From the NCBI RefSeq assembly GCF_003431825.1, contig NZ_CP020083.1, positions 744,001 through 808,000 of the forward strand: DNA of 64,000 bases, written 5' to 3'. Shown piece by piece: positions 1-64,000 of this stretch. The position numbers and the translations under genes were made by a program. The notes below the pieces were generated by a model, which saw nothing but the letters and a program-made list of their open reading frames with translations, was not told where the DNA came from and did not search any database. This DNA is from Blastomonas fulva. Its GTDB lineage: Bacteria > Pseudomonadota > Alphaproteobacteria > Sphingomonadales > Sphingomonadaceae. Every line of letters starts with the position of its first letter. Position 1 is the first letter of the stretch.

Positions 1-480
1 AGCGGGCAGCAGGCCGCCGTGATCAACATCAGCCTGGTCGGACCGGACAACGCGCTGGTCCATGCAGCGATCGCGCGGGCCCAGGCCAAGGGTGCGCTGA
101 TCGTCGCAGCCGTCGGCAATGATGGCCCGGCGGCGCCGCCAGCCTTTCCGGCAGCACAGTTCGGTGTGCTCGCGGTGACCGGTGTGGATACCTCCGGCCG
201 GGTGTTGCCCGAGGCGGGACGCGGAAAGCATGTCGCCTTCGCAGCACCAGGGCGCAGCCTGGCGCCCGCCGCAGGGGGAGGTAAGAGCGTCACGGTGCGC
301 GGCACGTCCTTTGCCGCGCCGCTGGTCGCAGGCAGGCTGGCGCAGCTGTACCCCGCCCCTGCCCCCGGCCGAATCGAGACCGCCGTGCGCGGCCTGATAG
401 GCCAGGCGCGCGATCTGGGGCGCAAGGGCCGCGACCCGGTCTATGGCCATGGCCTGGTCTGTGGCGATTGCGGCCGCTGA
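1..480 (+). CDS. Subtilisin-like (S8) serine protease, C-terminal part
   Basis: The frame is open from the first base of the window, so the 5' end is missing and only about 159 codons are visible. The fragment carries two hallmarks of the subtilase catalytic domain. One is an oxyanion-hole asparagine in VGNDG (Asn codon near base 118). The other is the nucleophile motif GTSFAAPLVAG (Ser codon near base 307). The Asp and His of the triad would lie upstream. Family members are secreted or periplasmic peptidases. The reading ends shortly after the catalytic serine region, so there is no long C-terminal extension. A glycine-rich secreted protein follows about 100 bases downstream on the same strand and could be co-transcribed. 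Whether it is a substrate or partner is not known. Confidence 0.88.
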   Translation, partial: SGQQAAVINISLVGPDNALVHAAIARAQAKGALIVAAVGNDGPAAPPAFPAAQFGVLAVTGVDTSGRVLPEAGRGKHVAFAAPGRSLAPAAGGGKSVTVRGTSFAAPLVAGRLAQLYPAPAPGRIETAVRGLIGQARDLGRKGRDPVYGHGLVCGDCGR

Positions 481-577
481 CAAATTCCTCCCGGCCGGGG
501 ATGGATTGCCCGTGCCGCCTCGTTGTCTCTCCAGCGGATGCCGTTCCGGCGCATCCGGCAAGCGAAGGAGATCAACG

Positions 578-1528
578 ATGAAGCATGTTCTGAAGATGGG
601 CTGCGTTGCAGCGATTCTCATGGCCGCTCCGGCTCAGGCGCAGTTGCTGGGCGGCGGCGGCCTGGGCGGTGGTCTGGGCGGTGGCCTGGGCGGAGGCTTG
701 GGCGGTTCGCTCGGTGGAACGCTGGGCGGCACCCTGGGCGGCACGATCGAGCGGCCGACCCGTGATCTGGACGCGAGCGTGGAACGCACCCGCCGCTCGG
801 TCGATGCAACCGGCAACGCCAGCGGCGAAGCGCGCGCGCGCCGGCAGGTCGATGCCCGCAGCGGCCGCGTAGCCGCCGATGGCGGTGGCAGCGCCAGCGG
901 ATCGGGCAATCTTGCAGGCACTGGCGGACTGCTGGGCAACGGCATCGCCGGCGCGGTCGGCGGGTCGGGCGCGGGCAGCGCCAATGGCGGCGCTGAGGCG
1001 ACGCTGATCGGAACCGACCGGGCGGGCGAAATCGCGCGCAGCGGCGCTGGCTCGGCGCGCAATACCGTTGCCGGTGCCCGCCAGAGTGCAGTGCAGCAAC
1101 TTGGCCTCGCGCAGGCCGCCGCAGGTGGCGCTACCGGCCAGATCGGAGCGGTTGCCGGTCTTGCAGGCAATGCCGGTGGTTCGCTCGCGGGCAACGCAGG
1201 CGCGATCGCAGGCAGCGCGGGTGGCTCGGCCAATGGCAGCGGGGCATTGACCGGTTCGGGCGAATCCGGGCCTGCAACGCCCGCCGGGATGCCGGTGACG
1301 AACGCAAAGGGCCGTGCCATAGGATTTGTGCAGAGTGTGCGGACCGGAGCCAATGGCGCTGCGGACATGGTGATGGTCGAGATCGGTGACCGCATCGTCC
1401 CGGTGCCCGCGAGCCAGTTGAGCGGCAACGGCGATGTGCTGGTCACGGCCATGTCCGCAGGGCAGCTCAAGGCAGCGGCAAAAGATGCCCGGCCGGGCGA
1501 AGCCCAGGCCGAGCCAGGCCCCGAATGA
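578..1528 (+). CDS. Glycine-rich secreted protein of unknown function
   Basis: A 316-residue protein of unknown function. The ATG at 578 is chosen because AAGGAG lies 7 bases upstream. A longer in-frame start at 443 has no such support and would overlap the protease. Residues 1-22 form a signal peptide ending in AQA. Next comes a run of short GGxLGG-type repeats, then an alanine/glycine/serine-rich low-complexity middle. The last 75 or so residues look more like a folded domain, with a mix of charged and hydrophobic residues (around GFVQSVRTG and VMVEIGDRIVPVP). It sits just behind the subtilase gene on the same strand. The composition explains long overlapping open frames on both strands here, which are not taken as genes. 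It could be a surface or envelope matrix protein, but nothing in the sequence proves that. Confidence 0.75.
   Translation: MKHVLKMGCVAAILMAAPAQAQLLGGGGLGGGLGGGLGGGLGGSLGGTLGGTLGGTIERPTRDLDASVERTRRSVDATGNASGEARARRQVDARSGRVAADGGGSASGSGNLAGTGGLLGNGIAGAVGGSGAGSANGGAEATLIGTDRAGEIARSGAGSARNTVAGARQSAVQQLGLAQAAAGGATGQIGAVAGLAGNAGGSLAGNAGAIAGSAGGSANGSGALTGSGESGPATPAGMPVTNAKGRAIGFVQSVRTGANGAADMVMVEIGDRIVPVPASQLSGNGDVLVTAMSAGQLKAAAKDARPGEAQAEPGPE
651..745 (+). repeat. Degenerate 12-bp tandem repeat encoding GGxLGG
   Basis: About eight imperfect copies of a 12-base unit resembling CTGGGCGGTGGC run through the early part of the glycine-rich gene. They give repeated Leu-Gly-Gly-Gly. The third codon base differs between copies, which argues for an old or selected repeat rather than a recent slippage expansion. 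Confidence 0.75.
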
Positions 1529-1789
1529 CCTGCGGGTCCATACGCCGCAGCCGGTCAGGGGGTACTAACCCTGCCCGGTTGCGGCATCGCCCCTGCCGGG
1601 GTACCAGCGCAAGACGCGCACATCGCCCGCCATACGCCAGAAGGCCTGGCGCTTGCATGCGGGCCAGCATGCAGTGTTACCACCGCATGGCGCACGCCTG
1701 CGGCTTTGGTGACGTGCAAGTTAATGGCGCGTTAGGGGCTGAAGCCCATTGTTCACTGCATGGGGGGCACATGCGGCCGGAAAACCAAC

Positions 1790-2731
1790 ATGACATCTCG
1801 CGCACCGCCTATCAGTCCTGAACAAACGATCCTCCAGCTGATCGCGAAATACTCGCGCGACGTGATCGCGCAGGTTCGCCCCGACATGACCTTCAGCTAT
1901 ATTTCACCGTCTGCCGAACGGCTGTTCAACCGTCCGACCACCCAGATCATCGGGCATCACATTGCCGAGTTCGTGCTGGAGGAAGACCTCACGCTGATCG
2001 CGCAGGCGACTCACCAGGTGGTCTCTGGCAAGGCGGACGACAGCGTCGTGACAGTGCGCGTCATCAAGGGCGATGGCAGCCTGATCTGGGTCGAAGTCGC
2101 ATCGCGGCTGATGGACCAGACCGAAACCGGCGCCCCGGGCAACCGGGCGGTGATCATGCGCGATGTTTCCGAGCGCAAGGCGCTGGAAGATACGCTGCGC
2201 ACCATGGCGCTGAAGGACGGGCTGACGGGGCTGGCCAACCGGCGCTCGTTCGACGAGACGCTGCTGATGGAATGGAAGCGCACGGCGCGCGCGCGATCGC
2301 AGATGTCTCTTCTGCTCGCCGATATCGACGGGTTCAAGACGTTCAACGACGCTTTCGGCCATCAGGTCGGTGACGATTGCCTGCGCAGCGTCGCCAACGC
2401 ACTGGTATCGGTGGTGCAGCGCCCCGGAGACACCGTCGCCCGATATGGCGGCGAGGAACTGGCCATCATCCTGCCCGAAGCGGATGCACAGGCAGCCACG
2501 ATCGTGGCCGAGCGCGCCAGACAGGCGGTCGAGGATCTGCAGATCCGTCATGCAGGCTCGAGCGGTCAGGTGCTGACGGTCAGTATCGGGTCGGCAACCG
2601 CGCGCGCCAGCCATGGCGGCTCTATCGGAATGCCGCAGGCGTTGCTGAGCTCGGCTGACCGGGCGCTTTATTCAGCCAAGGCCGAGGGGCGAAATTGCTG
2701 CAGGGCAGCCGTGTCGCTGGTCGAGCGCTAG
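1790..2731 (+). CDS. PAS-GGDEF diguanylate cyclase
   Basis: A 313-residue signalling protein predicted to make the second messenger cyclic di-GMP from two GTP. A PAS sensory domain occupies roughly residues 12-135 (it opens ILQLIAKYSRDVIAQV and ends in the usual MRDVSERK linker). A GGDEF domain follows to the end. The active-site signature is GGEEL, an accepted catalytic variant. An RxxD inhibitory I-site (RPGD) lies just before RYGGEEL, so product feedback inhibition is likely. There is no transmembrane segment or signal peptide, so it is cytoplasmic. The start is uncertain: an ATG at 1760 in the same frame would add ten residues, and neither start has a convincing ribosome binding site. The 260 bases upstream contain no gene. 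Confidence 0.9.
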   Translation: MTSRAPPISPEQTILQLIAKYSRDVIAQVRPDMTFSYISPSAERLFNRPTTQIIGHHIAEFVLEEDLTLIAQATHQVVSGKADDSVVTVRVIKGDGSLIWVEVASRLMDQTETGAPGNRAVIMRDVSERKALEDTLRTMALKDGLTGLANRRSFDETLLMEWKRTARARSQMSLLLADIDGFKTFNDAFGHQVGDDCLRSVANALVSVVQRPGDTVARYGGEELAIILPEADAQAATIVAERARQAVEDLQIRHAGSSGQVLTVSIGSATARASHGGSIGMPQALLSSADRALYSAKAEGRNCCRAAVSLVER

Positions 2732-3054
2732 GGGGCGCGTGCCGGTTGTGCGAAGTCCATCGTCACGCAGCACCAGCGCGAGACAAACAGACCGACAGCC
2801 GGTTTTTCCGGCATCCACCAACCGACTTGCGGGCCGACCGCCGCTGATCATTGGCTGACCAGCTGGAATTTCGATCCGAAAACGAATACTGCCACCTTGA
2901 TCAAGCGCGCCAAACCCTTTGCACCAAGGCCGCCCGGCTGTAGCGTCCCAATGGGCCTTGCGTTTCGACCTGTCAGGACGTTCGGGTTTGGTCGCTCAAG
3001 GCAGAATACCAGCCATCGACAGGCGACCCCTTCACAAGCACGAAAGAATATTCA
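2732..3054. other. Intergenic stretch carrying a decayed ctaG 5' fragment
   Basis: There is no intact gene here. Around 2811-2880 the sequence resembles the 5' end of the CtaG-like gene at 10618 (see the pseudogene entry). The rest shows no recognisable coding or regulatory content. Confidence 0.6.
2811..2880 (+). pseudogene. Fragment matching the start of the ctaG-like gene
   Basis: From about 2827 to 2879 the DNA matches 10626-10678 at 47 of 53 positions. The last 19 bases plus the preceding GGCTGACC are identical. Read in the same frame, both copies encode an almost identical peptide around WLTSWNFDP. Weaker similarity extends back to about 2811 with a small deletion that removes the position of the ATG. 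Beyond codon 18 the sequence diverges completely, so only the extreme 5' end of the gene is present. It lies about 7.8 kb upstream of the intact copy and in the same orientation. It looks like the scar of a duplication, deletion or recombination event. Confidence 0.7.
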
Positions 3055-3717
3055 GTGTCGAAAATCGTCAATGGCGCCAGCCTGAAACCACGGACCGGAA
3101 CTCGGCCAAGGAACATCGTGCTGCTGCTTCACGGCTATGGTTCGAGCGGCACGGACATGATTTCGCTCGCGCCCCAATGGCAGGATGCGCTTCCCGATAC
3201 GTTGTTCCTTGCGCCGCACGCCCCCCAGCGCTGCGGAATGATGGGGGCGGGGTACCAGTGGTGGGGGTTGTCGGGATTCGCGCCGTCGGCATTGGCGGCG
3301 GGCGCAGCATCGGCCGCTCCCGCCATCGACGCCTTCATCGACCGCAAGCTCGCCGAGTATGAACTGACCGAGGCGGACCTGGCCTTGGTCGGGTTCAGCC
3401 AGGGCACGATGATGGCACTGCATATCGCGCTGCGCCGACCAAGCGCGGTCGCTGCCGTGGTCGGCTATTCGGGGATGCTGACCGCAACGGCAGGGCTTGC
3501 GCACTCCGACTTCGCAAAGCCGCCGGTGCTGCTGGTGCATGGGACCGCCGATCTGGTCGTACCGATCGCGGCGCTGCATATGGCAGAAAGCGAGCTCAAG
3601 CGGCTTGGCGTCGCAGTCACGACGCACGTCTCCTACGGTGTAGCGCACAGCGTCGATCCTGTCGGTCTGCGACTGGGGCGGGATTTTGTCCGTGACGCCT
3701 TTGATCGGTCGTCCTGA
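3055..3717 (+). CDS. Alpha/beta hydrolase, phospholipase/carboxylesterase family
   Basis: A 220-residue cytoplasmic serine esterase of the small carboxylesterase/lysophospholipase family (YpfH/EstB type). The full alpha/beta-hydrolase triad is visible: Ser115 in GFSQGTM, Asp166 in HGTADLVVP and His198 in GVAHSV. The early LLLHGYGSSG gives the oxyanion region. The length is normal for the family. Translation starts at a GTG with a weak GAAAGA upstream. Its stop lies only 5 bases before the end of the convergent gene on the other strand. The substrate cannot be deduced. Confidence 0.88.
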   Translation: MSKIVNGASLKPRTGTRPRNIVLLLHGYGSSGTDMISLAPQWQDALPDTLFLAPHAPQRCGMMGAGYQWWGLSGFAPSALAAGAASAAPAIDAFIDRKLAEYELTEADLALVGFSQGTMMALHIALRRPSAVAAVVGYSGMLTATAGLAHSDFAKPPVLLVHGTADLVVPIAALHMAESELKRLGVAVTTHVSYGVAHSVDPVGLRLGRDFVRDAFDRSS

Positions 3718-3722
3718 GCGCC

Positions 3723-4799
3723 TTATATGACCAACGGAGCGGCATATCCCGTCAGCTCAAGATAGCCCCGGCCACCTTCGGTGCGGACCAGCCCCTCCCA
3801 ATAGACCGGCAGACCGCTCGAACGCGCATCGAGCTCCTGGTCTGCGAACATGGGCGTGAGCGTCAGGCGCTTCTGGCCCTCAGGCAGCTTGATCGTCAAA
3901 ATCTGCGCCACCGGATAGGTTGCTCCTGTCCGCTTCGATCGCCACGTCCGCGTTGGCGTGAAGGTGATATCGCCCGGCTTGAGGGTCACCGCTGTTCCGT
4001 TCGCGCGGCGGAATGTGCCACCCGCCCAGATGCTGCGCCCCTTTTTGCCGCGGATGCGGAACGCCATCAGCGCCGCGCCATCGTCGAAGTTGAGCCCCGT
4101 CCAGTCCCAGCCGACCGCCGCTCCGCCCAGGTAGCGCGACGACCATTCCCGGTCGAGCCAACTGCGCCCCCTGACGGTCTCGGTCGATGAGCCGCGCGTG
4201 ATCGTTCCTGTCGTCTCCAACTGCGGCAGCGAATAATAATAGCTGGCAGATTGAGGCTCGGGCCCCTTGCGGCTGTAGCCGCCTGCGCCCTGCAGGATCG
4301 GTCGCTGCGTGGGCGTGAATGTCAGCTTCAGCGCAAACCCGCGCGCGACGATCCGCGCCGAAAAGCGACCATCGGCCAACCGGGCCAATCGCCAATCCTT
4401 GATGCGAACATCGGCGTCACCAACCTTGGCTTCGGCAATGCCGAACCCGCCACGCGCCGCGCGCTGATCATGCAGGAGTTTGCCGATGGCTGGATCCGAA
4501 ACGGCAGCGTGGGCAAAGAGCACCTGTCTCGGCGCAAACTTGCTGGGGTTGCCAGGATCGACCCGCGGCCGCGTGCGAAAGAACGTGATCTGGAACCCCA
4601 AATCCTTGCCTTTGGAGGTTTTGACTGTCCCCGTCACATACCACCATTCCGTGCGAAAATCCGGATGCGCGCCGTGATCGGCTGGAAAGGAAAAGGCACG
4701 GCCCGGCGTGACATCAGGATAAGACAATCCCGGTGTCTGCGCGACACTGGCAGTGGTCAGCGCGAGGGCTGCCAGACTGAGCGATGCTGCGCGGATCAC
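3723..4799 (-). CDS. Lipocalin-like AttH/CrtC-family protein
   Basis: A 358-residue secreted protein of the AttH / carotenoid 1,2-hydratase-like family, with a signal peptide of about 20 residues ending SVAQ. The family signature near the N-terminus is present (HPDFRTEWWYVTGTV and GFQITFFRTRPR), and a WSSRYLGG region lies further in. Proteins of this family are typically encoded with an ABC transporter, as here. The GTG start at 4799 overlaps the stop of the permease gene (GTGA), implying translational coupling. It is the last gene of a three-gene operon. The family is named after the carotenoid hydratase CrtC and Agrobacterium AttH. Given the transporter partner, a role in handling an exported hydrophobic ligand is more likely than carotenoid hydration, but that is inference. 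Confidence 0.85.
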   Translation of the reverse strand: MIRAASLSLAALALTTASVAQTPGLSYPDVTPGRAFSFPADHGAHPDFRTEWWYVTGTVKTSKGKDLGFQITFFRTRPRVDPGNPSKFAPRQVLFAHAAVSDPAIGKLLHDQRAARGGFGIAEAKVGDADVRIKDWRLARLADGRFSARIVARGFALKLTFTPTQRPILQGAGGYSRKGPEPQSASYYYSLPQLETTGTITRGSSTETVRGRSWLDREWSSRYLGGAAVGWDWTGLNFDDGAALMAFRIRGKKGRSIWAGGTFRRANGTAVTLKPGDITFTPTRTWRSKRTGATYPVAQILTIKLPEGQKRLTLTPMFADQELDARSSGLPVYWEGLVRTEGGRGYLELTGYAAPLVI

Positions 4800-7336
4800 C
4801 AGTCGGCCCTCACCGCGCGAACCGCATCCATCGATGCGGCCCGTCGCCCGGCAAGCATCGCCGTGATCGCCGAAGATACAATCAACGCCGTGATGACCGA
4901 CAGCATCAGCGTCACCGGCAGCCGCGTCGTCATCGTCCAGTTGAACGATTGGGGATTGATGACATGGATCAGCACCTGGCTGATCGCGACGCCCAGTGTC
5001 ACGCCGACCAGTCCGCCGACCGCGCCCAGCAAGGCGCCCTCGATCCCGAGCATCGCGACAATCTGTCCGCGCCCGACGCCGATATGGCGCAGCATTCCGA
5101 ACTCGCGGGTCCGGGCACTGGCCTGCGCCGATGCGGTGGTCGCAACGCCGGCCAATCCAACGATGACCGCAATCGCCTCGAGCACATAGGTAATGGCGAA
5201 GCTGCGATCGAAAATCGAGAGCGCCAGGGTACGCAGGCTTGCAGGTTCGGCCATTGTCAGGCGCGACTTCAAGGGCGGCGGGGCTGCAGCCCTTATGGCC
5301 CGCTGCACAACCTTTATATCCGCGCCGGGTTCGAGCAACACCATGGCATCGTCGCGGACAGTGTCGCCCGTAAGCCGATCGTAATCGCTGGAATGGATCA
5401 CCACCGCGCCTTGCTGCCTCGAATAGTCGCGCCAGATGCCCGCCACCGCAAAGCGGGCGCCGGTGCCAATCGGCAAACGGATGGCATCGCCGGGTTCAAC
5501 CGCCAGGATACGCGCCGCAGGTTCGGAGAGCCAGACCGCGGTGGTGCCAGGCGGCGGCATGACTTCCTCCCCCAGCAATTCCAGCGCCGCACCGTCGGTG
5601 CCGACCGGACGTGCGATCAGGCTCATCGGAGGCTCGCTCGGATCGAGGACGATAGGCACTTGCCGGCTGAACGCGATGGAAGCGATGCCGGGGATCGCCG
5701 CCATTCGCGCTTGCGAGCCCTGATCAAATCCGCCCCAGCCCGGCTCCGACCGGACATACAGATCGCCCGACAGAATGTCGCCAAGCCATTGATCGACCGC
5801 CCCGCGAAAACTGGTCACCATGACCGCCATCGCGATCATCAGCGCCGTACTTGCCACGATCCCGCACAAAGCGGTTGCGGCGGCGCTCGGTGCCCCATGA
5901 AGATGCTGGATCGCCAGATCCGTCGGCACATTGCGGTGCGATGCACGGGCCAACGGAGCGAGCAGCGTGCGCGCAAGCCATGGCATCGCCGTGATCCCGG
6001 CGGCCAGCAACAACGCAACCGAAAGGTAGCCGAAGAGCGGCAGCCGTCCCACCGCAGGCAGCAACGCGGCGCCCATTCCTGCAGCCAGCAATGTGAGCGG
6101 CAACCCGCCGGCCAAATGATCACGCGGGTCGATGCTATCCCCAGCATTCCTGAGCGCGACGGCGGGGGCGGCACGTGCGCCCTGCAACGCCGGGATCAGG
6201 CTGCCCCCGACCGCCGCAGCAACCCCCAGGGCAAAAAACCCGGCAGCTGCCGAAGGCGCAAGGATGAGCGCAGGCGGCGCACCGTCGAAGATGCCGCTGC
6301 CAAGGTCTCCGCCCAGGATATCGAGCGCGCCAGCAGCCAGACCAAAGCCTATCAGCAGGCCAAATGTAGCGCCGATCAGCCCGGCCAGCGCGCCTTCGAT
6401 TGTCACCAATGCAACAACCCCGCTGCGTTGCATCCCGATCGTGCGGAGCAACGCGAAACTTTGCAGGCGCCGGGTGACCGAAAGCGATTGTGTGGAATAG
6501 ACGAGGAATGTGCCGGTAAACAGCGCGACCAGCGCCAGCATCGTCAGGTTGACGCGATAGGCGCGCGAAAGACCATCGCTCTGTTGCGCGTCGTCATCCT
6601 GGTCGCTGACGATCGCATCTGCCGGGATCAGGGGCATCAGCCGCGAACGGACGTCGCTTGCCTGCACATCGGAGGTCAATTTGAGGTCGATCCGGTCGAT
6701 CTTGCCCAATCGCCCGAAAAGCCACTGCGCGGCGGCAATGTCCATCATGCCGACGCGTCGCCCCTCGGCAATGGCCGGCAGCAGGCCGCGCACGGTCATC
6801 GGCTGCACCTGCCCATTGGCATTGATCGTCACACGGTCACCGATGCGCAACTTTCCGGCGATCAGCGCAGCGTGCGACAGGAACAGCGCGTCGCTGGCAA
6901 ACACATCATCGCCCCCGCCGCCCTGTTTTCCGCCACCGGGGCCGCTGGCGGGCGCACCGATCAGGCTGGGCGTCACCTCGGCCGCGCGGATGATATCCAG
7001 CCCGAGCAATGTGAAAGGCTCGCCGCGCGCAACCCCTGCCCTGAGCACGACGACCGGGCTGGCATCGGCGACCCCTTCAACCTGCAAAACCTTGGCATAA
7101 AGCGCTTCGTCAAAGCCAAGACGGCTTGCCGCCTCGATTTTCAGGTCCGCGGCACCGTTGACCGTGTTCACCGCCTGACCAAATGCCGCGAGAGCCGATC
7201 CGTTGATCAGATGCACCGCAAACCCCAGCGCGACCCCGATGGCAATGGCGATCACGGCAATCGCGATCCGCCCGGGATGCTGCCGCGCCTCGCCGGTGAT
7301 CAGCCAGGCAAGCGCCCGGATGGAATTGCTAGACAT
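4796..7336 (-). CDS. ABC transporter permease, FtsX/MacB-like
   Basis: An integral-membrane permease of about 846 residues with two FtsX-type halves. The N-terminal transmembrane helix (about residues 25-45, GRIAIAVIAIAIGVALGFAV) is followed by a large periplasmic domain. Three helices follow in the middle, then a second periplasmic domain, and helices close the C-terminus. This architecture belongs to exporters and lipoprotein-type extractors that act with an ATPase using a mechanotransmission cycle. The ATG at 7336 overlaps the end of the ATPase gene by 8 bases. An alternative ATG at 7354 would add six residues. Together with the ATPase and the AttH-like protein it forms a conserved three-gene cassette. 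The substrate is unknown. Confidence 0.88.
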   Translation of the reverse strand: MSSNSIRALAWLITGEARQHPGRIAIAVIAIAIGVALGFAVHLINGSALAAFGQAVNTVNGAADLKIEAASRLGFDEALYAKVLQVEGVADASPVVVLRAGVARGEPFTLLGLDIIRAAEVTPSLIGAPASGPGGGKQGGGGDDVFASDALFLSHAALIAGKLRIGDRVTINANGQVQPMTVRGLLPAIAEGRRVGMMDIAAAQWLFGRLGKIDRIDLKLTSDVQASDVRSRLMPLIPADAIVSDQDDDAQQSDGLSRAYRVNLTMLALVALFTGTFLVYSTQSLSVTRRLQSFALLRTIGMQRSGVVALVTIEGALAGLIGATFGLLIGFGLAAGALDILGGDLGSGIFDGAPPALILAPSAAAGFFALGVAAAVGGSLIPALQGARAAPAVALRNAGDSIDPRDHLAGGLPLTLLAAGMGAALLPAVGRLPLFGYLSVALLLAAGITAMPWLARTLLAPLARASHRNVPTDLAIQHLHGAPSAAATALCGIVASTALMIAMAVMVTSFRGAVDQWLGDILSGDLYVRSEPGWGGFDQGSQARMAAIPGIASIAFSRQVPIVLDPSEPPMSLIARPVGTDGAALELLGEEVMPPPGTTAVWLSEPAARILAVEPGDAIRLPIGTGARFAVAGIWRDYSRQQGAVVIHSSDYDRLTGDTVRDDAMVLLEPGADIKVVQRAIRAAAPPPLKSRLTMAEPASLRTLALSIFDRSFAITYVLEAIAVIVGLAGVATTASAQASARTREFGMLRHIGVGRGQIVAMLGIEGALLGAVGGLVGVTLGVAISQVLIHVINPQSFNWTMTTRLPVTLMLSVITALIVSSAITAMLAGRRAASMDAVRAVRADW

Positions 7337-8066
7337 TGGCGGGGGCCAGTCCATTCTCGGTCAGGACCAGCGTCCGGTCGGCGATGGCTGCTGCCGCGGC
7401 CGAGTGCGTGACCAACAAACCTGCCGATCCCGAATTCCGCGTCGAATCCGCAAACAGCTGCAAAATGCGCGCGGCCGTTTTGCTATCAAGGTTTCCCGTC
7501 GGCTCATCGGCCAGGATCAATGCCGGTCGATGGATCAGCGCCCGCGCAATCGCAATGCGTTGCAGTTCCCCGCCAGAAAGATCGCGCGCATAGTCATCGC
7601 CCCGGCTGCCGAGACCTACCATGTGAAGCATCGCATCCGCGCGCGCTGTGATCTCGCTTTTTTCACACGCCGCCAGGGCGAGCGGCAGCGCGACGTTTCG
7701 GCGCAGGGTCAGATATGGGAGGATATGAAAAGCCTGAAACACAAAGCCGATCCGGCGGCGGCGCAAATCGGTCAGCCCGCGATCATCGAGCAGGCCCAGA
7801 TCTTCGCCGCCAATCAGGATCTGGCCTTCATCATGAACATCAAGCCCCGCAGCGATGTTGAGCAATGTCGACTTGCCCGACCCTGACTCGCCGATGATGG
7901 CGACAAGTTCCCCCGCCGCAACGCTCAACGAGAGATTGCGAAACAGAACGCGACCGCCAGGAACGCTTTTGGTGAGCCCGCGCAATTCGAGTTGTGGGGT
8001 CAACGTTGGTCTTTCGGCTCTGTCGGGCCTGAGCGCATGATAGCGCATGGCCGTCTCGGACCGCAT
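7329..8066 (-). CDS. ABC transporter ATP-binding protein, LolD/MacB-like
   Basis: A 245-residue ATPase and first gene of the minus-strand ABC cassette. Walker A GESGSGKST is at about residues 59-67, the ABC signature LSGGELQR at 163-170, and Walker B LILADEPTG shortly after, so it should hydrolyse ATP. The sequence resembles the LolD/MacB ATPase class that partners FtsX-type permeases, consistent with the downstream gene. An internal ATG six codons in is an alternative start. The upstream 400 bases contain no other gene, so the operon promoter should lie there. Confidence 0.92.
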   Translation of the reverse strand: MRSETAMRYHALRPDRAERPTLTPQLELRGLTKSVPGGRVLFRNLSLSVAAGELVAIIGESGSGKSTLLNIAAGLDVHDEGQILIGGEDLGLLDDRGLTDLRRRRIGFVFQAFHILPYLTLRRNVALPLALAACEKSEITARADAMLHMVGLGSRGDDYARDLSGGELQRIAIARALIHRPALILADEPTGNLDSKTAARILQLFADSTRNSGSAGLLVTHSAAAAAIADRTLVLTENGLAPANV

Positions 8067-8473
8067 TTTGGCATCAAACCCGTGCCCTGGCTAGATTGCC
8101 TTTCTGCGCGCGTTTTGCAGATCATGCCGCGCGGTGCGGCCTCAGCCAGTTCAAGGCCGCTTACTGACCAAAACCTGCGCGAACCTCGCTGCCGGGTATC
8201 GGCAATGCCAGCCGCCATTGAGCATTTCGATAGGTTTGATCTATCGCCGGGCCGCCAGTATTTCTTGTTCACCATCAAGGCCTGTAGCCTATCTTGCTAC
8301 CTGTTGCAGTTATCATGCTCCTGTACGGAGGAACGATAAGGGCATCATGAGGACACAAATCAGACATTTCTGAACGGCTTGTCGGCCCCTGTTTTTCAAT
8401 CGGGAATGACGTGATGTATCGGTACATGGCATCGGGCAATTCAGGCGGTGGCTTCATTCACGGCGATCAAGAA
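8067..8473. other. Intergenic region upstream of the ABC operon
   Basis: About 400 bases with no convincing gene. The base composition is less GC-rich than its surroundings. It should contain the promoter of the minus-strand ABC cassette and that of the plus-strand TonB-like gene. A GGAGGA at about 8326 precedes only an 8-codon reading frame. I see no strong palindrome or terminator. Confidence 0.5.
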
Positions 8474-8499
8474 ATGAGGTTTGGCGAGAGAAGTTTTTC

Positions 8500-9279
8500 T
8501 TGTGCCCTATCCCTGATCTGCACGTGCTGCATATTTTTGGCCCCATGCTTATCTCTGTCGAGGGCCGCGCGAATATCATGAGCAGTGTGCAGGTTTTCGT
8601 CATCAGCGCAGAAGACGCGAATGAAGGGCCCATCGCAGAGTCAGCCGGGAAAAAGTACGATCAGTCAGAAGGGGTAGACAAGCGCCGGGATGACAATGCC
8701 GGGCAGCCAGCACCCCGGCCAGCGTCCACGATACCGGAGCCTCCGGCATTTCCACGGGTGCGCCATCCGGAGCCGATCGAACTACCGGACTTTTCCCAGA
8801 CGTTGAATGCGGCTGCCGATATCCCGGACAGCATTTTCGACCAGATTCCTGCCCATGCAGGCAATGCCCTTGTGGATACGGGCGCGCCGAGCGTGTCCGG
8901 CGCTGGCGATGGCAGCTCCGGAACAGGCGAAGGGAGCAGCGGCTCCGCTGAGAGCGGCAAGGGGATGGCAAAAGTTTACACCGCGTCCTGGGCGCCAAGC
9001 ATGGACTTCTCCAAGGACAACAAGTTCTACCCGCCCGGCGCTGCCGCTTCCCGTGTCGAAGGTGTGGCCTGGCTGAAATGCAAGGTGGTGCGCCGCGACC
9101 GGGTGCGCAATTGCCATCTCCTAGGGGAAAGCCCGCGCGGCTACGGTTTTGGCAAGGCTGCCTTGAAGACCGAACCGGGCCTGCGCATCCGGTTACACGA
9201 TCGCGCTGGCCGGCGCGTCTTTGACGAATGGACCATTGTCACGTCCACCTTCAGCCTGGCGGACCTTGCATCGGACTAG
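8500..9279 (+). CDS. TonB-like energy transducer C-terminal domain protein, 5' end probably frameshifted
   Basis: This frame encodes up to 259 residues. The last 90 or so resemble the TonB C-terminal domain, with a pattern VEGVAWLKCKVV...RNCHLLGESPRGYGFGKAALK typical of sphingomonad TonB-like proteins. The middle is proline/serine/glycine-rich, as expected for a periplasm-spanning linker. The N-terminus is the problem. The frame begins at a TTG with no proper membrane anchor start. An ATG at 8474 in the next frame gives a plausible start (MRFGERSFSCALSL) that would run into the hydrophobic LHVLHIFGPMLISV of this frame after a one-base shift near 8510. A T-rich tract (8494-8500) lies close by. 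It is either a recent pseudogene, a sequencing indel, or a protein starting later (ATG at 8578). Confidence 0.55.
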   Translation: MCPIPDLHVLHIFGPMLISVEGRANIMSSVQVFVISAEDANEGPIAESAGKKYDQSEGVDKRRDDNAGQPAPRPASTIPEPPAFPRVRHPEPIELPDFSQTLNAAADIPDSIFDQIPAHAGNALVDTGAPSVSGAGDGSSGTGEGSSGSAESGKGMAKVYTASWAPSMDFSKDNKFYPPGAAASRVEGVAWLKCKVVRRDRVRNCHLLGESPRGYGFGKAALKTEPGLRIRLHDRAGRRVFDEWTIVTSTFSLADLASD

Positions 9280-9374
9280 CGGGAGCGCCGCACCACTTCG
9301 CTGGTGCCGACACTGGTCGTGGCGAGCCGTCATTTGCTCGTTCCAAAAGACTTCAGCGCCGCGGTCGCATTAAA

Positions 9375-9400
9375 TTCAGAATTTGCTTCCATATTCTGAA
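9375..9400. promoter_or_regulatory. AT-rich inverted repeat upstream of the cold-shock gene
   Basis: The perfect 8-base arms TTCAGAAT and ATTCTGAA are separated by 10 bases. They lie in an AT-rich pocket about 150 bases before the csp start, in the 270-base gene-free stretch after the TonB-like gene. It may be an operator or part of the csp 5' leader. No function can be assigned. Confidence 0.4.
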
Positions 9401-9548
9401 CAAGTTGGTAGAGAAGCGGGGCTCACGTCGCATGCGACGGATAATCGGCAGCATTATGCCACCTCTTATCCCTTTCTAGCACTACTTGAAGCCGGGATGC
9501 TCCGCTGTTGGCGCATGCCCGTCATACTTGGGATAAAGGCTTATCCAT

Positions 9549-9755
9549 ATGATTACCGGAACCGTGAAATTCTTCAACGCCGACAAGGGCTATGGCTTCA
9601 TCGCGCCAAATGGTGGCGGCGACGACGCGTTCGTACACATTTCCGCCGTCGAACGCGCCGGAATGCGTACCCTCGACAAGGATCAGACCGTTTCTTACGA
9701 ACTGGAAACCGATCAGCGCGGCAAGACCTCGGCAGTGAATCTTCAGGCTGCATGA
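9549..9755 (+). CDS. Cold-shock domain protein (CspA family)
   Basis: A 68-residue single cold-shock domain protein, an RNA/ssDNA-binding chaperone expected in the cytoplasm. The RNP1-like KGYGFIAP and RNP2-like DAFVHIS motifs are both present, and the length is normal. A purine-rich GGATAAAGG sits about 9 bases upstream of the ATG. A strong hairpin follows the stop codon immediately and would end the transcript or protect its 3' end. The roughly 270-base gene-free region in front is compatible with the long structured 5' leaders known for csp genes, although I cannot show such a structure. Confidence 0.95.
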   Translation: MITGTVKFFNADKGYGFIAPNGGGDDAFVHISAVERAGMRTLDKDQTVSYELETDQRGKTSAVNLQAA

Positions 9756-9760
9756 TTGAT

Positions 9761-9797
9761 GCGGGGCAGTGCGGTCAACGCGGCCGCACTGCCCCGC
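9761..9797 (+). terminator. Strong hairpin after the csp gene
   Basis: Perfect 14-base inverted arms, GCGGGGCAGTGCGG and its complement, are separated by a 9-base loop. The hairpin begins 5 bases after the csp stop. The T-run after it is poor (CTCCTTGT), so it may act as an attenuator or 3' stabiliser as well as a terminator. The next gene starts 35 bases downstream. Confidence 0.75.
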
Positions 9798-9831
9798 TCC
9801 TTGTACCGAGCTCAGTTTTCCGGAGGCAAAA

Positions 9832-10041
9832 ATGACTGATCCTAAAAATCGTCCGTTCCTTATCAACAAGGATGCCGATGGAAATGTCCGGCTTACGGTG
9901 CGCTCCACCCGCTACAACTCGCAAGGTTACCCCCTGGTGACGTCGCTGCTGCAGGACGAGCTGTTCAAAACTGCAACCGCAGCGCGCGCATTCGCACAGG
10001 AACATTTCGGTGCTCGCCCGGGCGAATACTCAGCAAAGTAA
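9832..10041 (+). CDS. Small conserved-looking protein downstream of csp
   Basis: A 69-residue hydrophilic protein of unknown function. The start is well supported, because GGAGG lies 5 bases before the ATG. There is no signal peptide or membrane segment. The sequence has basic and acidic residues spread evenly and a C-terminal segment (TAATAARAFAQEHFG-like) that looks helical. It is separated from the cold-shock gene only by the hairpin, so the two may be expressed together or in a set ratio. I do not recognise a named domain. Confidence 0.75.
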   Translation: MTDPKNRPFLINKDADGNVRLTVRSTRYNSQGYPLVTSLLQDELFKTATAARAFAQEHFGARPGEYSAK

Positions 10042-10109
10042 CTGCTGGCTGCTCCGCCTCGACCGCGGTCCAGGCTGACCGCTTCAAAAACCTAAGCCAT
10101 TCAGGACCT

Positions 10110-10455
10110 CTCGGCCTCGCCACCTCCTCAAGCTGGGGCAGGTCTCTGCCGATGGCGGGGTGTGGACAGGCAGGAGCTGGCGTCCGAGGACCGGGTTGGC
10201 CAGGTCAGCCGCCGCGCATTCCACGATGAACCTGCCGGATGACCATGGCTATGGTTGGTGGCGGCAGACATTCGCGGTGCAAGGCCGGTCGATCGACACC
10301 TATTTAACCAGCGGCAATGGCGGGCAAATGCTGTTCGTGATCCCCGAGCTGGAAATGACCGTGATGTCCCAGGCAGGCCATTACCGCGACGCCCAACGCG
10401 TTCCGCGACCGGATCATGGGGACCTTCATCCTTCCGGCAACAGCATCTGCAAAGG
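10110..10455 (+). pseudogene. Remnant of a serine hydrolase (class C beta-lactamase family)
   Basis: Translated pieces match the C-terminal part of beta-lactamase-family serine hydrolases. In one frame LLKLGQVSADGGVWTGR is followed by a region that reads better one frame over (QELASEDRVG). The first frame then returns with HSTMNLPDDHGYGWWRQTF and SGNGGQMLFVIPELEM. A further shift near 10393 gives NAFRDRIMGTFILPA. The catalytic SxxK part is absent. At least two frameshifts and a missing N-terminus make this a dead fragment of about 110 codons. It lies immediately upstream of ctaG, in a region that also has other broken material. Confidence 0.75.
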
Positions 10456-10617
10456 CGAGAAAACGACAGGCCAGCCGCGGCCGCAAGCTGGCTTTTAAGG
10501 CATCCACGGAACGGCTTGCAGGCTGCCTCGTAACCCTGTTTGGCGCGCCGGGTCTGCCGCACGGGTTTCAGTCGAACGAGGGATGCAATCACGATGGTCT
10601 CCGCAGCATCCGTCACG
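10456..10617. other. Gene-free stretch before ctaG
   Basis: There is no recognisable gene between the hydrolase remnant and the ctaG start. It should include the ctaG promoter. The final bases are the ones partly copied at 2811-2826. Confidence 0.4.
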
Positions 10618-11331
10618 ATGCCGTATTGCGGGCTGACCACTTCTGATCGCTGGCTGACCAGCTGGAATTTCGATCCGATCGTGATCGCCGCGATCGCAGC
10701 GGTATCGGTACTGGCCCTGCACGGACCCCGCAATCTTGGCGCGCAGCGCTGGGCCGCGGTCGCGCTGATGGCGATGCTTTGGATCTCTCCCCTGTGCGCG
10801 GCATCCGCGACCCTGCTGTCGGTGCGCGTTGCGCACCACATGGCGCTGATGCTGCTGCTGGCGCCCGCGCTCGCGCTGGGCTGGCCGAACCTCCGGCTGG
10901 GCGATCCGCTGGCCTGGGCGATCGGCGCATCGCTGGCGCTGGCCGCGTGGTTCGTACCGTCCGTGTACAGCTTTGCGTGGCAATCGGATGCGGCATACTG
11001 GGCGCTGCAGCTGGTGATGCTCGGCGCGGCGTGGCAGTTCTGGGCGACCTGGTTTGCACCGGCCACCGATTCCCGGCCGCTGGTTGCGGTTGCAGCTCCG
11101 GCGCTGCTGGCGATGGCGATGGGCTTTACCGGTGCGCTGCTGACTTTCGCCCCGCGCCCGCTGTTTGCCGAGCACATCTTCACCACCGTGCTGTTCGGTG
11201 TGTCGCCCCTGTGGGACCAGCAACTGGCAGGCCTGCTGATGTGGACCGCGGGCATGGTGCCGATGGCGCTGCTGGCGTTCGTGCGGCTGGGCAGGCTGGC
11301 GGGCGCTCCGGCCGAGGGCGCGCGATGCTGA
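10618..11331 (+). CDS. ctaG: Cytochrome c oxidase assembly protein, Caa3_CtaG family
   Basis: A multi-spanning membrane protein of 237 residues with six or seven hydrophobic helices, of the caa3-type CtaG family that helps assemble the CuA/heme-copper oxidase. Conserved features include LLSVRVAHHMALMLLLAPAL with the paired histidines, and a late PLWDQQLAGLLMW segment. The ATG at 10618 is chosen because the protein then begins at the normal distance from WLTSWNFDP. The longer open frame starting at 10540 has no support. There is no good ribosome binding site. The next gene overlaps it (ATGCTGA). It heads an oxidase locus with subunit II and fused I+III downstream. A fragment of its first 18 codons also occurs near 2825. 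Confidence 0.85.
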   Translation: MPYCGLTTSDRWLTSWNFDPIVIAAIAAVSVLALHGPRNLGAQRWAAVALMAMLWISPLCAASATLLSVRVAHHMALMLLLAPALALGWPNLRLGDPLAWAIGASLALAAWFVPSVYSFAWQSDAAYWALQLVMLGAAWQFWATWFAPATDSRPLVAVAAPALLAMAMGFTGALLTFAPRPLFAEHIFTTVLFGVSPLWDQQLAGLLMWTAGMVPMALLAFVRLGRLAGAPAEGARC

Positions 11332-11825
11332 TCACCTGGTCGACCCTGATCTTCAAGGCGCTGCATATCTCGGCCATCGCCCTGTGGGCGGTGGGGCTGA
11401 TCATGCTGCCGCTGCTGTTCCGGCGCTATCGTCCCGGGCTGAGTGATGCGGCCTATGCCCGTTTCCGCAAGCTCACCCATCACAGCTATGTCCGCTTCCT
11501 CACCCCCGTGGCGGTGGTCGCGGTCGGCACCGGAATCGTGCTGATCCTGATGCGCGGGATCTTCGAGCCCTGGCTGTACGCCAAGCTGGCGCTGGTCTCG
11601 CTGCTTGCGGTGCTGCACGCCTATATCGGCCACATGATCGTGCAAACCGCAGAGACCCGCGGAACGGTGCGCCTGCCCTCACCCTATCTGGTGCTGGCCC
11701 CGGTGCTTCTGGTGCTGGTCGGCATCCTGGTGCTGGTGCTCGCCAAGCCGGTGCTGGCGCTCGATTGGCCGCAATGGATGACCCAGCCTCAATCCTGGTC
11801 GCTGCCGCGTTGGGTGCCGATTTGA
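11325..11825 (+). CDS. CopD-family integral membrane protein
   Basis: A 166-residue membrane protein with four predicted helices and conserved histidines, one in the first helix (FKALHISAIALW) and one near HAYIGHMIV. This pattern is found in the CopD / HemJ-like superfamily. Its ATG overlaps the ctaG stop, so the two are translationally coupled. In this setting a role in copper or heme handling during oxidase assembly is plausible, but that is inference. The 3' end overlaps the convergent DUF2231 gene by 37 bases. Confidence 0.75.
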   Translation: MLITWSTLIFKALHISAIALWAVGLIMLPLLFRRYRPGLSDAAYARFRKLTHHSYVRFLTPVAVVAVGTGIVLILMRGIFEPWLYAKLALVSLLAVLHAYIGHMIVQTAETRGTVRLPSPYLVLAPVLLVLVGILVLVLAKPVLALDWPQWMTQPQSWSLPRWVPI

Positions 11826-12301
11826 TAGTCGAACACAAGCTTGCCGCCGTGCCAACCGGTAAGGCCCGTCATCAGGACGCACAGGGCAGAGAGCATCACC
11901 CCATAAGGCAGGATCGCGCCGACCGGGTCGCCCAGCCTCAGGCCCCAGTTGCCGCCCAGCACCGACAGCAGGGTCATGGCGAGGATGAAATGCGTCCAGC
12001 TTGCCGCGCGCACCCGGATGCCCGGGACCGAGAGCAGTTCGACCGTGCCGACCATGCCGGCCAGAACGCCGAAGATGAAGCCCGATCCGATCGCCCACAG
12101 CGCGGCGCGCGCCCAGAACACGTCGCCGGTGGCCCAATAGAGCAGATCCGCTCCGAAGGTGCCGAACGCGGCGGAAATCGGAAAGGCGACCATCATCGCG
12201 TGCACCGGATGACTGGCAAAGGCGATCCGCGATTCGGTCTCGTCGAAGCTGCGGCGAGAAAGAATGGGGTCGGAGCGCAGGGTCTTGGTCTTTTCGGTCA
12301 T
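11789..12301 (-). CDS. DUF2231-family membrane protein
   Basis: A 170-residue integral membrane protein with four hydrophobic helices, matching the DUF2231 family (SHPVHAMMVAFPISAAFGTFGADLLYW, then GWHGGKLVFDY at the end). The conserved histidines in the first and last helices suggest heme or metal binding. That is proposed for relatives but not shown here. It is transcribed against the surrounding oxidase genes. It overlaps the 3' end of the CopD-like gene by 37 bases, and its start lies 36 bases from the start of the divergent subunit II gene, so the two promoters share a very short region. Confidence 0.82.
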   Translation of the reverse strand: MTEKTKTLRSDPILSRRSFDETESRIAFASHPVHAMMVAFPISAAFGTFGADLLYWATGDVFWARAALWAIGSGFIFGVLAGMVGTVELLSVPGIRVRAASWTHFILAMTLLSVLGGNWGLRLGDPVGAILPYGVMLSALCVLMTGLTGWHGGKLVFDYQIGTQRGSDQD

Positions 12302-12337
12302 CGCGCTCGTTTTTCCTGCAGCCGTTCAGCTCTTCCA

Positions 12338-13015
12338 ATGCGCGCATGCCTGTTCGGTTCCCTTTTGCTGCTCGCCGCTTGCCAGGGTCCGCTCTCCACC
12401 CTCGATCCCGGTGGCCCGCAGGCGCGATCGGTTTTCGTGTTCACCTCGGCGATGGTTCTGGTCGCCGGAGCCGCTTTTGCGCTGGTGATCGGGCTGTTTG
12501 CGATCGCGCTGCGGCGGGGCAAGCGGGTGACGGGTGGCGACGCTGGCTCGGTGCGCGCCGAGCGGCGATGGGTCGTGTGGCTGGGCATCGCCTTTCCCAT
12601 GAGCGTGCTCACCGTGCTGCTGGCGGCAACCTTGTGGGTCGGTGAAGGACAGTTCGTACGCGACGACACCCTGCCGACCTGGCGCGCGACCGCGTCGCAA
12701 TGGGGCTGGCAGTTCGCGCCGCTGGGCGCCGATGGCGTGCCGGGCGCGACCACCGACCGACTTGTGATCCCGGCAGGCGAGCCGGTGATCGTCGAGATCG
12801 TCTCCACCGATGTGATCCACAGCTTCTGGGTGCCAAGGCTTGCAGGCAAGATGGATGCGGTTCCCGGCAAGCCCAACCGCCATCTGATCCAGGCTGATAC
12901 CCCCGGAACCTATCTTGGCCAGTGCGCCGAATATTGCGGCGTCGGCCATGACCGGATGCGTTTCGAGGTGCTGGCCACCGCCCCGCGCAGCCCGGCAGCC
13001 GGGGGCCAGCCATGA
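12338..13015 (+). CDS. coxB: Cytochrome c oxidase subunit II with CuA site
   Basis: A 225-residue subunit II of a heme-copper oxidase. It starts with a lipoprotein signal (LLLLAACQ, Cys15 as lipidated residue), followed by two transmembrane helices at about 33-58 and 78-100. The periplasmic cupredoxin domain has all CuA ligands: His161 (VIHSFWVP), Cys196, Glu198, Cys200, His204 and Met207 in CAEYCGVGHDRM. This marks a cytochrome c, not quinol, oxidase. No C-terminal cytochrome c domain is fused. The stop overlaps the next gene's ATG (ATGA). It accepts electrons from cytochrome c and passes them to subunit I. Confidence 0.93.
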   Translation: MRACLFGSLLLLAACQGPLSTLDPGGPQARSVFVFTSAMVLVAGAAFALVIGLFAIALRRGKRVTGGDAGSVRAERRWVVWLGIAFPMSVLTVLLAATLWVGEGQFVRDDTLPTWRATASQWGWQFAPLGADGVPGATTDRLVIPAGEPVIVEIVSTDVIHSFWVPRLAGKMDAVPGKPNRHLIQADTPGTYLGQCAEYCGVGHDRMRFEVLATAPRSPAAGGQP

Positions 13016-15537
13016 CGACACACCAGACATCTGCCCAGCCGCCCGTGACCCCGCACGATCCCGCCGCGCTGCATGCCGAGCTCTACGCGGTGTGGCGTGG
13101 CCTGCCGGGCTGGCGCGGCTTTGTCTGCGAGGTCAACCACGGCGCGATCGGGCTGCGCTTCATGATCACCGCGATCGTTTATTTCGCCATCGGAGGCGTG
13201 CTGGCGATGCTGATCCGCGTCCAGCTGGCCAGCCCGCGCGCCGCCTTTGTCGGCCCGGACATCTACAACCAGCTGTTCACGATGCACGGCACGATCATGA
13301 TGTTCCTGTTCGCGATTCCCATGCTCGAGGGGCTGGCGCTGTATCTGCTGCCCAAGGTGATGGGGGCGCGCGACATGGCCTATCCGCGGCTCTCGGCCTT
13401 GGGCTGGTGGTGCTATGCGCTGGGCGGGCTGATCTTGCTGGTGGCGATGCTGGCAGGCGTCGCGCCCGATGGCGGATGGTTCATGTACACGCCCCTGTCG
13501 GACAAGGTGCACACGCCGGGGATCAACGCCGATGTCTGGCTGCTGGGCATCACCTTTGTCGAGATTTCGGCGATTTGCGCGGCGGTGGAGATCACCGTGT
13601 CGATCCTCAAGCTGCGCGCCGAGGGCATGGCGCTGACGCGGCTGCCGCTGTTCGCGTGGTACATGCTGGGCACGGCAGCGATGATGCTGATCGGCTTTCC
13701 GCCGCTGATCCTGGGCTCGATCCTGCTCGAGGTGCAGCGCGCGTTCGACTGGGCGTTCTTCGATCCGGCGCGCGGCGGCGATCCCATCCTGTGGCAGCAC
13801 CTGTTCTGGCTGTTCGGCCATCCCGAGGTGTACATCATCTTCCTCCCCGCCGCGGGCGCGCTGTCGGTGATGATCGCGACCTTCGCACGCCAGCCGATCA
13901 TCGGCCATGCGATGATCGTCGCGGCGATCTGGGCGATGGTGTTTTTGAGCTTCGGACTGTGGGTGCACCACATGTTCACCATCGGCATTCCGCATCTGGC
14001 GCTGGCATTCTTTTCCGCTGCCTCGATGCTGGTCGCGGTGCCGACATCGGTGCAGATCTTCGCATGGATCGGTACCTTGTGGAGCGGACGGCCGCGCTGG
14101 TCGCTGCCGATGCTGCACATCACCGGCTTCTTCCTGACCTTCGCGCTGGGCGGGCTGACCGGCGTGATGCTCGCCGCCGTCCCGTTCAACTGGCAGGCGC
14201 ACGACACCGCTTTCGTCACCGCGCATCTGCATTATGTGCTGATCGGCGGGTTCGTCTTCCCGATGCTGGCGGCAATCACGTACTGGATGCCGCACTTCAC
14301 CGGGCGGCGCGCAGTGCGCGGACTGGGGACCGCAGCGTTCTGGCTGATCTTCATCGGGGTGCACGGCACGTTCCTGGTGATGCACCTGACCGGGCTGCTC
14401 GGCATGCCGCGCAGGGTCAGCATCTATCCCGACAATCCCGAATGGGAGCTGCTCAACCTCATCTCCTCGGTGGGCGGGTTCATCATGGCCGCAGGCTTCG
14501 CGCTGTTCGCGGTCGACATGGGGCTGCAGCTCTTCATGGGGCGGCGCACCCGCCGCAACCCCTGGCGCGCGACCAGCCTCGACTGGGCGATGCGGCTGCC
14601 GCCGCCCACGTACAACCTCGCCTCGCTGCCGCGCGCGGACATGGAAACCGACGAGCGAACCCTCACCCCGTCGCGGCTCGATATGTTGGCGACCACGCTG
14701 GCGATGGGTGAAGGCATGCTCGCCGGCGCCCCGCGCGGGGTGCGCGAGACGCTGATCATCGACGCGGTCAGCGGGCGGGCAGAGGCGGTTGCGGTGCTGC
14801 CGGGGAACACCATGCGTCCCGCGCTCACCGCGCTCACCATCGGTCTGTTTTTCCTGGCGATGCTGGCGGGCTTCTACTGGGTCGCGGCCGCCGCAGTGGT
14901 TCTGGTCGCGGTGATGTGCGCAGGCTGGATCAGGCCGGTGGCGCCGATACAGGGCACAACCGCCGCTGTGCCCGAGACGATCGAGGGACTGCCCGCGAGC
15001 CCTTTCTATCGCCACGGCCTGGGCTGGTGGGGATCGGCGGTGCTGCTGGTCGCCAATGCCAGCCTTTTCGCATCGTTGCTGTTTGCGGTCGCCTTTCTCT
15101 CGGTGATCGCGCCGGGATGGGAGGGTGCGGTGCAAGAGAACCCGCATGGCGTGCTGCCGATGGCAGCGTTGCTGGTTACCGCAATCGGCGGGGCGCTGCT
15201 GCTCTGTGCGGGCCTGTGGTCGCAGCGTGCCGCAACCGCGGGGCAGCGCGCGCTGGCCTGGGCGGGCATGCTTGCGGTCGCAGCAGGCGCGCTGGCTTCG
15301 GGCGCGATGATGGCCGGATCGCCTGCCGAGCACGCGCGCCATGCGGTGCAGGCCGCGATCCTGGCCTATCTGGTGCTGCACGCGCTGATTTTGGTGACGA
15401 TGCATCTGGCCGCAGCGCGCGGGCACCGCATCGGTGTGCAGGCCGTCGCGACGCAGGGCGTGCTCGCGCAGTGGCATGGCTATACCGGGCTGGTCGCGCT
15501 GGTCGGCGCGCTGGCGCTGGCGGTGGCCAAGCTGTGA
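13012..15537 (+). CDS. Cytochrome c oxidase subunit I+III fusion
   Basis: An 841-residue polytopic protein. The first 530 or so residues are subunit I. They contain the low-spin heme ligand in LFTMHGTIMM, the CuB/Tyr crosslink motif HPEVY, the CuB histidines HHMF, and the paired heme ligands in TAHLHYVL. The Glu of HPEVY, needed by the D-type proton channel, is kept, so it is an A1-like proton pump. From about residue 600 to the end there are further helices corresponding to a fused subunit III. Genes with I and III joined are known in several bacteria. It is coupled to subunit II upstream (ATGA overlap) and to the small membrane gene downstream (TGATG). Confidence 0.93.
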   Translation: MTTHQTSAQPPVTPHDPAALHAELYAVWRGLPGWRGFVCEVNHGAIGLRFMITAIVYFAIGGVLAMLIRVQLASPRAAFVGPDIYNQLFTMHGTIMMFLFAIPMLEGLALYLLPKVMGARDMAYPRLSALGWWCYALGGLILLVAMLAGVAPDGGWFMYTPLSDKVHTPGINADVWLLGITFVEISAICAAVEITVSILKLRAEGMALTRLPLFAWYMLGTAAMMLIGFPPLILGSILLEVQRAFDWAFFDPARGGDPILWQHLFWLFGHPEVYIIFLPAAGALSVMIATFARQPIIGHAMIVAAIWAMVFLSFGLWVHHMFTIGIPHLALAFFSAASMLVAVPTSVQIFAWIGTLWSGRPRWSLPMLHITGFFLTFALGGLTGVMLAAVPFNWQAHDTAFVTAHLHYVLIGGFVFPMLAAITYWMPHFTGRRAVRGLGTAAFWLIFIGVHGTFLVMHLTGLLGMPRRVSIYPDNPEWELLNLISSVGGFIMAAGFALFAVDMGLQLFMGRRTRRNPWRATSLDWAMRLPPPTYNLASLPRADMETDERTLTPSRLDMLATTLAMGEGMLAGAPRGVRETLIIDAVSGRAEAVAVLPGNTMRPALTALTIGLFFLAMLAGFYWVAAAAVVLVAVMCAGWIRPVAPIQGTTAAVPETIEGLPASPFYRHGLGWWGSAVLLVANASLFASLLFAVAFLSVIAPGWEGAVQENPHGVLPMAALLVTAIGGALLLCAGLWSQRAATAGQRALAWAGMLAVAAGALASGAMMAGSPAEHARHAVQAAILAYLVLHALILVTMHLAAARGHRIGVQAVATQGVLAQWHGYTGLVALVGALALAVAKL

Positions 15538-15854
15538 TGCGCAGGTCCGCCCTGACCAGGACGGTGATCGCCCTGCTGTCGGGGCTGCTGCTCTGGGCGT
15601 TGTGGTTCGCGCTGGCCTATGCGCTGCACGGCGCGCAATGCGCAGGCGCGCTGGGCCTGTCGCGCACCGCCGGCCAGATCGCGCAGGTCAGCTTGTGGCT
15701 CGTCGCGCTGGGGGTGATCGCGCTGCTGGCCAGGCGCGCTGCGCGGCTGGATGTATCACCCGGGCTGGGGCGCACGGCCCGTTATCTCCAGATCACGGCA
15801 ATCGGCGCGACCATCTTCGCCGGTCTACCGATCCTCGTTCTCGCCCCCTGCTGA
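15537..15854 (+). CDS. Small membrane protein of the oxidase locus
   Basis: A 105-residue protein with three or four hydrophobic helices. I do not recognise its family. The ATG overlaps the stop of the fused subunit I+III gene (TGATG), so it is made with the oxidase and may be an accessory subunit or assembly factor. Its position is that of a small subunit IV in other oxidase operons, but there is no clear sequence match. Its 3' end overlaps the convergent oxidoreductase gene by 30 bases. Confidence 0.7.
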   Translation: MRRSALTRTVIALLSGLLLWALWFALAYALHGAQCAGALGLSRTAGQIAQVSLWLVALGVIALLARRAARLDVSPGLGRTARYLQITAIGATIFAGLPILVLAPC

Positions 15855-18221
15855 GCGCTGGGCGATCGTGTTCCGGCTCAGCGTGCCGTGGCCGAAGGCA
15901 ATCGCCTGGCCCAGCGCCGCGATCCGCACGGGAACGGCCTTGCTGGCCGGAGTTTTCGAGGTGCGATCGTGGTGCGACAGTGCGATCAGCGGGTTGAGCT
16001 CGGGATAATAGCCCACGATCGTCCCCGAAGGCAGATCGAACGGCACCACCTCCAGATTGTCGATGCGACGATCATGCCCGTCCTCGGCATCGCCCAGCAG
16101 CGATATCCGCTGCCCCGCGACCAGGCCTGCGGCGGCGATGTCTTGCGGGTTGATCAGCACGACATCGCGCGTCCCCTCGATCCCGCGCAGCCGGTCGCTA
16201 TAGCCATAGATGGTGGTGTTGAACTGGTCGTTGGAGCGGACCGTGACCAGCCGGTAGCGCCCCGGCATGTCTTCCATATCGGTCGCAGCGAGCATCTGCG
16301 GCGCGGTGAACACCGCCTTGCCGCTGTCGGTCTTCCAGATGCGCTCGCGCGCGCTGTTGCCCCGATAGAAGCCGCCGGGCTCGAACATCCGGGCGTTCAT
16401 GTCGTGGAACTGCTCGTGATAGGTCTCGGCGATCAGGTCGCGGATCAGGGCGTAATCGCCGGTCCAAGCATCCCAGCGCACCTTGGGATTGGTCTTGAGG
16501 GGATTGGCCTCGAGCGTCGCCTTGGCGATACCGGCGACGATCGCGGTCTCGGACATCAGATGTTCGCTGGCGGGAGTGCGATGGCCCAGCGACCCATGGA
16601 TATGGCTGAAGCTGTCCTCGATCGTCACGGTCTGCGGGCCGGACGCCTGGATGTCTTCCTCGCTGCGCCCGAGACACGGGAGCAGATAGGCGGTGCGGCC
16701 GTTGAACAGATGGTTGCGGTTGAGCTTGGTGGCGATCTGCACCGTGAGCTGCAGCTGGCCCCAGGCGGGCTCGACCCGGCCCTGATCGGGAATGGCGCGC
16801 AGGAAGTTGCCGCCCAGCCCGATGAACGCCTTGGCGCTGCCGTCGAGCACCGCCTCGCACACCTCGACCGTGGTCATTCCGGTGTCGCGCGGCGGCTCGA
16901 AGCCGAACTGCTCGGCAAGCTTGTCGAGCGGCACCAGCTCGGGCTTTTCGGAAATGCCCACGGTGCGCTGGCCCTGGACGTTGGAATGCCCGCGCACCGG
17001 GCAGATGCCTGCGCCCTTGCGCCCGATATGCCCGCGCATCAGCAGCAGGTTGACCAGCATCGCGATGTTCTCGAAGCCATGGACGTGCTGGGTGAGGCCC
17101 ATGCCATAGACTCCAATGACCCGCTCGGCCCCCAGATAGACGCGGCCCGCCTCCTCGATATCGGCGCGGCTCAGACCCGATTCCTGCTCGATCCGCTCCC
17201 AGGATGTCGCATCGGCCCTGGCGCGGAAGGCGTCGAAGCCGGTGCAGTGTTGGGCGATGAAATCATGGTCGATCACCGTCTCGCCCAGCGCATCGTCCTG
17301 CGCGAATACATATTTGCACAGCCCCATGATCGCGGCGATATCGCCACCGGCGCGGACCTGCAGATACTGGCAGCTCAGATCGGTGTCGCTGCCGGTCAGC
17401 ATCTGGCCGACGCGCTGCGGGTTGGTGAAGCTGAGCAGACCCTTTTCCCGGATCGGGTTGAAGGTCACGATCCGGCAGCCGCGCTCGACCGCCTTTTGCA
17501 GCGGGTGCAGAAAGCGCGGGCTATTGGTGCCGGTGTTCTGCCCGAAGAAGAAGATCGCGTCGCATTCCTCGAAATCCTGGAGCACGCAGGTGCCGACCGG
17601 CGACCCGATCAGCTCGTTGAGCGTCACCGAGGTCGTCTCGTGGCACATGTTGGAGCTGTCGGGCAGGTTGTTGTGGCCATAGAGGCGCGCGAACAGCGAA
17701 TAGAGGTACGAGGTCTCCAGGCTCGCGCGGCCCGATGCGTAGAACACCGCCGATTTGGGATCGATGCTCCTGAGCTCGGCGCCGATCGCGGTGAACGCCT
17801 CGTCCCAGCTGCATTCGACATAATGGTCGCTCGCCGCATCGAAGCGCATGGGATGGGTCAGGCGCCCGACATGCTCGAGATCATGGTCGCTCCAGCCGCG
17901 CAGCTCGCTCACCGTGTGCTCGGCGAAGAATTCGGGGGGGCAGCGGTGGCTGGTCAGCTCCCAGAGCGTCGCCTTCGCGCCGTTTTCGCAGAATTCGAAT
18001 GCATGCGGGTGCTTGGGCTTGCCCCAGGCGCAGCTGGTGCACATGAAGCCGCCGGTCTTGTTCTGGGTCGCCAGCGTCGCCAGCGCGCCGGGGGACGACA
18101 TTTCGCGCGCCATGGTCTGCACCATCCCACGCATCGAGCCCCAGCCGCCGGTGGATCCGTCATAGGAAACGGTATCGGGATGCTCGTCGGTGCCATTGTC
18201 GGGGCTGGTGTCGGTCGTCAT
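15825..18221 (-). CDS. FdhF/YdeP-family molybdopterin oxidoreductase
   Basis: A 798-residue molybdopterin-dependent oxidoreductase resembling formate dehydrogenase alpha subunits of the YdeP branch. A short cysteine motif GGFMCTSCAWGKPK (Cys61, Cys64) sits near the N-terminus. The molybdopterin domains follow, including SNMCHETTSVTLNELIG and the MGLTQHVHGFENI region. A C-terminal dinucleotide-binding domain contains RSNDQFNTTIYGYSDR. There is no Tat or other signal, so it is cytoplasmic. E. coli YdeP is linked to acid resistance, and true formate dehydrogenase activity is not established for this group. No partner FdhD gene is next to it. It ends inside the convergent small oxidase gene. Confidence 0.88.
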   Translation of the reverse strand: MTTDTSPDNGTDEHPDTVSYDGSTGGWGSMRGMVQTMAREMSSPGALATLATQNKTGGFMCTSCAWGKPKHPHAFEFCENGAKATLWELTSHRCPPEFFAEHTVSELRGWSDHDLEHVGRLTHPMRFDAASDHYVECSWDEAFTAIGAELRSIDPKSAVFYASGRASLETSYLYSLFARLYGHNNLPDSSNMCHETTSVTLNELIGSPVGTCVLQDFEECDAIFFFGQNTGTNSPRFLHPLQKAVERGCRIVTFNPIREKGLLSFTNPQRVGQMLTGSDTDLSCQYLQVRAGGDIAAIMGLCKYVFAQDDALGETVIDHDFIAQHCTGFDAFRARADATSWERIEQESGLSRADIEEAGRVYLGAERVIGVYGMGLTQHVHGFENIAMLVNLLLMRGHIGRKGAGICPVRGHSNVQGQRTVGISEKPELVPLDKLAEQFGFEPPRDTGMTTVEVCEAVLDGSAKAFIGLGGNFLRAIPDQGRVEPAWGQLQLTVQIATKLNRNHLFNGRTAYLLPCLGRSEEDIQASGPQTVTIEDSFSHIHGSLGHRTPASEHLMSETAIVAGIAKATLEANPLKTNPKVRWDAWTGDYALIRDLIAETYHEQFHDMNARMFEPGGFYRGNSARERIWKTDSGKAVFTAPQMLAATDMEDMPGRYRLVTVRSNDQFNTTIYGYSDRLRGIEGTRDVVLINPQDIAAAGLVAGQRISLLGDAEDGHDRRIDNLEVVPFDLPSGTIVGYYPELNPLIALSHHDRTSKTPASKAVPVRIAALGQAIAFGHGTLSRNTIAQRSAGGENEDR

Positions 18222-18332
18222 GGCCGGGTCCTTTTCGGGAGGTCCCGTAACTTAAGCCCCAGGTGCCGATGGGTTCCCTTTCGACACAACGCTTTACCCC
18301 GAAACGTCAGCGCAACCTGGCGATCGGAAACG

Positions 18333-18368
18333 GCAAGGCCCCGGACGGTTGCACCGCCGGGGCCTTGC
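18333..18368 (-). terminator. Hairpin terminator behind katG
   Basis: The perfect 12-base arms GCAAGGCCCCGG and its complement flank a 12-base loop. The hairpin sits 24 bases after the katG stop and before the promoter region of the oxidoreductase gene, so it most likely ends katG transcription. The T-rich tail is better on the plus strand (GTTTT) than on the minus strand. Confidence 0.75.
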
Positions 18369-18391
18369 GTTTTGGCGCGTCGGCCGCGCGC

Positions 18392-20743
<2,352 letters not shown>

Positions 20744-20786
20744 CTAGGAAATGCTCTCCAGGGACCGATCGGCAAGGAACAGGCAG

Positions 20787-21863
20787 ATGGATATCAGTCG
20801 CAGGCATCTGACCCGGCTCGCACTTGGTGCAGGTGCGCTGTCACTGCTGACCGGCGTTGTGCCGGGCTGGCTGATCCACGCTGCCACGGCGGCGAGCCCC
20901 GCGCCCGACCCGCTGGCGCTGGTCGACGGCGAACTGCGCGAAGCTGCGCGCGCGATGCTGGCGCAGACCTTCCCGCCGATCAGCCGCGAGACGCTACCCG
21001 CGGTGCGCGCATCCTGGGTGCCGCCGCCGCTATTGAGCGCGCCTGCGCCCTCCGTGACGGTACGGCAGGTCCCCGGCCCGCCGGGCGCGCCTGCCGTGGC
21101 GGTCGAGCTGATCGGAGCGCGCCCTGACTCCACCCCGCGCCCGGCGATCCTGCACATCCATGGCGGCGGCATGATCTCGGGCCGCGCGCGCAACATGACT
21201 TCGTTCAGCCAGACACTGGCGGCGGAATTCGACGCGGTGGTGGTCAATGTCGATTATCGGTTGGCACCCGAAACCCCGTTTCCCGGCCCGGTGCTCGACA
21301 ATTTCGCCGCGTTCGAATGGATGGTCGCCAACGCTGGCGAACTGGGAATCGACCCGCGGCGCATCGCCATCATGGGCGAGAGCGCAGGCGGCGGGCTGGC
21401 CGCGATGGTGGCGCAGATGGCGCGCGATTCGCGCACCGTTCAACCGTGCCTGCTGGTCATGCTCTATCCGATGCTCGACGACCGCACCGGCAGCGCCCGC
21501 ATGGTCCCGCCGCATATCGGAACGATCGGCTGGTCGGCCGAGGCCAACCGTTTTGGCTGGTCGAGCTTTCTGGGTGTTCCGGCAGGATCGGACAGCGTGC
21601 CGGCAGGCAGCGTGCCTGCGCGGCTCATCGATCTTGCGGGCTTTCCGCCCAGCTTCATCGGCGTGGGCACGCTCGACCTGTTCATCGACGAGGACCTGGA
21701 ATTCGGGCGCAGGCTGATCGCATCGGGCGTGCCGACGCAAATGCACGTCAGCCCCGGCGCCTATCACGCCTTCGATTTCGTGGTGCCCGAAGCGCGCATC
21801 GCGCGCGAGTTCACCCAGGCCTGGAAGTCGAGCCTGCACACCGCCTTCGGCTCGCAGGCCTGA
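20787..21863 (+). CDS. Exported HSL-family esterase
   Basis: A 358-residue alpha/beta hydrolase of the hormone-sensitive-lipase family. The N-terminus SRRHLTRLALGAGALSLL looks like a Tat-type signal, so export is likely. The oxyanion motif HGGG is at 125-128. The triad is Ser199 (GESAGG), Asp297 (VGTLDLFID) and His327 (AYHAFDF), so it should be active on short-chain esters. AAGGA lies 8 bases before the ATG. It is clearly paralogous to the gene at 23155, sharing blocks such as LYPMLDDRTG and IGTIGW. Unlike its neighbours I see no copy of the shared operator in front of it. It is the first of five esterases in this block. Confidence 0.9.
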   Translation: MDISRRHLTRLALGAGALSLLTGVVPGWLIHAATAASPAPDPLALVDGELREAARAMLAQTFPPISRETLPAVRASWVPPPLLSAPAPSVTVRQVPGPPGAPAVAVELIGARPDSTPRPAILHIHGGGMISGRARNMTSFSQTLAAEFDAVVVNVDYRLAPETPFPGPVLDNFAAFEWMVANAGELGIDPRRIAIMGESAGGGLAAMVAQMARDSRTVQPCLLVMLYPMLDDRTGSARMVPPHIGTIGWSAEANRFGWSSFLGVPAGSDSVPAGSVPARLIDLAGFPPSFIGVGTLDLFIDEDLEFGRRLIASGVPTQMHVSPGAYHAFDFVVPEARIAREFTQAWKSSLHTAFGSQA

Positions 21864-21867
21864 TCGC

Positions 21868-22980
21868 CTACTGCCCCAGATTGCGATCGAAGAATTTGAG
21901 GATCACGTCATAGGCCTGGCGTGATTCGGGCATGTCGGGCTTGTAGAAAAAGCCGTGGAACAGCCCTTCCCAGACATGCAGATCGGCATCGACCCCCAGA
22001 GCCACCATCCGGCTGTGGGTATTGACCGCCGAGGATAGCTCGAACCCGCGGGTGCCGGTGATGATCAGCGTTGGCGGAAATTGGCGCAGCACTTCGTCGG
22101 AAGAGCCCGGCGCCACCAGCGGATCAGTGGGATCGGAGCCCGCGAAATAGGGCAAAGCGGTCCAGGGGGCATCGCCGTTTGGCGGCCATTGCGGGGCGGG
22201 CCGCGCCTCGCCCACCGCTGCGGTCATGTAATCAGCGTCGCCGCCAAAGCCGTTGGCCGAGGTGGTGAGCCCCGCGCACAGGATGCCGACCGCGCCGGGT
22301 CGCGGAAGACCGTGCTTCTGGAACCATGCGGTGGCCATTCCGGTGAGCATTCCGCCCGCCGAACAGCCGTAGATGCCGATATTGGCAGCGGGATAGGTCT
22401 TGAGCAGCTCGCGATAGACCTGTGCGACATCCTCGCTCGCCGCAGGGAACTTGTGTTCGGGCCCCTGACGGTAATCCACCGAGACCACACGGATTTCGCC
22501 CAATGTCGCAACGGGGATCGACTCCAGTTCGGCGCAGGCGGGAAAGCAGCCCATGAAGCCGCCACCGTGCAAGTTGATCAGCACCCGCCGCGCGTTCCTC
22601 TTCGCGATTCCGGCCTTGGGCGCATAGTCGAACACGCGCACTCCGGCGATGCGGCGTTCGGTCAAGGTGTAGGCAAACATCGCCTTGGCCTCGGCGAGAT
22701 AGGGCTCCATGAACACCGGAACGCCATTGTTCTGCTGCACCTGAACCGGGTCCTGCATCGCCTTGAGATGGTCGGTGAGATACTGCTTCGCCTCGGGGCT
22801 GAGCATCGAGGACACCGGCACCGCCATCGCCGGGACGTGCACCGTGCCATCATCGTCGATCTTCACGGGTGGAGATGGCGCGGTCTGCGCCTGTGCTGAC
22901 GGGAGCGACGCCGCTGCGAGCAGCAGGACTGCCAGCCCCCGCACTGTACGGCGCATCTGCGCGATTGCTTTGACCATCAT
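21868..22980 (-). CDS. Exported HSL-like alpha/beta hydrolase with altered acid position
   Basis: A 370-residue hydrolase with a signal peptide (cleavage near AQAQ, about residue 32). HGGG is at 139-142 and the nucleophile Ser207 lies in the variant motif GCSAGG. The catalytic His342 is in GLFHGFF. The usual catalytic Asp sits in a segment normally read GTRDF; here it is GTRGFE, with Gly312 in the Asp position and Glu314 two residues on. The enzyme may therefore use Glu or be weakened. It is transcribed divergently from the esterase at 23155. The 170 bases between them hold two operator-like boxes. It overlaps nothing, and ends 4 bases from the previous gene's stop. Confidence 0.85.
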   Translation of the reverse strand: MMVKAIAQMRRTVRGLAVLLLAAASLPSAQAQTAPSPPVKIDDDGTVHVPAMAVPVSSMLSPEAKQYLTDHLKAMQDPVQVQQNNGVPVFMEPYLAEAKAMFAYTLTERRIAGVRVFDYAPKAGIAKRNARRVLINLHGGGFMGCFPACAELESIPVATLGEIRVVSVDYRQGPEHKFPAASEDVAQVYRELLKTYPAANIGIYGCSAGGMLTGMATAWFQKHGLPRPGAVGILCAGLTTSANGFGGDADYMTAAVGEARPAPQWPPNGDAPWTALPYFAGSDPTDPLVAPGSSDEVLRQFPPTLIITGTRGFELSSAVNTHSRMVALGVDADLHVWEGLFHGFFYKPDMPESRQAYDVILKFFDRNLGQ

Positions 22981-23055
22981 TTCGCTTCTCCCGATCGCCT
23001 CCAGGCCGCTTGCAACGCTGCCCGGACCCTTGCCTTTTTATCTGGCGGCAAGGAT

Positions 23056-23075
23056 GTGCGTAATCGATTGCAATC
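23056..23075. promoter_or_regulatory. LacI-type operator candidate, box 1
   Basis: A box with core AATCGATT and left half (read on the minus strand) TCGATTACGCAC, an 11/12 match to the half-site TCGATTRCGCAA. It lies between the divergent esterases at 21868 and 23155. Its centre is 33 bases from that of box 2, about three helical turns. Confidence 0.6.
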
Positions 23076-23088
23076 TTCGCTGCAAGAT

Positions 23089-23108
23089 GTATGAAAACGA
23101 TTACACAA
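23089..23108. promoter_or_regulatory. LacI-type operator candidate, box 2
   Basis: The right half reads ACGATTACACAA, close to the half-site TCGATTRCGCAA seen in the other boxes; the left half is poor. It is 47 bases before the GTG start of the esterase at 23155, suited to repression of that promoter. Confidence 0.5.
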
Positions 23109-23154
23109 AGGGTGCGCCTCGCAAGAAGGGCGACTCAGCGAGGGGGTTTTGAAG

Positions 23155-24264
23155 GTGACAATCACGCGCAGATCGTTCGGCATCGCGGCCCTGGGCGCAG
23201 CGGTCATGCCTGCGCTGTTCAACGCCAAGGGTGCTGCGGCGCTCGCCGCGACACCTGCGATCCCTGCCGGCACTGCCCCTGCAAAGATCGATCCGCTGAT
23301 GCTGGTCGACCCCGAATTGCGCGAGGGCGCCGAGCTCATCCTGTCGCGCCCGCTGCCCGATCCGCTCGATCACAAGGCCATATTGGCGATGCGCCAAGGC
23401 GTCCCGCCACCCGCCGCGCCACTGCCCGCACCTGCCCCCGCCATCGAGATGCGCCGCATCCCCGGCACGAAGGGCCAGCCCGAGGTCAGCATCGCGGTGA
23501 TCGGCGCCAGGCGCGATGGCGGCAACCGCCCCGCGGTGCTGCACATCCATGGCGGCGGCTTCATCCTGGGCCGGATGCAGGACACGTTCGTCGCATCGCA
23601 GCAGCTGGCCGAAGAGCTCGACTGCGTGGTGGTTGAGGTCGAATACCGGCTGTCGCCCGAAACCGTGTTTCCCGGCCCGCTCGAGGATTGCCACACCGCA
23701 TTGGTCTGGCTGCACGCCAATGCCGCCGAACTGGGCGTGAATCCCAACTCGATCGCGGTAATGGGCGAAAGCGCAGGCGGCGGCATGGCCGCGATGCTGG
23801 CGATCGCCGCGCGCGACCGCGGCAGCGTCCCGCTGTGCTATCAGGTGCTGATCTATCCCATGCTCGACGACCGCACCGGCACCACCCGCCGCGTGCCGCC
23901 GTTCATCGGCACCATTGGCTGGAACGAGGCAGGCAACGCGGTTGGATGGAGCAGCCTGATGGGGGTGCCCGCCGGAAGCGATCGCGTGCCGAGCGGCGCG
24001 GTGCCTGCGCGCACCAGCGATCTGTCCGGGCTGCCGCCGACCTTTATCGGCGTCGGCGCGATCGACCTGTTCGTCGATGAAAACATCGCTTATGCGCAAA
24101 GGCTGATCGCGCACGCCGTGCCGACCCAGCTGCTGGTGGTTCCGGGCGCCTATCATGGCTTTGATTTCATCGCCCCCAGATCCCGCGCATCACGCACCTT
24201 CATCGCCTCGTGGAAACTCGCGCTGGGCGCGGCTTTCCGCGACCGCGCCGCCGCATCGGGCTGA
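23155..24264 (+). CDS. Exported HSL-family esterase, paralogue of the 20787 gene
   Basis: A 369-residue esterase with a Tat-like signal (TRRSFGIAALGAAVMPALF). The HGGG oxyanion motif is followed by Ser206 in GESAGG. The Asp is in VGAIDLFVDE and the His in AYHGFDF, so the triad is complete. The GTG at 23155 is preferred over the TTG at 23149 because the purine run GAGGGGG is then 8 bases away. It resembles the gene at 20787 over its whole length, indicating duplication within the locus. The two operator-like boxes upstream suggest control together with the divergent hydrolase. The TonB receptor starts 77 bases downstream behind its own box. Confidence 0.9.
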   Translation: MTITRRSFGIAALGAAVMPALFNAKGAAALAATPAIPAGTAPAKIDPLMLVDPELREGAELILSRPLPDPLDHKAILAMRQGVPPPAAPLPAPAPAIEMRRIPGTKGQPEVSIAVIGARRDGGNRPAVLHIHGGGFILGRMQDTFVASQQLAEELDCVVVEVEYRLSPETVFPGPLEDCHTALVWLHANAAELGVNPNSIAVMGESAGGGMAAMLAIAARDRGSVPLCYQVLIYPMLDDRTGTTRRVPPFIGTIGWNEAGNAVGWSSLMGVPAGSDRVPSGAVPARTSDLSGLPPTFIGVGAIDLFVDENIAYAQRLIAHAVPTQLLVVPGAYHGFDFIAPRSRASRTFIASWKLALGAAFRDRAAASG

Positions 24265-24296
24265 GGCGCCACAATAAAGAGCCAGTTTGACACTAT

Positions 24297-24316
24297 TTGC
24301 ACAATCGATTACGCAA
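24297..24316. promoter_or_regulatory. LacI-type operator candidate upstream of the TonB receptor
   Basis: The best copy of the motif is a 20-base palindrome fitting TTGCRYAATCGATTRYGCAA, with both half-sites conserved (TCGATTACGCAA forward, TCGATTGTGCAA reverse). It is 25 bases before the receptor ATG, so it would overlap the promoter or early transcript. Confidence 0.7.
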
Positions 24317-24340
24317 AAACCAGAACCTAGGGAGGATCTC

Positions 24341-26491
24341 ATGAAGGCCAGTTTCCGTTTCCGTGCCGTGCGCACCCGGCTTGCAGGCGCCGCAGCGGCT
24401 GCGGCGCTGTTTGCCGTCCCGGCGCATGCGCAAGACAGCGCATCGCAGGACGATGATGCCCCGGCGGGCGGCGAGATCGTCGTCACCGCCAGCAAGACCG
24501 GCGCGGTCACGCTCGACAAGGTGCCTTATGCCATCCAGGCGTTCGATGGCGGTACGCTCAAGGAACGCAACATCCGCGATGGCTCGGATCTCATCCAACT
24601 GATCCCGGGCGCATCGCAGGCGCAGGAAATCGGCGCGGGCTATCGCATCTTCTCGTTCCGCGGCTCGGGCGCAGGCGGCCCGATCGGCGATGGCCTGATC
24701 GGCTATTATCTCGACGACACCCCGTTCGGCGTGCCCAACAACCAGGCCGCGCCGCCGGTGCAATATTTCGATATCGAACAGGTGGAAGTGCTGCGCGGCC
24801 CCCAGGGCACGCTGTATGGCCTTGGTTCGTCGGCCGGCACGATCATCTATCGCACCAAGAACCCGGACCTGGACCAGGTGACCTATGCCGGCGAGGTCGA
24901 GCTGTCGGGCACGCGATCGGCAGGCGATCCCAATTATCGCGGTGCGGCGGCGTTTTCGGTGCCCATCGTTCCCGGCAAATTGGGCCTGCGGATCAGCGGC
25001 GGCTATGACCGCCGGTCGGGCACTGCCGATATCTTTGCCGGTGCCCCCACCGGTGTCCCGCGCGAGCGCAACGCCAACGACGCCACCGCCAAGGACATCC
25101 AGGCGGTGCTGCTGTGGCAGGCCGATGACAAGACCACGGTGCGCACGCGCGCCTGGTATTTCAGCACCGACCAGAAGTACCTCAACGTCATCAACTCGCT
25201 CGATCCGCCGTTCGCCTCTTTCCAGGGCGATGTCGTCGGCTTCGACCGTCGCCGCGCCTGGTATGCGTCGAACACCATCACCCGCGAGATCGGCGATTTC
25301 ACGCTGACCAACGCGACCTCCTACCAGAAGTCGCTTCCCGGCGGTTTCCAGGTCGGTCTCAACCTCGGCGCGCCGCTGGGCATCGGGGTTCTCGAAAATG
25401 GCGGCGATGCGCGCAACTTCGTCAACGAACTGCGGCTGGCGACCTCGACCCCCGGTCCGTTCAAGGGCGTTGCCGGGATCTTCTACCAGAACGCCCGCAG
25501 CCTCTATACCTTCAACCTGACCTTCCCGGCCTTTGCGCTGAGCGGGCGGACGATCACCAAGACCGAAAACGCGGCGCTGTTCACCGAAGCCAGCTACGAG
25601 CTGTTCGACGGCCTGATCACGCCGCTGGTCGGCCTTCGCTACTTCAAGGACGAGCGCGAATCGGATTCGATCTCGAACGGCGTTGCGGTGGCCAGCCGGG
25701 CCAAGCCCGATGCGCTGACCTGGCGTGCCAACATCGCGATCAATCCGTCGCCCGACTGGATGATGTTCTTCAACGCCGGAACGGGCTTCCGCAGCGGTAT
25801 CCTGCAATCGCAGGCACAGGCCGATGCGGTGATCGCCGATGGCGTGCCCAGCGACATCTCGCTTACGCCGGACAAGTTGCGCAACCTCGAAGTGGGCGTC
25901 AAGGGATCGCTGTTCGATGGCGCACTGCGCGTCGCGGTCAGCCTGTACGACATCAAGTACACCAACATCCAGAGCGCATTCAACACCTCGATCGGCCTGT
26001 CGGCGTTCGCCAATCTGGGCGACGGCAAGGCGCAGGGGATCGATATCGAGGCGACCTGGCGCACGCCGCTGCCCGGCCTCACGATCAACGCCATCGGCAA
26101 CATCAACGATTCCAAGTTCACCCGCGTGCGCCCCGCCTTTGCCGGTGCCGATCCGCGCATCGCCAACGGGCTGAGGTTGCTCAACACGCCCGAGCACAAC
26201 TTCCGCCTGGATGCGAGCTACGAGCGCAAGATCGGCAATGTCGAACTCTTCGCCACCAGTTCGGCCACCTTTATCGGCCGATCGCGGCTGGGCGATGCGG
26301 TGGTCGACGAGATCGATCCGTACGAGCTGTATCAGGCCAGCCTGGGCGTGCGCTTCGACCGCTATGAAGTGCGGCTGTTCGGCGACAACCTGTCCGATCT
26401 GCGCGGACCGACTTCTGCCAACGGCCCGACGCTGCTGGCCGGGCCCCGCCCGCGCACCTTCGGCATCACCTTCCGCGTCAATACCAACTGA
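24341..26491 (+). CDS. TonB-dependent outer-membrane receptor of the esterase/GH68 locus
   Basis: A 716-residue outer-membrane receptor. It has a signal peptide ending AHAQ, a TonB box EIVVTA at about residue 46, then a plug domain with the characteristic QVEVLRGPQGTLYG motif, and a 22-strand-type barrel ending in RTFGITFRV. GGAGG lies 5 bases before the ATG. It takes up a ligand across the outer membrane at the expense of the proton motive force through TonB. Upstream lies the best operator palindrome of the block; downstream is a hairpin and a carboxylesterase. The context (LacI regulator, GH68 enzyme, several esterases) suggests a carbohydrate or ester substrate rather than iron, but the ligand cannot be read from the sequence. 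Confidence 0.92.
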   Translation: MKASFRFRAVRTRLAGAAAAAALFAVPAHAQDSASQDDDAPAGGEIVVTASKTGAVTLDKVPYAIQAFDGGTLKERNIRDGSDLIQLIPGASQAQEIGAGYRIFSFRGSGAGGPIGDGLIGYYLDDTPFGVPNNQAAPPVQYFDIEQVEVLRGPQGTLYGLGSSAGTIIYRTKNPDLDQVTYAGEVELSGTRSAGDPNYRGAAAFSVPIVPGKLGLRISGGYDRRSGTADIFAGAPTGVPRERNANDATAKDIQAVLLWQADDKTTVRTRAWYFSTDQKYLNVINSLDPPFASFQGDVVGFDRRRAWYASNTITREIGDFTLTNATSYQKSLPGGFQVGLNLGAPLGIGVLENGGDARNFVNELRLATSTPGPFKGVAGIFYQNARSLYTFNLTFPAFALSGRTITKTENAALFTEASYELFDGLITPLVGLRYFKDERESDSISNGVAVASRAKPDALTWRANIAINPSPDWMMFFNAGTGFRSGILQSQAQADAVIADGVPSDISLTPDKLRNLEVGVKGSLFDGALRVAVSLYDIKYTNIQSAFNTSIGLSAFANLGDGKAQGIDIEATWRTPLPGLTINAIGNINDSKFTRVRPAFAGADPRIANGLRLLNTPEHNFRLDASYERKIGNVELFATSSATFIGRSRLGDAVVDEIDPYELYQASLGVRFDRYEVRLFGDNLSDLRGPTSANGPTLLAGPRPRTFGITFRVNTN

Positions 26492-26500
26492 CCGGCTACG

Positions 26501-26535
26501 GGCGGCGTGCTTCCGGCGACGGACGGCACGCCGCC
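26501..26535 (+). terminator. Hairpin between receptor and carboxylesterase
   Basis: The 10-base arms GGCGGCGTGC and GCACGCCGCC are separated by 15 bases. The hairpin starts 9 bases after the receptor stop and ends 25 bases before the esterase ATG. There is no U-tract, so it may lower readthrough or protect receptor mRNA rather than end it fully. Confidence 0.55.
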
Positions 26536-26560
26536 TGCCGCGTCGCTGGAGGCCCATGCC

Positions 26561-28270
26561 ATGCCCAAGCCGGAGGAAGCCAGCCTCGCATCGCCCACCG
26601 ATCCCGATCGGCGCGGGATCATGACGGGGGCTGCGCTGGCCACCGGCCTTGCGCTCTGTCCTGCATCCGCCAGCCTGGCCGATGCCAAGACGCCTGCCCC
26701 CAACCCCGCCAATCCCGAAATCAGCACCGACCCTGCGCAGGTCACCGCCAGAACCGCGAGCGGGCGGCTGCGCGGCTATCGCAAGGGGCGGATCACGATC
26801 TTCAAGGGCGTGCCCTATGCCGCGCCGACAGGCGGCGCCAACCGCTTTCGCCCGCCCCGGCCGGTAGCCCCCTGGCACGGTGTGCGCTCGGCGCTGCATT
26901 ACGGCCCGATCGCTCCGCAGGACAAGGGCACCGGACGGCTCAACGACGAAGAGGCCTTTATCTTCCGCTGGAACGACGCGGTCGAGGACGAGGACTGCCT
27001 GCGCCTCAACATCTGGACGCCCGGGCTTTACGATGCGCGTCGCCCGGTGCTGGTCTGGCTGCACGGCGGCGGTTTTGCCGCGGGATCGGGGCATGACATC
27101 CCCGCCTTTGACGGCGAGAACGTCGCCCGCACCGGTGATGCCGTGGTGGTCACGCTCAACCACCGGCTCAACCTGCTGGGCTTTCTCGATCTGTCGTCCT
27201 GGGGCGAGGGCTTTGAAGATTCAGGCAATGTCGGCATGCTCGACATCGTCGCGGCGCTCGCCTGGGTGCGCGACAACATCGCGCGCTTCGGCGGCGATCC
27301 CGACCGCGTCACCATTTTCGGCCAGTCGGGCGGCGGTGCCAAGGTCACCGCGCTGATGGCGATGCCCGCCGCGCGCGGGCTGTTCCACCGTGCGGCGATC
27401 CTCAGCGGATCGTTCGCGATGTTCAACACGCCGGATCGCAGCGCACAGCTTTCGGCCTTGCTGCTGGCAGAGCTGGGGATTGCCAAGGGCGATATCGCGG
27501 CGCTGCAGGCCCTGCCCTATCCGACGCTGCGCGCGGCTGCCGAACGCGTTACGGCGAAGATCAACCCCGGGTTTGACGGCTTCATCGATGTGCGCCGCAT
27601 CGCGCAGATGCTGAACTTCGCGCCCGTGGTCGATGGCCGCAGCATCCTGCCGACACCCGGCGCGCCCGGCGTGCCGCTGACCGATCCCAAGGTGCCGCTG
27701 ATCATCGGCTCCACGCTCAACGAGTTCGTCACCGGGATCAACCAGCCGGAGGTCGAGGCGATGACCGAGCAGGTCTTGCACGCGCGCGCCGAACGCTTCG
27801 CGCCCGGACGCGGCGATGCGGTCGTGCGCGCCTTTAGCGCCGTGACGCCCGACGCCGCCCCCTTCGACCTGTGGAGCCGGATCGCCACCGCGCCGATCCG
27901 GCAGGCGGTGATCGATCAGGCCAAGCGCCGGATCGCCGCCGACGCCGCCCCCACCTATCTGTACTGGTTCACTTGGGCGACCCCGATCCTGGAGGGGCGG
28001 CCGCGGTCGTTCCACTGCCTCGACATCCCCTTCTGGTTCGACAATGCCGCCGCCTGCGCGTCGATGACTGGCGGCGGGAGCGCCGCACGCGCGCTGGCCA
28101 AGCAGATGTCGCAGGCGCTGGTCGCCTTCGCCGCCACCGGCGTGCCCAGCGCCAGCGCGCTGCCCGTCTGGCTGCCGGTGACAGCCGGGGCGTTTCCATC
28201 GCTGCGGCTCGACACCGGTCCTCGCATGATCGCGGAAATCGACGCGGCCGAGCGGGCCAGCCTGAAGTAA
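26561..28270 (+). CDS. Exported type-B carboxylesterase
   Basis: A 569-residue carboxylesterase of the para-nitrobenzyl-esterase / cholinesterase-like family. DRRGIMTGAALATGLALC near the N-terminus resembles a Tat or general export signal. Family blocks include FKGVPYAAP, EDCLRLNIWTP and WLHGGGFAAGSG. The nucleophile Ser256 is in GQSGGG instead of the common GESAGG. The acid is the Glu of GSTLNEF and the base the His of SFHCLDIPFWF, so the triad is complete. The ATG at 26561 has GGAGG 8 bases upstream; an earlier in-frame start at 26507 is inside the hairpin. It probably shares the receptor transcript. It could remove acyl groups from the imported or surface-bound substrate. Confidence 0.9.
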   Translation: MPKPEEASLASPTDPDRRGIMTGAALATGLALCPASASLADAKTPAPNPANPEISTDPAQVTARTASGRLRGYRKGRITIFKGVPYAAPTGGANRFRPPRPVAPWHGVRSALHYGPIAPQDKGTGRLNDEEAFIFRWNDAVEDEDCLRLNIWTPGLYDARRPVLVWLHGGGFAAGSGHDIPAFDGENVARTGDAVVVTLNHRLNLLGFLDLSSWGEGFEDSGNVGMLDIVAALAWVRDNIARFGGDPDRVTIFGQSGGGAKVTALMAMPAARGLFHRAAILSGSFAMFNTPDRSAQLSALLLAELGIAKGDIAALQALPYPTLRAAAERVTAKINPGFDGFIDVRRIAQMLNFAPVVDGRSILPTPGAPGVPLTDPKVPLIIGSTLNEFVTGINQPEVEAMTEQVLHARAERFAPGRGDAVVRAFSAVTPDAAPFDLWSRIATAPIRQAVIDQAKRRIAADAAPTYLYWFTWATPILEGRPRSFHCLDIPFWFDNAAACASMTGGGSAARALAKQMSQALVAFAATGVPSASALPVWLPVTAGAFPSLRLDTGPRMIAEIDAAERASLK

Positions 28271-28370
28271 TGGTATATCGGCCATTGGCCCGATGCGCAG
28301 CCGCGTGTAGGAAGTGTGCGGGGTGTCAGCAGCCTCTGCCCGCACCGCACGGGCGGATACGAAGGATCCG

Positions 28371-29372
28371 ATGGTCAGCGTCAAGAATCTGAAGGAATTT
28401 TCCGAACTCGCCGGGGTTTCCACGGCGACCGCCTCGCGCGCGCTGACCGGATCGGGCCGCGTCAGCGAGGAGACCCGCAAGCGCATTGCCGCGCTTGCCG
28501 AGAAATTGGGCTATCAGCCCAACATCGCCGCGCGCAACCTGCGCACCCAGCGCACCATGACCATCGGCGTGCTGGTTCCGCTGGGCCACGAGGCGCTGCA
28601 GCACCTCTCCGACCCGTTCTTCAACACCATGACCGGCTTTCTGGCCGATGCCTTCGCTGAGAACGGCTATGACATGCTGCTCTCGCGCGTGCTGCCGCGC
28701 AACGACCGCTGGATGGACCGCTTCATCGGCAGCGGGCGGGTCGATGGCATCGTCGTGGTGGGGCAATCGGACCAGTTCCATGTCATCGAGACGGTATCCC
28801 GGCGCTACCAGCCGATGGTGGTGTGGGGCGGGCATTCGCCCGATCAGCACCATTGCTCGATCGGCTCGGACAACCGTCTGGGCGGGCGCATGGCGACGAT
28901 GCATCTGGTCGAGCGCGGCTGCACCCGAATTGCCTATGCCGGGCCGATCAAGGGATCCGAATTCGGCGAGCGTGCCGATGGCGCACGCGCCGCGCTTATC
29001 GACGCGGGACTGGCACCGCTCGAGGAAATCCCGACCCATTTCGAGCCCGACGCTGCTTATGCCGATGTCCGCGAAAAGCTCGCGGCGCTGCCGCACATGC
29101 CCGACGGGATCGTCGCGGGATCGGATGTCACCGCGATCAGCGTCATCCGCGCGCTGCGCGATCTGGGCCAGCGCGTGCCCGAAGACGTCAGGGTGATCGG
29201 CTATGACGGCCTGCCGATCGGAGAGCATATGGCGCCGCCGCTCAGCACCATCGACCAGCAGCTGCGCCATGGCGCGCAACTGCTCACCGAGACGCTGTTC
29301 CGGCGGATTGCGGGCGAGGACACCGTCTCGCAGCAGATCGAACCGCAGCTGATCATCCGCGGATCGACCTGA
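28371..29372 (+). CDS. LacI-family transcriptional regulator
   Basis: A 333-residue repressor of the LacI/GalR family. The N-terminal helix-turn-helix with hinge is LKEFSELAGVSTATASRAL and ends at YQPNIAARNL, the part that inserts into a palindromic operator. Residues from about 65 form the sugar-binding periplasmic-binding-protein-like core (TIGVLVPLG, GIVAGSDVTAI, DVRVIGYDGLPI). GAAGGA precedes the ATG. It lies in the middle of the esterase/GH68 block and is the only regulator there, so it is the natural candidate for binding the AATCGATT-type palindromes at 23056, 23089, 24297 and 30761. There is no copy in front of its own gene. It ends 15 bases from the convergent GH68 gene. Confidence 0.93.
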   Translation: MVSVKNLKEFSELAGVSTATASRALTGSGRVSEETRKRIAALAEKLGYQPNIAARNLRTQRTMTIGVLVPLGHEALQHLSDPFFNTMTGFLADAFAENGYDMLLSRVLPRNDRWMDRFIGSGRVDGIVVVGQSDQFHVIETVSRRYQPMVVWGGHSPDQHHCSIGSDNRLGGRMATMHLVERGCTRIAYAGPIKGSEFGERADGARAALIDAGLAPLEEIPTHFEPDAAYADVREKLAALPHMPDGIVAGSDVTAISVIRALRDLGQRVPEDVRVIGYDGLPIGEHMAPPLSTIDQQLRHGAQLLTETLFRRIAGEDTVSQQIEPQLIIRGST

Positions 29373-29387
29373 GACCCTGCGCTGGCG

Positions 29388-30563
29388 TCAGCCGACCACG
29401 CGCGCCGTCGCGCCGTCGAGCGCGATGCGAAAGAACGGCGCGGGATAACCCGCAAAATGCGCGCGGCGCTGCGCGGCGTCGACAATCAGGCCCATGTCGC
29501 GGATGCCGGGGAAGTCGGCGAACCCGATCACCTGCAGGTCGTCCAGCACCCACCAGCTGTATTCCTGCGCGGGGCATTCGGGCGGGGTGCCTGCCACCAG
29601 CCCGGTGCCGTTGAGCAGCGTGAACGGACCCAATGGCGAAGGCGCCACCGCGCCATACAGCCCGGTGGGCGCCACAATGTTCTCGGCAAAGACCTTCGCC
29701 TGGGTCGACCAGAACAGATAGTAGTTCCCGCCACGCTGGCGCATGTGCGGGCGTTCGAGCTCGTTGTTGACGCCCGCCGCACTGAGCACCGGGGGCAGCA
29801 TCTGCCACGCGCCGCCGGCGTCGTCCTGCCGCGCGACCCCGATATTGCCCGTCCACCGCGAGGACGAACGCGCGCACGATCCGGTAAAAAACAGGTAGGC
29901 GCCGCCCGTGGCAGCATCGCGGAAAAAGCCGGGATCGCGAAAGCCCAGAATTTCGCCGCCGCGGCCTTCGGTCTGGTTGGCGACCTGATAGTCGATCCCG
30001 TCGGCGACCATGGTTTCCTGCGGTGCCGACCAGTCGGACAGGATGATCCCGCCATCGCTGGCGGCAAAACTGCAGCTCGCCTCGAACAGGCGCTGCTCCA
30101 GGCTGGGCCCGGGCCCGTTGCGACGCCCGGCGGCGGTGAAGTGGACGGTGAGCCGCGTGCCTGTGTCGTCGAGCACCGCCGATCCCGACCATTCGCGGTC
30201 GCCGGGGGTGAAGCCTTCCGGAAACACCGGCTGATGCAGCGTCCAGCGGCCGTCGCGTTCGCTGGCAAGATAGATGCGCGCAACCATGTGGCGGGAATCG
30301 GGATCGGGCTCGACGGTAGCTGCCAGCACCATCCACAAAGCGGCGCCGTCGAAGCGCGGCAGGCGGCCATCTTCATGCTCGACCGGCCACATGTCCCACA
30401 GATCGAAGCCGGGAACCCGCGCGCTGCTGTCCAGCGCGAAGGCGGGAATGGTGTTGGCAGGGTCGCGCATCAGCGTTGCCAGATCGCCCGCGGTCCAGAC
30501 GGTGGGCGCATCAGATGTTGCAAGCACAACCGCTTCGTCTGTTGTGCCCACGCCGGTTACCAT
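29388..30563 (-). CDS. GH68 fructosyltransferase/invertase (levansucrase family)
   Basis: A 391-residue glycoside hydrolase of family 68. The three catalytic carboxylates are recognisable: nucleophile Asp57 in DLWDMWP, stabiliser Asp210 in FRDP, and acid/base Glu270 in NELERPH. The supporting REWSGSAV motif is at about 123-130. Family 68 enzymes split sucrose and either transfer fructose to build levan/inulin or release it to water. Which applies here cannot be decided. No signal peptide is seen, as in some alphaproteobacterial levansucrases that leave by other routes. The ATG has AAGGGA 8 bases upstream. It is divergent from the esterase at 30866, with an operator-like box between them, and convergent with lacI. 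Confidence 0.88.
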   Translation of the reverse strand: MVTGVGTTDEAVVLATSDAPTVWTAGDLATLMRDPANTIPAFALDSSARVPGFDLWDMWPVEHEDGRLPRFDGAALWMVLAATVEPDPDSRHMVARIYLASERDGRWTLHQPVFPEGFTPGDREWSGSAVLDDTGTRLTVHFTAAGRRNGPGPSLEQRLFEASCSFAASDGGIILSDWSAPQETMVADGIDYQVANQTEGRGGEILGFRDPGFFRDAATGGAYLFFTGSCARSSSRWTGNIGVARQDDAGGAWQMLPPVLSAAGVNNELERPHMRQRGGNYYLFWSTQAKVFAENIVAPTGLYGAVAPSPLGPFTLLNGTGLVAGTPPECPAQEYSWWVLDDLQVIGFADFPGIRDMGLIVDAAQRRAHFAGYPAPFFRIALDGATARVVG

Positions 30564-30865
30564 ATTCCAAATTCCCTTTGCCAGCCGCAGCAGGGGCCTG
30601 CCCCCGCGTAAACGTTACACCATATTCCGCAGGGGATGCCGCCCGGGCACCGCAGTGCAGTCACCTGGAAGCCGCCGCTGCCCCGTCAAAAGGCATATTT
30701 GCAAGACCCTCGCCCCTGGTCCGTCGCCCTTGCGGGCAACGCTTGTCAGCGACCTTAGGCAAGAGCAATCGATTGCGCAATCTTCTCTTTTGTGATCAAG
30801 CGTGCCACGATGATAGCAAGGACGAACCACCCCGATGCCCCGGCATCGATCCGCGGGAGAACGCA
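30564..30865. other. Divergent promoter region between GH68 and esterase genes
   Basis: About 300 bases without a gene. It contains the operator candidate at 30761-30780. Close to the GH68 start, around 30606-30620, it also has a different partly palindromic element with core AACGTT (GTAAACGTTACAC), which resembles generic LacI-family sites. Both could regulate the GH68 gene. Confidence 0.5.
30761..30780. promoter_or_regulatory. LacI-type operator candidate before the esterase at 30866
   Basis: The right half TCGATTGCGCAA fits the half-site TCGATTRCGCAA exactly and the core AATCGATT is complete. The outer left half is not conserved. It lies 86 bases before the esterase ATG and in the shared upstream region of the GH68 gene. 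Confidence 0.6.
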
Positions 30866-31846
30866 ATGCACTGGCAGGTCAACCGCAGGCAGATGCTGCT
30901 GGCGAGTGGAGTGTTGCTGATGAACGTGCCCGCACTCGATGCACGCGAGGCGCTGCAGATCCCGCAGGGCACCGGCCCGCTGCCGCCCGAATGGACCACA
31001 GCGCCATCGATCGCTCTGTGGGATGGCCCGCCGCCCGGTGCCCCCGCCAGCGCGCCGGTCCGATCGGCCACGCTCGATCCGGTGTTCATCACCGGCGTCG
31101 CGCGCGCCGAGATGCGTGTCTTCCGGCCAGAGAAGAGCAATGGCCGCGCAGTGCTGACCATCCCCGGCGGCGCCTATAATTTCGTCTCGATCCGCAACGA
31201 AGGCACCGATGTTGCCCGGGTGCTGACCGCGCTGGGCTATACCGTCTTCGTGCTGGTCTACCGCCTCCCCGGCGAAGGCTGGGCCGAGCGCTGGAATGTG
31301 CCGCTACAGGATGCGCAAAGGGCGATGCGGATCGTCCGCGCGCGTGCGCAGAGCTATGCGATCGATCCGGCCACGGTTGCGGTGCTGGGCTTCTCTGCCG
31401 GGGGGCACCTCGCCGCCTCGCTGATTACCGCGAGCGAGGAACAGGTCTATGCTCCCCGCGACGTGGCGGACAGTCTGGACGCGAGGCCAATGTGCGCGGG
31501 GCTGATCTATCCGGTGATCGCCGCGAGCGCGCCGCACACCCATGGCTTGTCGGCCGAGACGCTGCTGGGCCCGTCGCCCGGAGCTGACCGCATTGCGCTT
31601 CGCTCACCGGCGCTTCATGTCGATGCGGCCACACCGCCCACCTTCCTTGTCCACGCGCTCGACGATACGGCGGTGCCCTATCCCAACAGCGCGCTGTTCA
31701 TGGATGCGATGCTGGCCGCCGGACGCCCGGTCGAAACGCATTATTTCGAGGAAGGCGGGCATGGCTTCGGCATCGGGCCGGCCAATGCCCCCGCAGGGCA
31801 ATGGCCGGCCTTGTTCGATGCGTTTCTCAGGCGGCACGCCGGTTAG
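30866..31846 (+). CDS. Exported alpha/beta hydrolase, acetylxylan-esterase-like
   Basis: A 326-residue hydrolase of the type found in carbohydrate de-esterifying (acetylxylan/BD-FAE-like) enzymes. The N-terminus NRRQMLLASGVLLMNVPAL is a likely export signal. The family motif IPGGAY (about 99-104) forms the oxyanion hole. Ser177 is in GFSAGG, Asp266/267 in HALDDTAVP and His299 in EEGGHGFG. The start has GGGAGA just upstream. It faces away from the GH68 gene, sharing an upstream region with an operator candidate, and ends 10 bases before the convergent autotransporter gene. Together with the other esterases it suggests that the target of this locus carries ester groups. Confidence 0.9.
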   Translation: MHWQVNRRQMLLASGVLLMNVPALDAREALQIPQGTGPLPPEWTTAPSIALWDGPPPGAPASAPVRSATLDPVFITGVARAEMRVFRPEKSNGRAVLTIPGGAYNFVSIRNEGTDVARVLTALGYTVFVLVYRLPGEGWAERWNVPLQDAQRAMRIVRARAQSYAIDPATVAVLGFSAGGHLAASLITASEEQVYAPRDVADSLDARPMCAGLIYPVIAASAPHTHGLSAETLLGPSPGADRIALRSPALHVDAATPPTFLVHALDDTAVPYPNSALFMDAMLAAGRPVETHYFEEGGHGFGIGPANAPAGQWPALFDAFLRRHAG

Positions 31847-31855
31847 CGCCTCCTT

Positions 31856-34800
31856 TTAGAAGCCCACGCGAAGCGAGACCCGGGCGTTGAGGGCAATCTT
31901 CTCATATTGCTCCTCGGCGCCGACTTCGCCCGCCAGCGAAAAGCCGCTCTGGCCGCCGACCAGCCTCAGCCCGCCGATCCACCCGTCGTTGCGCGCATCG
32001 GGGAGCAATGTGAACGCCGCGCCGCCCTTGAAGCGCGCGGTGGTCGCGCCGAGCGAGCCGCCGATGATCTGGCGGCGACCGCCTTCGATCTCGGCACGCA
32101 GCCACACCGCATCCGCGGCCAGGCTGCCGAGGTCATAGCCCGCAACCAGCGTGCCGTTGACCGCGATCTCGTCGCTGCTGCGCTTGTCCACCGTCAGGTT
32201 GAACGCATCGCCGCCGCCGGTCTCGGCAAAGCCGTCCTCGTCGAGCCGGTAATAGTCGATCGAGGCCGAAGGCCGCAGCGCAAAGCGCCTGCCGATCTTC
32301 GCCTCATAGCCCAGCCCCGCCGAGGCGCTGTAGAGCTGGCCCGACCAGGTTCCGCGGGCATTGCGTTCGATCACATTGGTGCCTTGCGCAAAGGCGAAGC
32401 GGCGCGTGCCTTCAAAGTCGATCTGCGCGAACGAACCGCGGGCAAAGGCGCGCAGCGGGCCCCAGTCGCCGCGCCAGTGCGCCGCCAGCTCATACTGGTC
32501 AGACCGCACCTCGTTGCCGGTGTCCTGATCGTCGTTCTTGCCGTTGAGATAGGCGAGCGAGACGCCAAACCTGCCGACATCGCCTGCCTTGATCTCGGCC
32601 CCGCCGGTTGCACCCCAGCCGCTGGTGTCGAATGCGGCGGTGCCCCGGTTGGCCTTTTCGCTGCCCCAGACGGTCTGCTGCAGCCAGAAGCCCCAGCCGC
32701 CCTGGTCGCTATAGGGCGCTGCGGTATCGGTGAGGAACCGCGCGGTCGCGCGCGAGCCCTGGGTCACGGTGGCGAAGGTTCCCCCGGCGTGATCGGGCAG
32801 CATCTGCTGCACCGCGGCGCCCGCCTGCTCGGCATTGGCGATCGACAGGAAGCTGTTTGCCACCTGCGCATCGCTGTCCAGCGCCTTGAACACCGCATCA
32901 TAGGCGCGCGCCTGCGAGGCCGAAAGGCTGAGCTCGGTGGCGGTCTTGCGCTTGATGTCGACCGCAACGGTGCCCGCGGCATCATTGCCCGTCACGCTGG
33001 ACTTGAACAGGAACGGCAGCGCGATGCTGGAGGCGACGAGGTTGGCGCTGCCCGTCAGCCGGCCTGCGGACAGGATCTGGTAGGTCCCTTCCGACTGGCT
33101 GACATTGACCAGGGTCACGCCCAGCCGCGAGCCTGCGCCAAAACTGGCGTCGCCTGCGACGTCGAGCCGGGTGACGGTGCCAGCCTTGCCGTCGATGGTC
33201 ACGCCGAGCATGCCCTGGTCGGTGACCGCGAGCGAGCCGAGCGCCACGGTTCCGGGGCTGGTGATGCCAAGCGATCCGCCCGCAACCGTCACCGCTGCCT
33301 GCCCGGCACCCGCCAGCGTGCCGCGGAACTGCGCGGAGCCAGAGAGCGCGAGCGTGTCGGCGCCGCCGCCCAGGTCCAGCCTGCCGACCAGCGCCGACTT
33401 GCCTGCCAGTTGCACCGTATCGGCGCCGCTGCCGAAGGTCGCATCACCGGTGAGCAGCGCTTCGCCGCTCGCCAGCAACCGGTTGCTGCCCGCACCGAAC
33501 TGCATCGCGCCGGTGATCGTGCCAGCCGACACCTCGAGCAGATCACTGCCCGATCCCAGCCGGATATCGCCGGTAATCGAAGGCTTGCCCGTGGGCGTCG
33601 CCGCGCTCTGGCGGATGGTGGCACCGCTGGTGTTGGCGGCCAGATCGATCGCGATCGCGCGGCCCGCTGCGGGCTTGGCGGCAACCGCGCTGATCGTGCC
33701 GCTGTTCTCGATCGTGCGGAGCGATCCCGACAGGTCGGCGATCGCGACGGCAGAACCCTCGCCCGCTGCGTTGGCGGTGATCCTGCCGCTGTTGGTGATC
33801 CCTGCGAGCGATCCGCCCGCATCGATCACCACCGCGCGCACCTGGTTGGCGGCGACCGAGCCGCCACCCGCCTCGATCGTGCCGGTGTTGCGCAATCCCG
33901 GCACGCTGGCGAGCGCGCCGATGCGGATCGCGGTGGCGTTGCCGCCGTTCGATGCAGCGGAGACCGTGCCGTTGTTGAGAACGCCGCCGGTAATGGTGGT
34001 GGCCTGGCCGAGGCCGCCAATCACCAGACCGTTGCCCGCGACATCCTTGTAGACGCCGCTGCCCAGGATGCGGCCGTTGATCACCAGGCCGTTGCCGGCA
34101 GCCGCGCTGCCGCCCACCGCGCCGATGGCGACCGCGGCGGTCGCCGAGCCGATCTGCACGGCAGCGGCCGAGCCGAACGACGTGATCGTCGCGGTACCTT
34201 CCTTGTCGTCCTCGATCCCGTCCTTGTCCTCATCCTTGTCATCGGGCTTGGTGTTGGGCGGCGGTACATCGAGCAGGATGCCGCCTGCGACCGACCCTGC
34301 CACCTGCAGCGCCGGGCCGCCCTGCAGCAGATCGTCGGCATCGAGCTTGCTGACATCGGCAGGCGGGGTGGCGCTGCGATAGCCGGTGGAGGTGATGCTG
34401 CCCTGCACGGTGAGCGCGCCGCCGATCGGCCCGGTCAGCGCAACACCGATGGCGTTCGCGCCGACAGTCGCGATCGAGCCGGTGAGCGCGACATTGCCGC
34501 TGACCGCACCGGCGCGGATTCCGGCGGAATTGTCGCCGCGCACCGATACCGAGCCGCTGCTGGTCAGCGATCCGGTTAAAGGGCCCTCCAGGCTGATGCC
34601 CGCGCTCGAGTTGCCCTCGATGGTGATGGTGCCAGCGTTGATCACCGATCCGGTGAGCGCGCCCAGGGTGCGGATGCCGAAGCGGTTCTGGCCTTGCGCA
34701 AACGGTCCGTCGAGATCGCCGTCATTGTCGGTGTCGGTCGGCGCAAAGGTCTCGTCGATGGTGATCGTGCCCGAGTTGGTGATGGTCGCGCTGGTCCCCG

Positions 34801-35083
34801 CGACCGCGACGATCCCGGCGGAATTGCTGGCATCGGTGGTCTGGATGGTGCCTTCGTTGGTGACGTTGTGGTTGCTGTTGACCGTCACCGCAACGCCTCC
34901 CGATGCAGGCTTGATCGATCCAGCCGAGGTGATCTTGATGCTGTCGGCAGCGCCATTGTTGGCCGTGGCGGTCGCGATCGGCGTGGTACGCGCGGTGGTC
35001 ACGCTGGTTTCGGCAAGCGCCGCAGCCTGGGGGAGCAGCAGCGATACGGGAGTCAAACAGGTACAGGCCAGCAAGAGGCGCAT
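31856..35083 (-). CDS. Autotransporter with beta-barrel domain
   Basis: A 1075-residue type Va secretion protein. It has a signal peptide (MRLLLACTCLTPVSLLL to about residue 25) and then a long passenger rich in short Gly/Ala/Thr/Ser repeats of beta-helix character (SxGSVxVxG- and GxLxNSGTI-type units). The C-terminal barrel starts around residue 800 (GGWGFWLQQTVWGS) and ends with the aromatic SLRVGF. Two acidic DxDxDG-like stretches (DTDNDGDLDG and DDKDEDKDGIEDD) may bind calcium. The start at 35083 has AAAGGA 6 bases upstream; a longer frame begins at 35125. It lies downstream of the FecI-FecR-receptor set on the same strand, 139 bases after the receptor stop, and may belong to that regulon. 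Confidence 0.9.
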   Translation of the reverse strand: MRLLLACTCLTPVSLLLPQAAALAETSVTTARTTPIATATANNGAADSIKITSAGSIKPASGGVAVTVNSNHNVTNEGTIQTTDASNSAGIVAVAGTSATITNSGTITIDETFAPTDTDNDGDLDGPFAQGQNRFGIRTLGALTGSVINAGTITIEGNSSAGISLEGPLTGSLTSSGSVSVRGDNSAGIRAGAVSGNVALTGSIATVGANAIGVALTGPIGGALTVQGSITSTGYRSATPPADVSKLDADDLLQGGPALQVAGSVAGGILLDVPPPNTKPDDKDEDKDGIEDDKEGTATITSFGSAAAVQIGSATAAVAIGAVGGSAAAGNGLVINGRILGSGVYKDVAGNGLVIGGLGQATTITGGVLNNGTVSAASNGGNATAIRIGALASVPGLRNTGTIEAGGGSVAANQVRAVVIDAGGSLAGITNSGRITANAAGEGSAVAIADLSGSLRTIENSGTISAVAAKPAAGRAIAIDLAANTSGATIRQSAATPTGKPSITGDIRLGSGSDLLEVSAGTITGAMQFGAGSNRLLASGEALLTGDATFGSGADTVQLAGKSALVGRLDLGGGADTLALSGSAQFRGTLAGAGQAAVTVAGGSLGITSPGTVALGSLAVTDQGMLGVTIDGKAGTVTRLDVAGDASFGAGSRLGVTLVNVSQSEGTYQILSAGRLTGSANLVASSIALPFLFKSSVTGNDAAGTVAVDIKRKTATELSLSASQARAYDAVFKALDSDAQVANSFLSIANAEQAGAAVQQMLPDHAGGTFATVTQGSRATARFLTDTAAPYSDQGGWGFWLQQTVWGSEKANRGTAAFDTSGWGATGGAEIKAGDVGRFGVSLAYLNGKNDDQDTGNEVRSDQYELAAHWRGDWGPLRAFARGSFAQIDFEGTRRFAFAQGTNVIERNARGTWSGQLYSASAGLGYEAKIGRRFALRPSASIDYYRLDEDGFAETGGGDAFNLTVDKRSSDEIAVNGTLVAGYDLGSLAADAVWLRAEIEGGRRQIIGGSLGATTARFKGGAAFTLLPDARNDGWIGGLRLVGGQSGFSLAGEVGAEEQYEKIALNARVSLRVGF

Positions 35084-35221
35084 GATCGTCCTTTCAGGGT
35101 CTTTCAGGGAAGTGTGTGGGTTCACTCACCAAGACGCTGCGGACGAATCAGACCCGCATGGCACTCACCGAAAGGCTGCGCATATTCGGAGCAAAATTTT
35201 GAGAAATATGGATAATTTCTG

Positions 35222-37633
35222 TCAGAAGCTGAAGTCCGCGCCGATCCGGATGGTGCGCGGGCGCAGCGGCGTGGTCTGTTCGCCCCAGGGCAAGGTGAAC
35301 GGCGATCCGAGCGCGAAGCGGTTGCCGCGGGCATCGAACAGGTTGGTCGCCTGGATCCAGAAGGTGCTGCGCTCGCGCGCCAGGCTGGCCGAAACGCCCG
35401 TGTCGAGCACATCGCCCTGCTGCACCCCCAGCACCGGCCCGATGCCCAGCCGCGACCGCCCGACATAGCGCAGCGATCCGCTGATGCTGAGATCGCCCGC
35501 AGCGCCCAGCGACGCGCGATAGCTGCCCGCCAGCCGCCCGGAAAAGCGCGCGACGTTGGGCAGGTCGTTCGTCTCTGCCACCACCGCGCCTGCTGGGATC
35601 GAGGCAAAATCGAAGTTCGCGCGGTTGGACGGCAGCACGAAGATCCCCGCCGCTGGCGTGACCAGACGGCTGTCGGCCCAGACCGCCGAGGCCTCGATCG
35701 AAACCGCGCTCACCGGGCGCCAGGCCAGCGTCGCATCCAGCGTGACGATGCGCCCGTTGCCGATGTTTTCTGTCGCCGGCAGCCCGTCCGCATCGATCAG
35801 ATCGGCCTGGATGTTGCGCCAGCGGGTATAGGCCAGCGTCACGTCGCCGCTCAGCGAATCGGCAGAAAACGCAAGGCCCGCCTCCACCGCCGAGACGGTG
35901 TCGGGGCGGTAGCGCCGCACCATCTGGTCGCGCACGCCTATGCCCCCGGGGCGAAAGCCCTCCTGATAGCGCGCGTGCGCCGAGAAACCGTCCGAAAAAC
36001 GGTAGCGCAGCCCCGCCGAAGGCAGGAAGGCGGTCTGGGTGCGCCGCGCATTGCTGCGTGCCAGCGCGGCGACCGAGAGGAAGGGTGAATCCAGCGCTTC
36101 GCCCGACAGCCGCATATGGCTGAGCCGTCCGCCCAGATCGAGATACAGCCGGTCGGTCGCGGGGATGGCGAGATCGGCATAGGCGGTCGCTTCGTCCACC
36201 CCGTTTTCGATTCCGGTGATCGCCGCTGCGCGCGCCACCTCGCCGCGCGCGCGACGGATGCGATAGCGGTTGCTGAGCAGGCTGGTGCCGACCAGCCAGC
36301 CGATCCCGCCCGCGGTCTCGCCCGACAGCCGGGTCTCGTTGGTGACCAGCCGCGTCTCGCCCCGCTGGCGGAACAGGCTGGGCGTCTGGCCGGGGACGCT
36401 GGCATCGAAGGTTTCGGTGAGGTCCAGCCCGGTCAGCGTCGTGGTCGAGAGCAGCTCGAAGCTGTCCCATTGCTTGCCCACCGCCAGCTGGCCCAGCCGG
36501 AAGCGACTGCGAAAGGGCTGCGCGAACGGGCTTGCCCGGTCGAGGCCATCGCCCAGCCGGTCGGCATATTGGCTGTCGCGCCCGTCGATATCCTGCGCAG
36601 CGGCCATCATGTCGATGGTCCATCCCGCACCCGGCTCGATCCGCGCCAGCACGCGCCCGCCCACGGTATCGACGCGGTTGATATCGTTGCGCCCGCGCAG
36701 GCGGTCGTCGATATAGCCGCCGTCGCGCGCGCCATAGACCACCGCGCGCAGGCCCACCGCCCCCTCGACGACGGGAATGTTGAGCATCGCGCTGCCATCG
36801 AACGAGGGATCGCCGTTCTGCGTGGCGGCGAGCGAGAGCGACTGCGCTGCCTGCCAGTCGCGCGAATCGGGGAGGTTGGGGAGCAGCCGGATCACCCCGC
36901 CCAGCGTGCCCGCGCCATAAAGCGTACCCTGCGGCCCCTGCCGCACCTCGACCGTGGCGAGGTCGACCAGCCTCAGGTCCGGATCGGGCGCGTTGTAGTT
37001 GAGCCGCGCCGAGCCCAGATACTGGCCCACCACCGCCTGGGTTGGGCCGTTGAAGCTTGAATCCGAAATCGCGCGCAGGAACAGCCGGTTGCGCCCCGGT
37101 CCAAGCTGGGTGGAGCCCAGAGTGGGCAGCCGTTCGACCAGCGCATCTGACCCTCGGCCCTGCCCGCCCAGCGCAAAGTCGCCCTCCAGCCGGATGTAGC
37201 CAAAGGTGTCGCGAGTCAGCGCCTCGGGCGGTGGGCGCTGCGCGGTGACGACGATTTCGTGGATCGGTTCGGGCAAGGACGAGGGCACGGCCATTGCGAG
37301 CCGGATCGGCGCGCCGCTGCGCCTCGCGGTGACCGGCGCGCGCACGATGCGCCAGTGATCGGCCGCCAGCCGCACCGCGCGGGCATCGCTGGCCTGCAGC
37401 AGCCGGTCGAGCGCCTCTCGCGTGGTCATGGTGCCGCGCAAACGGCGCACCCGGTGCGCGCCGATCTGCCGGTCGGTCAGGCCGATGCTGATTCCCGCCT
37501 GCCGCCCCAGGGCGATGATGGCGGTGTCCAGCCTGCCCGCCGCGATGTCGATCCGCACCGGCGCTTCGGCCTGCGCGGGCGATGCCAGCGCCGCCAGCGG
37601 CAGCGCGAGCATCGTCAGGCTAAGGCAGCGCAT
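35222..37633 (-). CDS. STN-domain TonB-dependent receptor (FecA-like)
   Basis: An 803-residue outer-membrane receptor of the signalling type. After a signal peptide (ends AQAE, about residue 23) comes an STN domain (about 25-95, VRIDIAAGRLDTAIIALGRQAGISI), which contacts the anti-sigma factor. Then follow a TonB box (EIVVTAQ), the plug (VEVRQGPQGTLYGAGTLGG) and a barrel ending in IRIGADFSF. Its ATG overlaps the end of fecR by 14 bases. The trio FecI-FecR-receptor is the classic cell-surface signalling system: ligand binding outside frees the sigma factor inside. Most such receptors carry ferric siderophores, but others take sugars or oligomers, so the ligand is open. Confidence 0.92.
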   Translation of the reverse strand: MRCLSLTMLALPLAALASPAQAEAPVRIDIAAGRLDTAIIALGRQAGISIGLTDRQIGAHRVRRLRGTMTTREALDRLLQASDARAVRLAADHWRIVRAPVTARRSGAPIRLAMAVPSSLPEPIHEIVVTAQRPPPEALTRDTFGYIRLEGDFALGGQGRGSDALVERLPTLGSTQLGPGRNRLFLRAISDSSFNGPTQAVVGQYLGSARLNYNAPDPDLRLVDLATVEVRQGPQGTLYGAGTLGGVIRLLPNLPDSRDWQAAQSLSLAATQNGDPSFDGSAMLNIPVVEGAVGLRAVVYGARDGGYIDDRLRGRNDINRVDTVGGRVLARIEPGAGWTIDMMAAAQDIDGRDSQYADRLGDGLDRASPFAQPFRSRFRLGQLAVGKQWDSFELLSTTTLTGLDLTETFDASVPGQTPSLFRQRGETRLVTNETRLSGETAGGIGWLVGTSLLSNRYRIRRARGEVARAAAITGIENGVDEATAYADLAIPATDRLYLDLGGRLSHMRLSGEALDSPFLSVAALARSNARRTQTAFLPSAGLRYRFSDGFSAHARYQEGFRPGGIGVRDQMVRRYRPDTVSAVEAGLAFSADSLSGDVTLAYTRWRNIQADLIDADGLPATENIGNGRIVTLDATLAWRPVSAVSIEASAVWADSRLVTPAAGIFVLPSNRANFDFASIPAGAVVAETNDLPNVARFSGRLAGSYRASLGAAGDLSISGSLRYVGRSRLGIGPVLGVQQGDVLDTGVSASLARERSTFWIQATNLFDARGNRFALGSPFTLPWGEQTTPLRPRTIRIGADFSF

Positions 37634-38582
37634 CGTCGCTCACCAGCTCCCAGCCATCGGCCCGGCGCACCGCGCGGGTGCCCAGCACCGGCGCGATCGC
37701 TGCCACCGCGCCTGCGCCCCTGCCGCTGATCTGCACCACCCCGCTGAACGGGCGCGCGGCGATAGAGGGGTGAACCAGGATGCGCGTGCCCAGCCCCCGC
37801 TCCAATGCTGCGGCGACGGCGGCCAGGCTGGTGCCGGCAAAGCTCAGCCGCCCTGATCGCCAGCTGCCGACCTGGTCGGGCGCGATATCGGACAGCATGA
37901 TCCCGCCGCCTGCGCCTGCCATGACCGCGCGGCGTCCTGCGGGCAGGCGAACATTTTCCCGCTCGGGATTGACGATCACCACGCCCTCGGAGACCGCGAC
38001 ATCGAGATCGCTGCCGGTCCTTACGACATTGAAAGCGGTTCCGGCATCGACCAGCCGGACATCGCCCGCCTCGACGACAAACGGGTCGCGCGCGTCGTGC
38101 TGCACCTCGAACAGCGCTTCTCCGGTCTCCAGCCGGGCAAAGCGCGGGTTGCCGCGATCCAGCCCGAGCCGCGAACCGCCGTTGATCACGATCATGCTGC
38201 CATCGGGCAGATCGATGCTCCGCGTCTCGCCCATCGCGGTGGTGACGGTGTAAGGCTGCGGGCGCATCTGCCAGGCCGGAATGGCGATCACCGCGAGCAG
38301 GCTGGCCGCCAGCGCACCGATCATCCAGCGGCGGCGCACGGTCTTTTGGCGCGGCCCGACTTCTTCGTCATTGGCCGCACGAGGCATGGCGGGCGCAGCC
38401 TGAGCGGCCAGATCTGCCACGCTCCCCGCCGCCGCCAGCGCCTGATCATAGGCAAGAGTGTGGCGCGGGTCGGCTTCCAGCCAGCGGGCAAAGCCGTCCC
38501 AATCGGAAAAATCCGGGTGCTGGGTCGCGATGGCCCAGTCGATCGCCTCGAGGCGGATATGGTCACCAGTGTCTGTCATCAT
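37620..38582 (-). CDS. fecR: FecR-family anti-sigma factor
   Basis: About 320 residues. A cytoplasmic N-terminal part has the FecR/PupR segment (LEAIDWAIATQ...FARWLEADPRHTLAYDQAL). One transmembrane helix follows at about 90-110 (MIGALAASLLAVIAIPAW), then the periplasmic FecR domain (ETRSIDLPDGSMIVINGGSRL). It holds the sigma factor inactive and passes the signal from the receptor's STN domain. The C-terminal part (about 230-320) resembles an STN-like domain, common in this family. The start at 38582 is chosen for the AGGA in front; an ATG at 38597 would add five residues. It overlaps the receptor gene and follows the sigma factor closely. Confidence 0.9.
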   Translation of the reverse strand: MMTDTGDHIRLEAIDWAIATQHPDFSDWDGFARWLEADPRHTLAYDQALAAAGSVADLAAQAAPAMPRAANDEEVGPRQKTVRRRWMIGALAASLLAVIAIPAWQMRPQPYTVTTAMGETRSIDLPDGSMIVINGGSRLGLDRGNPRFARLETGEALFEVQHDARDPFVVEAGDVRLVDAGTAFNVVRTGSDLDVAVSEGVVIVNPERENVRLPAGRRAVMAGAGGGIMLSDIAPDQVGSWRSGRLSFAGTSLAAVAAALERGLGTRILVHPSIAARPFSGVVQISGRGAGAVAAIAPVLGTRAVRRADGWELVSDDALP

Positions 38583-38615
38583 GTCTGTCCTGGCCATAAG
38601 ACGTCACGGCTGCGC

Positions 38616-39128
38616 TCAATCCACATCGAGTGTCTCCCGCCAGGCCATCAGCGCGCGATACGCCTTTTGCAGATCCTTCTCCACCGCGCTCAGGCTGACC
38701 CCGAGATCCTGACCGATCTGGCGCTGGCTGACCCCCTCGATGCGGAACAGGCGGAAGACCTGCAGCACGCGGGCACCCTCTGCTGCCAGCACGGCTTCTG
38801 CCTGATCAAGCATGGCGCGCGCGATCAGCTGGCGGTCGGGAAGCGGCGCATCCGATGCCTCGCCGGTGCCGCCCTGCACCTCAAGCCAGTCGGCATCGCG
38901 CTGGCGGCTGCGCTGTGCCGAACGATAGCGGTCGTGCATCACGTTGTTGGCGGCGCGGAACAGATAGCTGCGCGGATCGGCGACCGGCCCGGTATCCAGA
39001 TTGGCCAGCCGCAGCCACAGCTCCTGCAGCACATCTTCTGCCGCTTCGCCCGCGCCGCGGGCGCGCAGGAAGCGCAGCAACGGCTCGCGTTCGGCGATCA
39101 GCACGGCTTCGAGGCCTTGGCGGGACAT
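38616..39128 (-). CDS. fecI: ECF sigma factor, FecI-like
   Basis: A 170-residue extracytoplasmic-function sigma-70 factor. Region 2 (around REPLLRFLRARG, EDVLQELWLRLA and PRSYLFRAANNVMHD) binds the -10 element and core RNA polymerase. Region 4 (about 125-165, VSQRQIGQDLGVSLSAVEKDLQKAYRAL) binds the -35 element. It is first in the operon with the FecR-type anti-sigma factor and the STN receptor, its probable target. The ATG at 39128 is used; the frame can be extended to a TTG at 39140 without a ribosome binding site. Confidence 0.92.
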   Translation of the reverse strand: MSRQGLEAVLIAEREPLLRFLRARGAGEAAEDVLQELWLRLANLDTGPVADPRSYLFRAANNVMHDRYRSAQRSRQRDADWLEVQGGTGEASDAPLPDRQLIARAMLDQAEAVLAAEGARVLQVFRLFRIEGVSQRQIGQDLGVSLSAVEKDLQKAYRALMAWRETLDVD

Positions 39129-39283
39129 AGGATACGGCAATCACATCTGCAGCGGAAGGAATGCGGGCACAGCCCATGCACCCAGACGCCGCCGCGCGCA
39201 AGAACCCGCACCCCATCTGTCCCCGTGTGCCTTTTTTTTCGCACAGCCATGCGGGTGTGGCGGCGGCGCGGCGTCTTAGCGGC

Positions 39284-39310
39284 AGAACCGGCCAAGCCCC
39301 GGCCGGTTCT
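39284..39310. promoter_or_regulatory. Perfect 10-bp hairpin, intergenic
   Basis: The arms AGAACCGGCC and GGCCGGTTCT are separated by 7 bases, in the gene-free stretch between fecI (minus) and the gene at 39425 (plus). No T-run follows. It forms a pair with a second hairpin 32 bases downstream. Confidence 0.5.
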
Positions 39311-39341
39311 ATCCGGTCATGGTGCCCCCCATCGACCGGCT

Positions 39342-39385
39342 GCACCTTGAGGGCCGGGTCGCGACCACTTCCAGCCCTCAAGGTG
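39342..39385 (+). terminator. Strong hairpin with U-rich tail, upstream of a secreted-protein gene
   Basis: The 13-base arms GCACCTTGAGGGC and GCCCTCAAGGTGC flank an 18-base loop and are followed by CCTTTTCTT, the layout of an intrinsic terminator on the plus strand. No plus-strand gene ends here. It would therefore act in the 5' leader of the gene at 39425, as an attenuator, or end a small RNA starting near 39200-39280. Confidence 0.55.
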
Positions 39386-39424
39386 CCCTTTTCTTGAACG
39401 CCGGGCGAGCAGGAGACAGGTCCC

Positions 39425-39841
39425 ATGCCCTATCTGCGCACGCAGCTCGGCGCACTTGCAGTGATGCTGGCGCTGGCAGGCAAGGCCGATGCCACAGGCC
39501 CCGCCGACAAGGACATGTGGTTCGTGCCGCCGGTCGAATATGCTTCTGAGAGCGACGGCGAAACCGGCACCCAGTGCATCGCGCTCCACCGCGTGCGCTC
39601 CACCCGCATCCTGGCGGGCGAAGGGATCGTCTATCAGATGAGCGGGCGCAAACTGCTGATCAACCGCGTGCGTCGGGGCGCGAGCCTGCTCAACCGCAAC
39701 CAGATCCTGATCACCCGCACCTCCGGCGCGCTACTGTGCGCAGGAGACATCGTCCAGCTTGCGGAAAGCCCGCCCGGTATCTCGGCAGGATCCGTAGCAC
39801 TGGGGCGGTTCGAGCGATATCACCCCCCGGCGCGTCCCTGA
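39425..39841 (+). CDS. Small secreted protein, DUF6491-like
   Basis: A 138-residue protein with a signal peptide (MPYLRTQLGALAVMLALAGKADA). The remaining part has one early cysteine (TQCIALHRVRSTRIL) and one late cysteine (ALLCAGDIVQL), spaced as in the DUF6491 family, so a disulphide is likely after export. The middle SGRKLLINRV segment fits the same pattern. The function of the family is unknown. A hairpin with a U-rich tail lies 40 bases upstream and may control it. AGGAGA precedes the ATG at about 8 bases. Its neighbours give no clue to its role. Confidence 0.7.
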   Translation: MPYLRTQLGALAVMLALAGKADATGPADKDMWFVPPVEYASESDGETGTQCIALHRVRSTRILAGEGIVYQMSGRKLLINRVRRGASLLNRNQILITRTSGALLCAGDIVQLAESPPGISAGSVALGRFERYHPPARP

Positions 39842-40003
39842 CCGCCGATCTGCCGCGCGCGCCCCATCGGCGCGGTCCGTCGCAATAGCACTTTGCAGAC
39901 GCCAACATTACAGTTATGTGACCGTTTTGTTACGCGCCATCCGTCCGTGGCGGCGTGATGCATAAGGTATCCGGACCGGGGGAAGAGAGACATTGCCGAA
40001 CCT

Positions 40004-41236
40004 TTGCCTGCGCTGCCCAGCGGCGGCGCGGCACTGCACGGGTTTTGCCGGCAGAAGGTCCGGCGCACCGAACCTGACCTTCACCCACCCGGACCGCCCA
40101 GGGGAACCACCATCCGCCAGATTGCCGCCCTGCCCTATCGCACCGACCGCGACAATGTCACCGCACCGGTCAGCATCCTGCTGATCACCTCGCGCGAGAC
40201 CCGGCGCTGGGTGCTGCCCAAAGGCAACATGATCGACGGGCTGCTGCCGCACGCCGCCGCCGCGCACGAGGCCGAGGAAGAGGCAGGCGTCAAGGGCGCG
40301 GCCTGCCCGACCGCGCTTGGCAGCTATCGCTATCGCAAGAAGCGCAAGAACGGCGCGTCGCTGAACGTGGATGTCGATGTGTTTCCCTTTTCGGTGACCG
40401 ATCTGCTCGACGAATGGGAAGAGCAGGACCAGCGCCAGCGGCAGTGGTTCTCGCTCGAGGAAGCCGCACAGCTGGTCGACGAGCCTGAGCTTGCCGAACT
40501 CATCCGGCGCTTCCGCGCCAGCGAATCCGACCGGCGCATCGCCAAAAGCGGATTTGTTCTCGGCACACAGAAAGCCTCTCCGAAAATGGCCGTATTTCAG
40601 TGGGTTCAGGCGCTGCTTCCCAAGCAGGGCAATTTCTTCGAGCTGTTCGAGGCGCATGCGCTGACGTTGCTGTCGGGCTCCAACGCGCTCGCGCGGCTGC
40701 TGGGCGGCGGGCCGGGCATGGCCGATCACATCCAGGAGCTGACCGAGCGCGAGCACGAGGCGGACCTCATCACCCGAGAGGTGCTGCAGACCGTTCGCCG
40801 CACCTTCCTCACCCCGTTCGACCGCAGCGCGATCACCAGCCTGATCGGATCGATGGACGATGCCATCGACGAGATGCAGAAGACCGCAGGCGCGATCGAT
40901 CTGTACGAGCTCACCGAGTTCAAGCAGGAAATGAAGGACATGGCCGCGATCATCGTCGATTGCGCGCGGATCACCGTCGAGGCGCTGCCGCTGCTGCGCC
41001 AGGTCAACCGCAACGCCGGGCGGCTGCACGAACTGACCGAACGGCTGGTGATCATGGAAGGCCATGCCGACGAGATCCACGCCCGCGGCCTGAAGGCGCT
41101 CTACAAGCAGCATGGCGAAGCGAACCCGCTGCGCTTCATCGTCGAACGCGAGCTGTTCACGCATCTCGAGCGCGTGGTCGACCGCTTCGAGGATGTCGCC
41201 AACGAGATCGACGGTCTCGTGATCGACCACGCCTGA
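40004..41236 (+). CDS. NUDIX hydrolase fused to DUF47/PhoU-like Pit accessory protein
   Basis: One uninterrupted 410-codon frame holds two domains normally found in separate proteins. Residues about 35-175 are a NUDIX domain, with the box PKGNMIDGLLPHAAAAHEA ending EEEAG; the EEXG metal-binding part is intact and the first Glu is replaced by Leu. From residue 195 (internal ATG at 40586) the sequence is a full DUF47 protein (VFQWVQALLPKQGNFFELFEAHA to the end), the PhoU-like helical regulator encoded next to Pit transporters. The pit gene follows 16 bases later. Either a true fusion is made, or DUF47 starts independently at 40586 inside the frame. The 5' start is also uncertain: the only in-frame initiator upstream is a TTG, and no good ribosome binding site is seen. 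Confidence 0.8.
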   Translation: MPALPSGGAALHGFCRQKVRRTEPDLHPPGPPRGTTIRQIAALPYRTDRDNVTAPVSILLITSRETRRWVLPKGNMIDGLLPHAAAAHEAEEEAGVKGAACPTALGSYRYRKKRKNGASLNVDVDVFPFSVTDLLDEWEEQDQRQRQWFSLEEAAQLVDEPELAELIRRFRASESDRRIAKSGFVLGTQKASPKMAVFQWVQALLPKQGNFFELFEAHALTLLSGSNALARLLGGGPGMADHIQELTEREHEADLITREVLQTVRRTFLTPFDRSAITSLIGSMDDAIDEMQKTAGAIDLYELTEFKQEMKDMAAIIVDCARITVEALPLLRQVNRNAGRLHELTERLVIMEGHADEIHARGLKALYKQHGEANPLRFIVERELFTHLERVVDRFEDVANEIDGLVIDHA

Positions 41237-41252
41237 GCGCCCCGCAACCTCC

Positions 41253-42257
41253 ATGGAAACCACGATCATTGCCATGCCGCTGCTGATCGCGCTGATCGCG
41301 CTCGCGCTGGCGTTCGATTTTCTCAACGGGCTGCACGATGCCGCCAATTCGATCGCGACGGTGGTGTCGACCCGGCTGCTCAAGCCGGTGCACGCGGTGG
41401 TTTTCGCCGCGTTCTTCAACTTCGCGGCCTATTGGGTGTTCGGGCTCAAGGTGGCGGAGACCGTCGGCAAGGGCATCATCCAGGTCGATATCGTCAATCC
41501 GCAGGTGATCTTCGGCGCGCTGGTCGGGGCGATGTTCTGGAACGTCGTCACCTGGTGGAAGGGCATCCCCTCCTCCTCGAGCCATGCGCTGGTCGGCGGG
41601 CTGATCGGCGCGGGCGTGATGCGTGCCGGGCTCGATGGCATCGTGTGGTCGGGCGTGCTCAAGACCGCATCGGCGATCATCCTGTCGCCAACCATGGGCA
41701 TGATCCTGTCGATCCTGCTGGTGGTGCTGACATCCTGGGCGTTCATGCGCGCGACCGCAAAGAGCGCCGAGGGCATCTTCAAGCAGTTGCACCTGCTCTC
41801 TTCCGCCGCCTATTCGCTGGGCCATGGTGCCAATGATGCGCAAAAGACGATGGGGATCATCACCGTGCTGCTCTATTCGCAGGGCATGCTCGACGGCGAG
41901 TTCGCGGTCCCCGGCTGGGTGGTGCTGAGCTGCTACATCGCGATCGCGCTGGGCACGCTGTCGGGGGGCTGGAAGATCATCGAGACAATGGGCACGCGGA
42001 TCACCAAGCTGTCGCATCAGCAGGGCTTCTGCGCCTCGTCGGGCGGATCGGTGATGCTGTTTGCCGCCACCGCGTTCGGCATTCCGGTCTCGACCACGCA
42101 CACCATCACCGGCTGCGTCGTCGGCGTGGGCGCGGCGCGCCGCGCCTCGGCGGTGCGCTGGGGCGTGGCGGGCCGGGTGGTCGTCGCTTGGCTGATCACC
42201 ATCCCCGCCTCGGCCGCAGTCGGCGCGGTGTTCTACTGGCTGACGACGATCTGGTAA
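41253..42257 (+). CDS. pit: Low-affinity inorganic phosphate transporter Pit
   Basis: A 334-residue integral membrane protein of the PiT family with about ten helices. Both copies of the family signature are present, DFLNGLHDAANSIA near the N-terminus and SLGHGANDAQKTMG in the second half, which form the phosphate/cation site. It imports phosphate, usually as a metal-phosphate complex, with protons. It lies just 16 bases after the NUDIX-DUF47 gene; DUF47 proteins regulate Pit carriers, so the two form an operon. Its stop faces the cobU stop 22 bases away. Confidence 0.95.
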   Translation: METTIIAMPLLIALIALALAFDFLNGLHDAANSIATVVSTRLLKPVHAVVFAAFFNFAAYWVFGLKVAETVGKGIIQVDIVNPQVIFGALVGAMFWNVVTWWKGIPSSSSHALVGGLIGAGVMRAGLDGIVWSGVLKTASAIILSPTMGMILSILLVVLTSWAFMRATAKSAEGIFKQLHLLSSAAYSLGHGANDAQKTMGIITVLLYSQGMLDGEFAVPGWVVLSCYIAIALGTLSGGWKIIETMGTRITKLSHQQGFCASSGGSVMLFAATAFGIPVSTTHTITGCVVGVGAARRASAVRWGVAGRVVVAWLITIPASAAVGAVFYWLTTIW

Positions 42258-42279
42258 GCCACGCTAGCGCTCCGGCCGG

Positions 42280-42786
42280 TCAGGGCTTGAGCGTCAGGCT
42301 CAGCCCCGACACGACCAGTTCGGCGCGATCGGCGATGGCGGCAACCTGCTGGTTCAGCCGCCCCGCCATGTCGCGAAACTGCCGCGCGAGCGCATTGTCG
42401 GGCACGATGCCCATGCCGACCTCGTTGCTGACCAGTATGACCGGCGAATGGGCCTGCGCCAGCGTGTCGATCAGCCGCTTGGACGCGGCGGCGAAATCAT
42501 GCTCGCCCAGCAGCAGGTTGCTGGTCCACAGCGTCAGGCAGTCGACCAGCAGTACGCGGTCTTCGCCGGTTTCGCGCGCGATGGCTTCGGGAAGGTCTAC
42601 CGGGCACTCGACCGTGCGCCAGCGAGCGTCCCGGTCCGCCTGGTGCCGCGCGATCCGATCTCGCATTTCCTCGTCAAAGGCCTGCGCGGTCGCCAGATAG
42701 ACCAGCTCTCCGGCATGGCTTTCGGCCAGACACTGCGCGCGCGCGCTCTTGCCCGAACGCGCCCCGCCGGTGATGAAAGTCAGCAC
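42280..42786 (-). CDS. cobU: Adenosylcobinamide kinase / adenosylcobinamide-phosphate guanylyltransferase
   Basis: About 168 residues. This bifunctional cytoplasmic enzyme phosphorylates adenosylcobinamide and then attaches GMP, a late step of B12 assembly (called CobP in some alphaproteobacterial naming). The P-loop GGARSGKS is at the N-terminus and the conserved His of RIARHQADRDARW follows. The GTG at 42786 gives the usual short family start before TFITGGARSGKS. An ATG at 42828 (14 codons longer) is possible but has no ribosome binding site. It is transcribed away from the riboswitch and btuB operon, so it is not under the same leader, although all other loop-assembly genes are. Confidence 0.9.
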   Translation of the reverse strand: MLTFITGGARSGKSARAQCLAESHAGELVYLATAQAFDEEMRDRIARHQADRDARWRTVECPVDLPEAIARETGEDRVLLVDCLTLWTSNLLLGEHDFAAASKRLIDTLAQAHSPVILVSNEVGMGIVPDNALARQFRDMAGRLNQQVAAIADRAELVVSGLSLTLKP

Positions 42787-42843
42787 CGCATCGATCCATT
42801 TCCCTTGCAAAACGTAAAGTCGCGCCATAATGCGGCGACGCGA

Positions 42844-43019
42844 CAGGTTCCCAGAGATGGGATTAATAGGGAACGCGGAAGCAGGTATCCACCCCTGTAA
42901 TCCGCGGCTGTCCCCGCAACTGTGACCGGAGAGCGGTCGCCCTATCATGCCACTGGATGCATCCGCATCCGGGAAGGCGGGGCGGACGTGTTGACCCGGG
43001 AGCCAGGAGACCTGCCTGA
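42844..43019 (+). ncRNA. Cobalamin (B12) riboswitch
   Basis: The conserved B12-box elements occur in order: a GGTTCC/GGGAAC pairing at the 5' end; GCGGCTGTCCCCGCAACTGT at 42904-42923; GCCACTGG at 42949-42956; GGGAAGGC at 42971-42978; and the hallmark CGGGAGCCAGGAGACCTGCC at 42997-43016. Binding of adenosylcobalamin would switch off the downstream operon. The expression platform follows in the 158 bases before btuB, where CCCCT (43151) can pair with the AGGGG of the btuB ribosome binding site (43167), suggesting control at translation. Confidence 0.95.
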
Positions 43020-43177
43020 CGCAGTCGGTCCTTTGCGCGGACGGGGTGTTCAGCGTGATCGAGGTTCATCCTCGCGTGACGACATCGATCGGGGTGGCGC
43101 GCGCGGGTGATAGGCCGGCGATTGCTCAGCTGTACCATTGGTGCGTGCAACCCCTTGTTGTTAGACAGGGGATACAC

Positions 43178-45118
43178 ATGCCTACATCATTTCTGAAAAC
43201 TACCGCCTCCACACTCGCATTCTGTGCCGGCGTCTGCGCACCTGCGATCGCGCAGGACAATCTTGCCACAGCCGACCCGCGCGAACCCATCGTCGTCGTC
43301 ACCGCCAACCGCACCGCGCAGCCGGTCGAACGCGTCGGCCAGTCGATCAGCGTGGTCGATTCCGAAGAGATCGAACGGCGCCAGACCCAGTCGGTCGCCG
43401 ACATCCTGCGCACCCTTCCCGGCGTCAGCATCATCCGCAACGGCGGCGTCGGCGCGACCACATCGGTGTTCATCCGGGGCGCCGAGAGCGACCAGACCGC
43501 CGCATTGATCGATGGCGTCAAGCTCAACGATCCCTCCACGCCCGGCGGCGGCTTCAACTTCGGCCATCTGCTCACCGGCAACATCGAGCGGATCGAGGTG
43601 CTGCGCGGCCCGTCTTCGGTGCTGTGGGGCAGCCAGGCGATCGGCGGAGTGATCAACATGATCACCCGCCAGCCGACCGAAGAGCTCGCGGTCAATCTGC
43701 GCGGCGAATATGGCTATCGTGAGACCGGCCAATTGGTCGGCAACATCTCGGGCAAGGCAGGTCCCCTGTCGGCGAGCGCGGGCGCGGGCTATTTCCGCAC
43801 CGACGGCATTTCGTCGTTCAGCGAGGCGCGCGGCGGGACCGAGCGGGACGGCTATGAGAATTACGGCGCCAACGGCAATTTCAACCTGGCGCTCAGCGAT
43901 GCGATCTCGATCGATGCGCGCGGCTGGTATTCCGAAGGCCGGGTCAACATCGACGGCTTCCCCGCACCCGCCTTCGCCTTTGCCGATGTGAACGAGGAAT
44001 CGCGCACCCGCGAAATCGTCGGCTATACCGGCATCAACGCTGCGCTGTTCGACGGACGGTTTCGCAACCGGCTGGGCTATGCCTATACCGACACCCGCCG
44101 CCGCTCGATCGCGCTCGATGGCCCTGCGACCGAGACCTTTGTCGGCCATGGCCGCAACGAGCGGATCGAATATCAGGGCATCTTCGACATCGCCGAAGGC
44201 TGGCAGCTGACCGGAGGACTCGAGCGCGAAACCTCGCGCTTTTCCAGCAGCAGCTTCGGCGCCGCGCCCTCGCTGGGACGCGCGCGGATCGACAGCCTGT
44301 ATGGCCAGATCGTCGCCACTCCTGCAGCAGGTCTCACCCTGACCGGCGGGGTGCGGCACGACGACCACAACCGCTTCGGCGGCGCGACCACCTTCGGCGC
44401 GAGCGGCGTATTTGCGCCGGGCGAGGGCAACACCGCGTTTCGCGCCAGCTATGCCGAGGGGTTCAAGGCGCCCTCGCTGTTCCAGCTGCAGAGCGATTTC
44501 GGCAACCAGCAGCTGCAGCCCGAGCGCTCCAAGGGCTGGGACGCCGGTATCACCCAGAGCCTGGTCGAAGGCCGGTTGCAGGCCAGCGCCACCTATTTCC
44601 GGCGCAATTCGAGCGACCTGATCATCTTCGTCTCATGCGTCGCGCCGCTCACCAGCATCTGCGCCAACCGGCCGTCGGGGACCTATGACAATGTCGCCCG
44701 GGCGCGCGCAGAAGGGGTCGAGATCGGCCTGACCATGCAGCCGGTCGATGCGCTGCGGCTGCAGGCCAACTATACCTATACCGATGCCACCAACCGTTCG
44801 CCCGGCAACGCCAATTTCGGGCGTCAATTGGTCCGCCGTCCGCAGCACAGCATGACCGCGCTGATCGATTATCGCTGGGGCTTCGGGCTGGAGACCGGGG
44901 TGACGCTAACCCATGTCGGCGCGAATTTCGACAACGCCAACAACAGCCGCAAGGTCGAGGGCTATGTGCTCGCGGACCTGCGCGCCTCGTTCCCGCTGAC
45001 CGAGCGGATCGACATCTATGGCCGCGTCGAGAACCTGTTCGACGAGCGCTACGAGACGGTGTTCCGCTATGGCTCGCCGGGGCGCGCGGGCTATGCCGGC
45101 GTGCGGTTGCGCTACTGA
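43178..45118 (+). CDS. btuB: TonB-dependent vitamin B12 receptor
   Basis: A 646-residue outer-membrane receptor for cobalamins and other corrinoids, energised by TonB. It has a signal peptide (ends AIAQ), TonB box PIVVVTANR, a plug with SVADILRTLPGV, FIRGAESDQT and IEVLRGPSSVLWGSQAIGGVINM, and a barrel ending in the aromatic VRLRY. The length is close to E. coli BtuB. AGGGGA lies 5 bases before the ATG and can be sequestered by CCCCT upstream under riboswitch control. It is the first gene of a 12-gene operon whose genes overlap or abut from here to 54688. Confidence 0.95.
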   Translation: MPTSFLKTTASTLAFCAGVCAPAIAQDNLATADPREPIVVVTANRTAQPVERVGQSISVVDSEEIERRQTQSVADILRTLPGVSIIRNGGVGATTSVFIRGAESDQTAALIDGVKLNDPSTPGGGFNFGHLLTGNIERIEVLRGPSSVLWGSQAIGGVINMITRQPTEELAVNLRGEYGYRETGQLVGNISGKAGPLSASAGAGYFRTDGISSFSEARGGTERDGYENYGANGNFNLALSDAISIDARGWYSEGRVNIDGFPAPAFAFADVNEESRTREIVGYTGINAALFDGRFRNRLGYAYTDTRRRSIALDGPATETFVGHGRNERIEYQGIFDIAEGWQLTGGLERETSRFSSSSFGAAPSLGRARIDSLYGQIVATPAAGLTLTGGVRHDDHNRFGGATTFGASGVFAPGEGNTAFRASYAEGFKAPSLFQLQSDFGNQQLQPERSKGWDAGITQSLVEGRLQASATYFRRNSSDLIIFVSCVAPLTSICANRPSGTYDNVARARAEGVEIGLTMQPVDALRLQANYTYTDATNRSPGNANFGRQLVRRPQHSMTALIDYRWGFGLETGVTLTHVGANFDNANNSRKVEGYVLADLRASFPLTERIDIYGRVENLFDERYETVFRYGSPGRAGYAGVRLRY

Positions 45119-46155
45119 TGAGGGACGCGCGCGCCCCCGACGATCTGGTCGCCGATTTCGCCCGGCATGGCGGGCGGATCGATCTGGCGCGCGCAGCCTT
45201 TCCGCAGGTTGCGGATTGGACCGACCTTTCGACCGGGATTGCGCCTTGGGCCTATCCGCTCGGCAATGCGCGGGATCAGGCCGAGCGACTGCCCGATCCT
45301 GCGCAATTGAAGGCGCTGGAGTTAGCCGCAGCCGCCTGCTTCGACGCGGACCCTTCGCGCGTCGTCGCGGTGCCGGGAAGCGATCTGGCGATGCGGCTGC
45401 TCGGTGTGCTGCTGGATGACAGGACATTGCCGCTGCAGCCTGCTATCGTGCGCCCAGGCTATTCGGGCCATGAATCGATGTGGGGCGCTCAAGCGGTAAC
45501 ACTCTGCAATTCCGACTCCGTGCTTGCTATGGCACAGACGCACGATGTGCTGGTGCTGGCCAGACCCAACAACCCAGACGCGGTGATCGCTGATCGCACG
45601 CAATTACAGGTTGCTGCCTCGCTGCTTGCGGCGCGCGGCGGGCATTTGATCGTCGATGAAGCTTTCGCCGATGCCGATGCGCATGACAGCCTGGCCCGCT
45701 GCGCCTGGCCGGGGCTGATCGTGCTGCGCTCGTTTGGCAAGTTCTTCGGCCTCGCTGGTTTGCGACTGGGCTTCGTTATCGCCCCGCCCAAAATTGGAGA
45801 GCGCCTGAGCGCGCTGATCGGCGACTGGCCGATCTCCGGCCCTGCGCTCGCCACCGGGCTTGCCGCCTATCGCGATACCGCTTGGCAGGACACGCAGCGC
45901 GCACGACTGGCGAACGCTTCCCAGCGGCTGGCGGATGTGCTGACCGGCCAAGGCATCGAAATCGTTGGCCGTACCGCGTTTTTCGTGTTGATCAACACGC
46001 CGCAGCGTGATGGCCTGTTCATGCATCTGGCACAGGCGGGCGTGCTGACCCGGCCCTTTGCCCAGGCGCCCGGCTGGCTGCGGATCGGTTTGCCGGGCAA
46101 TGAGACCGACTGGACGAGACTGTGCGACGCGCTCGCCACATGGAGGAATGGATGA
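45118..46155 (+). CDS. cobD: Threonine-phosphate decarboxylase (B12 linker synthesis)
   Basis: A 345-residue PLP enzyme of the aminotransferase fold that makes (R)-1-amino-2-propanol phosphate, the linker between the corrin ring and the nucleotide loop (called CobC in Pseudomonas/Rhodobacter naming). The PLP lysine lies in SFGKFFGLAGLRLG. The substrate-binding LARPNNPDAVI and VDEAFADAD motifs precede it. TGATG overlap with btuB and ATGA overlap with cobO show coupling on both sides. No separate L-threonine kinase gene is seen in the window. Confidence 0.9.
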   Translation: MRDARAPDDLVADFARHGGRIDLARAAFPQVADWTDLSTGIAPWAYPLGNARDQAERLPDPAQLKALELAAAACFDADPSRVVAVPGSDLAMRLLGVLLDDRTLPLQPAIVRPGYSGHESMWGAQAVTLCNSDSVLAMAQTHDVLVLARPNNPDAVIADRTQLQVAASLLAARGGHLIVDEAFADADAHDSLARCAWPGLIVLRSFGKFFGLAGLRLGFVIAPPKIGERLSALIGDWPISGPALATGLAAYRDTAWQDTQRARLANASQRLADVLTGQGIEIVGRTAFFVLINTPQRDGLFMHLAQAGVLTRPFAQAPGWLRIGLPGNETDWTRLCDALATWRNG

Positions 46156-46763
46156 CCGAGACGCCCGAGGATTTCGCCCGCCACAACGCCCGCATGAAGA
46201 AGGTGCAGGCCGCGCGCGAGCGGATGCAGGCCAAGCGCACGCTCGAGCGCGGGCTGCTGATCGTCCACACCGGCAACGGCAAGGGCAAGTCCTCCTCTGC
46301 CTTCGGGATGGCGATCCGCTCGCTGGGCTGGGGGATGAAGGTCGGCATCGTGCAATATGTCAAAGGCGCGTGGGAGACCGGCGAGAAGAACTTCTTCCAG
46401 GCCAATCCCGATCTGCTGACATTCGAGGTGATGGGCGAGGGCTTTACCTGGGACACGCAGGACCGCGCCCGCGACATCGAGGCGGCGCGCGCCGCCTGGG
46501 AGCGCTCGAAGGAACTGATCCTCGATCCCGAATATGATTTCATCATCCTCGACGAACTCAATATCGTGCTGCGGCAGGACACGCTGCCGATCGACGAGAT
46601 CATAGCCTTCCTCAAGGAGCGCCCGCTGACCAAGCATGTCTGCATCACCGGACGCAGCGCCAAGCCCGAGCTGATCGAAATCGCCGATCTGGTCACCGAA
46701 TTTGAAGAGGTGAAGCACCCGTTCAAGGCCGGGTTCAAGGCGCAGAAGGGGGTCGAGTATTGA
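46152..46763 (+). CDS. cobO: Cob(I)alamin adenosyltransferase, CobA/CobO/BtuR type
   Basis: A 203-residue enzyme that transfers the adenosyl group of ATP to Co(I) corrinoids, giving the coenzyme form. The P-loop HTGNGKGKSSSAFG is at about 35-48, and the family motifs FIILDELNIVL and ITGRSAKPELIEIADLVTE are present. GGAGG lies 5 bases before the ATG, which overlaps the upstream stop (ATGA). Its place directly after the uptake receptor and before the ABC importer fits a salvage pathway in which imported corrinoids are adenosylated at once. Confidence 0.95.
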   Translation: MTETPEDFARHNARMKKVQAARERMQAKRTLERGLLIVHTGNGKGKSSSAFGMAIRSLGWGMKVGIVQYVKGAWETGEKNFFQANPDLLTFEVMGEGFTWDTQDRARDIEAARAAWERSKELILDPEYDFIILDELNIVLRQDTLPIDEIIAFLKERPLTKHVCITGRSAKPELIEIADLVTEFEEVKHPFKAGFKAQKGVEY

Positions 46764-47608
46764 TCCGCGCTCTCGCCTTGGTCCTGGGTCTTGCGGTCGC
46801 GGGTTGCTCGTCGCAGGCGGCTGACCGTGCGGCGCAGCGCGCTGCGCCCGGGCGCGAGGCGCTGCCGCGCGTCGTCTCGATCAACCCGTGCGTCGATGCG
46901 GTGCTGATGCAGGTGGCAGATCCCGCGCAGATCGCGGCGATCAGCCATTATTCGCAGGACGAACGCGCCACGTCGATCCCGCTCGAACAGGCGCGGCGGT
47001 TCGCTGCGACGTCGGGCACCGCCGAGGAGGTGGTCGCATTGGCCCCCGACATCGTGATTGCCGGAAGCCATGTCGCGCCCTCGACCATTTCCGCGCTGCA
47101 CCGGATGAACATTCCGCTGATCCAGATCGGCGTCCCCGAGAGCATCGACGAGAGCAGCGCGCAGGTCCGCACCATCGCCGCCGCCATCCGCCAGCCGGCG
47201 CGCGGCGAGGCGCTGGTCGAGCGGATCGATGATGCGGTGCGCGCGGCATCGGCAAGCAGCGCCGCCCCCCCCGGAGCATTGATCTGGCAGGGCGGCGGTC
47301 TGGTGCCGGGCGATGGCACGCTCGCCAGCGAATTGCTGCGCGTCACCGGCTTTCGCAACCTGAGCGCGGATTATGGTCTCAAACAATGGGACGTGCTGCC
47401 GCTCGAATACATGGTGGCAAAGCCGCCGCAGGTGCTGCTCTCGGTCGGCGCGCATGACCGTTCGGACAGGATGCTGGGCCATCCGGTGCTCGCCAGTCTG
47501 AAACAGCAGATCGCGGTGCGCCGATACCCTGAAAAGCTGCTGCATTGCGGCGGCCCGACGATCATCGATGCGGTGGGCCACCTCGCCCAAATCCGGCGGA
47601 CGCTGTGA
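46760..47608 (+). CDS. btuF: Periplasmic corrinoid-binding lipoprotein of the BtuF type
   Basis: A 282-residue ABC transporter substrate-binding protein. The lipobox VAGCSS (Cys16) anchors it to a membrane. The class III fold starts LPRVVSINPCVDAVLMQ and includes SHYSQDER and APDIVIAGS, typical of B12/siderophore binding proteins. A TTG start overlaps the cobO stop. It would deliver cobalamin from BtuB to the inner-membrane permease encoded next. Being a lipoprotein is less usual than the soluble BtuF of E. coli. Confidence 0.88.
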   Translation: MIRALALVLGLAVAGCSSQAADRAAQRAAPGREALPRVVSINPCVDAVLMQVADPAQIAAISHYSQDERATSIPLEQARRFAATSGTAEEVVALAPDIVIAGSHVAPSTISALHRMNIPLIQIGVPESIDESSAQVRTIAAAIRQPARGEALVERIDDAVRAASASSAAPPGALIWQGGGLVPGDGTLASELLRVTGFRNLSADYGLKQWDVLPLEYMVAKPPQVLLSVGAHDRSDRMLGHPVLASLKQQIAVRRYPEKLLHCGGPTIIDAVGHLAQIRRTL

Positions 47609-48576
47609 CGCGGTCGCTGCGGATCAATCTGGCGCTGCTCGCAGGCATTGCCCTGGCCTTCGCGCTGTCGCTGATCGCGGGCAAGGTGTGGATCCCGCTC
47701 GACGCCTGGACTGCGGGCGATCCGCGCTGGCCGATCATCGCCGAGCTCCGCCTGCCGCGCACCCTGCTGGCGGCGATGGTTGGGGCAGCCTTGGGCCTGT
47801 CGGGTGCAGCGATGCAGGGTTATCTGCGCAATCCGCTGGCCGATCCCGGGCTGTTCGGTGTGTCGTCGGGTGCGGCACTGGGCGCGGTGATCTCGCTCTA
47901 TTTCGGCTATTCCGCGTCCCCGCTGCTGCTGCCCGCCTTTTCGCTGACCGGCGCAGGCATCACCATGGCGATCCTTGCCTTGCTGGTCGGGCGCTCGGGC
48001 AGCGTCATCGTGTTCACGCTGGCAGGCGTGATCCTTTCGAGCGTGGCGGGATCGATGACCGCGCTGGCGATCAGCCTGGCCCCCACCCCGTTTGCGACCT
48101 CGCAGATCGTCACCTGGCTGATGGGCGCGCTGACCGATCGCAGCTGGGACGACGTCTGGCTCGCGCTGCCGCTGCTGGCGCTGGGGTGCGTGCTGCTTGC
48201 GTTCACCGGGCGTACGCTCGATGCGCTGACCTTGGGCGAATCCGCCGCGCGCTCGATGGGGGTCGATCCGCTGCGGCTGCAGCTGCTGATCGTGATCGGC
48301 GTCGCCTTGTGCGTCGGCGCGTCGGTGGCGACCGCAGGCATCATCGGTTTTGTCGGGCTGATCGTGCCGCATCTGGTGCGGCCGTTCGTCGGCCACCGGC
48401 CCTCGGCGGTGCTGCTGCCGTCGGCGCTGGCGGGCGCATTGCTGCTGTTGCTCGCCGACAGCCTGGTGCGCGCGGTGCCGACGGTGAGCGAATTGCGTCT
48501 GGGGATCGCGATGTCGATGCTCGGCGGGCCGTTCTTCCTGGTCCTGCTGCTGCGCATGCGCCGGAGGCTGGCATGA
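47605..48576 (+). CDS. btuC: Corrinoid ABC transporter permease, FecCD family
   Basis: A 323-residue inner-membrane permease with about ten helices. The FecCD family motifs RLPRTLLAAMVGAALGLSGAAMQG, LADPGLFGVSSGAALGA and GFVGLIVPHLVRPFVGH (the last contacting the ATPase) are all present. It starts at a GTG that overlaps the btuF stop (GTGA). With btuF and btuD it forms a complete type II importer for vitamin B12 or related corrinoids. It acts as a homodimer in the family. Confidence 0.95.
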   Translation: MTRSLRINLALLAGIALAFALSLIAGKVWIPLDAWTAGDPRWPIIAELRLPRTLLAAMVGAALGLSGAAMQGYLRNPLADPGLFGVSSGAALGAVISLYFGYSASPLLLPAFSLTGAGITMAILALLVGRSGSVIVFTLAGVILSSVAGSMTALAISLAPTPFATSQIVTWLMGALTDRSWDDVWLALPLLALGCVLLAFTGRTLDALTLGESAARSMGVDPLRLQLLIVIGVALCVGASVATAGIIGFVGLIVPHLVRPFVGHRPSAVLLPSALAGALLLLLADSLVRAVPTVSELRLGIAMSMLGGPFFLVLLLRMRRRLA

Positions 48577-49352
48577 GCGTGCTGGCGGCTGAAAACCTGA
48601 CATTGAAGCTCGGCGGACGCCGGGTGCTCGATGCGGTGAGCGCGCGCTTTACCCCCGGACGGGTCACCGCAGTTCTGGGGCCGAATGGCGCCGGCAAATC
48701 GACCCTGCTCTCGTGCCTTGCCGGACTGCACACACCCGAAACTGGCCAGGTGCTGGTCGGCGGCCATCCGCGCAGTACGCTCGGCATGCGCGATCTGGCG
48801 CGGCAGATCGGGCTGCTGCCGCAGGGTGGCGATGTGCATTGGGATGTCGATGTCGCGACCCTGGTGGCGCTGGGCCGCTACCCGCACCGCGCGCGCTGGG
48901 GCGAGACCGAGGCGGACCGCGCAGCGATCGCGCTGGCCATGGCCGCGACCGATGTGACCCAGTTCGCTGCGCGCCCGGTCACCGCGCTGTCGGGCGGCGA
49001 ACGCGCGCGCGTGCTGCTCGCGCGGGTGCTGGCGGGTGAGCCGCAATGGCTGCTGGCGGACGAACCGCTCGCCAATCTCGATCCCGCGCACCAGCTCGAC
49101 ACGCTCGAATGCCTGCGCGATGTCGCACGCGGCGGCGCAGGCGTGATCGTGGTGCTGCACGACCTCAACCATGCGATCCGGGTGGCCGACGAGGTGCTGC
49201 TTCTGTGCGATGGCCGCATCGTCGCTCAAGGCGCGCCCGACGACGTGCTGACGCCCGAGCGGATTGCCGAAACCTATGGCGTATCCTCGCATATCGGCAC
49301 CACCCCCGACGGCGTGCGCTTCATCGTGACCACCCCTATGGCGCGGCCCTGA
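48573..49352 (+). CDS. btuD: Corrinoid ABC transporter ATP-binding protein
   Basis: A 259-residue ATPase driving the BtuCF importer. Walker A GPNGAGKST, signature LSGGERARV, Walker B LLADEPLANLD and the H-loop VLHDLNHA are intact. Its ATG overlaps the permease stop (ATGA), and its own stop overlaps the cbiB ATG (TGATG). The FecCD neighbour and the cobalamin operon set its substrate more firmly than the sequence itself. Confidence 0.94.
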   Translation: MSVLAAENLTLKLGGRRVLDAVSARFTPGRVTAVLGPNGAGKSTLLSCLAGLHTPETGQVLVGGHPRSTLGMRDLARQIGLLPQGGDVHWDVDVATLVALGRYPHRARWGETEADRAAIALAMAATDVTQFAARPVTALSGGERARVLLARVLAGEPQWLLADEPLANLDPAHQLDTLECLRDVARGGAGVIVVLHDLNHAIRVADEVLLLCDGRIVAQGAPDDVLTPERIAETYGVSSHIGTTPDGVRFIVTTPMARP

Positions 49353-50278
49353 TGTTGGCGCGGCCCGAACAGCTGCTGCTGGCGCTGATCGGCGAGGCCG
49401 CGATCGGCTATCCCGCCTGGCTGCTGGCGGTGATCGGCCATCCGGTGATCTGGATCGGCGCTGCCATCGCCGCGCTCGACCGCAGATGGAACACGGGCAC
49501 CGCGCTGCGCCGCCGGGCGATGGGTGTGGCGCTGCTGGCGCTGGTTGCAGGCGGGGTCGGCGCGATTGGATGGCTGATCGAACGCTGGGCGGGCGACGGG
49601 CTTGCAATCGGTCTGGTGATCGTGCTTGCGACCACCGGCCTCGCCCAGCGCAGTCTCGACGATCACGTCCGCGCGGTCGCCGGTCCGCTGCTGCGCGGCG
49701 ATGTGAACGCAGCGCGTGCGGCGGTGGGACGCATCGTCGGACGCGACACCCAGGCGCTCGATGAAAACGGCATTGCGGTCGCGGCCACCGAGAGCCTGGC
49801 AGAGAGCTTCTGCGATGGCGTCGTCGCGCCCGCCTTCTGGTTCCTGATCGCGGGGTTGCCGGGGCTGCTGGTCTGCAAGGTGGTCAACACCGCAGATTCG
49901 ATGATCGGCCACCGCGACGCGCGGCATCTGCATTTCGGCTGGGCGGCAGCGCGGACGGACGATCTGGTCAATTTCATCCCCGCGCGGATTTCGGGCGTGC
50001 TCGTGTGCCTCGCCGGGCTGGGCGGCTGGGCCACAATGGTGCGCGATGCGGGCCACCACGCCTCGCCCAATGGCGGCTGGCCCGAGGCTGCGATGGCAGG
50101 CGTACTGGAACGCAGGCTGGGCGGGCCGGTACGCTATGACGGCGAGCCCGCGCACCGTGCCTGGCTGGGCGATGGCCCCGCGCCCGATGCCGGCGATCTG
50201 CAGCGCGCGCTATGGGTCTATCGCCGGGCATGCGTGCTCTTGTGGGCGATCGTGGGAGTGCTCGCATGGCTGCTGTGA
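49352..50278 (+). CDS. cbiB: Adenosylcobinamide-phosphate synthase, CbiB/CobD family
   Basis: A 308-residue membrane enzyme that joins aminopropanol phosphate to adenosylcobyric acid. Recognisable family segments are [28 protein letters not shown] [24 protein letters not shown] and [14 protein letters not shown] [10 protein letters not shown]. Four or five hydrophobic helices are seen. Its ATG overlaps the btuD stop, and its end overlaps cobQ by 13 bases. It uses the product of the upstream cobD gene. Confidence 0.94.
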
Positions 50279-51723
50279 TGCTGCAGGGGACCGGATCGGA
50301 TGTCGGCAAGTCGGTGCTGGTCGCAGGCCTGTGCCGGTTGCTCGCAAACCGTGGACTGAAGGTGCTTCCGTTCAAGCCGCAGAACATGTCGAACAACGCC
50401 GCGGTAGCGCAAGGCGGCGAGATCGGCCGCGCGCAGGCGCTGCAGGCGCTGGCGTGCCGCGTGCAGCCGAGCATCGACATGAACCCGGTGCTGATCAAGC
50501 CGCAGTCCGATACCGGCGCGCAGGTGGTGGTGCACGGCAAGGTGGTGGGCATGCTCGGTGCGGCAGATTACCAGCACCGCAAGGGCGAACTGCTGCATGC
50601 GGTGCTGCAATCCTGGAATCGATTGAAGGCCGACGCCGATATCGTCATCGTCGAAGGCGCAGGCTCCCCTGCCGAGATCAACCTGCGCGCCGGCGACATC
50701 GCCAATATGGGCTTTGCCCGCGCCGCGAACGTGCCAGTGGTGCTGGTCGGCGATATCGACCGTGGCGGCGTGATCGCCTCGATCGTCGGGACCAGGGCCG
50801 TGATCGACGCAGACGACGCCGCGATGATCCACGGCTTCCTGATCAACAAGTTTCGCGGCGATGTCCGGCTGTTCGACGATGGCTATACCGAGATCGAACG
50901 CCGCACCGGCTGGCCCGGGCTGGGGGTGATCCCCTGGCTCGCCGCCGCGCGGCAGCTGCCCGCCGAGGACGCGGTGGTGCTCGATTCCGCGGCGACCAGC
51001 GAGGGCGCGATCACCATCGCGGTGCCGATGCTGTCACGGATCGCCAATTTCGACGACTTCGACCCGCTGGCGCACGAGCCCGGCGTAAAGCTGGTGATGG
51101 TCCCGCCGGGCCAGCCTCTCCCCGGCGATGCGGCTTTGGTCATCCTGCCCGGGACCAAGGCGACCATCGCCGACCTTGCCTTTCTGCGCGCGCAGGGCTG
51201 GGATATCGACATCGCAGCGCATGTGCGGCGCGGCGGCGGCCTGCTCGGCATCTGCGGCGGCTATCAGATGCTCGGACAGAGCATCGAGGACCCCGATGGC
51301 GTAGAGGGTGTGCCCGGAAGCGTGGCGGGACTGGGCTATCTGCCGGTCGCCACCCGGCTCACCGGCGACAAGCGCGTGGTCGATGTCACGGGCACCAGCC
51401 TGCGCGACGGCGCGGCGTTCGCGGGTTATGAAATCCATGTCGGCCAGACCCGCGCGCTGGGCCCGGTGCAACCGCTGCTGCGGCTCGCCGATGGCGCGGA
51501 GGACGGCGTGATCAGCGCCGACGGCCAGATCGCGGGTTGCTATATCCACCGGCTGTTCGATCACCCCGCGCAGCGTGGCGCGTGGCTGGCGCGGCTTGGC
51601 GCTGAGTCCGATGGCGTCGCGCAAGAGCACCGTGTCGATCAGGCGCTCGATGCGCTGGCGGCGGGGCTGGAACAGCATGTCGATATCGATCGGCTGCTGG
51701 CGATTGCGGGGCATCGGCCATGA
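50266..51723 (+). CDS. cobQ: Cobyric acid synthase
   Basis: A 485-residue glutamine-dependent amidotransferase that adds four amide groups to adenosylcobyrinic acid a,c-diamide. The N-terminal ATP-binding domain has [20 protein letters not shown] and [11 protein letters not shown]. The C-terminal triad-type glutaminase domain has the nucleophile Cys in [13 protein letters not shown] and the His in [10 protein letters not shown]. The start (ATG 50266) lies inside the cbiB end. It is the only ring-modifying enzyme in the operon, which suggests that incomplete corrinoids with free acids can be used, since no earlier cobalamin biosynthesis genes are near. Confidence 0.96.
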
Positions 51724-52358
51724 CTGAGCCGATGTTCGACGCCGCTTTCCGCGACCAGCTCGACAGCCTGCTCGCCTGGCGCCGCGATGTGCGGCATTTC
51801 CAGACTCGCGCGCTTCCGCAAGGCCTGCTTGGCAGCCTGCTCGAAACCGCGTGTCACGGCCCGTCGGTGGGCAATGCCCAGCCCTGGCGCTTCGTCCGCA
51901 TCGTCTCGCCCGAGCGCCGCGCCAGGCTGGCGGACACGGTCGATGCGCAAAAACGCGCGGCGGGCGCGGGCTATTCCGCCGAGCGCAAGGCGCTGTACGA
52001 CGGCCTGAAACTCCACGGCCTGCGCGAGGCGCCCGAGATCGTCGCGGTGTTCTGCGACGAGCAGGGCGAGGCCGGCCACGGGCTTGGCCGCGCGACGATG
52101 CCCGAGACTGTGTGCTGGTCAGTGGTGACCGCGGTGCACACCTTGTGGCTTGCGGCCCGCGCGCACGGCATTGGCCTGGGCTGGGTGTCGATCATCGACC
52201 CTGCGGGCATGAACGCGCTGCTCGGCGTGCCCGGAGATTGGCGCTTCATCGCGCTGCTGTGCCTGGGCTATCCCGAGCGCGCGAGCGAGACGCCCGAACT
52301 GGTCCGGCATGGCTGGCAGGACCGGCTGCCTTCTGAAATCACCCGGCTGGAGCGCTGA
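51720..52358 (+). CDS. bluB: 5,6-dimethylbenzimidazole synthase
   Basis: A 212-residue flavin-destructase of the nitroreductase fold that converts FMNH2 and oxygen to dimethylbenzimidazole, the lower ligand of B12. The N-terminal [13 protein letters not shown] and the [12 protein letters not shown] motif for flavin binding are clear, as is [10 protein letters not shown]. It overlaps cobQ (ATGA) and is followed by cobT with a TGATG overlap, so ligand synthesis and activation genes are coupled. Its presence implies the cell can make its own lower ligand under aerobic conditions and remodel imported corrinoids. Confidence 0.95.
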
Positions 52359-53356
52359 TGATCACCCGCGACGACATTCAGGTCAGGCTCGATTCGCTCG
52401 CCAAGCCGGTGGGCAGCCTGGGGCGGCTCGAGGCGTTGGCGGTCGAGCTGGCGCTGGCGAGCCGAGCGCTCACCCCGCTCACCCGCCCGCGCCGTCTGGT
52501 GCTGTTCGCCGCCGACCATGGCGTGGTGGCGCAGGGCGTCACCCCCTGGCCCTCGGCGGTGACCACCGCGATGGTCGAGACGATCCTGAGTGGCAAGGCG
52601 AGCAGCACCGCGCTCGCCACCGCGCACGGCGTCGATGTGCGGGTGGTCGATGCCGGGATGGCACAGCCACCGCGCGAGCCCTGGCCGCAGCATTTCAACG
52701 CTCACCCCGTCGCACCGGGCACCGCCGATCTCAGCAGCGGGCCGGCGATGACTGAAGACCAGTTCGATGCCGCCTGGGCGCTGGGCGAGACAGAGGCGAA
52801 AAACGCGGTCGATGCGGGCCATCGCCTGCTGATCGCGGGTGAGATGGGGATCGGCAACACCACCGCTGCGGCCTGCATCACCCACGCGCTCGCCGGGATC
52901 GATGCCGATACTGCGACCGGCAGCGGCGCAGGCGCGGATGCAGCCATGCGCGGCATCAAGCGCGATATTGTCGCCGCTGCGGTTGCAAGGCTGGACGGTC
53001 GCACCGACAAGGCTGCGCTGGCGGCGATCGCGGGGTTCGAGATCGTCGCGATGGCGGGCTTCTATGCGCAAGCCGCGCGGCAGGGCGTGCCGGTGCTGCT
53101 CGACGGCTATGTCACCACCGCCGCCGCGCTGATCGCCGAGCGGCTTTGCCCGGGCACGCGTGCGGTGATGATCGCGGGCCATCTCTCAGCCGAGCCTGGC
53201 CACCAAGCGGCGCTCACGCAACTCGGCCTCACCCCGGTGCTCGAATGGCAGATGCGGCTGGGCGAAGGCAGCGGCGCGCTGGTCGCGCTGCCTTTGCTCG
53301 ACAGCGCAGGCGCATTGCTGTGCGATGTCGCACGTCTCGCGGATATCGGGGCCTGA
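52358..53356 (+). CDS. cobT: Nicotinate-nucleotide--dimethylbenzimidazole phosphoribosyltransferase
   Basis: A 332-residue enzyme that makes alpha-ribazole phosphate from dimethylbenzimidazole and nicotinate mononucleotide. The family signatures KPVGSLGRLE at the N-terminus, FAADHGVVAQGVTPWP, and GEMGIGNTTAAACITHALAG are present. The C-terminal RLGEGSGALVALPLLDSA carries the catalytic Glu. The length is normal. It is called CobU in some alphaproteobacterial schemes. The gene overlaps bluB, which supplies its substrate. Confidence 0.96.
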   Translation: MITRDDIQVRLDSLAKPVGSLGRLEALAVELALASRALTPLTRPRRLVLFAADHGVVAQGVTPWPSAVTTAMVETILSGKASSTALATAHGVDVRVVDAGMAQPPREPWPQHFNAHPVAPGTADLSSGPAMTEDQFDAAWALGETEAKNAVDAGHRLLIAGEMGIGNTTAAACITHALAGIDADTATGSGAGADAAMRGIKRDIVAAAVARLDGRTDKAALAAIAGFEIVAMAGFYAQAARQGVPVLLDGYVTTAAALIAERLCPGTRAVMIAGHLSAEPGHQAALTQLGLTPVLEWQMRLGEGSGALVALPLLDSAGALLCDVARLADIGA

Positions 53357-53357
53357 C

Positions 53358-54149
53358 ATGGACAGCAGATGCCCCGCCTGGGCGCCGCCCCTGCTCGCGA
53401 TCCAGTTCCTCACCCGCATCCCCGTCCCGGGCACCGAGCGGCTGAGCGCGCAGCAGGTCGCGACCGGGCTGGTGCAGGCGGTGGGCTGGTTTCCTTTGGT
53501 CGGCGCAGGCATCGGCGCTGTCACCGCAGGCGTCGCGCTGGCGGCGGACGCCTTCTGGCCGGCTTTGGTCGCGGTGCTGATCGCGCTTGCGCTCGAGGCG
53601 CGGCTGACCGGTGCGTTCCACGAGGACGCGGTCGCCGATTTCTGCGATGCGTTCGGTGGCGGCTATACCGCAGACGATGTCCGGCGGATCATGAAGGACA
53701 GCCGCATCGGCAGCTATGGCAGCCTGGGGCTGATCCTCGCGGTCGGCCTGCGCGCCGCGCTGACGCTGGCGGTGATCGAGGCCATGGCACCATGGGCGGC
53801 CTTCCTGACGATCGTTGCTGCGGCGACCTTCGGGCGGCTGCTGGTCGTCGTGCTGATGACCCTTGTCGCGCCCGCTCCGCAGGGCACTGGGCTCGCCAAG
53901 GATGTCGCATCGGGCGTCGGGCCAGCGATTCTGCTGACGGCGCTGGCGACCGCGCTGCCCGGATTGCTGGGCTTTGCCGTGCTGAACCCTCTGCCCCTCC
54001 TGGCAGCCCTGCTGGCTAGCGGGGCCTTCATCGCATGGTTCCGCGCGCTGCTGCTGCGGCGGATCGGCGGCAGCACAGGCGACTGCCTGGGCTTTGCCGC
54101 TTATGCCGGGCAACTGATCCTCCTGCTCGCGGCGACGACGGCGCTGTGA
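53358..54149 (+). CDS. cobS: Adenosylcobinamide-GDP ribazoletransferase (cobalamin synthase)
   Basis: A 263-residue polytopic membrane enzyme joining adenosylcobinamide-GDP to alpha-ribazole (phosphate), the last assembly step (CobV in other naming). Family motifs LLAIQFLTRIPVP, GAFHEDAVADFCDAFGGG and MKDSRIGSYGSLGL are all seen. The Asp-rich HEDAVADFCDAF binds metal. It starts 2 bases after cobT and its stop overlaps the phosphatase ATG. It works with CobU, which is encoded divergently at the head of the operon. Confidence 0.95.
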   Translation: MDSRCPAWAPPLLAIQFLTRIPVPGTERLSAQQVATGLVQAVGWFPLVGAGIGAVTAGVALAADAFWPALVAVLIALALEARLTGAFHEDAVADFCDAFGGGYTADDVRRIMKDSRIGSYGSLGLILAVGLRAALTLAVIEAMAPWAAFLTIVAAATFGRLLVVVLMTLVAPAPQGTGLAKDVASGVGPAILLTALATALPGLLGFAVLNPLPLLAALLASGAFIAWFRALLLRRIGGSTGDCLGFAAYAGQLILLLAATTAL

Positions 54150-54688
54150 TGCGCACCTTGATACTGGTCCGTCATACCGAGGTTGCTCGCGCCTGGAAGG
54201 GCCGCTGCTACGGGCAAAGCGACATGGGGCTGAGCCGCGAGGGCGCCGCGCACGCCCGCGCGCTCGCCACCGAGCTGGCCGCATGGCACCCCGAAACCAT
54301 ATTGCATTCAGGCCTGCGCCGCGCGCGCATCCTGGCAGAGGCGATCGCAAATCTCGCAGGCGTCGGCGTTCACGCCATGCCCGATTGGCAGGAGCGCGAT
54401 TTCGGCAGCTGGGAGGGACGCAGCTGGGATGCGATCTACCGCGAAACCGGCAATGCGATGGACGGGATGATCGACGATCCGCACCACTTCCGCCCCGGCG
54501 GCGGCGAGACCACGATGGAGCTGGCCCGCCGCTCGCTCGCCGCGTTCGACCGCCTGCCGCCCGGCCGCGTGCTGGTCGTTACCCATGGCGGCCCGATCGC
54601 GGCGATCCTGGGCATGCGCCAGGGTCTCGCCCCCCGCGACTGGCCCGCGCTGGTCCCGCCGCCGGGGGGCTCTGTCGAGCTCGACTGA
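54149..54688 (+). CDS. cobC: Alpha-ribazole phosphatase-like histidine phosphatase
   Basis: A 179-residue phosphatase of the phosphoglycerate-mutase/histidine-phosphatase family. The phosphohistidine motif LVRHTEVA is at the N-terminus, the supporting Arg in HSGLRRAR, and the second catalytic His in VVTHGGPIAA. Proteins of this kind remove the phosphate from alpha-ribazole phosphate or cobalamin phosphate. The place at the end of the cobalamin operon, coupled to cobS (TGATG), supports that role. The family alone would not. Confidence 0.88.
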   Translation: MRTLILVRHTEVARAWKGRCYGQSDMGLSREGAAHARALATELAAWHPETILHSGLRRARILAEAIANLAGVGVHAMPDWQERDFGSWEGRSWDAIYRETGNAMDGMIDDPHHFRPGGGETTMELARRSLAAFDRLPPGRVLVVTHGGPIAAILGMRQGLAPRDWPALVPPPGGSVELD

Positions 54689-54788
54689 CCTCGCCTCGCT
54701 CAGTGTCACCCGCGCCCGGGCCAAAGCGTAACCGTTCCGCGTGCCGGGTCGAACATGGAGCGTACAACTCCCAAGGATGGACCCATCC

Positions 54789-55565
54789 ATGAAGCTTCTC
54801 TGGATCACTGCCGCTGCGGTTCTCACCACGCTTGCCATCTCCGCCCTCCACGCACCATCTCAAGGGTCGGCGCTCGGCAATTCCGCGCCATCACCTGCAA
54901 GACTGGCGATTTCGCAATCGGGCCCCGTGGTCGCCGAGCTGTTCACCAGTCAGGGCTGCTCGTCCTGCCCGCCCGCCGATGCGGTCGCCGCAAGGCTGGC
55001 GCGCGATCCTGCCATCCTCGTCATCAGCCGCCCGGTGACCTATTGGGACCGGCTTGGCTGGAAGGACAGCCTGGGCCGCGAGGAGAACACCCGGCTGCAG
55101 CGCCAATATGGCGACCGCGCCTTTGCCGGGGCGAACATCTACACCCCGCAGCTGGTGATCGATGGCAGTGCGCAGGGAGTCGGATCGCAAGAGGCCCATG
55201 CGCGCAAGCAGATCGCGCGCGCGGGCGCCATCCGCGCCCGCAGCGGCGTCACCGTGCGCGTCGCCCGCACCGCCGATGGCGGGCGCAGCATCGTGCTGCA
55301 GGGCAGGCCGGGGACCGGCACCGAGGTGATGCTGATCGCCCTGTCCTCGCGAGAAACGGTGAACATCGGCCGCGGCGAGAATGGCGGGCGCTCGGTCAGC
55401 TACACCAATGTCGTGCTCGACGAGATCTCGCTGGGCAGCTGGAGCGACGGCGGCCGCGCGATCGTGCTACGCCCCGATCAGCTCGATACGCGCGGCGCCG
55501 ACCGCCATGCGCTGGTCATCCGGCGCGGCGCGGGCGGCGCGATCATCGGCTCGGCGCTGATCTGA
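54789..55565 (+). CDS. Exported DUF1223 thioredoxin-fold protein
   Basis: A 258-residue protein with an N-terminal signal or anchor (MKLLWITAAAVLTTLAISAL). The DUF1223 family signature follows: VVAELFTSQGCSSCPPAD, with Cys57 and Cys60 in a CxxC motif like that of thioredoxins, then DRLGWKDSLG and YTPQLVIDG. The family is predicted to act in the periplasm, probably in redox or disulphide chemistry, but no reaction is established. The ATG at 54789 is preferred, as the GGATGG run is 8 bases ahead; an in-frame ATG at 54777 is possible. About 100 bases separate it from the cobalamin operon. Confidence 0.85.
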   Translation: MKLLWITAAAVLTTLAISALHAPSQGSALGNSAPSPARLAISQSGPVVAELFTSQGCSSCPPADAVAARLARDPAILVISRPVTYWDRLGWKDSLGREENTRLQRQYGDRAFAGANIYTPQLVIDGSAQGVGSQEAHARKQIARAGAIRARSGVTVRVARTADGGRSIVLQGRPGTGTEVMLIALSSRETVNIGRGENGGRSVSYTNVVLDEISLGSWSDGGRAIVLRPDQLDTRGADRHALVIRRGAGGAIIGSALI

Positions 55566-55644
55566 GCACGGGCCGGCAATAACCCTCTGGCGTAAATTGA
55601 CGATGCCGCTAGTTTCCCTGTCCGGGACACGGAAGGGACAATGT

Positions 55645-57024
55645 GTGGAACAAACGCTGATTTTTATCGCCATCATCGCTGCGGTGGTGGCTACAGGTTT
55701 CGTCGTCCCAGCCTTCCGCCCGTATGTTAGGCCGATGCCGTTTGTCGCGTTTTTACTAGGTATAGCTAGCGGCTTCCCGCTGACTTTGTTGTTGGCCACC
55801 ATGGCCTTTTGGCTTTCACGTGTTGGCATCGACAAATCGACAATTGGATTCGCGATAGGGCTGACCACGCCCTATACTCTTAAGTTTCTGTGGGCACCGC
55901 TGGTTGATAAACTGCCGTTACCGCTTCTGACGCGTTGGTTTGGTCAGCGCCGTGCTTGGCTGTTTCTGATTCAAGGATTGCTTTTTGCAGCTCTGTGGCA
56001 ACTAGGCGCCAGTAATCCTGCCAGCAACCTTGGTTGGTTTGCTGTATGTGCCATTGTTGTCGCATTTCTTTCGGCAACACAGGACATCGTAATTGATGCC
56101 TATCGCATCGAGATTTTATCCGACCAGGAACTTCCTCACGGCACCGCGATGAATCAATTCGGTTATCGTACGGGCAACCTGCTGGCGGGGGCAGGCACAA
56201 TCTATCTTGCCTCAGCCGAAGGCGCAGGGCTTGGCTGGGCAACGGCCTATGGCTTCACCGCTTTTTGCGTCCTGCCAGCAGCCATTGCGGCGCTATTCGC
56301 AGGGCCTGGCCAGTATGTCGAACGGCATGCGATCGCTGCAGGGCAGTCGTTTGGTAACTGGATCGCCGAAACGGTACTTAACCCATTTCGTGAATTCCTG
56401 ACCCGAAACGGCGCCGTTCTCATTCTAGCATTTGTGCTGATCTACAAAGTCGGCGATGCAATGGGTCAGATCATGCTTGCCCCGATGATCGTTGAGTTGG
56501 GGTTCAGCGACACGGAGTATGTCACGGTCAACAAGTTCGTCGGCTTCGCAGCATTGATTGTCGGATCGGCCTTTGGAGCACCCTTCATCGCCTGGCTGGG
56601 CATGGGGCGTGCACTGTTCGTGTCGGGTCTGCTAATGATGTTCTCTAACCTTCTGTTTGCTGTACTCGCTGCCACGGGTGACTCCAATGTGATGCTGGCG
56701 ATTGCAGTAGGAACCGAGAACTTTACAAGCGGGATTGGGCTGACGGTTTTTGTGACATATCTATCCGGCTTATCAAACCTTGCCTATACCGCGACCCAAT
56801 TTGCATTACTGTCATCGTTTGCAGCTGTAGGGCGAACATGGTTGTCGGCACCTTCTGGTTATCTTGCAGAGAACCTGGGTTGGGTGAATTTTTGGATATG
56901 CACAGTCGCTATCGCAGTTCCCGGTATGGTCCTTCTCTGGATTTTGTGGAAGCGCGGCTTTGTCGTCGAAACGGTGCGGCAGACGCCTGCTGTGGTGGCA
57001 GAACCGGCCCCCGCTTCGCAATAG
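55645..57024 (+). CDS. ampG: AmpG-like MFS permease, low GC, probably acquired
   Basis: A 459-residue major facilitator with about 12-14 helices of the AmpG type, which import anhydromuropeptides from cell-wall recycling. Family segments include FLLGIASGFPLTLL, LKFLWAPLVDKLPLPLL, ATQDIVIDAYRIEIL and NQFGYRTGNLLAG. The GTG at 55645 has GGAAGGGA 6 bases upstream. The gene is visibly poorer in GC and uses TTA, ATA, TTT and AAT-type codons that are rare in its neighbours, a sign of horizontal gain. Directly behind it lies a GC-rich fragment that matches the end of another AmpG, so this gene seems to have replaced a native one. Confidence 0.85.
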   Translation: MEQTLIFIAIIAAVVATGFVVPAFRPYVRPMPFVAFLLGIASGFPLTLLLATMAFWLSRVGIDKSTIGFAIGLTTPYTLKFLWAPLVDKLPLPLLTRWFGQRRAWLFLIQGLLFAALWQLGASNPASNLGWFAVCAIVVAFLSATQDIVIDAYRIEILSDQELPHGTAMNQFGYRTGNLLAGAGTIYLASAEGAGLGWATAYGFTAFCVLPAAIAALFAGPGQYVERHAIAAGQSFGNWIAETVLNPFREFLTRNGAVLILAFVLIYKVGDAMGQIMLAPMIVELGFSDTEYVTVNKFVGFAALIVGSAFGAPFIAWLGMGRALFVSGLLMMFSNLLFAVLAATGDSNVMLAIAVGTENFTSGIGLTVFVTYLSGLSNLAYTATQFALLSSFAAVGRTWLSAPSGYLAENLGWVNFWICTVAIAVPGMVLLWILWKRGFVVETVRQTPAVVAEPAPASQ

Positions 57025-57042
57025 CGTGACTCATAACGGCGC

Positions 57043-57126
57043 GTGCTCCTGTTCTGGTGGATGATGGCGAGCGGGCTCGTCGATCGCTCGCTGGGCACTG
57101 CGGGCACCGAGGAGAGCGGGGAATAG
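57043..57126 (+). pseudogene. 3' remnant of a second, GC-rich ampG gene
   Basis: A frame starting VLLFWWMMASGLVDRSLG and ending in a stop at 57124 aligns with the last helix of the intact AmpG (MVLLWILWKRGFVVETV). It uses the GC-rich codons of the genome. Only about 27 codons remain, with no start or family domain. It is best explained as the leftover 3' end of the resident ampG after recombination with the low-GC version. Confidence 0.65.
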
Positions 57127-57151
57127 CCGCGCAATCCTCGCCGCGCCCGGA

Positions 57152-57952
57152 TCAGCGGAACGGCAGCTGCATCGACCAGCCGAACCGCATCGATTCGCGC
57201 CCCGGATAATCGGCAAGGCCGATCGTCATCGCCTCGTGCCCCCCGCTGGGCCGGGCGCGATAGGTGCGAAAGAGCCGGTCCCAGATCGACAGGCAGAAGC
57301 CGTAATTGCTGTCATGCTCGACCCGCCGGGTGCTGTGGTGCACGCGGTGCATGTCCGGCGTGACGATCACCAGCCGCAGCATGCTATCCAGCGACAAGGG
57401 CAGCGCGAGATTGGCGTGGTTGAACATCGGCAGCACCGCAAGCAGCAGCTCGAACACGATCAGCGCCCAGAGCGGCGCCCCCAGCGCCAGCGCCACGCCC
57501 AGCTTGAACAGCATCGACAGGCCGATCTCCAGCGGATGGAAGCGCAGCGCCGTCGACATGTCGAGATCGCGGTCGGCATGGTGCACGCGGTGCAGCCGCC
57601 ACAGCAAAGGCAGCCGGTGCGTCGCCCAGTGCTGCGCCCAGACAGCAAGATCGAGCAGCAGGATTGCGATCAGCCCCTGCGCCCAGAAGGGCAGCCCGGT
57701 CTGCGGCAACAGCCCGAAATCAGGATGGAGCGCATAGCCGGTGACCGCGCCGAACACGCCGATGAACACCAGGGCCTGGACACCCCGCTCGATCGGCATG
57801 TTGACCAGCACAAAGCCCAGATGCGTGCGCCAGCGCTGCAAGAGCGGCATCCGGTGGCGACGGCGCGGCCAGACCGCCTCGGCCAGCATCAGCGCCAGCG
57901 CGGTGCCGATCAGCACCCCGCTGATCAGCCAGGGCTGGCCGCTGGCGATCAT
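57152..57952 (-). CDS. Sterol desaturase / fatty acid hydroxylase-family protein
   Basis: A 266-residue membrane protein of the di-iron hydroxylase superfamily. It shows the clustered histidine motifs HWATH, HRVHHAD and, later, MHRVHHS, which bind two irons, set among four or five hydrophobic helices. Members oxidise lipids such as fatty acids, sterols or carotenoids. The exact substrate here is unknown. The ATG at 57952 overlaps the stop of the preceding Old Yellow Enzyme gene (ATGA), so the two form an operon. The longer open frame extending to 58414 is within that gene and not used. Confidence 0.9.
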   Translation of the reverse strand: MIASGQPWLISGVLIGTALALMLAEAVWPRRRHRMPLLQRWRTHLGFVLVNMPIERGVQALVFIGVFGAVTGYALHPDFGLLPQTGLPFWAQGLIAILLLDLAVWAQHWATHRLPLLWRLHRVHHADRDLDMSTALRFHPLEIGLSMLFKLGVALALGAPLWALIVFELLLAVLPMFNHANLALPLSLDSMLRLVIVTPDMHRVHHSTRRVEHDSNYGFCLSIWDRLFRTYRARPSGGHEAMTIGLADYPGRESMRFGWSMQLPFR

Positions 57953-59061
57953 GAGGCTGTGGCGGTTTCCGCGACCAGCCCCTGTTCGGCCATGGTCGGA
58001 TAGTCGGTATAGCCTTCTGCCCCCTGACCGTACCAGCGCTTGGGATTGTCCGGGGTGAGCGGCGCATCGACGGCTAGCCGGGCGGGCAGATCGGGGTTGG
58101 CGAGGAAGGTGCGGCCAAAGCTGATCGCGTCGGCGCGGCCTTCGGCCATCGCGGCAGAGGCATTTTCCAGCACATAGTCGCTGTTGAGCACCAGGGGCCC
58201 CTTGAACACCTTGCGGATCTGCGGGCTGACCGGCGGAACGTCGCTGGCGCCGAAGGTGCCGGTGGCAGGCGGCTCGCGCAGTTCCAGAAACGCGATGCCG
58301 ATGCTGTCTAGCAGGGCTGCGGCGGCGGTGAAGGTCGCCTCGGGGGTCGCATCGTTGACGCCCTGGGTTTCGCCATTGGGCGACAGCCGCACCGAGACAT
58401 GCTCGTGGCTCCACACGCCGACCAGCGCTTGCGTGATCTCGCCCAGCAGCCGGATTCGGTTTTCGATTGCGCCGCCATATGCGTCCTCGCGCAGGTTGGA
58501 CGAGGAGCGGATGAACTGGTCGATCAGATAGCCGTTGGCGGCGTGGATCTGCACCCCGTCGAACCCGGCGCGGCGCGCGTTCTCGGTCGCGCGCACATAG
58601 TCCGCGATCACGCGGGGGATTTCGTCCACCGGCAGCGCGCGCGCGGTGTCATAGGGCTTGGTGCCCTCATAGGTATGCGCGTGATAATCGAAGCGCGTCG
58701 CCGACGCCGAGATCGGCGGCTTTCCGCCGATGAAGTCCGAATGCACCAGCCGGCCCATATGCCACAGCTGGCAGATGATGCGCCCGCCGGCCTTGTGCAC
58801 CTGATCGGTGATCGGCTTCCAGGCTTCGACCTGCTCATCGTTCCAGATGCCGGGCGCATAAGGCGTGCCCAGTCCTTCGGGGCTGATGCCGGTGGCTTCC
58901 GAGATGATCAGCCCGGCGCTGGCGCGCTGCGCGTAATAGTCCCCCATCAGCGCAACCGGAACATGCGCCCTGGTCGAGCGGCAGCGGGTGAGCGGCGCCA
59001 TCAGGATACGGTTGGGGCAGGCAATCGCGCCCAGCTGGATGGGATCGAACAGATTTGGCAT
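57949..59061 (-). CDS. Old Yellow Enzyme-family alkene reductase
   Basis: A 370-residue FMN-dependent ene-reductase of the NemA/OYE class, a TIM barrel in the cytoplasm using NAD(P)H to reduce activated double bonds or nitro esters. The N-terminal LFDPIQLGAIACPNRILMAPLTRCRS is typical. The catalytic His/Asn and Tyr are in VQIHAANGYLIDQF. SFGRTFLANPDLP binds the FMN phosphate. It is coupled to the fatty acid hydroxylase gene downstream. The 70 bases to the divergent EamA gene hold both promoters. Confidence 0.94.
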   Translation of the reverse strand: MPNLFDPIQLGAIACPNRILMAPLTRCRSTRAHVPVALMGDYYAQRASAGLIISEATGISPEGLGTPYAPGIWNDEQVEAWKPITDQVHKAGGRIICQLWHMGRLVHSDFIGGKPPISASATRFDYHAHTYEGTKPYDTARALPVDEIPRVIADYVRATENARRAGFDGVQIHAANGYLIDQFIRSSSNLREDAYGGAIENRIRLLGEITQALVGVWSHEHVSVRLSPNGETQGVNDATPEATFTAAAALLDSIGIAFLELREPPATGTFGASDVPPVSPQIRKVFKGPLVLNSDYVLENASAAMAEGRADAISFGRTFLANPDLPARLAVDAPLTPDNPKRWYGQGAEGYTDYPTMAEQGLVAETATAS

Positions 59062-59134
59062 CGGGATCGTGTCTCCGTCTTTTTCGTCCCGATTTTGCCG
59101 AGACAGGATTTGAGGGATTGGCTAAGGCCCCGCG

Positions 59135-60043
59135 ATGACAAAAGCAACCGAGCGCGGTGGCGGCCTTGCCCTGCTGGCGCTGATTCTGTCCAATGTCGCG
59201 CTCGCCTTCGGCCCGCTGTTCGTGCGGATGGCCGATACTGGGCCTGTGTCCGCAGGATTCTGGCGGCTCAGCCTGGCGCTGCCGGTGCTGGTGCTGATCG
59301 CGATGCAACGGCGCGAGCCGCTGTCGGGCTTTCGCCCGGGCATCTGGTGGATGCTGGCGCTGGGCGGCTTTGCCTTTGCGCTCGACCTTGCCAGCTGGAA
59401 CTTCGGGATCGAACGCACCAAGCTCGCCAATGCGACCCTGTTCGGCAACATGGGCAGCATTCTGCTCGTGCTCTACGGCTTCGTCATCAGCCGTGCCTGG
59501 CCGCACAAGGCGGAGGCAGGAGCGGTGCTGCTGGCGATTATCGGCGCATCGCTGCTGATGGGAAGCTCCTACGAGCTCGATGTCCGCAATCTGGTCGGCG
59601 ATCTGTTCTGCCTGGCAGCGGGCGTGCTGTATGTCGTCTATCTGCTGAGCATCCGTCATGTCCGCAACGATCTGGGCAGCTGGTCGGTGCTGGTCTGGTC
59701 GACCGTGTTCGGCATCGGCCCGTTGCTGGGGATCGCGCTGCTGCTGGGCGAGCCGGTCTGGCCGACCGACTGGACCCCGGTGCTGCTGCTCGCGGTCGTC
59801 TGCCAGCTCTTCGGCCAGGGGCTGATGGTCTATGCGGTCAACCATTTCTCGCCGGTGGTGCTGGGCATCGCCTTGCTCGGCCAGCCGGTGATCGCGTGCA
59901 TCATCGGCTGGGTGGTGTTCGACGAGATCTTGTCGCTGGCGGACTGGATCGGCATGATCGCGATCGGCATCGCGCTGGTGCTGGTGCGCCTTCCCGAGGC
60001 ACGCCGAGCCGCGCGACTTGCAGGTTCGGCTCCGGCTTCCTAA
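59135..60043 (+). CDS. EamA/DMT-family transporter
   Basis: A 302-residue inner-membrane protein with ten predicted helices arranged as two EamA repeats, the drug/metabolite transporter superfamily. The first repeat contains FGPLFVRMADTGPVSAGFWRL, the second covers QLFGQGLMVYAVNHFSPVVLGIALLGQPVIA. Such carriers export amino acids, nucleotides or other metabolites; the substrate is not predictable. It is divergent from the Old Yellow Enzyme gene. The coq9 gene follows 33 bases downstream. Confidence 0.9.
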   Translation: MTKATERGGGLALLALILSNVALAFGPLFVRMADTGPVSAGFWRLSLALPVLVLIAMQRREPLSGFRPGIWWMLALGGFAFALDLASWNFGIERTKLANATLFGNMGSILLVLYGFVISRAWPHKAEAGAVLLAIIGASLLMGSSYELDVRNLVGDLFCLAAGVLYVVYLLSIRHVRNDLGSWSVLVWSTVFGIGPLLGIALLLGEPVWPTDWTPVLLLAVVCQLFGQGLMVYAVNHFSPVVLGIALLGQPVIACIIGWVVFDEILSLADWIGMIAIGIALVLVRLPEARRAARLAGSAPAS

Positions 60044-60076
60044 TTGGAAGTGGACCCTAGGAGGCACTGCAAGCCG

Positions 60077-60754
60077 ATGTACCGCCCGACCAAGCTCGAT
60101 ACCCTGCCCGCCGATGCCACGCTCGACGAGGTGCGGCTGTTCCTGCCGCCGCTCATCGCCGATGAAGCGGTATTCGATGGCTGGACGCCGGCTGCACGCG
60201 ATGCCGCCGCAAGCGCCCAAGGCGTCGAACCGGGGCTTGCCCAGCTGGCCTTCGACCAGGGCGCGATGGACATGATCGAGGCGTGGATCAGCCACATCGA
60301 CGCACAGATGATCGAGGCGTTTCCGCCAGAGCGGATTGCTGCGATGAAGATCCGCGAGCGAATCACCGCGCTCGTCGCGTTCCGGTTCGAGGCGGTGGCG
60401 CACCAGCGCGAGGCGCTGCGCCGCGCGACCGCGATCCTGGCGCTGCCTTCCAATCTGGGGCGCGCGGCGAAACTTTCGTGGCGCACCGCAGACCTGATGT
60501 GGCGGCTCGCCGGCGATACCGCCACCGACTACAATCACTATTCCAAGCGCATGATCCTCTCGGGCGTCTATGGATCGACGCTGATGGCATTTCTCGATGA
60601 CGAAAGCGCCGACTTCACCGACACCCACGCTTTTCTGGGCCGCCGCATCGACAACGTCATGCAGTTCGAAAAGGCCAAGGCCAAGTGGACCAAGGGCGGC
60701 GAGAGCCTGAGCCTGACCCGCTTTCTGGGCCGTCTGCGCTACCCGGCGCGCTGA
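60077..60754 (+). CDS. coq9: COQ9-family ubiquinone biosynthesis protein
   Basis: A 225-residue protein of the COQ9/TetR-like fold. In mitochondria and alphaproteobacteria COQ9 binds lipids and helps the hydroxylase Coq7 in ubiquinone synthesis. The family core is present: WRTADLMWRLAGDTATDYNHYSKRMILSGVYGSTLMAFLDD, here with positions about 135-175. The ATG at 60077 follows GGAGG at 12 bases, a slightly long spacing; a TTG at 60044 is an alternative. It is a good marker for the alphaproteobacterial origin of the window. Confidence 0.92.
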   Translation: MYRPTKLDTLPADATLDEVRLFLPPLIADEAVFDGWTPAARDAAASAQGVEPGLAQLAFDQGAMDMIEAWISHIDAQMIEAFPPERIAAMKIRERITALVAFRFEAVAHQREALRRATAILALPSNLGRAAKLSWRTADLMWRLAGDTATDYNHYSKRMILSGVYGSTLMAFLDDESADFTDTHAFLGRRIDNVMQFEKAKAKWTKGGESLSLTRFLGRLRYPAR

Positions 60755-60847
60755 CCGCGCCGCTGCGCTGCCATATCCATTTGCAGGTTTGCGGCGGAAC
60801 CGAAAACGGTGCATGAACCAGGCTGGTGAGAGCACGCGGGATCGGTG

Positions 60848-61315
60848 ATGACAGCCTTCAATCTGTACAAGTTTTTGCACATTCTTGGCATCATCCTGCT
60901 GCTCGGCAACATCACCGTCACCGCCATCTGGAAGGTGTTTGCCGACCGGACACGCGACGGCAACATCGTCGCCTTCGGCCAGCGACTGGTCACCGGGACC
61001 GATTTCGGCGTGACCATTCCGGGGATCATCCTCACCATCGTCGGAGGCTATGGCGCGATGTTCGAGGCGCGCTACGGCTTTCCCGGCCCCGACTGGCTGC
61101 TCTGGAGCCAGCTGTGCTTCGTCGCCGCGGGCGTGCTGTGGCTGGGCATGCTGGTGCCGATCCAGATCAGGCAGGCCAGGCTCGCGCGCGGCTTCACAGG
61201 CGCGGACACGATCAGCGAGGAGTATCGCGCGCTGGCGCGCCGCTGGCTGTTCTGGGGGCTGGTCGCGACGGTTCCGCTGGTCGCGGCGCTCTATTTCATG
61301 ATCGCCAAGCCCTAG
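60848..61315 (+). CDS. DUF2269-like integral membrane protein
   Basis: A 155-residue membrane protein with four helices (LYKFLHILGIILLLGNITVTAIW at the N-terminus). It resembles the DUF2269 family, whose first helix carries a conserved histidine, as here. The function is unknown. The ATG at 60848 directly follows an in-frame GTG at 60845, and the ribosome binding site is weak. It stands alone, about 90 bases after coq9, and its stop faces the fliS stop 11 bases away. Confidence 0.75.
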   Translation: MTAFNLYKFLHILGIILLLGNITVTAIWKVFADRTRDGNIVAFGQRLVTGTDFGVTIPGIILTIVGGYGAMFEARYGFPGPDWLLWSQLCFVAAGVLWLGMLVPIQIRQARLARGFTGADTISEEYRALARRWLFWGLVATVPLVAALYFMIAKP

Positions 61316-61326
61316 CCTGCCGAGCC

Positions 61327-61722
61327 TTAGCCGCGCGGCGCGATGGTCCGCCAGGCTTCCGCGATTTCGGCGAGCATCTGGCGGGCGGAAATCAGCATGT
61401 CGACCTTGTCGATGCTGATCGCGGCGTTGATCCGGCGGCTGGCTTCGCGATAGATCCGCGCCAGCGCCAGCGCCAGTTCGCCGCCCTTTTCGAAATCGAG
61501 GCTTTCTTCCAGCGCGATGACGATCGCCGAGGCACGCGCGCGCGCCTGGATCATCGGAACGCTTTCGCCGCGCTGGGCATGGCGCACCGCAGCATCGAGC
61601 CGCAGCAGCAGTTCGTCGAACAGAATGACGACCAGATCATGCGGGCTGGCGCCCTCCACCCGGCTGGCGGTATCGACGGCCTTGTAGCTGCCCATGTTGC
61701 GGCGGGGGGAAATGAAGCTCAT
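61327..61722 (-). CDS. fliS: Flagellar export chaperone FliS
   Basis: A 131-residue helical chaperone that binds the C-terminus of flagellin in the cytoplasm and keeps it unfolded for export. The family pattern is present: YKAVDTASRVEGASPHDLVVILFDELLLRLDAA, then a middle helix (GESVPMIQARARASAIVIALEESLDF) and a C-terminal helical part. It lies 25 bases after fliD on the same strand, the usual order of fliD and fliS. No flagellin gene is in the window. Confidence 0.93.
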   Translation of the reverse strand: MSFISPRRNMGSYKAVDTASRVEGASPHDLVVILFDELLLRLDAAVRHAQRGESVPMIQARARASAIVIALEESLDFEKGGELALALARIYREASRRINAAISIDKVDMLISARQMLAEIAEAWRTIAPRG

Positions 61723-61747
61723 GATTGTCCCTTATCGTTTCTTGTTC

Positions 61748-63148
61748 TTAGTTGTTGTTGCTGTTCGACCAGACCGAAACCTGCTGCTCGATATAGCTCT
61801 GCGTCGAGCGCAGGATGGTGAGCTGGCGGTCCATGTCGCCGAAGGTCTTTTCCAGCTGCTCGCGATAGCGATCGCTGTCTTCCTGAACCTTTTCCAGCTG
61901 CTCGGTCAGATTGGCGGCAAGCTTCTTGAGCCGCTCCTGCGCGCCGGTGAGCGAGCTGCTGGGCGCCTTGAGGCTGGTCTTCACATCCTCGAACGCCTTG
62001 GCGAGACCGGGATTGGCCGCAGTGGGGGTCGCAGGCTCCAGCATCCTGGCGACGCCTTCGGGATCGGCGGCGAGCGCGCGATCGAAGCGGACGCTGTTCA
62101 GGGTAAGCGTTCCGTCACGGTTGGTGCTAACGCCGATATCGGCCAGCGACGTGTACGCGCCGGTGTCGGTCAGCGGCTTGGTCGTGAGCGATGCCATCGC
62201 GCGCATCATGTCGCGCGCCGCGCGCTCGCCGGCCAGCGGCCCGCCGCTCGCACCATCCAGCCCGGGCGCGGTCGCCTCGTTGAGCGCGCCGCGCAGGTTG
62301 TTATAGGCCTTCACGAACTCGGTCAGCACGTCCTTGATCGACGAGGTCGGCTGATCGCCGCTGATCACCACATTGGTGCCGGGAGCCGCCGCGAGCAGGT
62401 TGATGCGCACGCCGGGGACGGCGGTGTCGATCTGGTTGGAGCTGTTGACCACCTGGATGCCGTTGACGTTGACCAGGCTGTCGGCGGCGGTGGTGACCGA
62501 ATTCATGCCCGCGCCGCCCGCCGGCGGATAGGCGAACGCATCGAGCGCCGCGCCGCCGCCCGATCCGGTGACGGTAAAGCTGTTGGCCGATCCTTCGCGC
62601 CCGCGCAGCACCAGCCGCGATCCCGAATTGTCGGTGACGATGCTGGCGGTGACGCCGCCATCGGCAGCGTTGATCGCATCGCGAAGGCCGCCCAGGCTGT
62701 TGTTGGTCGAATCGATCGTGACGTCGAAGCTTCCGGTCGCGGTGGTGAAGGTCAGCGTCCCCTCACCCACCTGCGCATTGGCGGCATAGGACGATGCGGA
62801 CACCACGCTCTGCGCCGAGGCGAGCTGGCTGACCTGCACCGTGGCGGGCAGTCCCTCCGGCTTCTGGCCCGGAATGAAGCTGGCGGCAACGAGGTCGCCG
62901 CGGGTCGAGACCAGCGAGCCGGAGAATTTGCGGCCGTTGAGGATTTCGGTGAGCGCGGTGGAGAAGGTGTCGAGCGCCGACGAGGCGGAAGCGAGCGCGG
63001 AAATCCGCGCCTGGTTCAGGTTCTGCCGCTCGCGCACCGCATCCTGTTTGGGCTGCAGCGATGCTGCCACCAGATCGTTGACCAGCGATGCGCTGTTCAC
63101 GCCGGTAAAGCCGGTGATGAGATTCGAAATTCCGCTATTGGTGACCAT
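61748..63148 (-). CDS. fliD: Flagellar filament cap protein FliD
   Basis: A 466-residue hook-associated protein 2 that caps the filament and inserts flagellin subunits. The N-terminal family segment (SNLITGFTGVNSASLVNDLVAASLQPKQ) and the C-terminal heptad region, where the coiled-coil motif with RLKKLAANLTEQLEKVQEDSDRYREQLEKTF lies, are both clear. It has no signal peptide, as expected for type III export. The middle holds the D2/D3 parts. It is directly upstream of fliS and 60 bases downstream of flhB in transcription order. Confidence 0.95.
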   Translation of the reverse strand: MVTNSGISNLITGFTGVNSASLVNDLVAASLQPKQDAVRERQNLNQARISALASASSALDTFSTALTEILNGRKFSGSLVSTRGDLVAASFIPGQKPEGLPATVQVSQLASAQSVVSASSYAANAQVGEGTLTFTTATGSFDVTIDSTNNSLGGLRDAINAADGGVTASIVTDNSGSRLVLRGREGSANSFTVTGSGGGAALDAFAYPPAGGAGMNSVTTAADSLVNVNGIQVVNSSNQIDTAVPGVRINLLAAAPGTNVVISGDQPTSSIKDVLTEFVKAYNNLRGALNEATAPGLDGASGGPLAGERAARDMMRAMASLTTKPLTDTGAYTSLADIGVSTNRDGTLTLNSVRFDRALAADPEGVARMLEPATPTAANPGLAKAFEDVKTSLKAPSSSLTGAQERLKKLAANLTEQLEKVQEDSDRYREQLEKTFGDMDRQLTILRSTQSYIEQQVSVWSNSNNN

Positions 63149-63208
63149 GGCCGTGTCCTCTTGAAACTGTTAACGGCGCAGGCGAGCCGGGTTTAAGCGA
63201 ATTTTCCG

Positions 63209-64000
63209 TCATTTCTGCGGCTTTCCGTCCATATCAAAAAGCATGTCGGCGGGCACCGCGAGGTCGGGTTGGCCAAAGCCGACATCCATCTTTTCGTTGA
63301 TGCGGAAGACGAAGGCGAGCAGCGTCGCGACCGCCATGTACAGCCGCTCGTCGATAATCGCGCCCGGCTTGGAGGTGAAGTAGATCGCGCGGGTGAGTTC
63401 GGGATAGCGCAGGATCGTGACGCCCTTTTCCATCGCAATCTCGCGCATCGCCTGGGCAATCGCCCCACGGCCACGCGCCAGCACCACGGGCGCCGCATCG
63501 CGCAGCCGGTCATAGCGCAGCGCGATGGCGAAATGGGTCGGGTTGACCAGGATCACGGTCGCTTCCTCGACCGCCTTGCGGGTCGATCCGTTGAGCATCT
63601 CGTACTGCCGCCGCCGCACCGCCTGTTTCAGCTCGGGCGAACCTTCGGTTTCCTTGTGCTCGTCCTTGATTTCCTGCTTGGTCATCTTGAGCTTCTGGTT
63701 GCGCTGGAACCACTGCGCGGGGACATCGATCATCGCGATCAGCCCCAGACAGCCCGCCATCGCCATCATCGTCAGCGCGAACAGGTCGCCGAACGCCCCG
63801 ATCCCGGCGCGGACATCGCCATGGCCGAGCTCGGCCATCTGCGGCAGCATCGACATGATCATCACCACGCCCACGGTGCCCATCAGCGCAACCTTGGCCA
63901 TGGACTTGCCCAGCTCGATAAGCCCGTGCAGCCCGAACATCCGCTTGAAGCCCGCCATCGGGTTGAGCTTGCTGGCCTTTGGCGCCACCGCGCTCCAGCG
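63209..64000 (-). CDS. flhB: Flagellar export gate protein FlhB, 3' part
   Basis: 264 codons of FlhB are visible; the 5' end lies beyond the window. The protein is the substrate-specificity switch of the flagellar type III export apparatus in the inner membrane. Two transmembrane segments are seen in this part (ALMGTVGVVMIMSMLP and FALTMMAMAGCLGLIAMI). The cytoplasmic linker KMTKQEIKDEHKETEGSPE leads to the self-cleavage motif NPTH (in VILVNPTHFAIAL). The frame stays open to the last base with FlhB-like residues. Confidence 0.93.
   Translation of the reverse strand, partial: RWSAVAPKASKLNPMAGFKRMFGLHGLIELGKSMAKVALMGTVGVVMIMSMLPQMAELGHGDVRAGIGAFGDLFALTMMAMAGCLGLIAMIDVPAQWFQRNQKLKMTKQEIKDEHKETEGSPELKQAVRRRQYEMLNGSTRKAVEEATVILVNPTHFAIALRYDRLRDAAPVVLARGRGAIAQAMREIAMEKGVTILRYPELTRAIYFTSKPGAIIDERLYMAVATLLAFVFRINEKMDVGFGQPDLAVPADMLFDMDGKPQK

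Follow-up and report, generated by a model that had tools for sequence, protein, structure and literature searches.

A block of eight genes in Blastomonas fulva probably allows esterified (acylated) sucrose to be used as a nutrient under the control of LacI. It is best read as a variant form of the sux CUT locus known from Xanthomonas, one that has a set of esterases and whose receptor is different. The block occupies positions 20787–31846 of the window, which is the whole 64,000-nucleotide stretch of contig NZ_CP020083.1 that was analysed. It comprises one LacI regulator, one GH68 enzyme, one TonB-dependent receptor (TBDT) and five serine esterases (Table 1). Pfam matches, translations, GC3 and start codons bear out every gene that a preliminary description had listed here, along with its coordinates. 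The TBDT, COE and LacI genes form a same-strand row headed by the TBDT gene, and the regulator is one of four LacI-domain matches in the genome. E1, E2 and E3 account for three of the nine PF07859 matches of at least 80 bits in the 4.12 Mb genome, a concentration that speaks against chance. None of the eight proteins received an NCBIfam name above cut-off.

Table 1. Genes of the block and predicted LacI-type operators, with positions in the window.
Feature	Position	Strand	Description
E1	20787..21863	+	GESAG-type HSL-like esterase, Abhydrolase_3; PF07859 (E 7e-51); GESAG motif; ATG start at 20787
E2	21868..22980	-	GCSAG-type HSL-like esterase, Abhydrolase_3; PF07859
Predicted operator GTAATCGATTGC	23060..23071	.	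Divergent E2/E3 promoter region
E3	23149..24264	+	GESAG-type HSL-like esterase, Abhydrolase_3; PF07859 (E 2e-52); TTG start assumed
Predicted operator ACAATCGATTAC	24301..24312	.	28 bp before TBDT start codon
TBDT	24341..26491	+	TonB-dependent receptor; PF00593/PF07715; subfamily alignment
COE	26561..28270	+	Type-B carboxylesterase, COesterase; PF00135 (E 7e-86)
LacI	28371..29372	+	LacI-family regulator; PF00356/PF13377
GH68	29388..30563	-	GH68 enzyme; PF02435 (162.6 bits); aligned to GH68 structures, catalytic motifs kept
Predicted operator GCAATCGATTGC	30765..30776	.	Perfect palindrome between GH68 and BD-FAE
BD-FAE	30866..31846	+	BD-FAE-type carbohydrate esterase; PF20434 (E 5e-21)

All five esterases carry a nucleophile-elbow motif and, where at least three subfamilies had been claimed, they fall into four groups: GESAG HSL-like (E1 and E3), GCSAG HSL-like (E2), type-B carboxylesterase (COE) and BD-FAE. 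E1–E3 combine the HGGG oxyanion motif with a GxSAG elbow (GESAG or GCSAG) and a PF07859 match, as in HSL-like (bacterial family IV) enzymes. The closest solved structure to E2 is 6qin (PMGL2), and E2 scores 366 bits against the NCBIfam family GCSAG_HSLs, under the 410-bit cut-off; the best PDB relatives of E3 are the lipases 7wol and 7b4q and the heroin esterase 1lzk. BD-FAE has 6a6o and 7dwc as PDB relatives and scores 237.6 bits against the NCBIfam PaeX pectin acetylesterase, under the 550-bit cut-off. For COE, the best relatives are the carboxylic ester hydrolases 5a2g and 7x8l, and the protein is also related to the fumonisin B1 esterase structure 8s6d. The fumonisin (fum) catabolism locus of Sphingopyxis joins a TBDT to a type-B carboxylesterase in the breakdown of an esterified natural product; unlike the present block, it has a different core molecule and no sucrose enzymes.

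The GH68 enzyme keeps its three catalytic motifs, WDMWP, RDP and ELERPH (Asp/Asp/Glu), in an alignment to 7bj4. No signal peptide is visible, and the enzyme is proposed to be a cytoplasmic sucrase. The esterases had been described as mostly exported, a prediction that agrees with the leaders seen by eye in the block: twin-arginine motifs in E1 (SRRHLTRLALG), E3 (TRRSFG) and BD-FAE (NRRQMLLASG), a twin-arginine-like leader in COE and a Sec-like signal peptide in E2. Across the related loci, a crude N-terminal test found a hydrophobic segment, taken as a call of export, in most members of the block's esterase classes (E1 13/15, E2 27/27, E3 28/33, COE 13/16, BD-FAE 22/31) and of two further classes (ceramidase-like 14/14, GDSL 19/21). 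The same segment was found in 5/25 GH68, 0/6 amylosucrase, 0/4 GH68-like, 1/20 ROK and 6/29 LacI proteins, and a PF00756 esterase class looks cytoplasmic (0/7).

The TBDT subfamily of the block recurs in 39 alphaproteobacterial loci, some of them at contig ends. At least one esterase-class gene is found in 38 of these loci and at least three in 35 (median five), L049 being the only locus without an esterase at 40% identity. The esterase classes of the other loci include GDSL, ceramidase-like and tannase/feruloyl-esterase members. LacI is present in 32 loci and absent from seven. A sucrose-cleaving enzyme occurs in 33, as GH68 (23 loci), amylosucrase (six) or a divergent GH68-like protein (four); in L054 and L056 it is absent from the stretch examined. 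One amylosucrase member that was checked against solved structures is related to 2wpg and 3cze, and the esterase-linked GH68 enzymes occupy at least two places in the GH68 tree. Sucrose cleavage would therefore be the step common to the loci, with exchangeable enzymes. Genomes of Sphingomonadaceae, Erythrobacteraceae, Caulobacteraceae and the Hyphomonas/Kordiimonas type have the gene set, with the genes differently arranged. The other locus genes were found in none of 27 control loci with remote TBDTs.

A PDB sequence search with the TBDT matched siderophore, heme, pesticin and colicin receptors and gave no clue to its ligand. A homologue with 42% identity on a Sphingobium plasmid (L206) lies among acyl-CoA genes, with no annotated sucrase and no operator match, and was excluded on these grounds as a case of the same system. 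At around 40% identity, the tie of this receptor to sucrose is not constant.

The loci also share a predicted LacI-type operator. The 64-kb window contains three matches to the pattern RYAAWCGWTTRY, each lying before a block gene (0.09 expected), and the core GCAATCGATTGC is present in all 39 TBDT loci. Across these loci there are 120 operator sites, of which 119 fall between 500 bp ahead of the start of a scored gene and 150 bp into that gene (1–3 expected); the 27 control loci contain two sites in total. The site between E2 and E3 keeps its position in L021–L025 and L046, and L205 has one at the matching place. In 35/39 loci, at least one esterase-class gene has an operator in the 400 bp before it, and in 31/39 the same is also true of the TBDT or sucrose enzyme gene. 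No operator was found within 400 bp upstream of COE or amylosucrase in any locus, and E1 has none of its own within the window. Since they have the operator in common, the esterases, receptor and sucrose enzyme appear to be under joint control. Five loci (L033, L053, L054, L056 and L059) also contain clusters of genes that, on visual inspection, resemble a glyoxalase-type dioxygenase and an FAD monooxygenase; because no operator precedes them, aromatic catabolism was left out of the regulon.

Neighbourhood comparison had been suggested as the way to learn whether the esterases travel independently of the GH68, lacI and receptor genes. The set recurs together and with a common operator, which rules out a chance grouping of independent genes and, as far as sequence can tell, supports the esterified substrate that had been put forward.

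The operator extends beyond these loci. It was found in 39/42 GH68 loci other than the TBDT set and, in the Blastomonas genome itself, before zwf-pgl-edd and ppc (genes identified by eye) and at the sucA start. As it occurs outside the loci, another LacI protein may be the one that binds it. Among 47 GH68 loci sampled regardless of the TBDT, 42 had no esterase-class gene at 40% identity or more and were mostly plain sux-like, and five had 2–5 such genes. The esterase loci resemble plain Sphingomonadales GH68 loci in their GH68, ROK and MFS genes, in usually having LacI and in the same operator core; they differ in that operators in the plain loci often form a tandem pair, 22–24 bp apart.

One such plain sux locus (L115) lies near 1.67 Mb in the Blastomonas genome and contains a second GH68, together with the permease and kinase that are absent from the block. 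No inner-membrane sugar carrier was found within the block, as had been noted, and the separate locus would account for its absence. A GH68 gene lies outside the locus in 11/11 checked genomes whose esterase locus lacks permease and kinase; where the locus itself includes GH68 and ROK, the genome has no further GH68 in 14/14 cases (Fisher 2e-7, with kinship ignored). The block TBDT and the TBDT of the plain locus give short matches only (at best 29% over 146 aa), so that their ligands are probably different. It is unlikely, by this evidence, that the block is a further locus for taking up free sucrose whose esterases are co-regulated passengers for an unrelated nutrient met in the same habitat (e.g., xenobiotic or lipid esters). 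The abundance of esterase-class genes beside the TBDT and the plain locus already held by genomes of the permease/kinase-dependent type also argue against free sucrose, despite the operator shared with plain sux loci, the promiscuity of the HSL and type-B esterase families and the acyl-CoA surroundings of the plasmid TBDT homologue.

The preliminary description had named an acylated sucrose or fructan as the possible substrate. Its sucrose part gains support from the replacement of GH68 by amylosucrase; its fructan part is disfavoured, because amylosucrase is a sucrose enzyme and GH68 is mostly without an export-like N-terminus (20/25). A substrate such as acetylated levan or inulin, on which GH68 would act as fructan hydrolase or transferase (an esterified fructan or an esterified fructo-oligosaccharide), would fit the solved relatives of the GH68, which are levansucrases and one inulosucrase. 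It would also fit the GH68 enzymes of Zymomonas, which leave the cell with no classical signal peptide, so that an absent signal is no proof of a cytoplasmic location. This substrate is nevertheless quite improbable, since Pfam revealed no levanase or inulinase family among ten recurrent neighbour clusters. Slightly less probable still is another esterified sugar conjugate (an acylated glucoside or oligosaccharide) with accessory sucrose enzymes: the acyl acceptor is unreadable from esterase families, and relatives of the BD-FAE, tannase and PaeX-like kinds have a wide range of carbohydrate substrates, but the sugar step that recurs is sucrose cleavage, and the ten clusters contain amylosucrase as their sole glycoside-hydrolase family and no polysaccharide-degrading family.

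For the utilization of acylated sucrose, a route through the cell can be proposed. The substrate would cross the outer membrane via the TBDT, and exported esterases in the periplasm would deacylate it; several families would be kept because acyl positions and types differ. The freed sucrose would move via an MFS sucrose permease into the cytoplasm, where GH68, which has no signal peptide in view, would cleave it, and a ROK kinase would pass the hexose into the Entner–Doudoroff pathway. In Blastomonas, we infer that the permease and kinase would come from the plain sux locus. LacI, at the three operators, would repress the genes until sucrose or a product arrives.

The sux CUT locus of Xanthomonas campestris comprises suxR, suxC, suxA and suxB (PMC1790865). 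The block follows the same logic, in which a LacI-type repressor and a TBDT go with a sucrose-cleaving enzyme and an inner-membrane permease. The TBDT is linked to a carbohydrate-degrading enzyme, GH68, and predicted operators precede block genes alongside a LacI regulator. Unlike the Xanthomonas locus, the block has GH68 in place of amylosucrase, which is absent from the window, adds a mostly exported esterase set and leaves permease and kinase outside; an MFS transporter is present in 20/39 related loci and in the plain locus. The receptor is called different by comparison with the TBDT of the plain sux locus in the Blastomonas genome. The analogy to sux, already drawn in the preliminary description, is stronger because amylosucrase of the SuxB family replaces GH68 in 6/39 loci. 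In polysaccharide utilization loci with carbohydrate esterases (e.g., that of Dysgonomonas mossii, PMC8040265), the esterases likewise clear decorations ahead of glycoside cleavage; in the block, by contrast, the core is apparently a disaccharide cleaved in the cytoplasm.

More tentatively, and with somewhat less than even confidence, the loci could form a regulon dedicated to scavenging sucrose esters that plants make for defence (acylsucroses or hydroxycinnamoyl/acetyl sucroses), with intact import by a specific receptor, a periplasmic esterase set and more than one evolutionary assembly around different sucrose enzymes.

Sucrose esters are common plant products. Full-text searches of open-licence PMC papers found neither a locus by which bacteria import or catabolize them nor a description of the gene unit proposed here. 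If the proposal is true, the block would represent an undescribed route by which bacteria feed on esterified, probably plant-made, sugars, and a clear example of a known sugar locus extended to a decorated sugar. It would also provide a receptor subfamily with a directly testable ligand, candidate sucrose-deacylating esterases and a genetic handle on the use or detoxification of sucrose esters by aquatic and plant-associated bacteria.

The preliminary description had named eight genes in the block, for a LacI regulator, a GH68 enzyme, a TonB-dependent receptor and five esterases, and all eight were borne out by translation and Pfam; a motif check found catalytic motifs in the block's enzymes. 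The cytochrome oxidase encoded in the window shares 98% identity with its counterpart in Blastomonas sp. RAC04, in keeping with a Blastomonas-like genome. The minus-strand genes adjoining the block (window 31856–38597), which encode an autotransporter, a second TonB receptor and a FecR-domain protein, are outside the locus. Upstream of the block, also on the minus strand (window 15825–20659), lie genes for a molybdopterin oxidoreductase and for a peroxidase-family protein of 755 aa, a length like that of catalase-peroxidases.

Coordinates of the block genes, operator matches and GH68-like c21 proteins
Feature	Sequence	Position	Strand	Evidence or placement
E1 esterase	window	20787-21863	+	translation, Pfam
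E2 esterase	window	21868-22980	minus	translation, Pfam
E3 esterase	window	23149-24264	+	translation, Pfam
TonB-dependent receptor	window	24341-26491	+	translation, Pfam
COE, type-B carboxylesterase	window	26561-28270	+	translation, Pfam
LacI	window	28371-29372	+	translation, Pfam
GH68	window	29388-30563	minus	translation, Pfam
BD-FAE esterase	window	30866-31846	+	translation, Pfam
Operator match	window	23060		between E2 and E3
Operator match	window	24301		receptor
Operator match	window	30765		between GH68 and BD-FAE
c21, GH68-like, ~360-390 aa	L041	4943-6067		
c21, GH68-like, ~360-390 aa	L042	17533-18609		
c21, GH68-like, ~360-390 aa	L043	4846-5970		
c21, GH68-like, ~360-390 aa	L048	4883-6049		

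A scan of the genome collection with an alignment of 26 receptor sequences gave 66 loci, comprising 39 with receptor identities of 38–82% (L021–L059) and 27 remote-receptor controls at 26–34% (L060–L086). Locus content was determined by tblastn with window and neighbour proteins, under a 40% identity filter from which LacI and the GH68-like class were exempt, and the esterase class also counts PF04734 ceramidase-like proteins. Of the 39 loci, 38 have esterase-class genes, with a median of five and three or more in 35 loci; a sucrose-cleaving enzyme is encoded in 33, LacI in 32, and the ROK kinase and the MFS permease in 20 each. L053 was counted as lacking GH68 and L049 as lacking esterases because their GH68 (39%) and E3 (33%) matches fall under the filter. 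Gene order varies, with Novosphingobium, Sphingomonas, Erythrobacteraceae, Caulobacteraceae and Hyphomonas/Kordiimonas types. In the same search, 26 of the 27 controls showed receptor matches alone and L084 showed none. The comparison of neighbourhoods proposed earlier, which asked whether lacI, GH68, receptor and esterases occur together, thus showed the gene set to recur in rearranged orders, with controls devoid of the other locus genes. A PF04734 (ceramidase_alk)-type protein with an export-like N-terminus, of which one member was Pfam-scanned, is present in 14 loci (L031, L034, L037, L040, L042 and L051–L059), its gene preceded by an operator in many of them.

The sucrose enzyme of the 39 loci varies: 23 have GH68, six an amylosucrase and four a third protein, c21. 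The one amylosucrase compared with solved structures, from L035, matched 2wpg ('amylosucrase or alpha amylase') at 423 bits and 3cze (sucrose hydrolase) at 419 bits. Replacing GH68 in the Hyphomonas/Kordiimonas-type loci, c21 has no Pfam family (one member scanned), and in sequence this member matches levansucrases marginally (best E 0.007). The AlphaFold model of the member (pLDDT 78.5, four sequences in the input) has a GH68 fold: the 25 best PDB matches are all GH68 enzymes (TM normalised by query 0.55–0.63), followed by GH43 and GH32 folds. GH68 genes were labelled esterase-linked when their locus has at least two esterase-class genes; on a tree of 80 GH68 genes this label requires five changes, at least two of them forced by well-supported branches; the window GH68's clade (n = 11) is entirely esterase-linked, the label being partly a product of locus selection.

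GH68 loci were also drawn without regard to the receptor. The window GH68 matched 48 genes in 46 of 246 genomes of the order, and 47 loci with flanks were taken, leaving out the window's own. In 42 of them no esterase-class gene reached 40% identity, and four of these (L127, L128, L130, L132) have one match at 30–33%; the other five (L087, L095, L105, L117, L121) contain two to five esterase-class genes that pass this threshold. Two of these five overlap the receptor set, L087 (Novosphingobium MD-1) repeating L022 and L105 repeating L051. Three of the five have the receptor subfamily, and among the 42 only L127 does (Fisher p 0.0024). Most of the 42 contain LacI, an MFS, GH68 and ROK and, from this gene content, look like plain sucrose (sux) loci. 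Among them is the second GH68 locus of the B. fulva genome (L115, L185), with ROK, GH68, an 850-aa receptor and MFS and no LacI beside it; that receptor is unrelated to the window receptor beyond short matches.

The palindrome GCAATCGATTGC was read from the intergenic regions of the block, and the search pattern RYAAWCGWTTRY was set from the window sites and then used elsewhere. The 64-kb window contains three matches versus 0.09 expected, a number reached in none of 100 shuffles, and E1 has no operator match there. Across the 39 loci there are 120 sites (simulated expectation 1–3), at least one per locus, and 119 are located at most 500 bp upstream of, or 150 bp inside, a scored gene start; the 27 controls have two. 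Sites lie no more than 400 bp upstream of an esterase-class gene in 35/39 loci, of the receptor in 33/39, of the sucrose enzyme in 20/39, and of an esterase-class gene plus the receptor or sucrose enzyme in 31/39. No site was found within 400 bp upstream of COE or amylosucrase in any of the 39. Of the 42 other GH68 loci, 39 also carry the motif, in many cases as two tandem copies 22–24 bp apart. These operators would be bound by LacI-family proteins. The B. fulva genome has four LacI-domain matches and 12 sites in all. Nine lie outside the block: two form the tandem pair of the second GH68 locus, and of the remaining seven, with genes named by eye, two precede zwf-pgl-edd (L179) and ppc (L183) and a third is at the beginning of sucA (L182). 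Since a LacI-type operator stands at these central-carbon genes, a GluR-like global regulon is suggested, close to the GluR regulon reported in Caulobacter (PMC4052901).

The genomes of all 39 loci, several of them drafts or MAGs, were searched for GH68, and positions were compared with the locus coordinates. Where the ester locus has neither MFS nor ROK (L021–L028, L045–L047), a GH68 lies outside it in 11 of 11 cases. A wide view of ten of these second loci revealed LacI and MFS in all ten, ROK in six and esterase-class matches in none; the eleventh, L098, has MFS, ROK and LacI. Conversely, another GH68 occurs in 0 of 14 genomes whose ester locus contains both GH68 and ROK (L029, L031, L034, L037, L038, L040, L049, L051–L053, L055, L057–L059), a contrast with a Fisher p of 2e-7 when kinship is ignored. 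All ten genomes with an amylosucrase or c21 ester locus lack GH68. For L033, L054 and L056, the examined stretch encodes no sucrose enzyme and the genome has a GH68 elsewhere; for L050, on a short contig, the genome search found no GH68.

Start regions were screened crudely for a hydrophobic segment, which indicated export-like starts for E1 (13/15), E2 (27/27), E3 (28/33), COE (13/16), BD-FAE (22/31), ceramidase-like (14/14), GDSL (19/21) and tannase (4/6) proteins, and for none of seven PF00756 esterases. The corresponding counts were 5/25 for GH68, 0/6 for amylosucrase, 0/4 for c21 and 1/20 for ROK. LacI proteins were positive in 6/29 cases, which gauges the false-positive rate of the test. 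Most esterase classes thus look exported on this prediction, and the sucrose enzymes and the kinase mostly do not.

In eight other genomes of the genus, neither the window GH68 (at E ≤ 1e-90) nor the window receptor (at E ≤ 1e-180) has a close relative; each has one GH68 with 43–46% identity to the window GH68, and the two included in the tree group with the second GH68 of B. fulva. Novosphingobium sp. EMRT-2 has a 757-kb plasmid (L205) that carries all eight genes in the order of the block, together with three operator matches; the genes there are annotated one by one under generic names. The receptor gene is also carried by Novosphingobium sp. THN1 record NZ_CP028348.1 (1.16 Mb, plasmid collection). 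Because of these two occurrences, the locus may move between replicons.

Several observations count against an esterified sucrose as substrate. The neighbours of a 42% receptor homologue on plasmid pTomRC1a of Sphingobium sp. RC1 (L206) are genes for AMP-binding, acyl-CoA dehydrogenase, esterase and lipase proteins; none is annotated as a sucrose enzyme, and the operator pattern has no match there. L054 and L056 are without a sucrose enzyme, and the operator is common to plain sux loci and missing from E1 in the window. Taken together, recurrence, operators, compartments and second-locus dependence favour a single molecule, at once an ester and a derivative of sucrose, as the target of the esterases, the receptor and the sucrose enzyme; we infer the substrate, the acyl group and the binding of LacI.

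Among the literature matches listed (open-licence PMC text), none describes an esterified-sucrose locus. The block works like the Xanthomonas sux CUT locus (PMC1790865) and belongs beside it; the authors of that study remarked on variation of the sux locus across aquatic bacteria. It differs in adding the esterase set, in having no permease here and in its receptor, unlike that of the plain locus of the same genome. The receptor would take up the sucrose ester, which would be deacylated in the periplasm; a permease would import the freed sucrose, to be cleaved in the cytoplasm.
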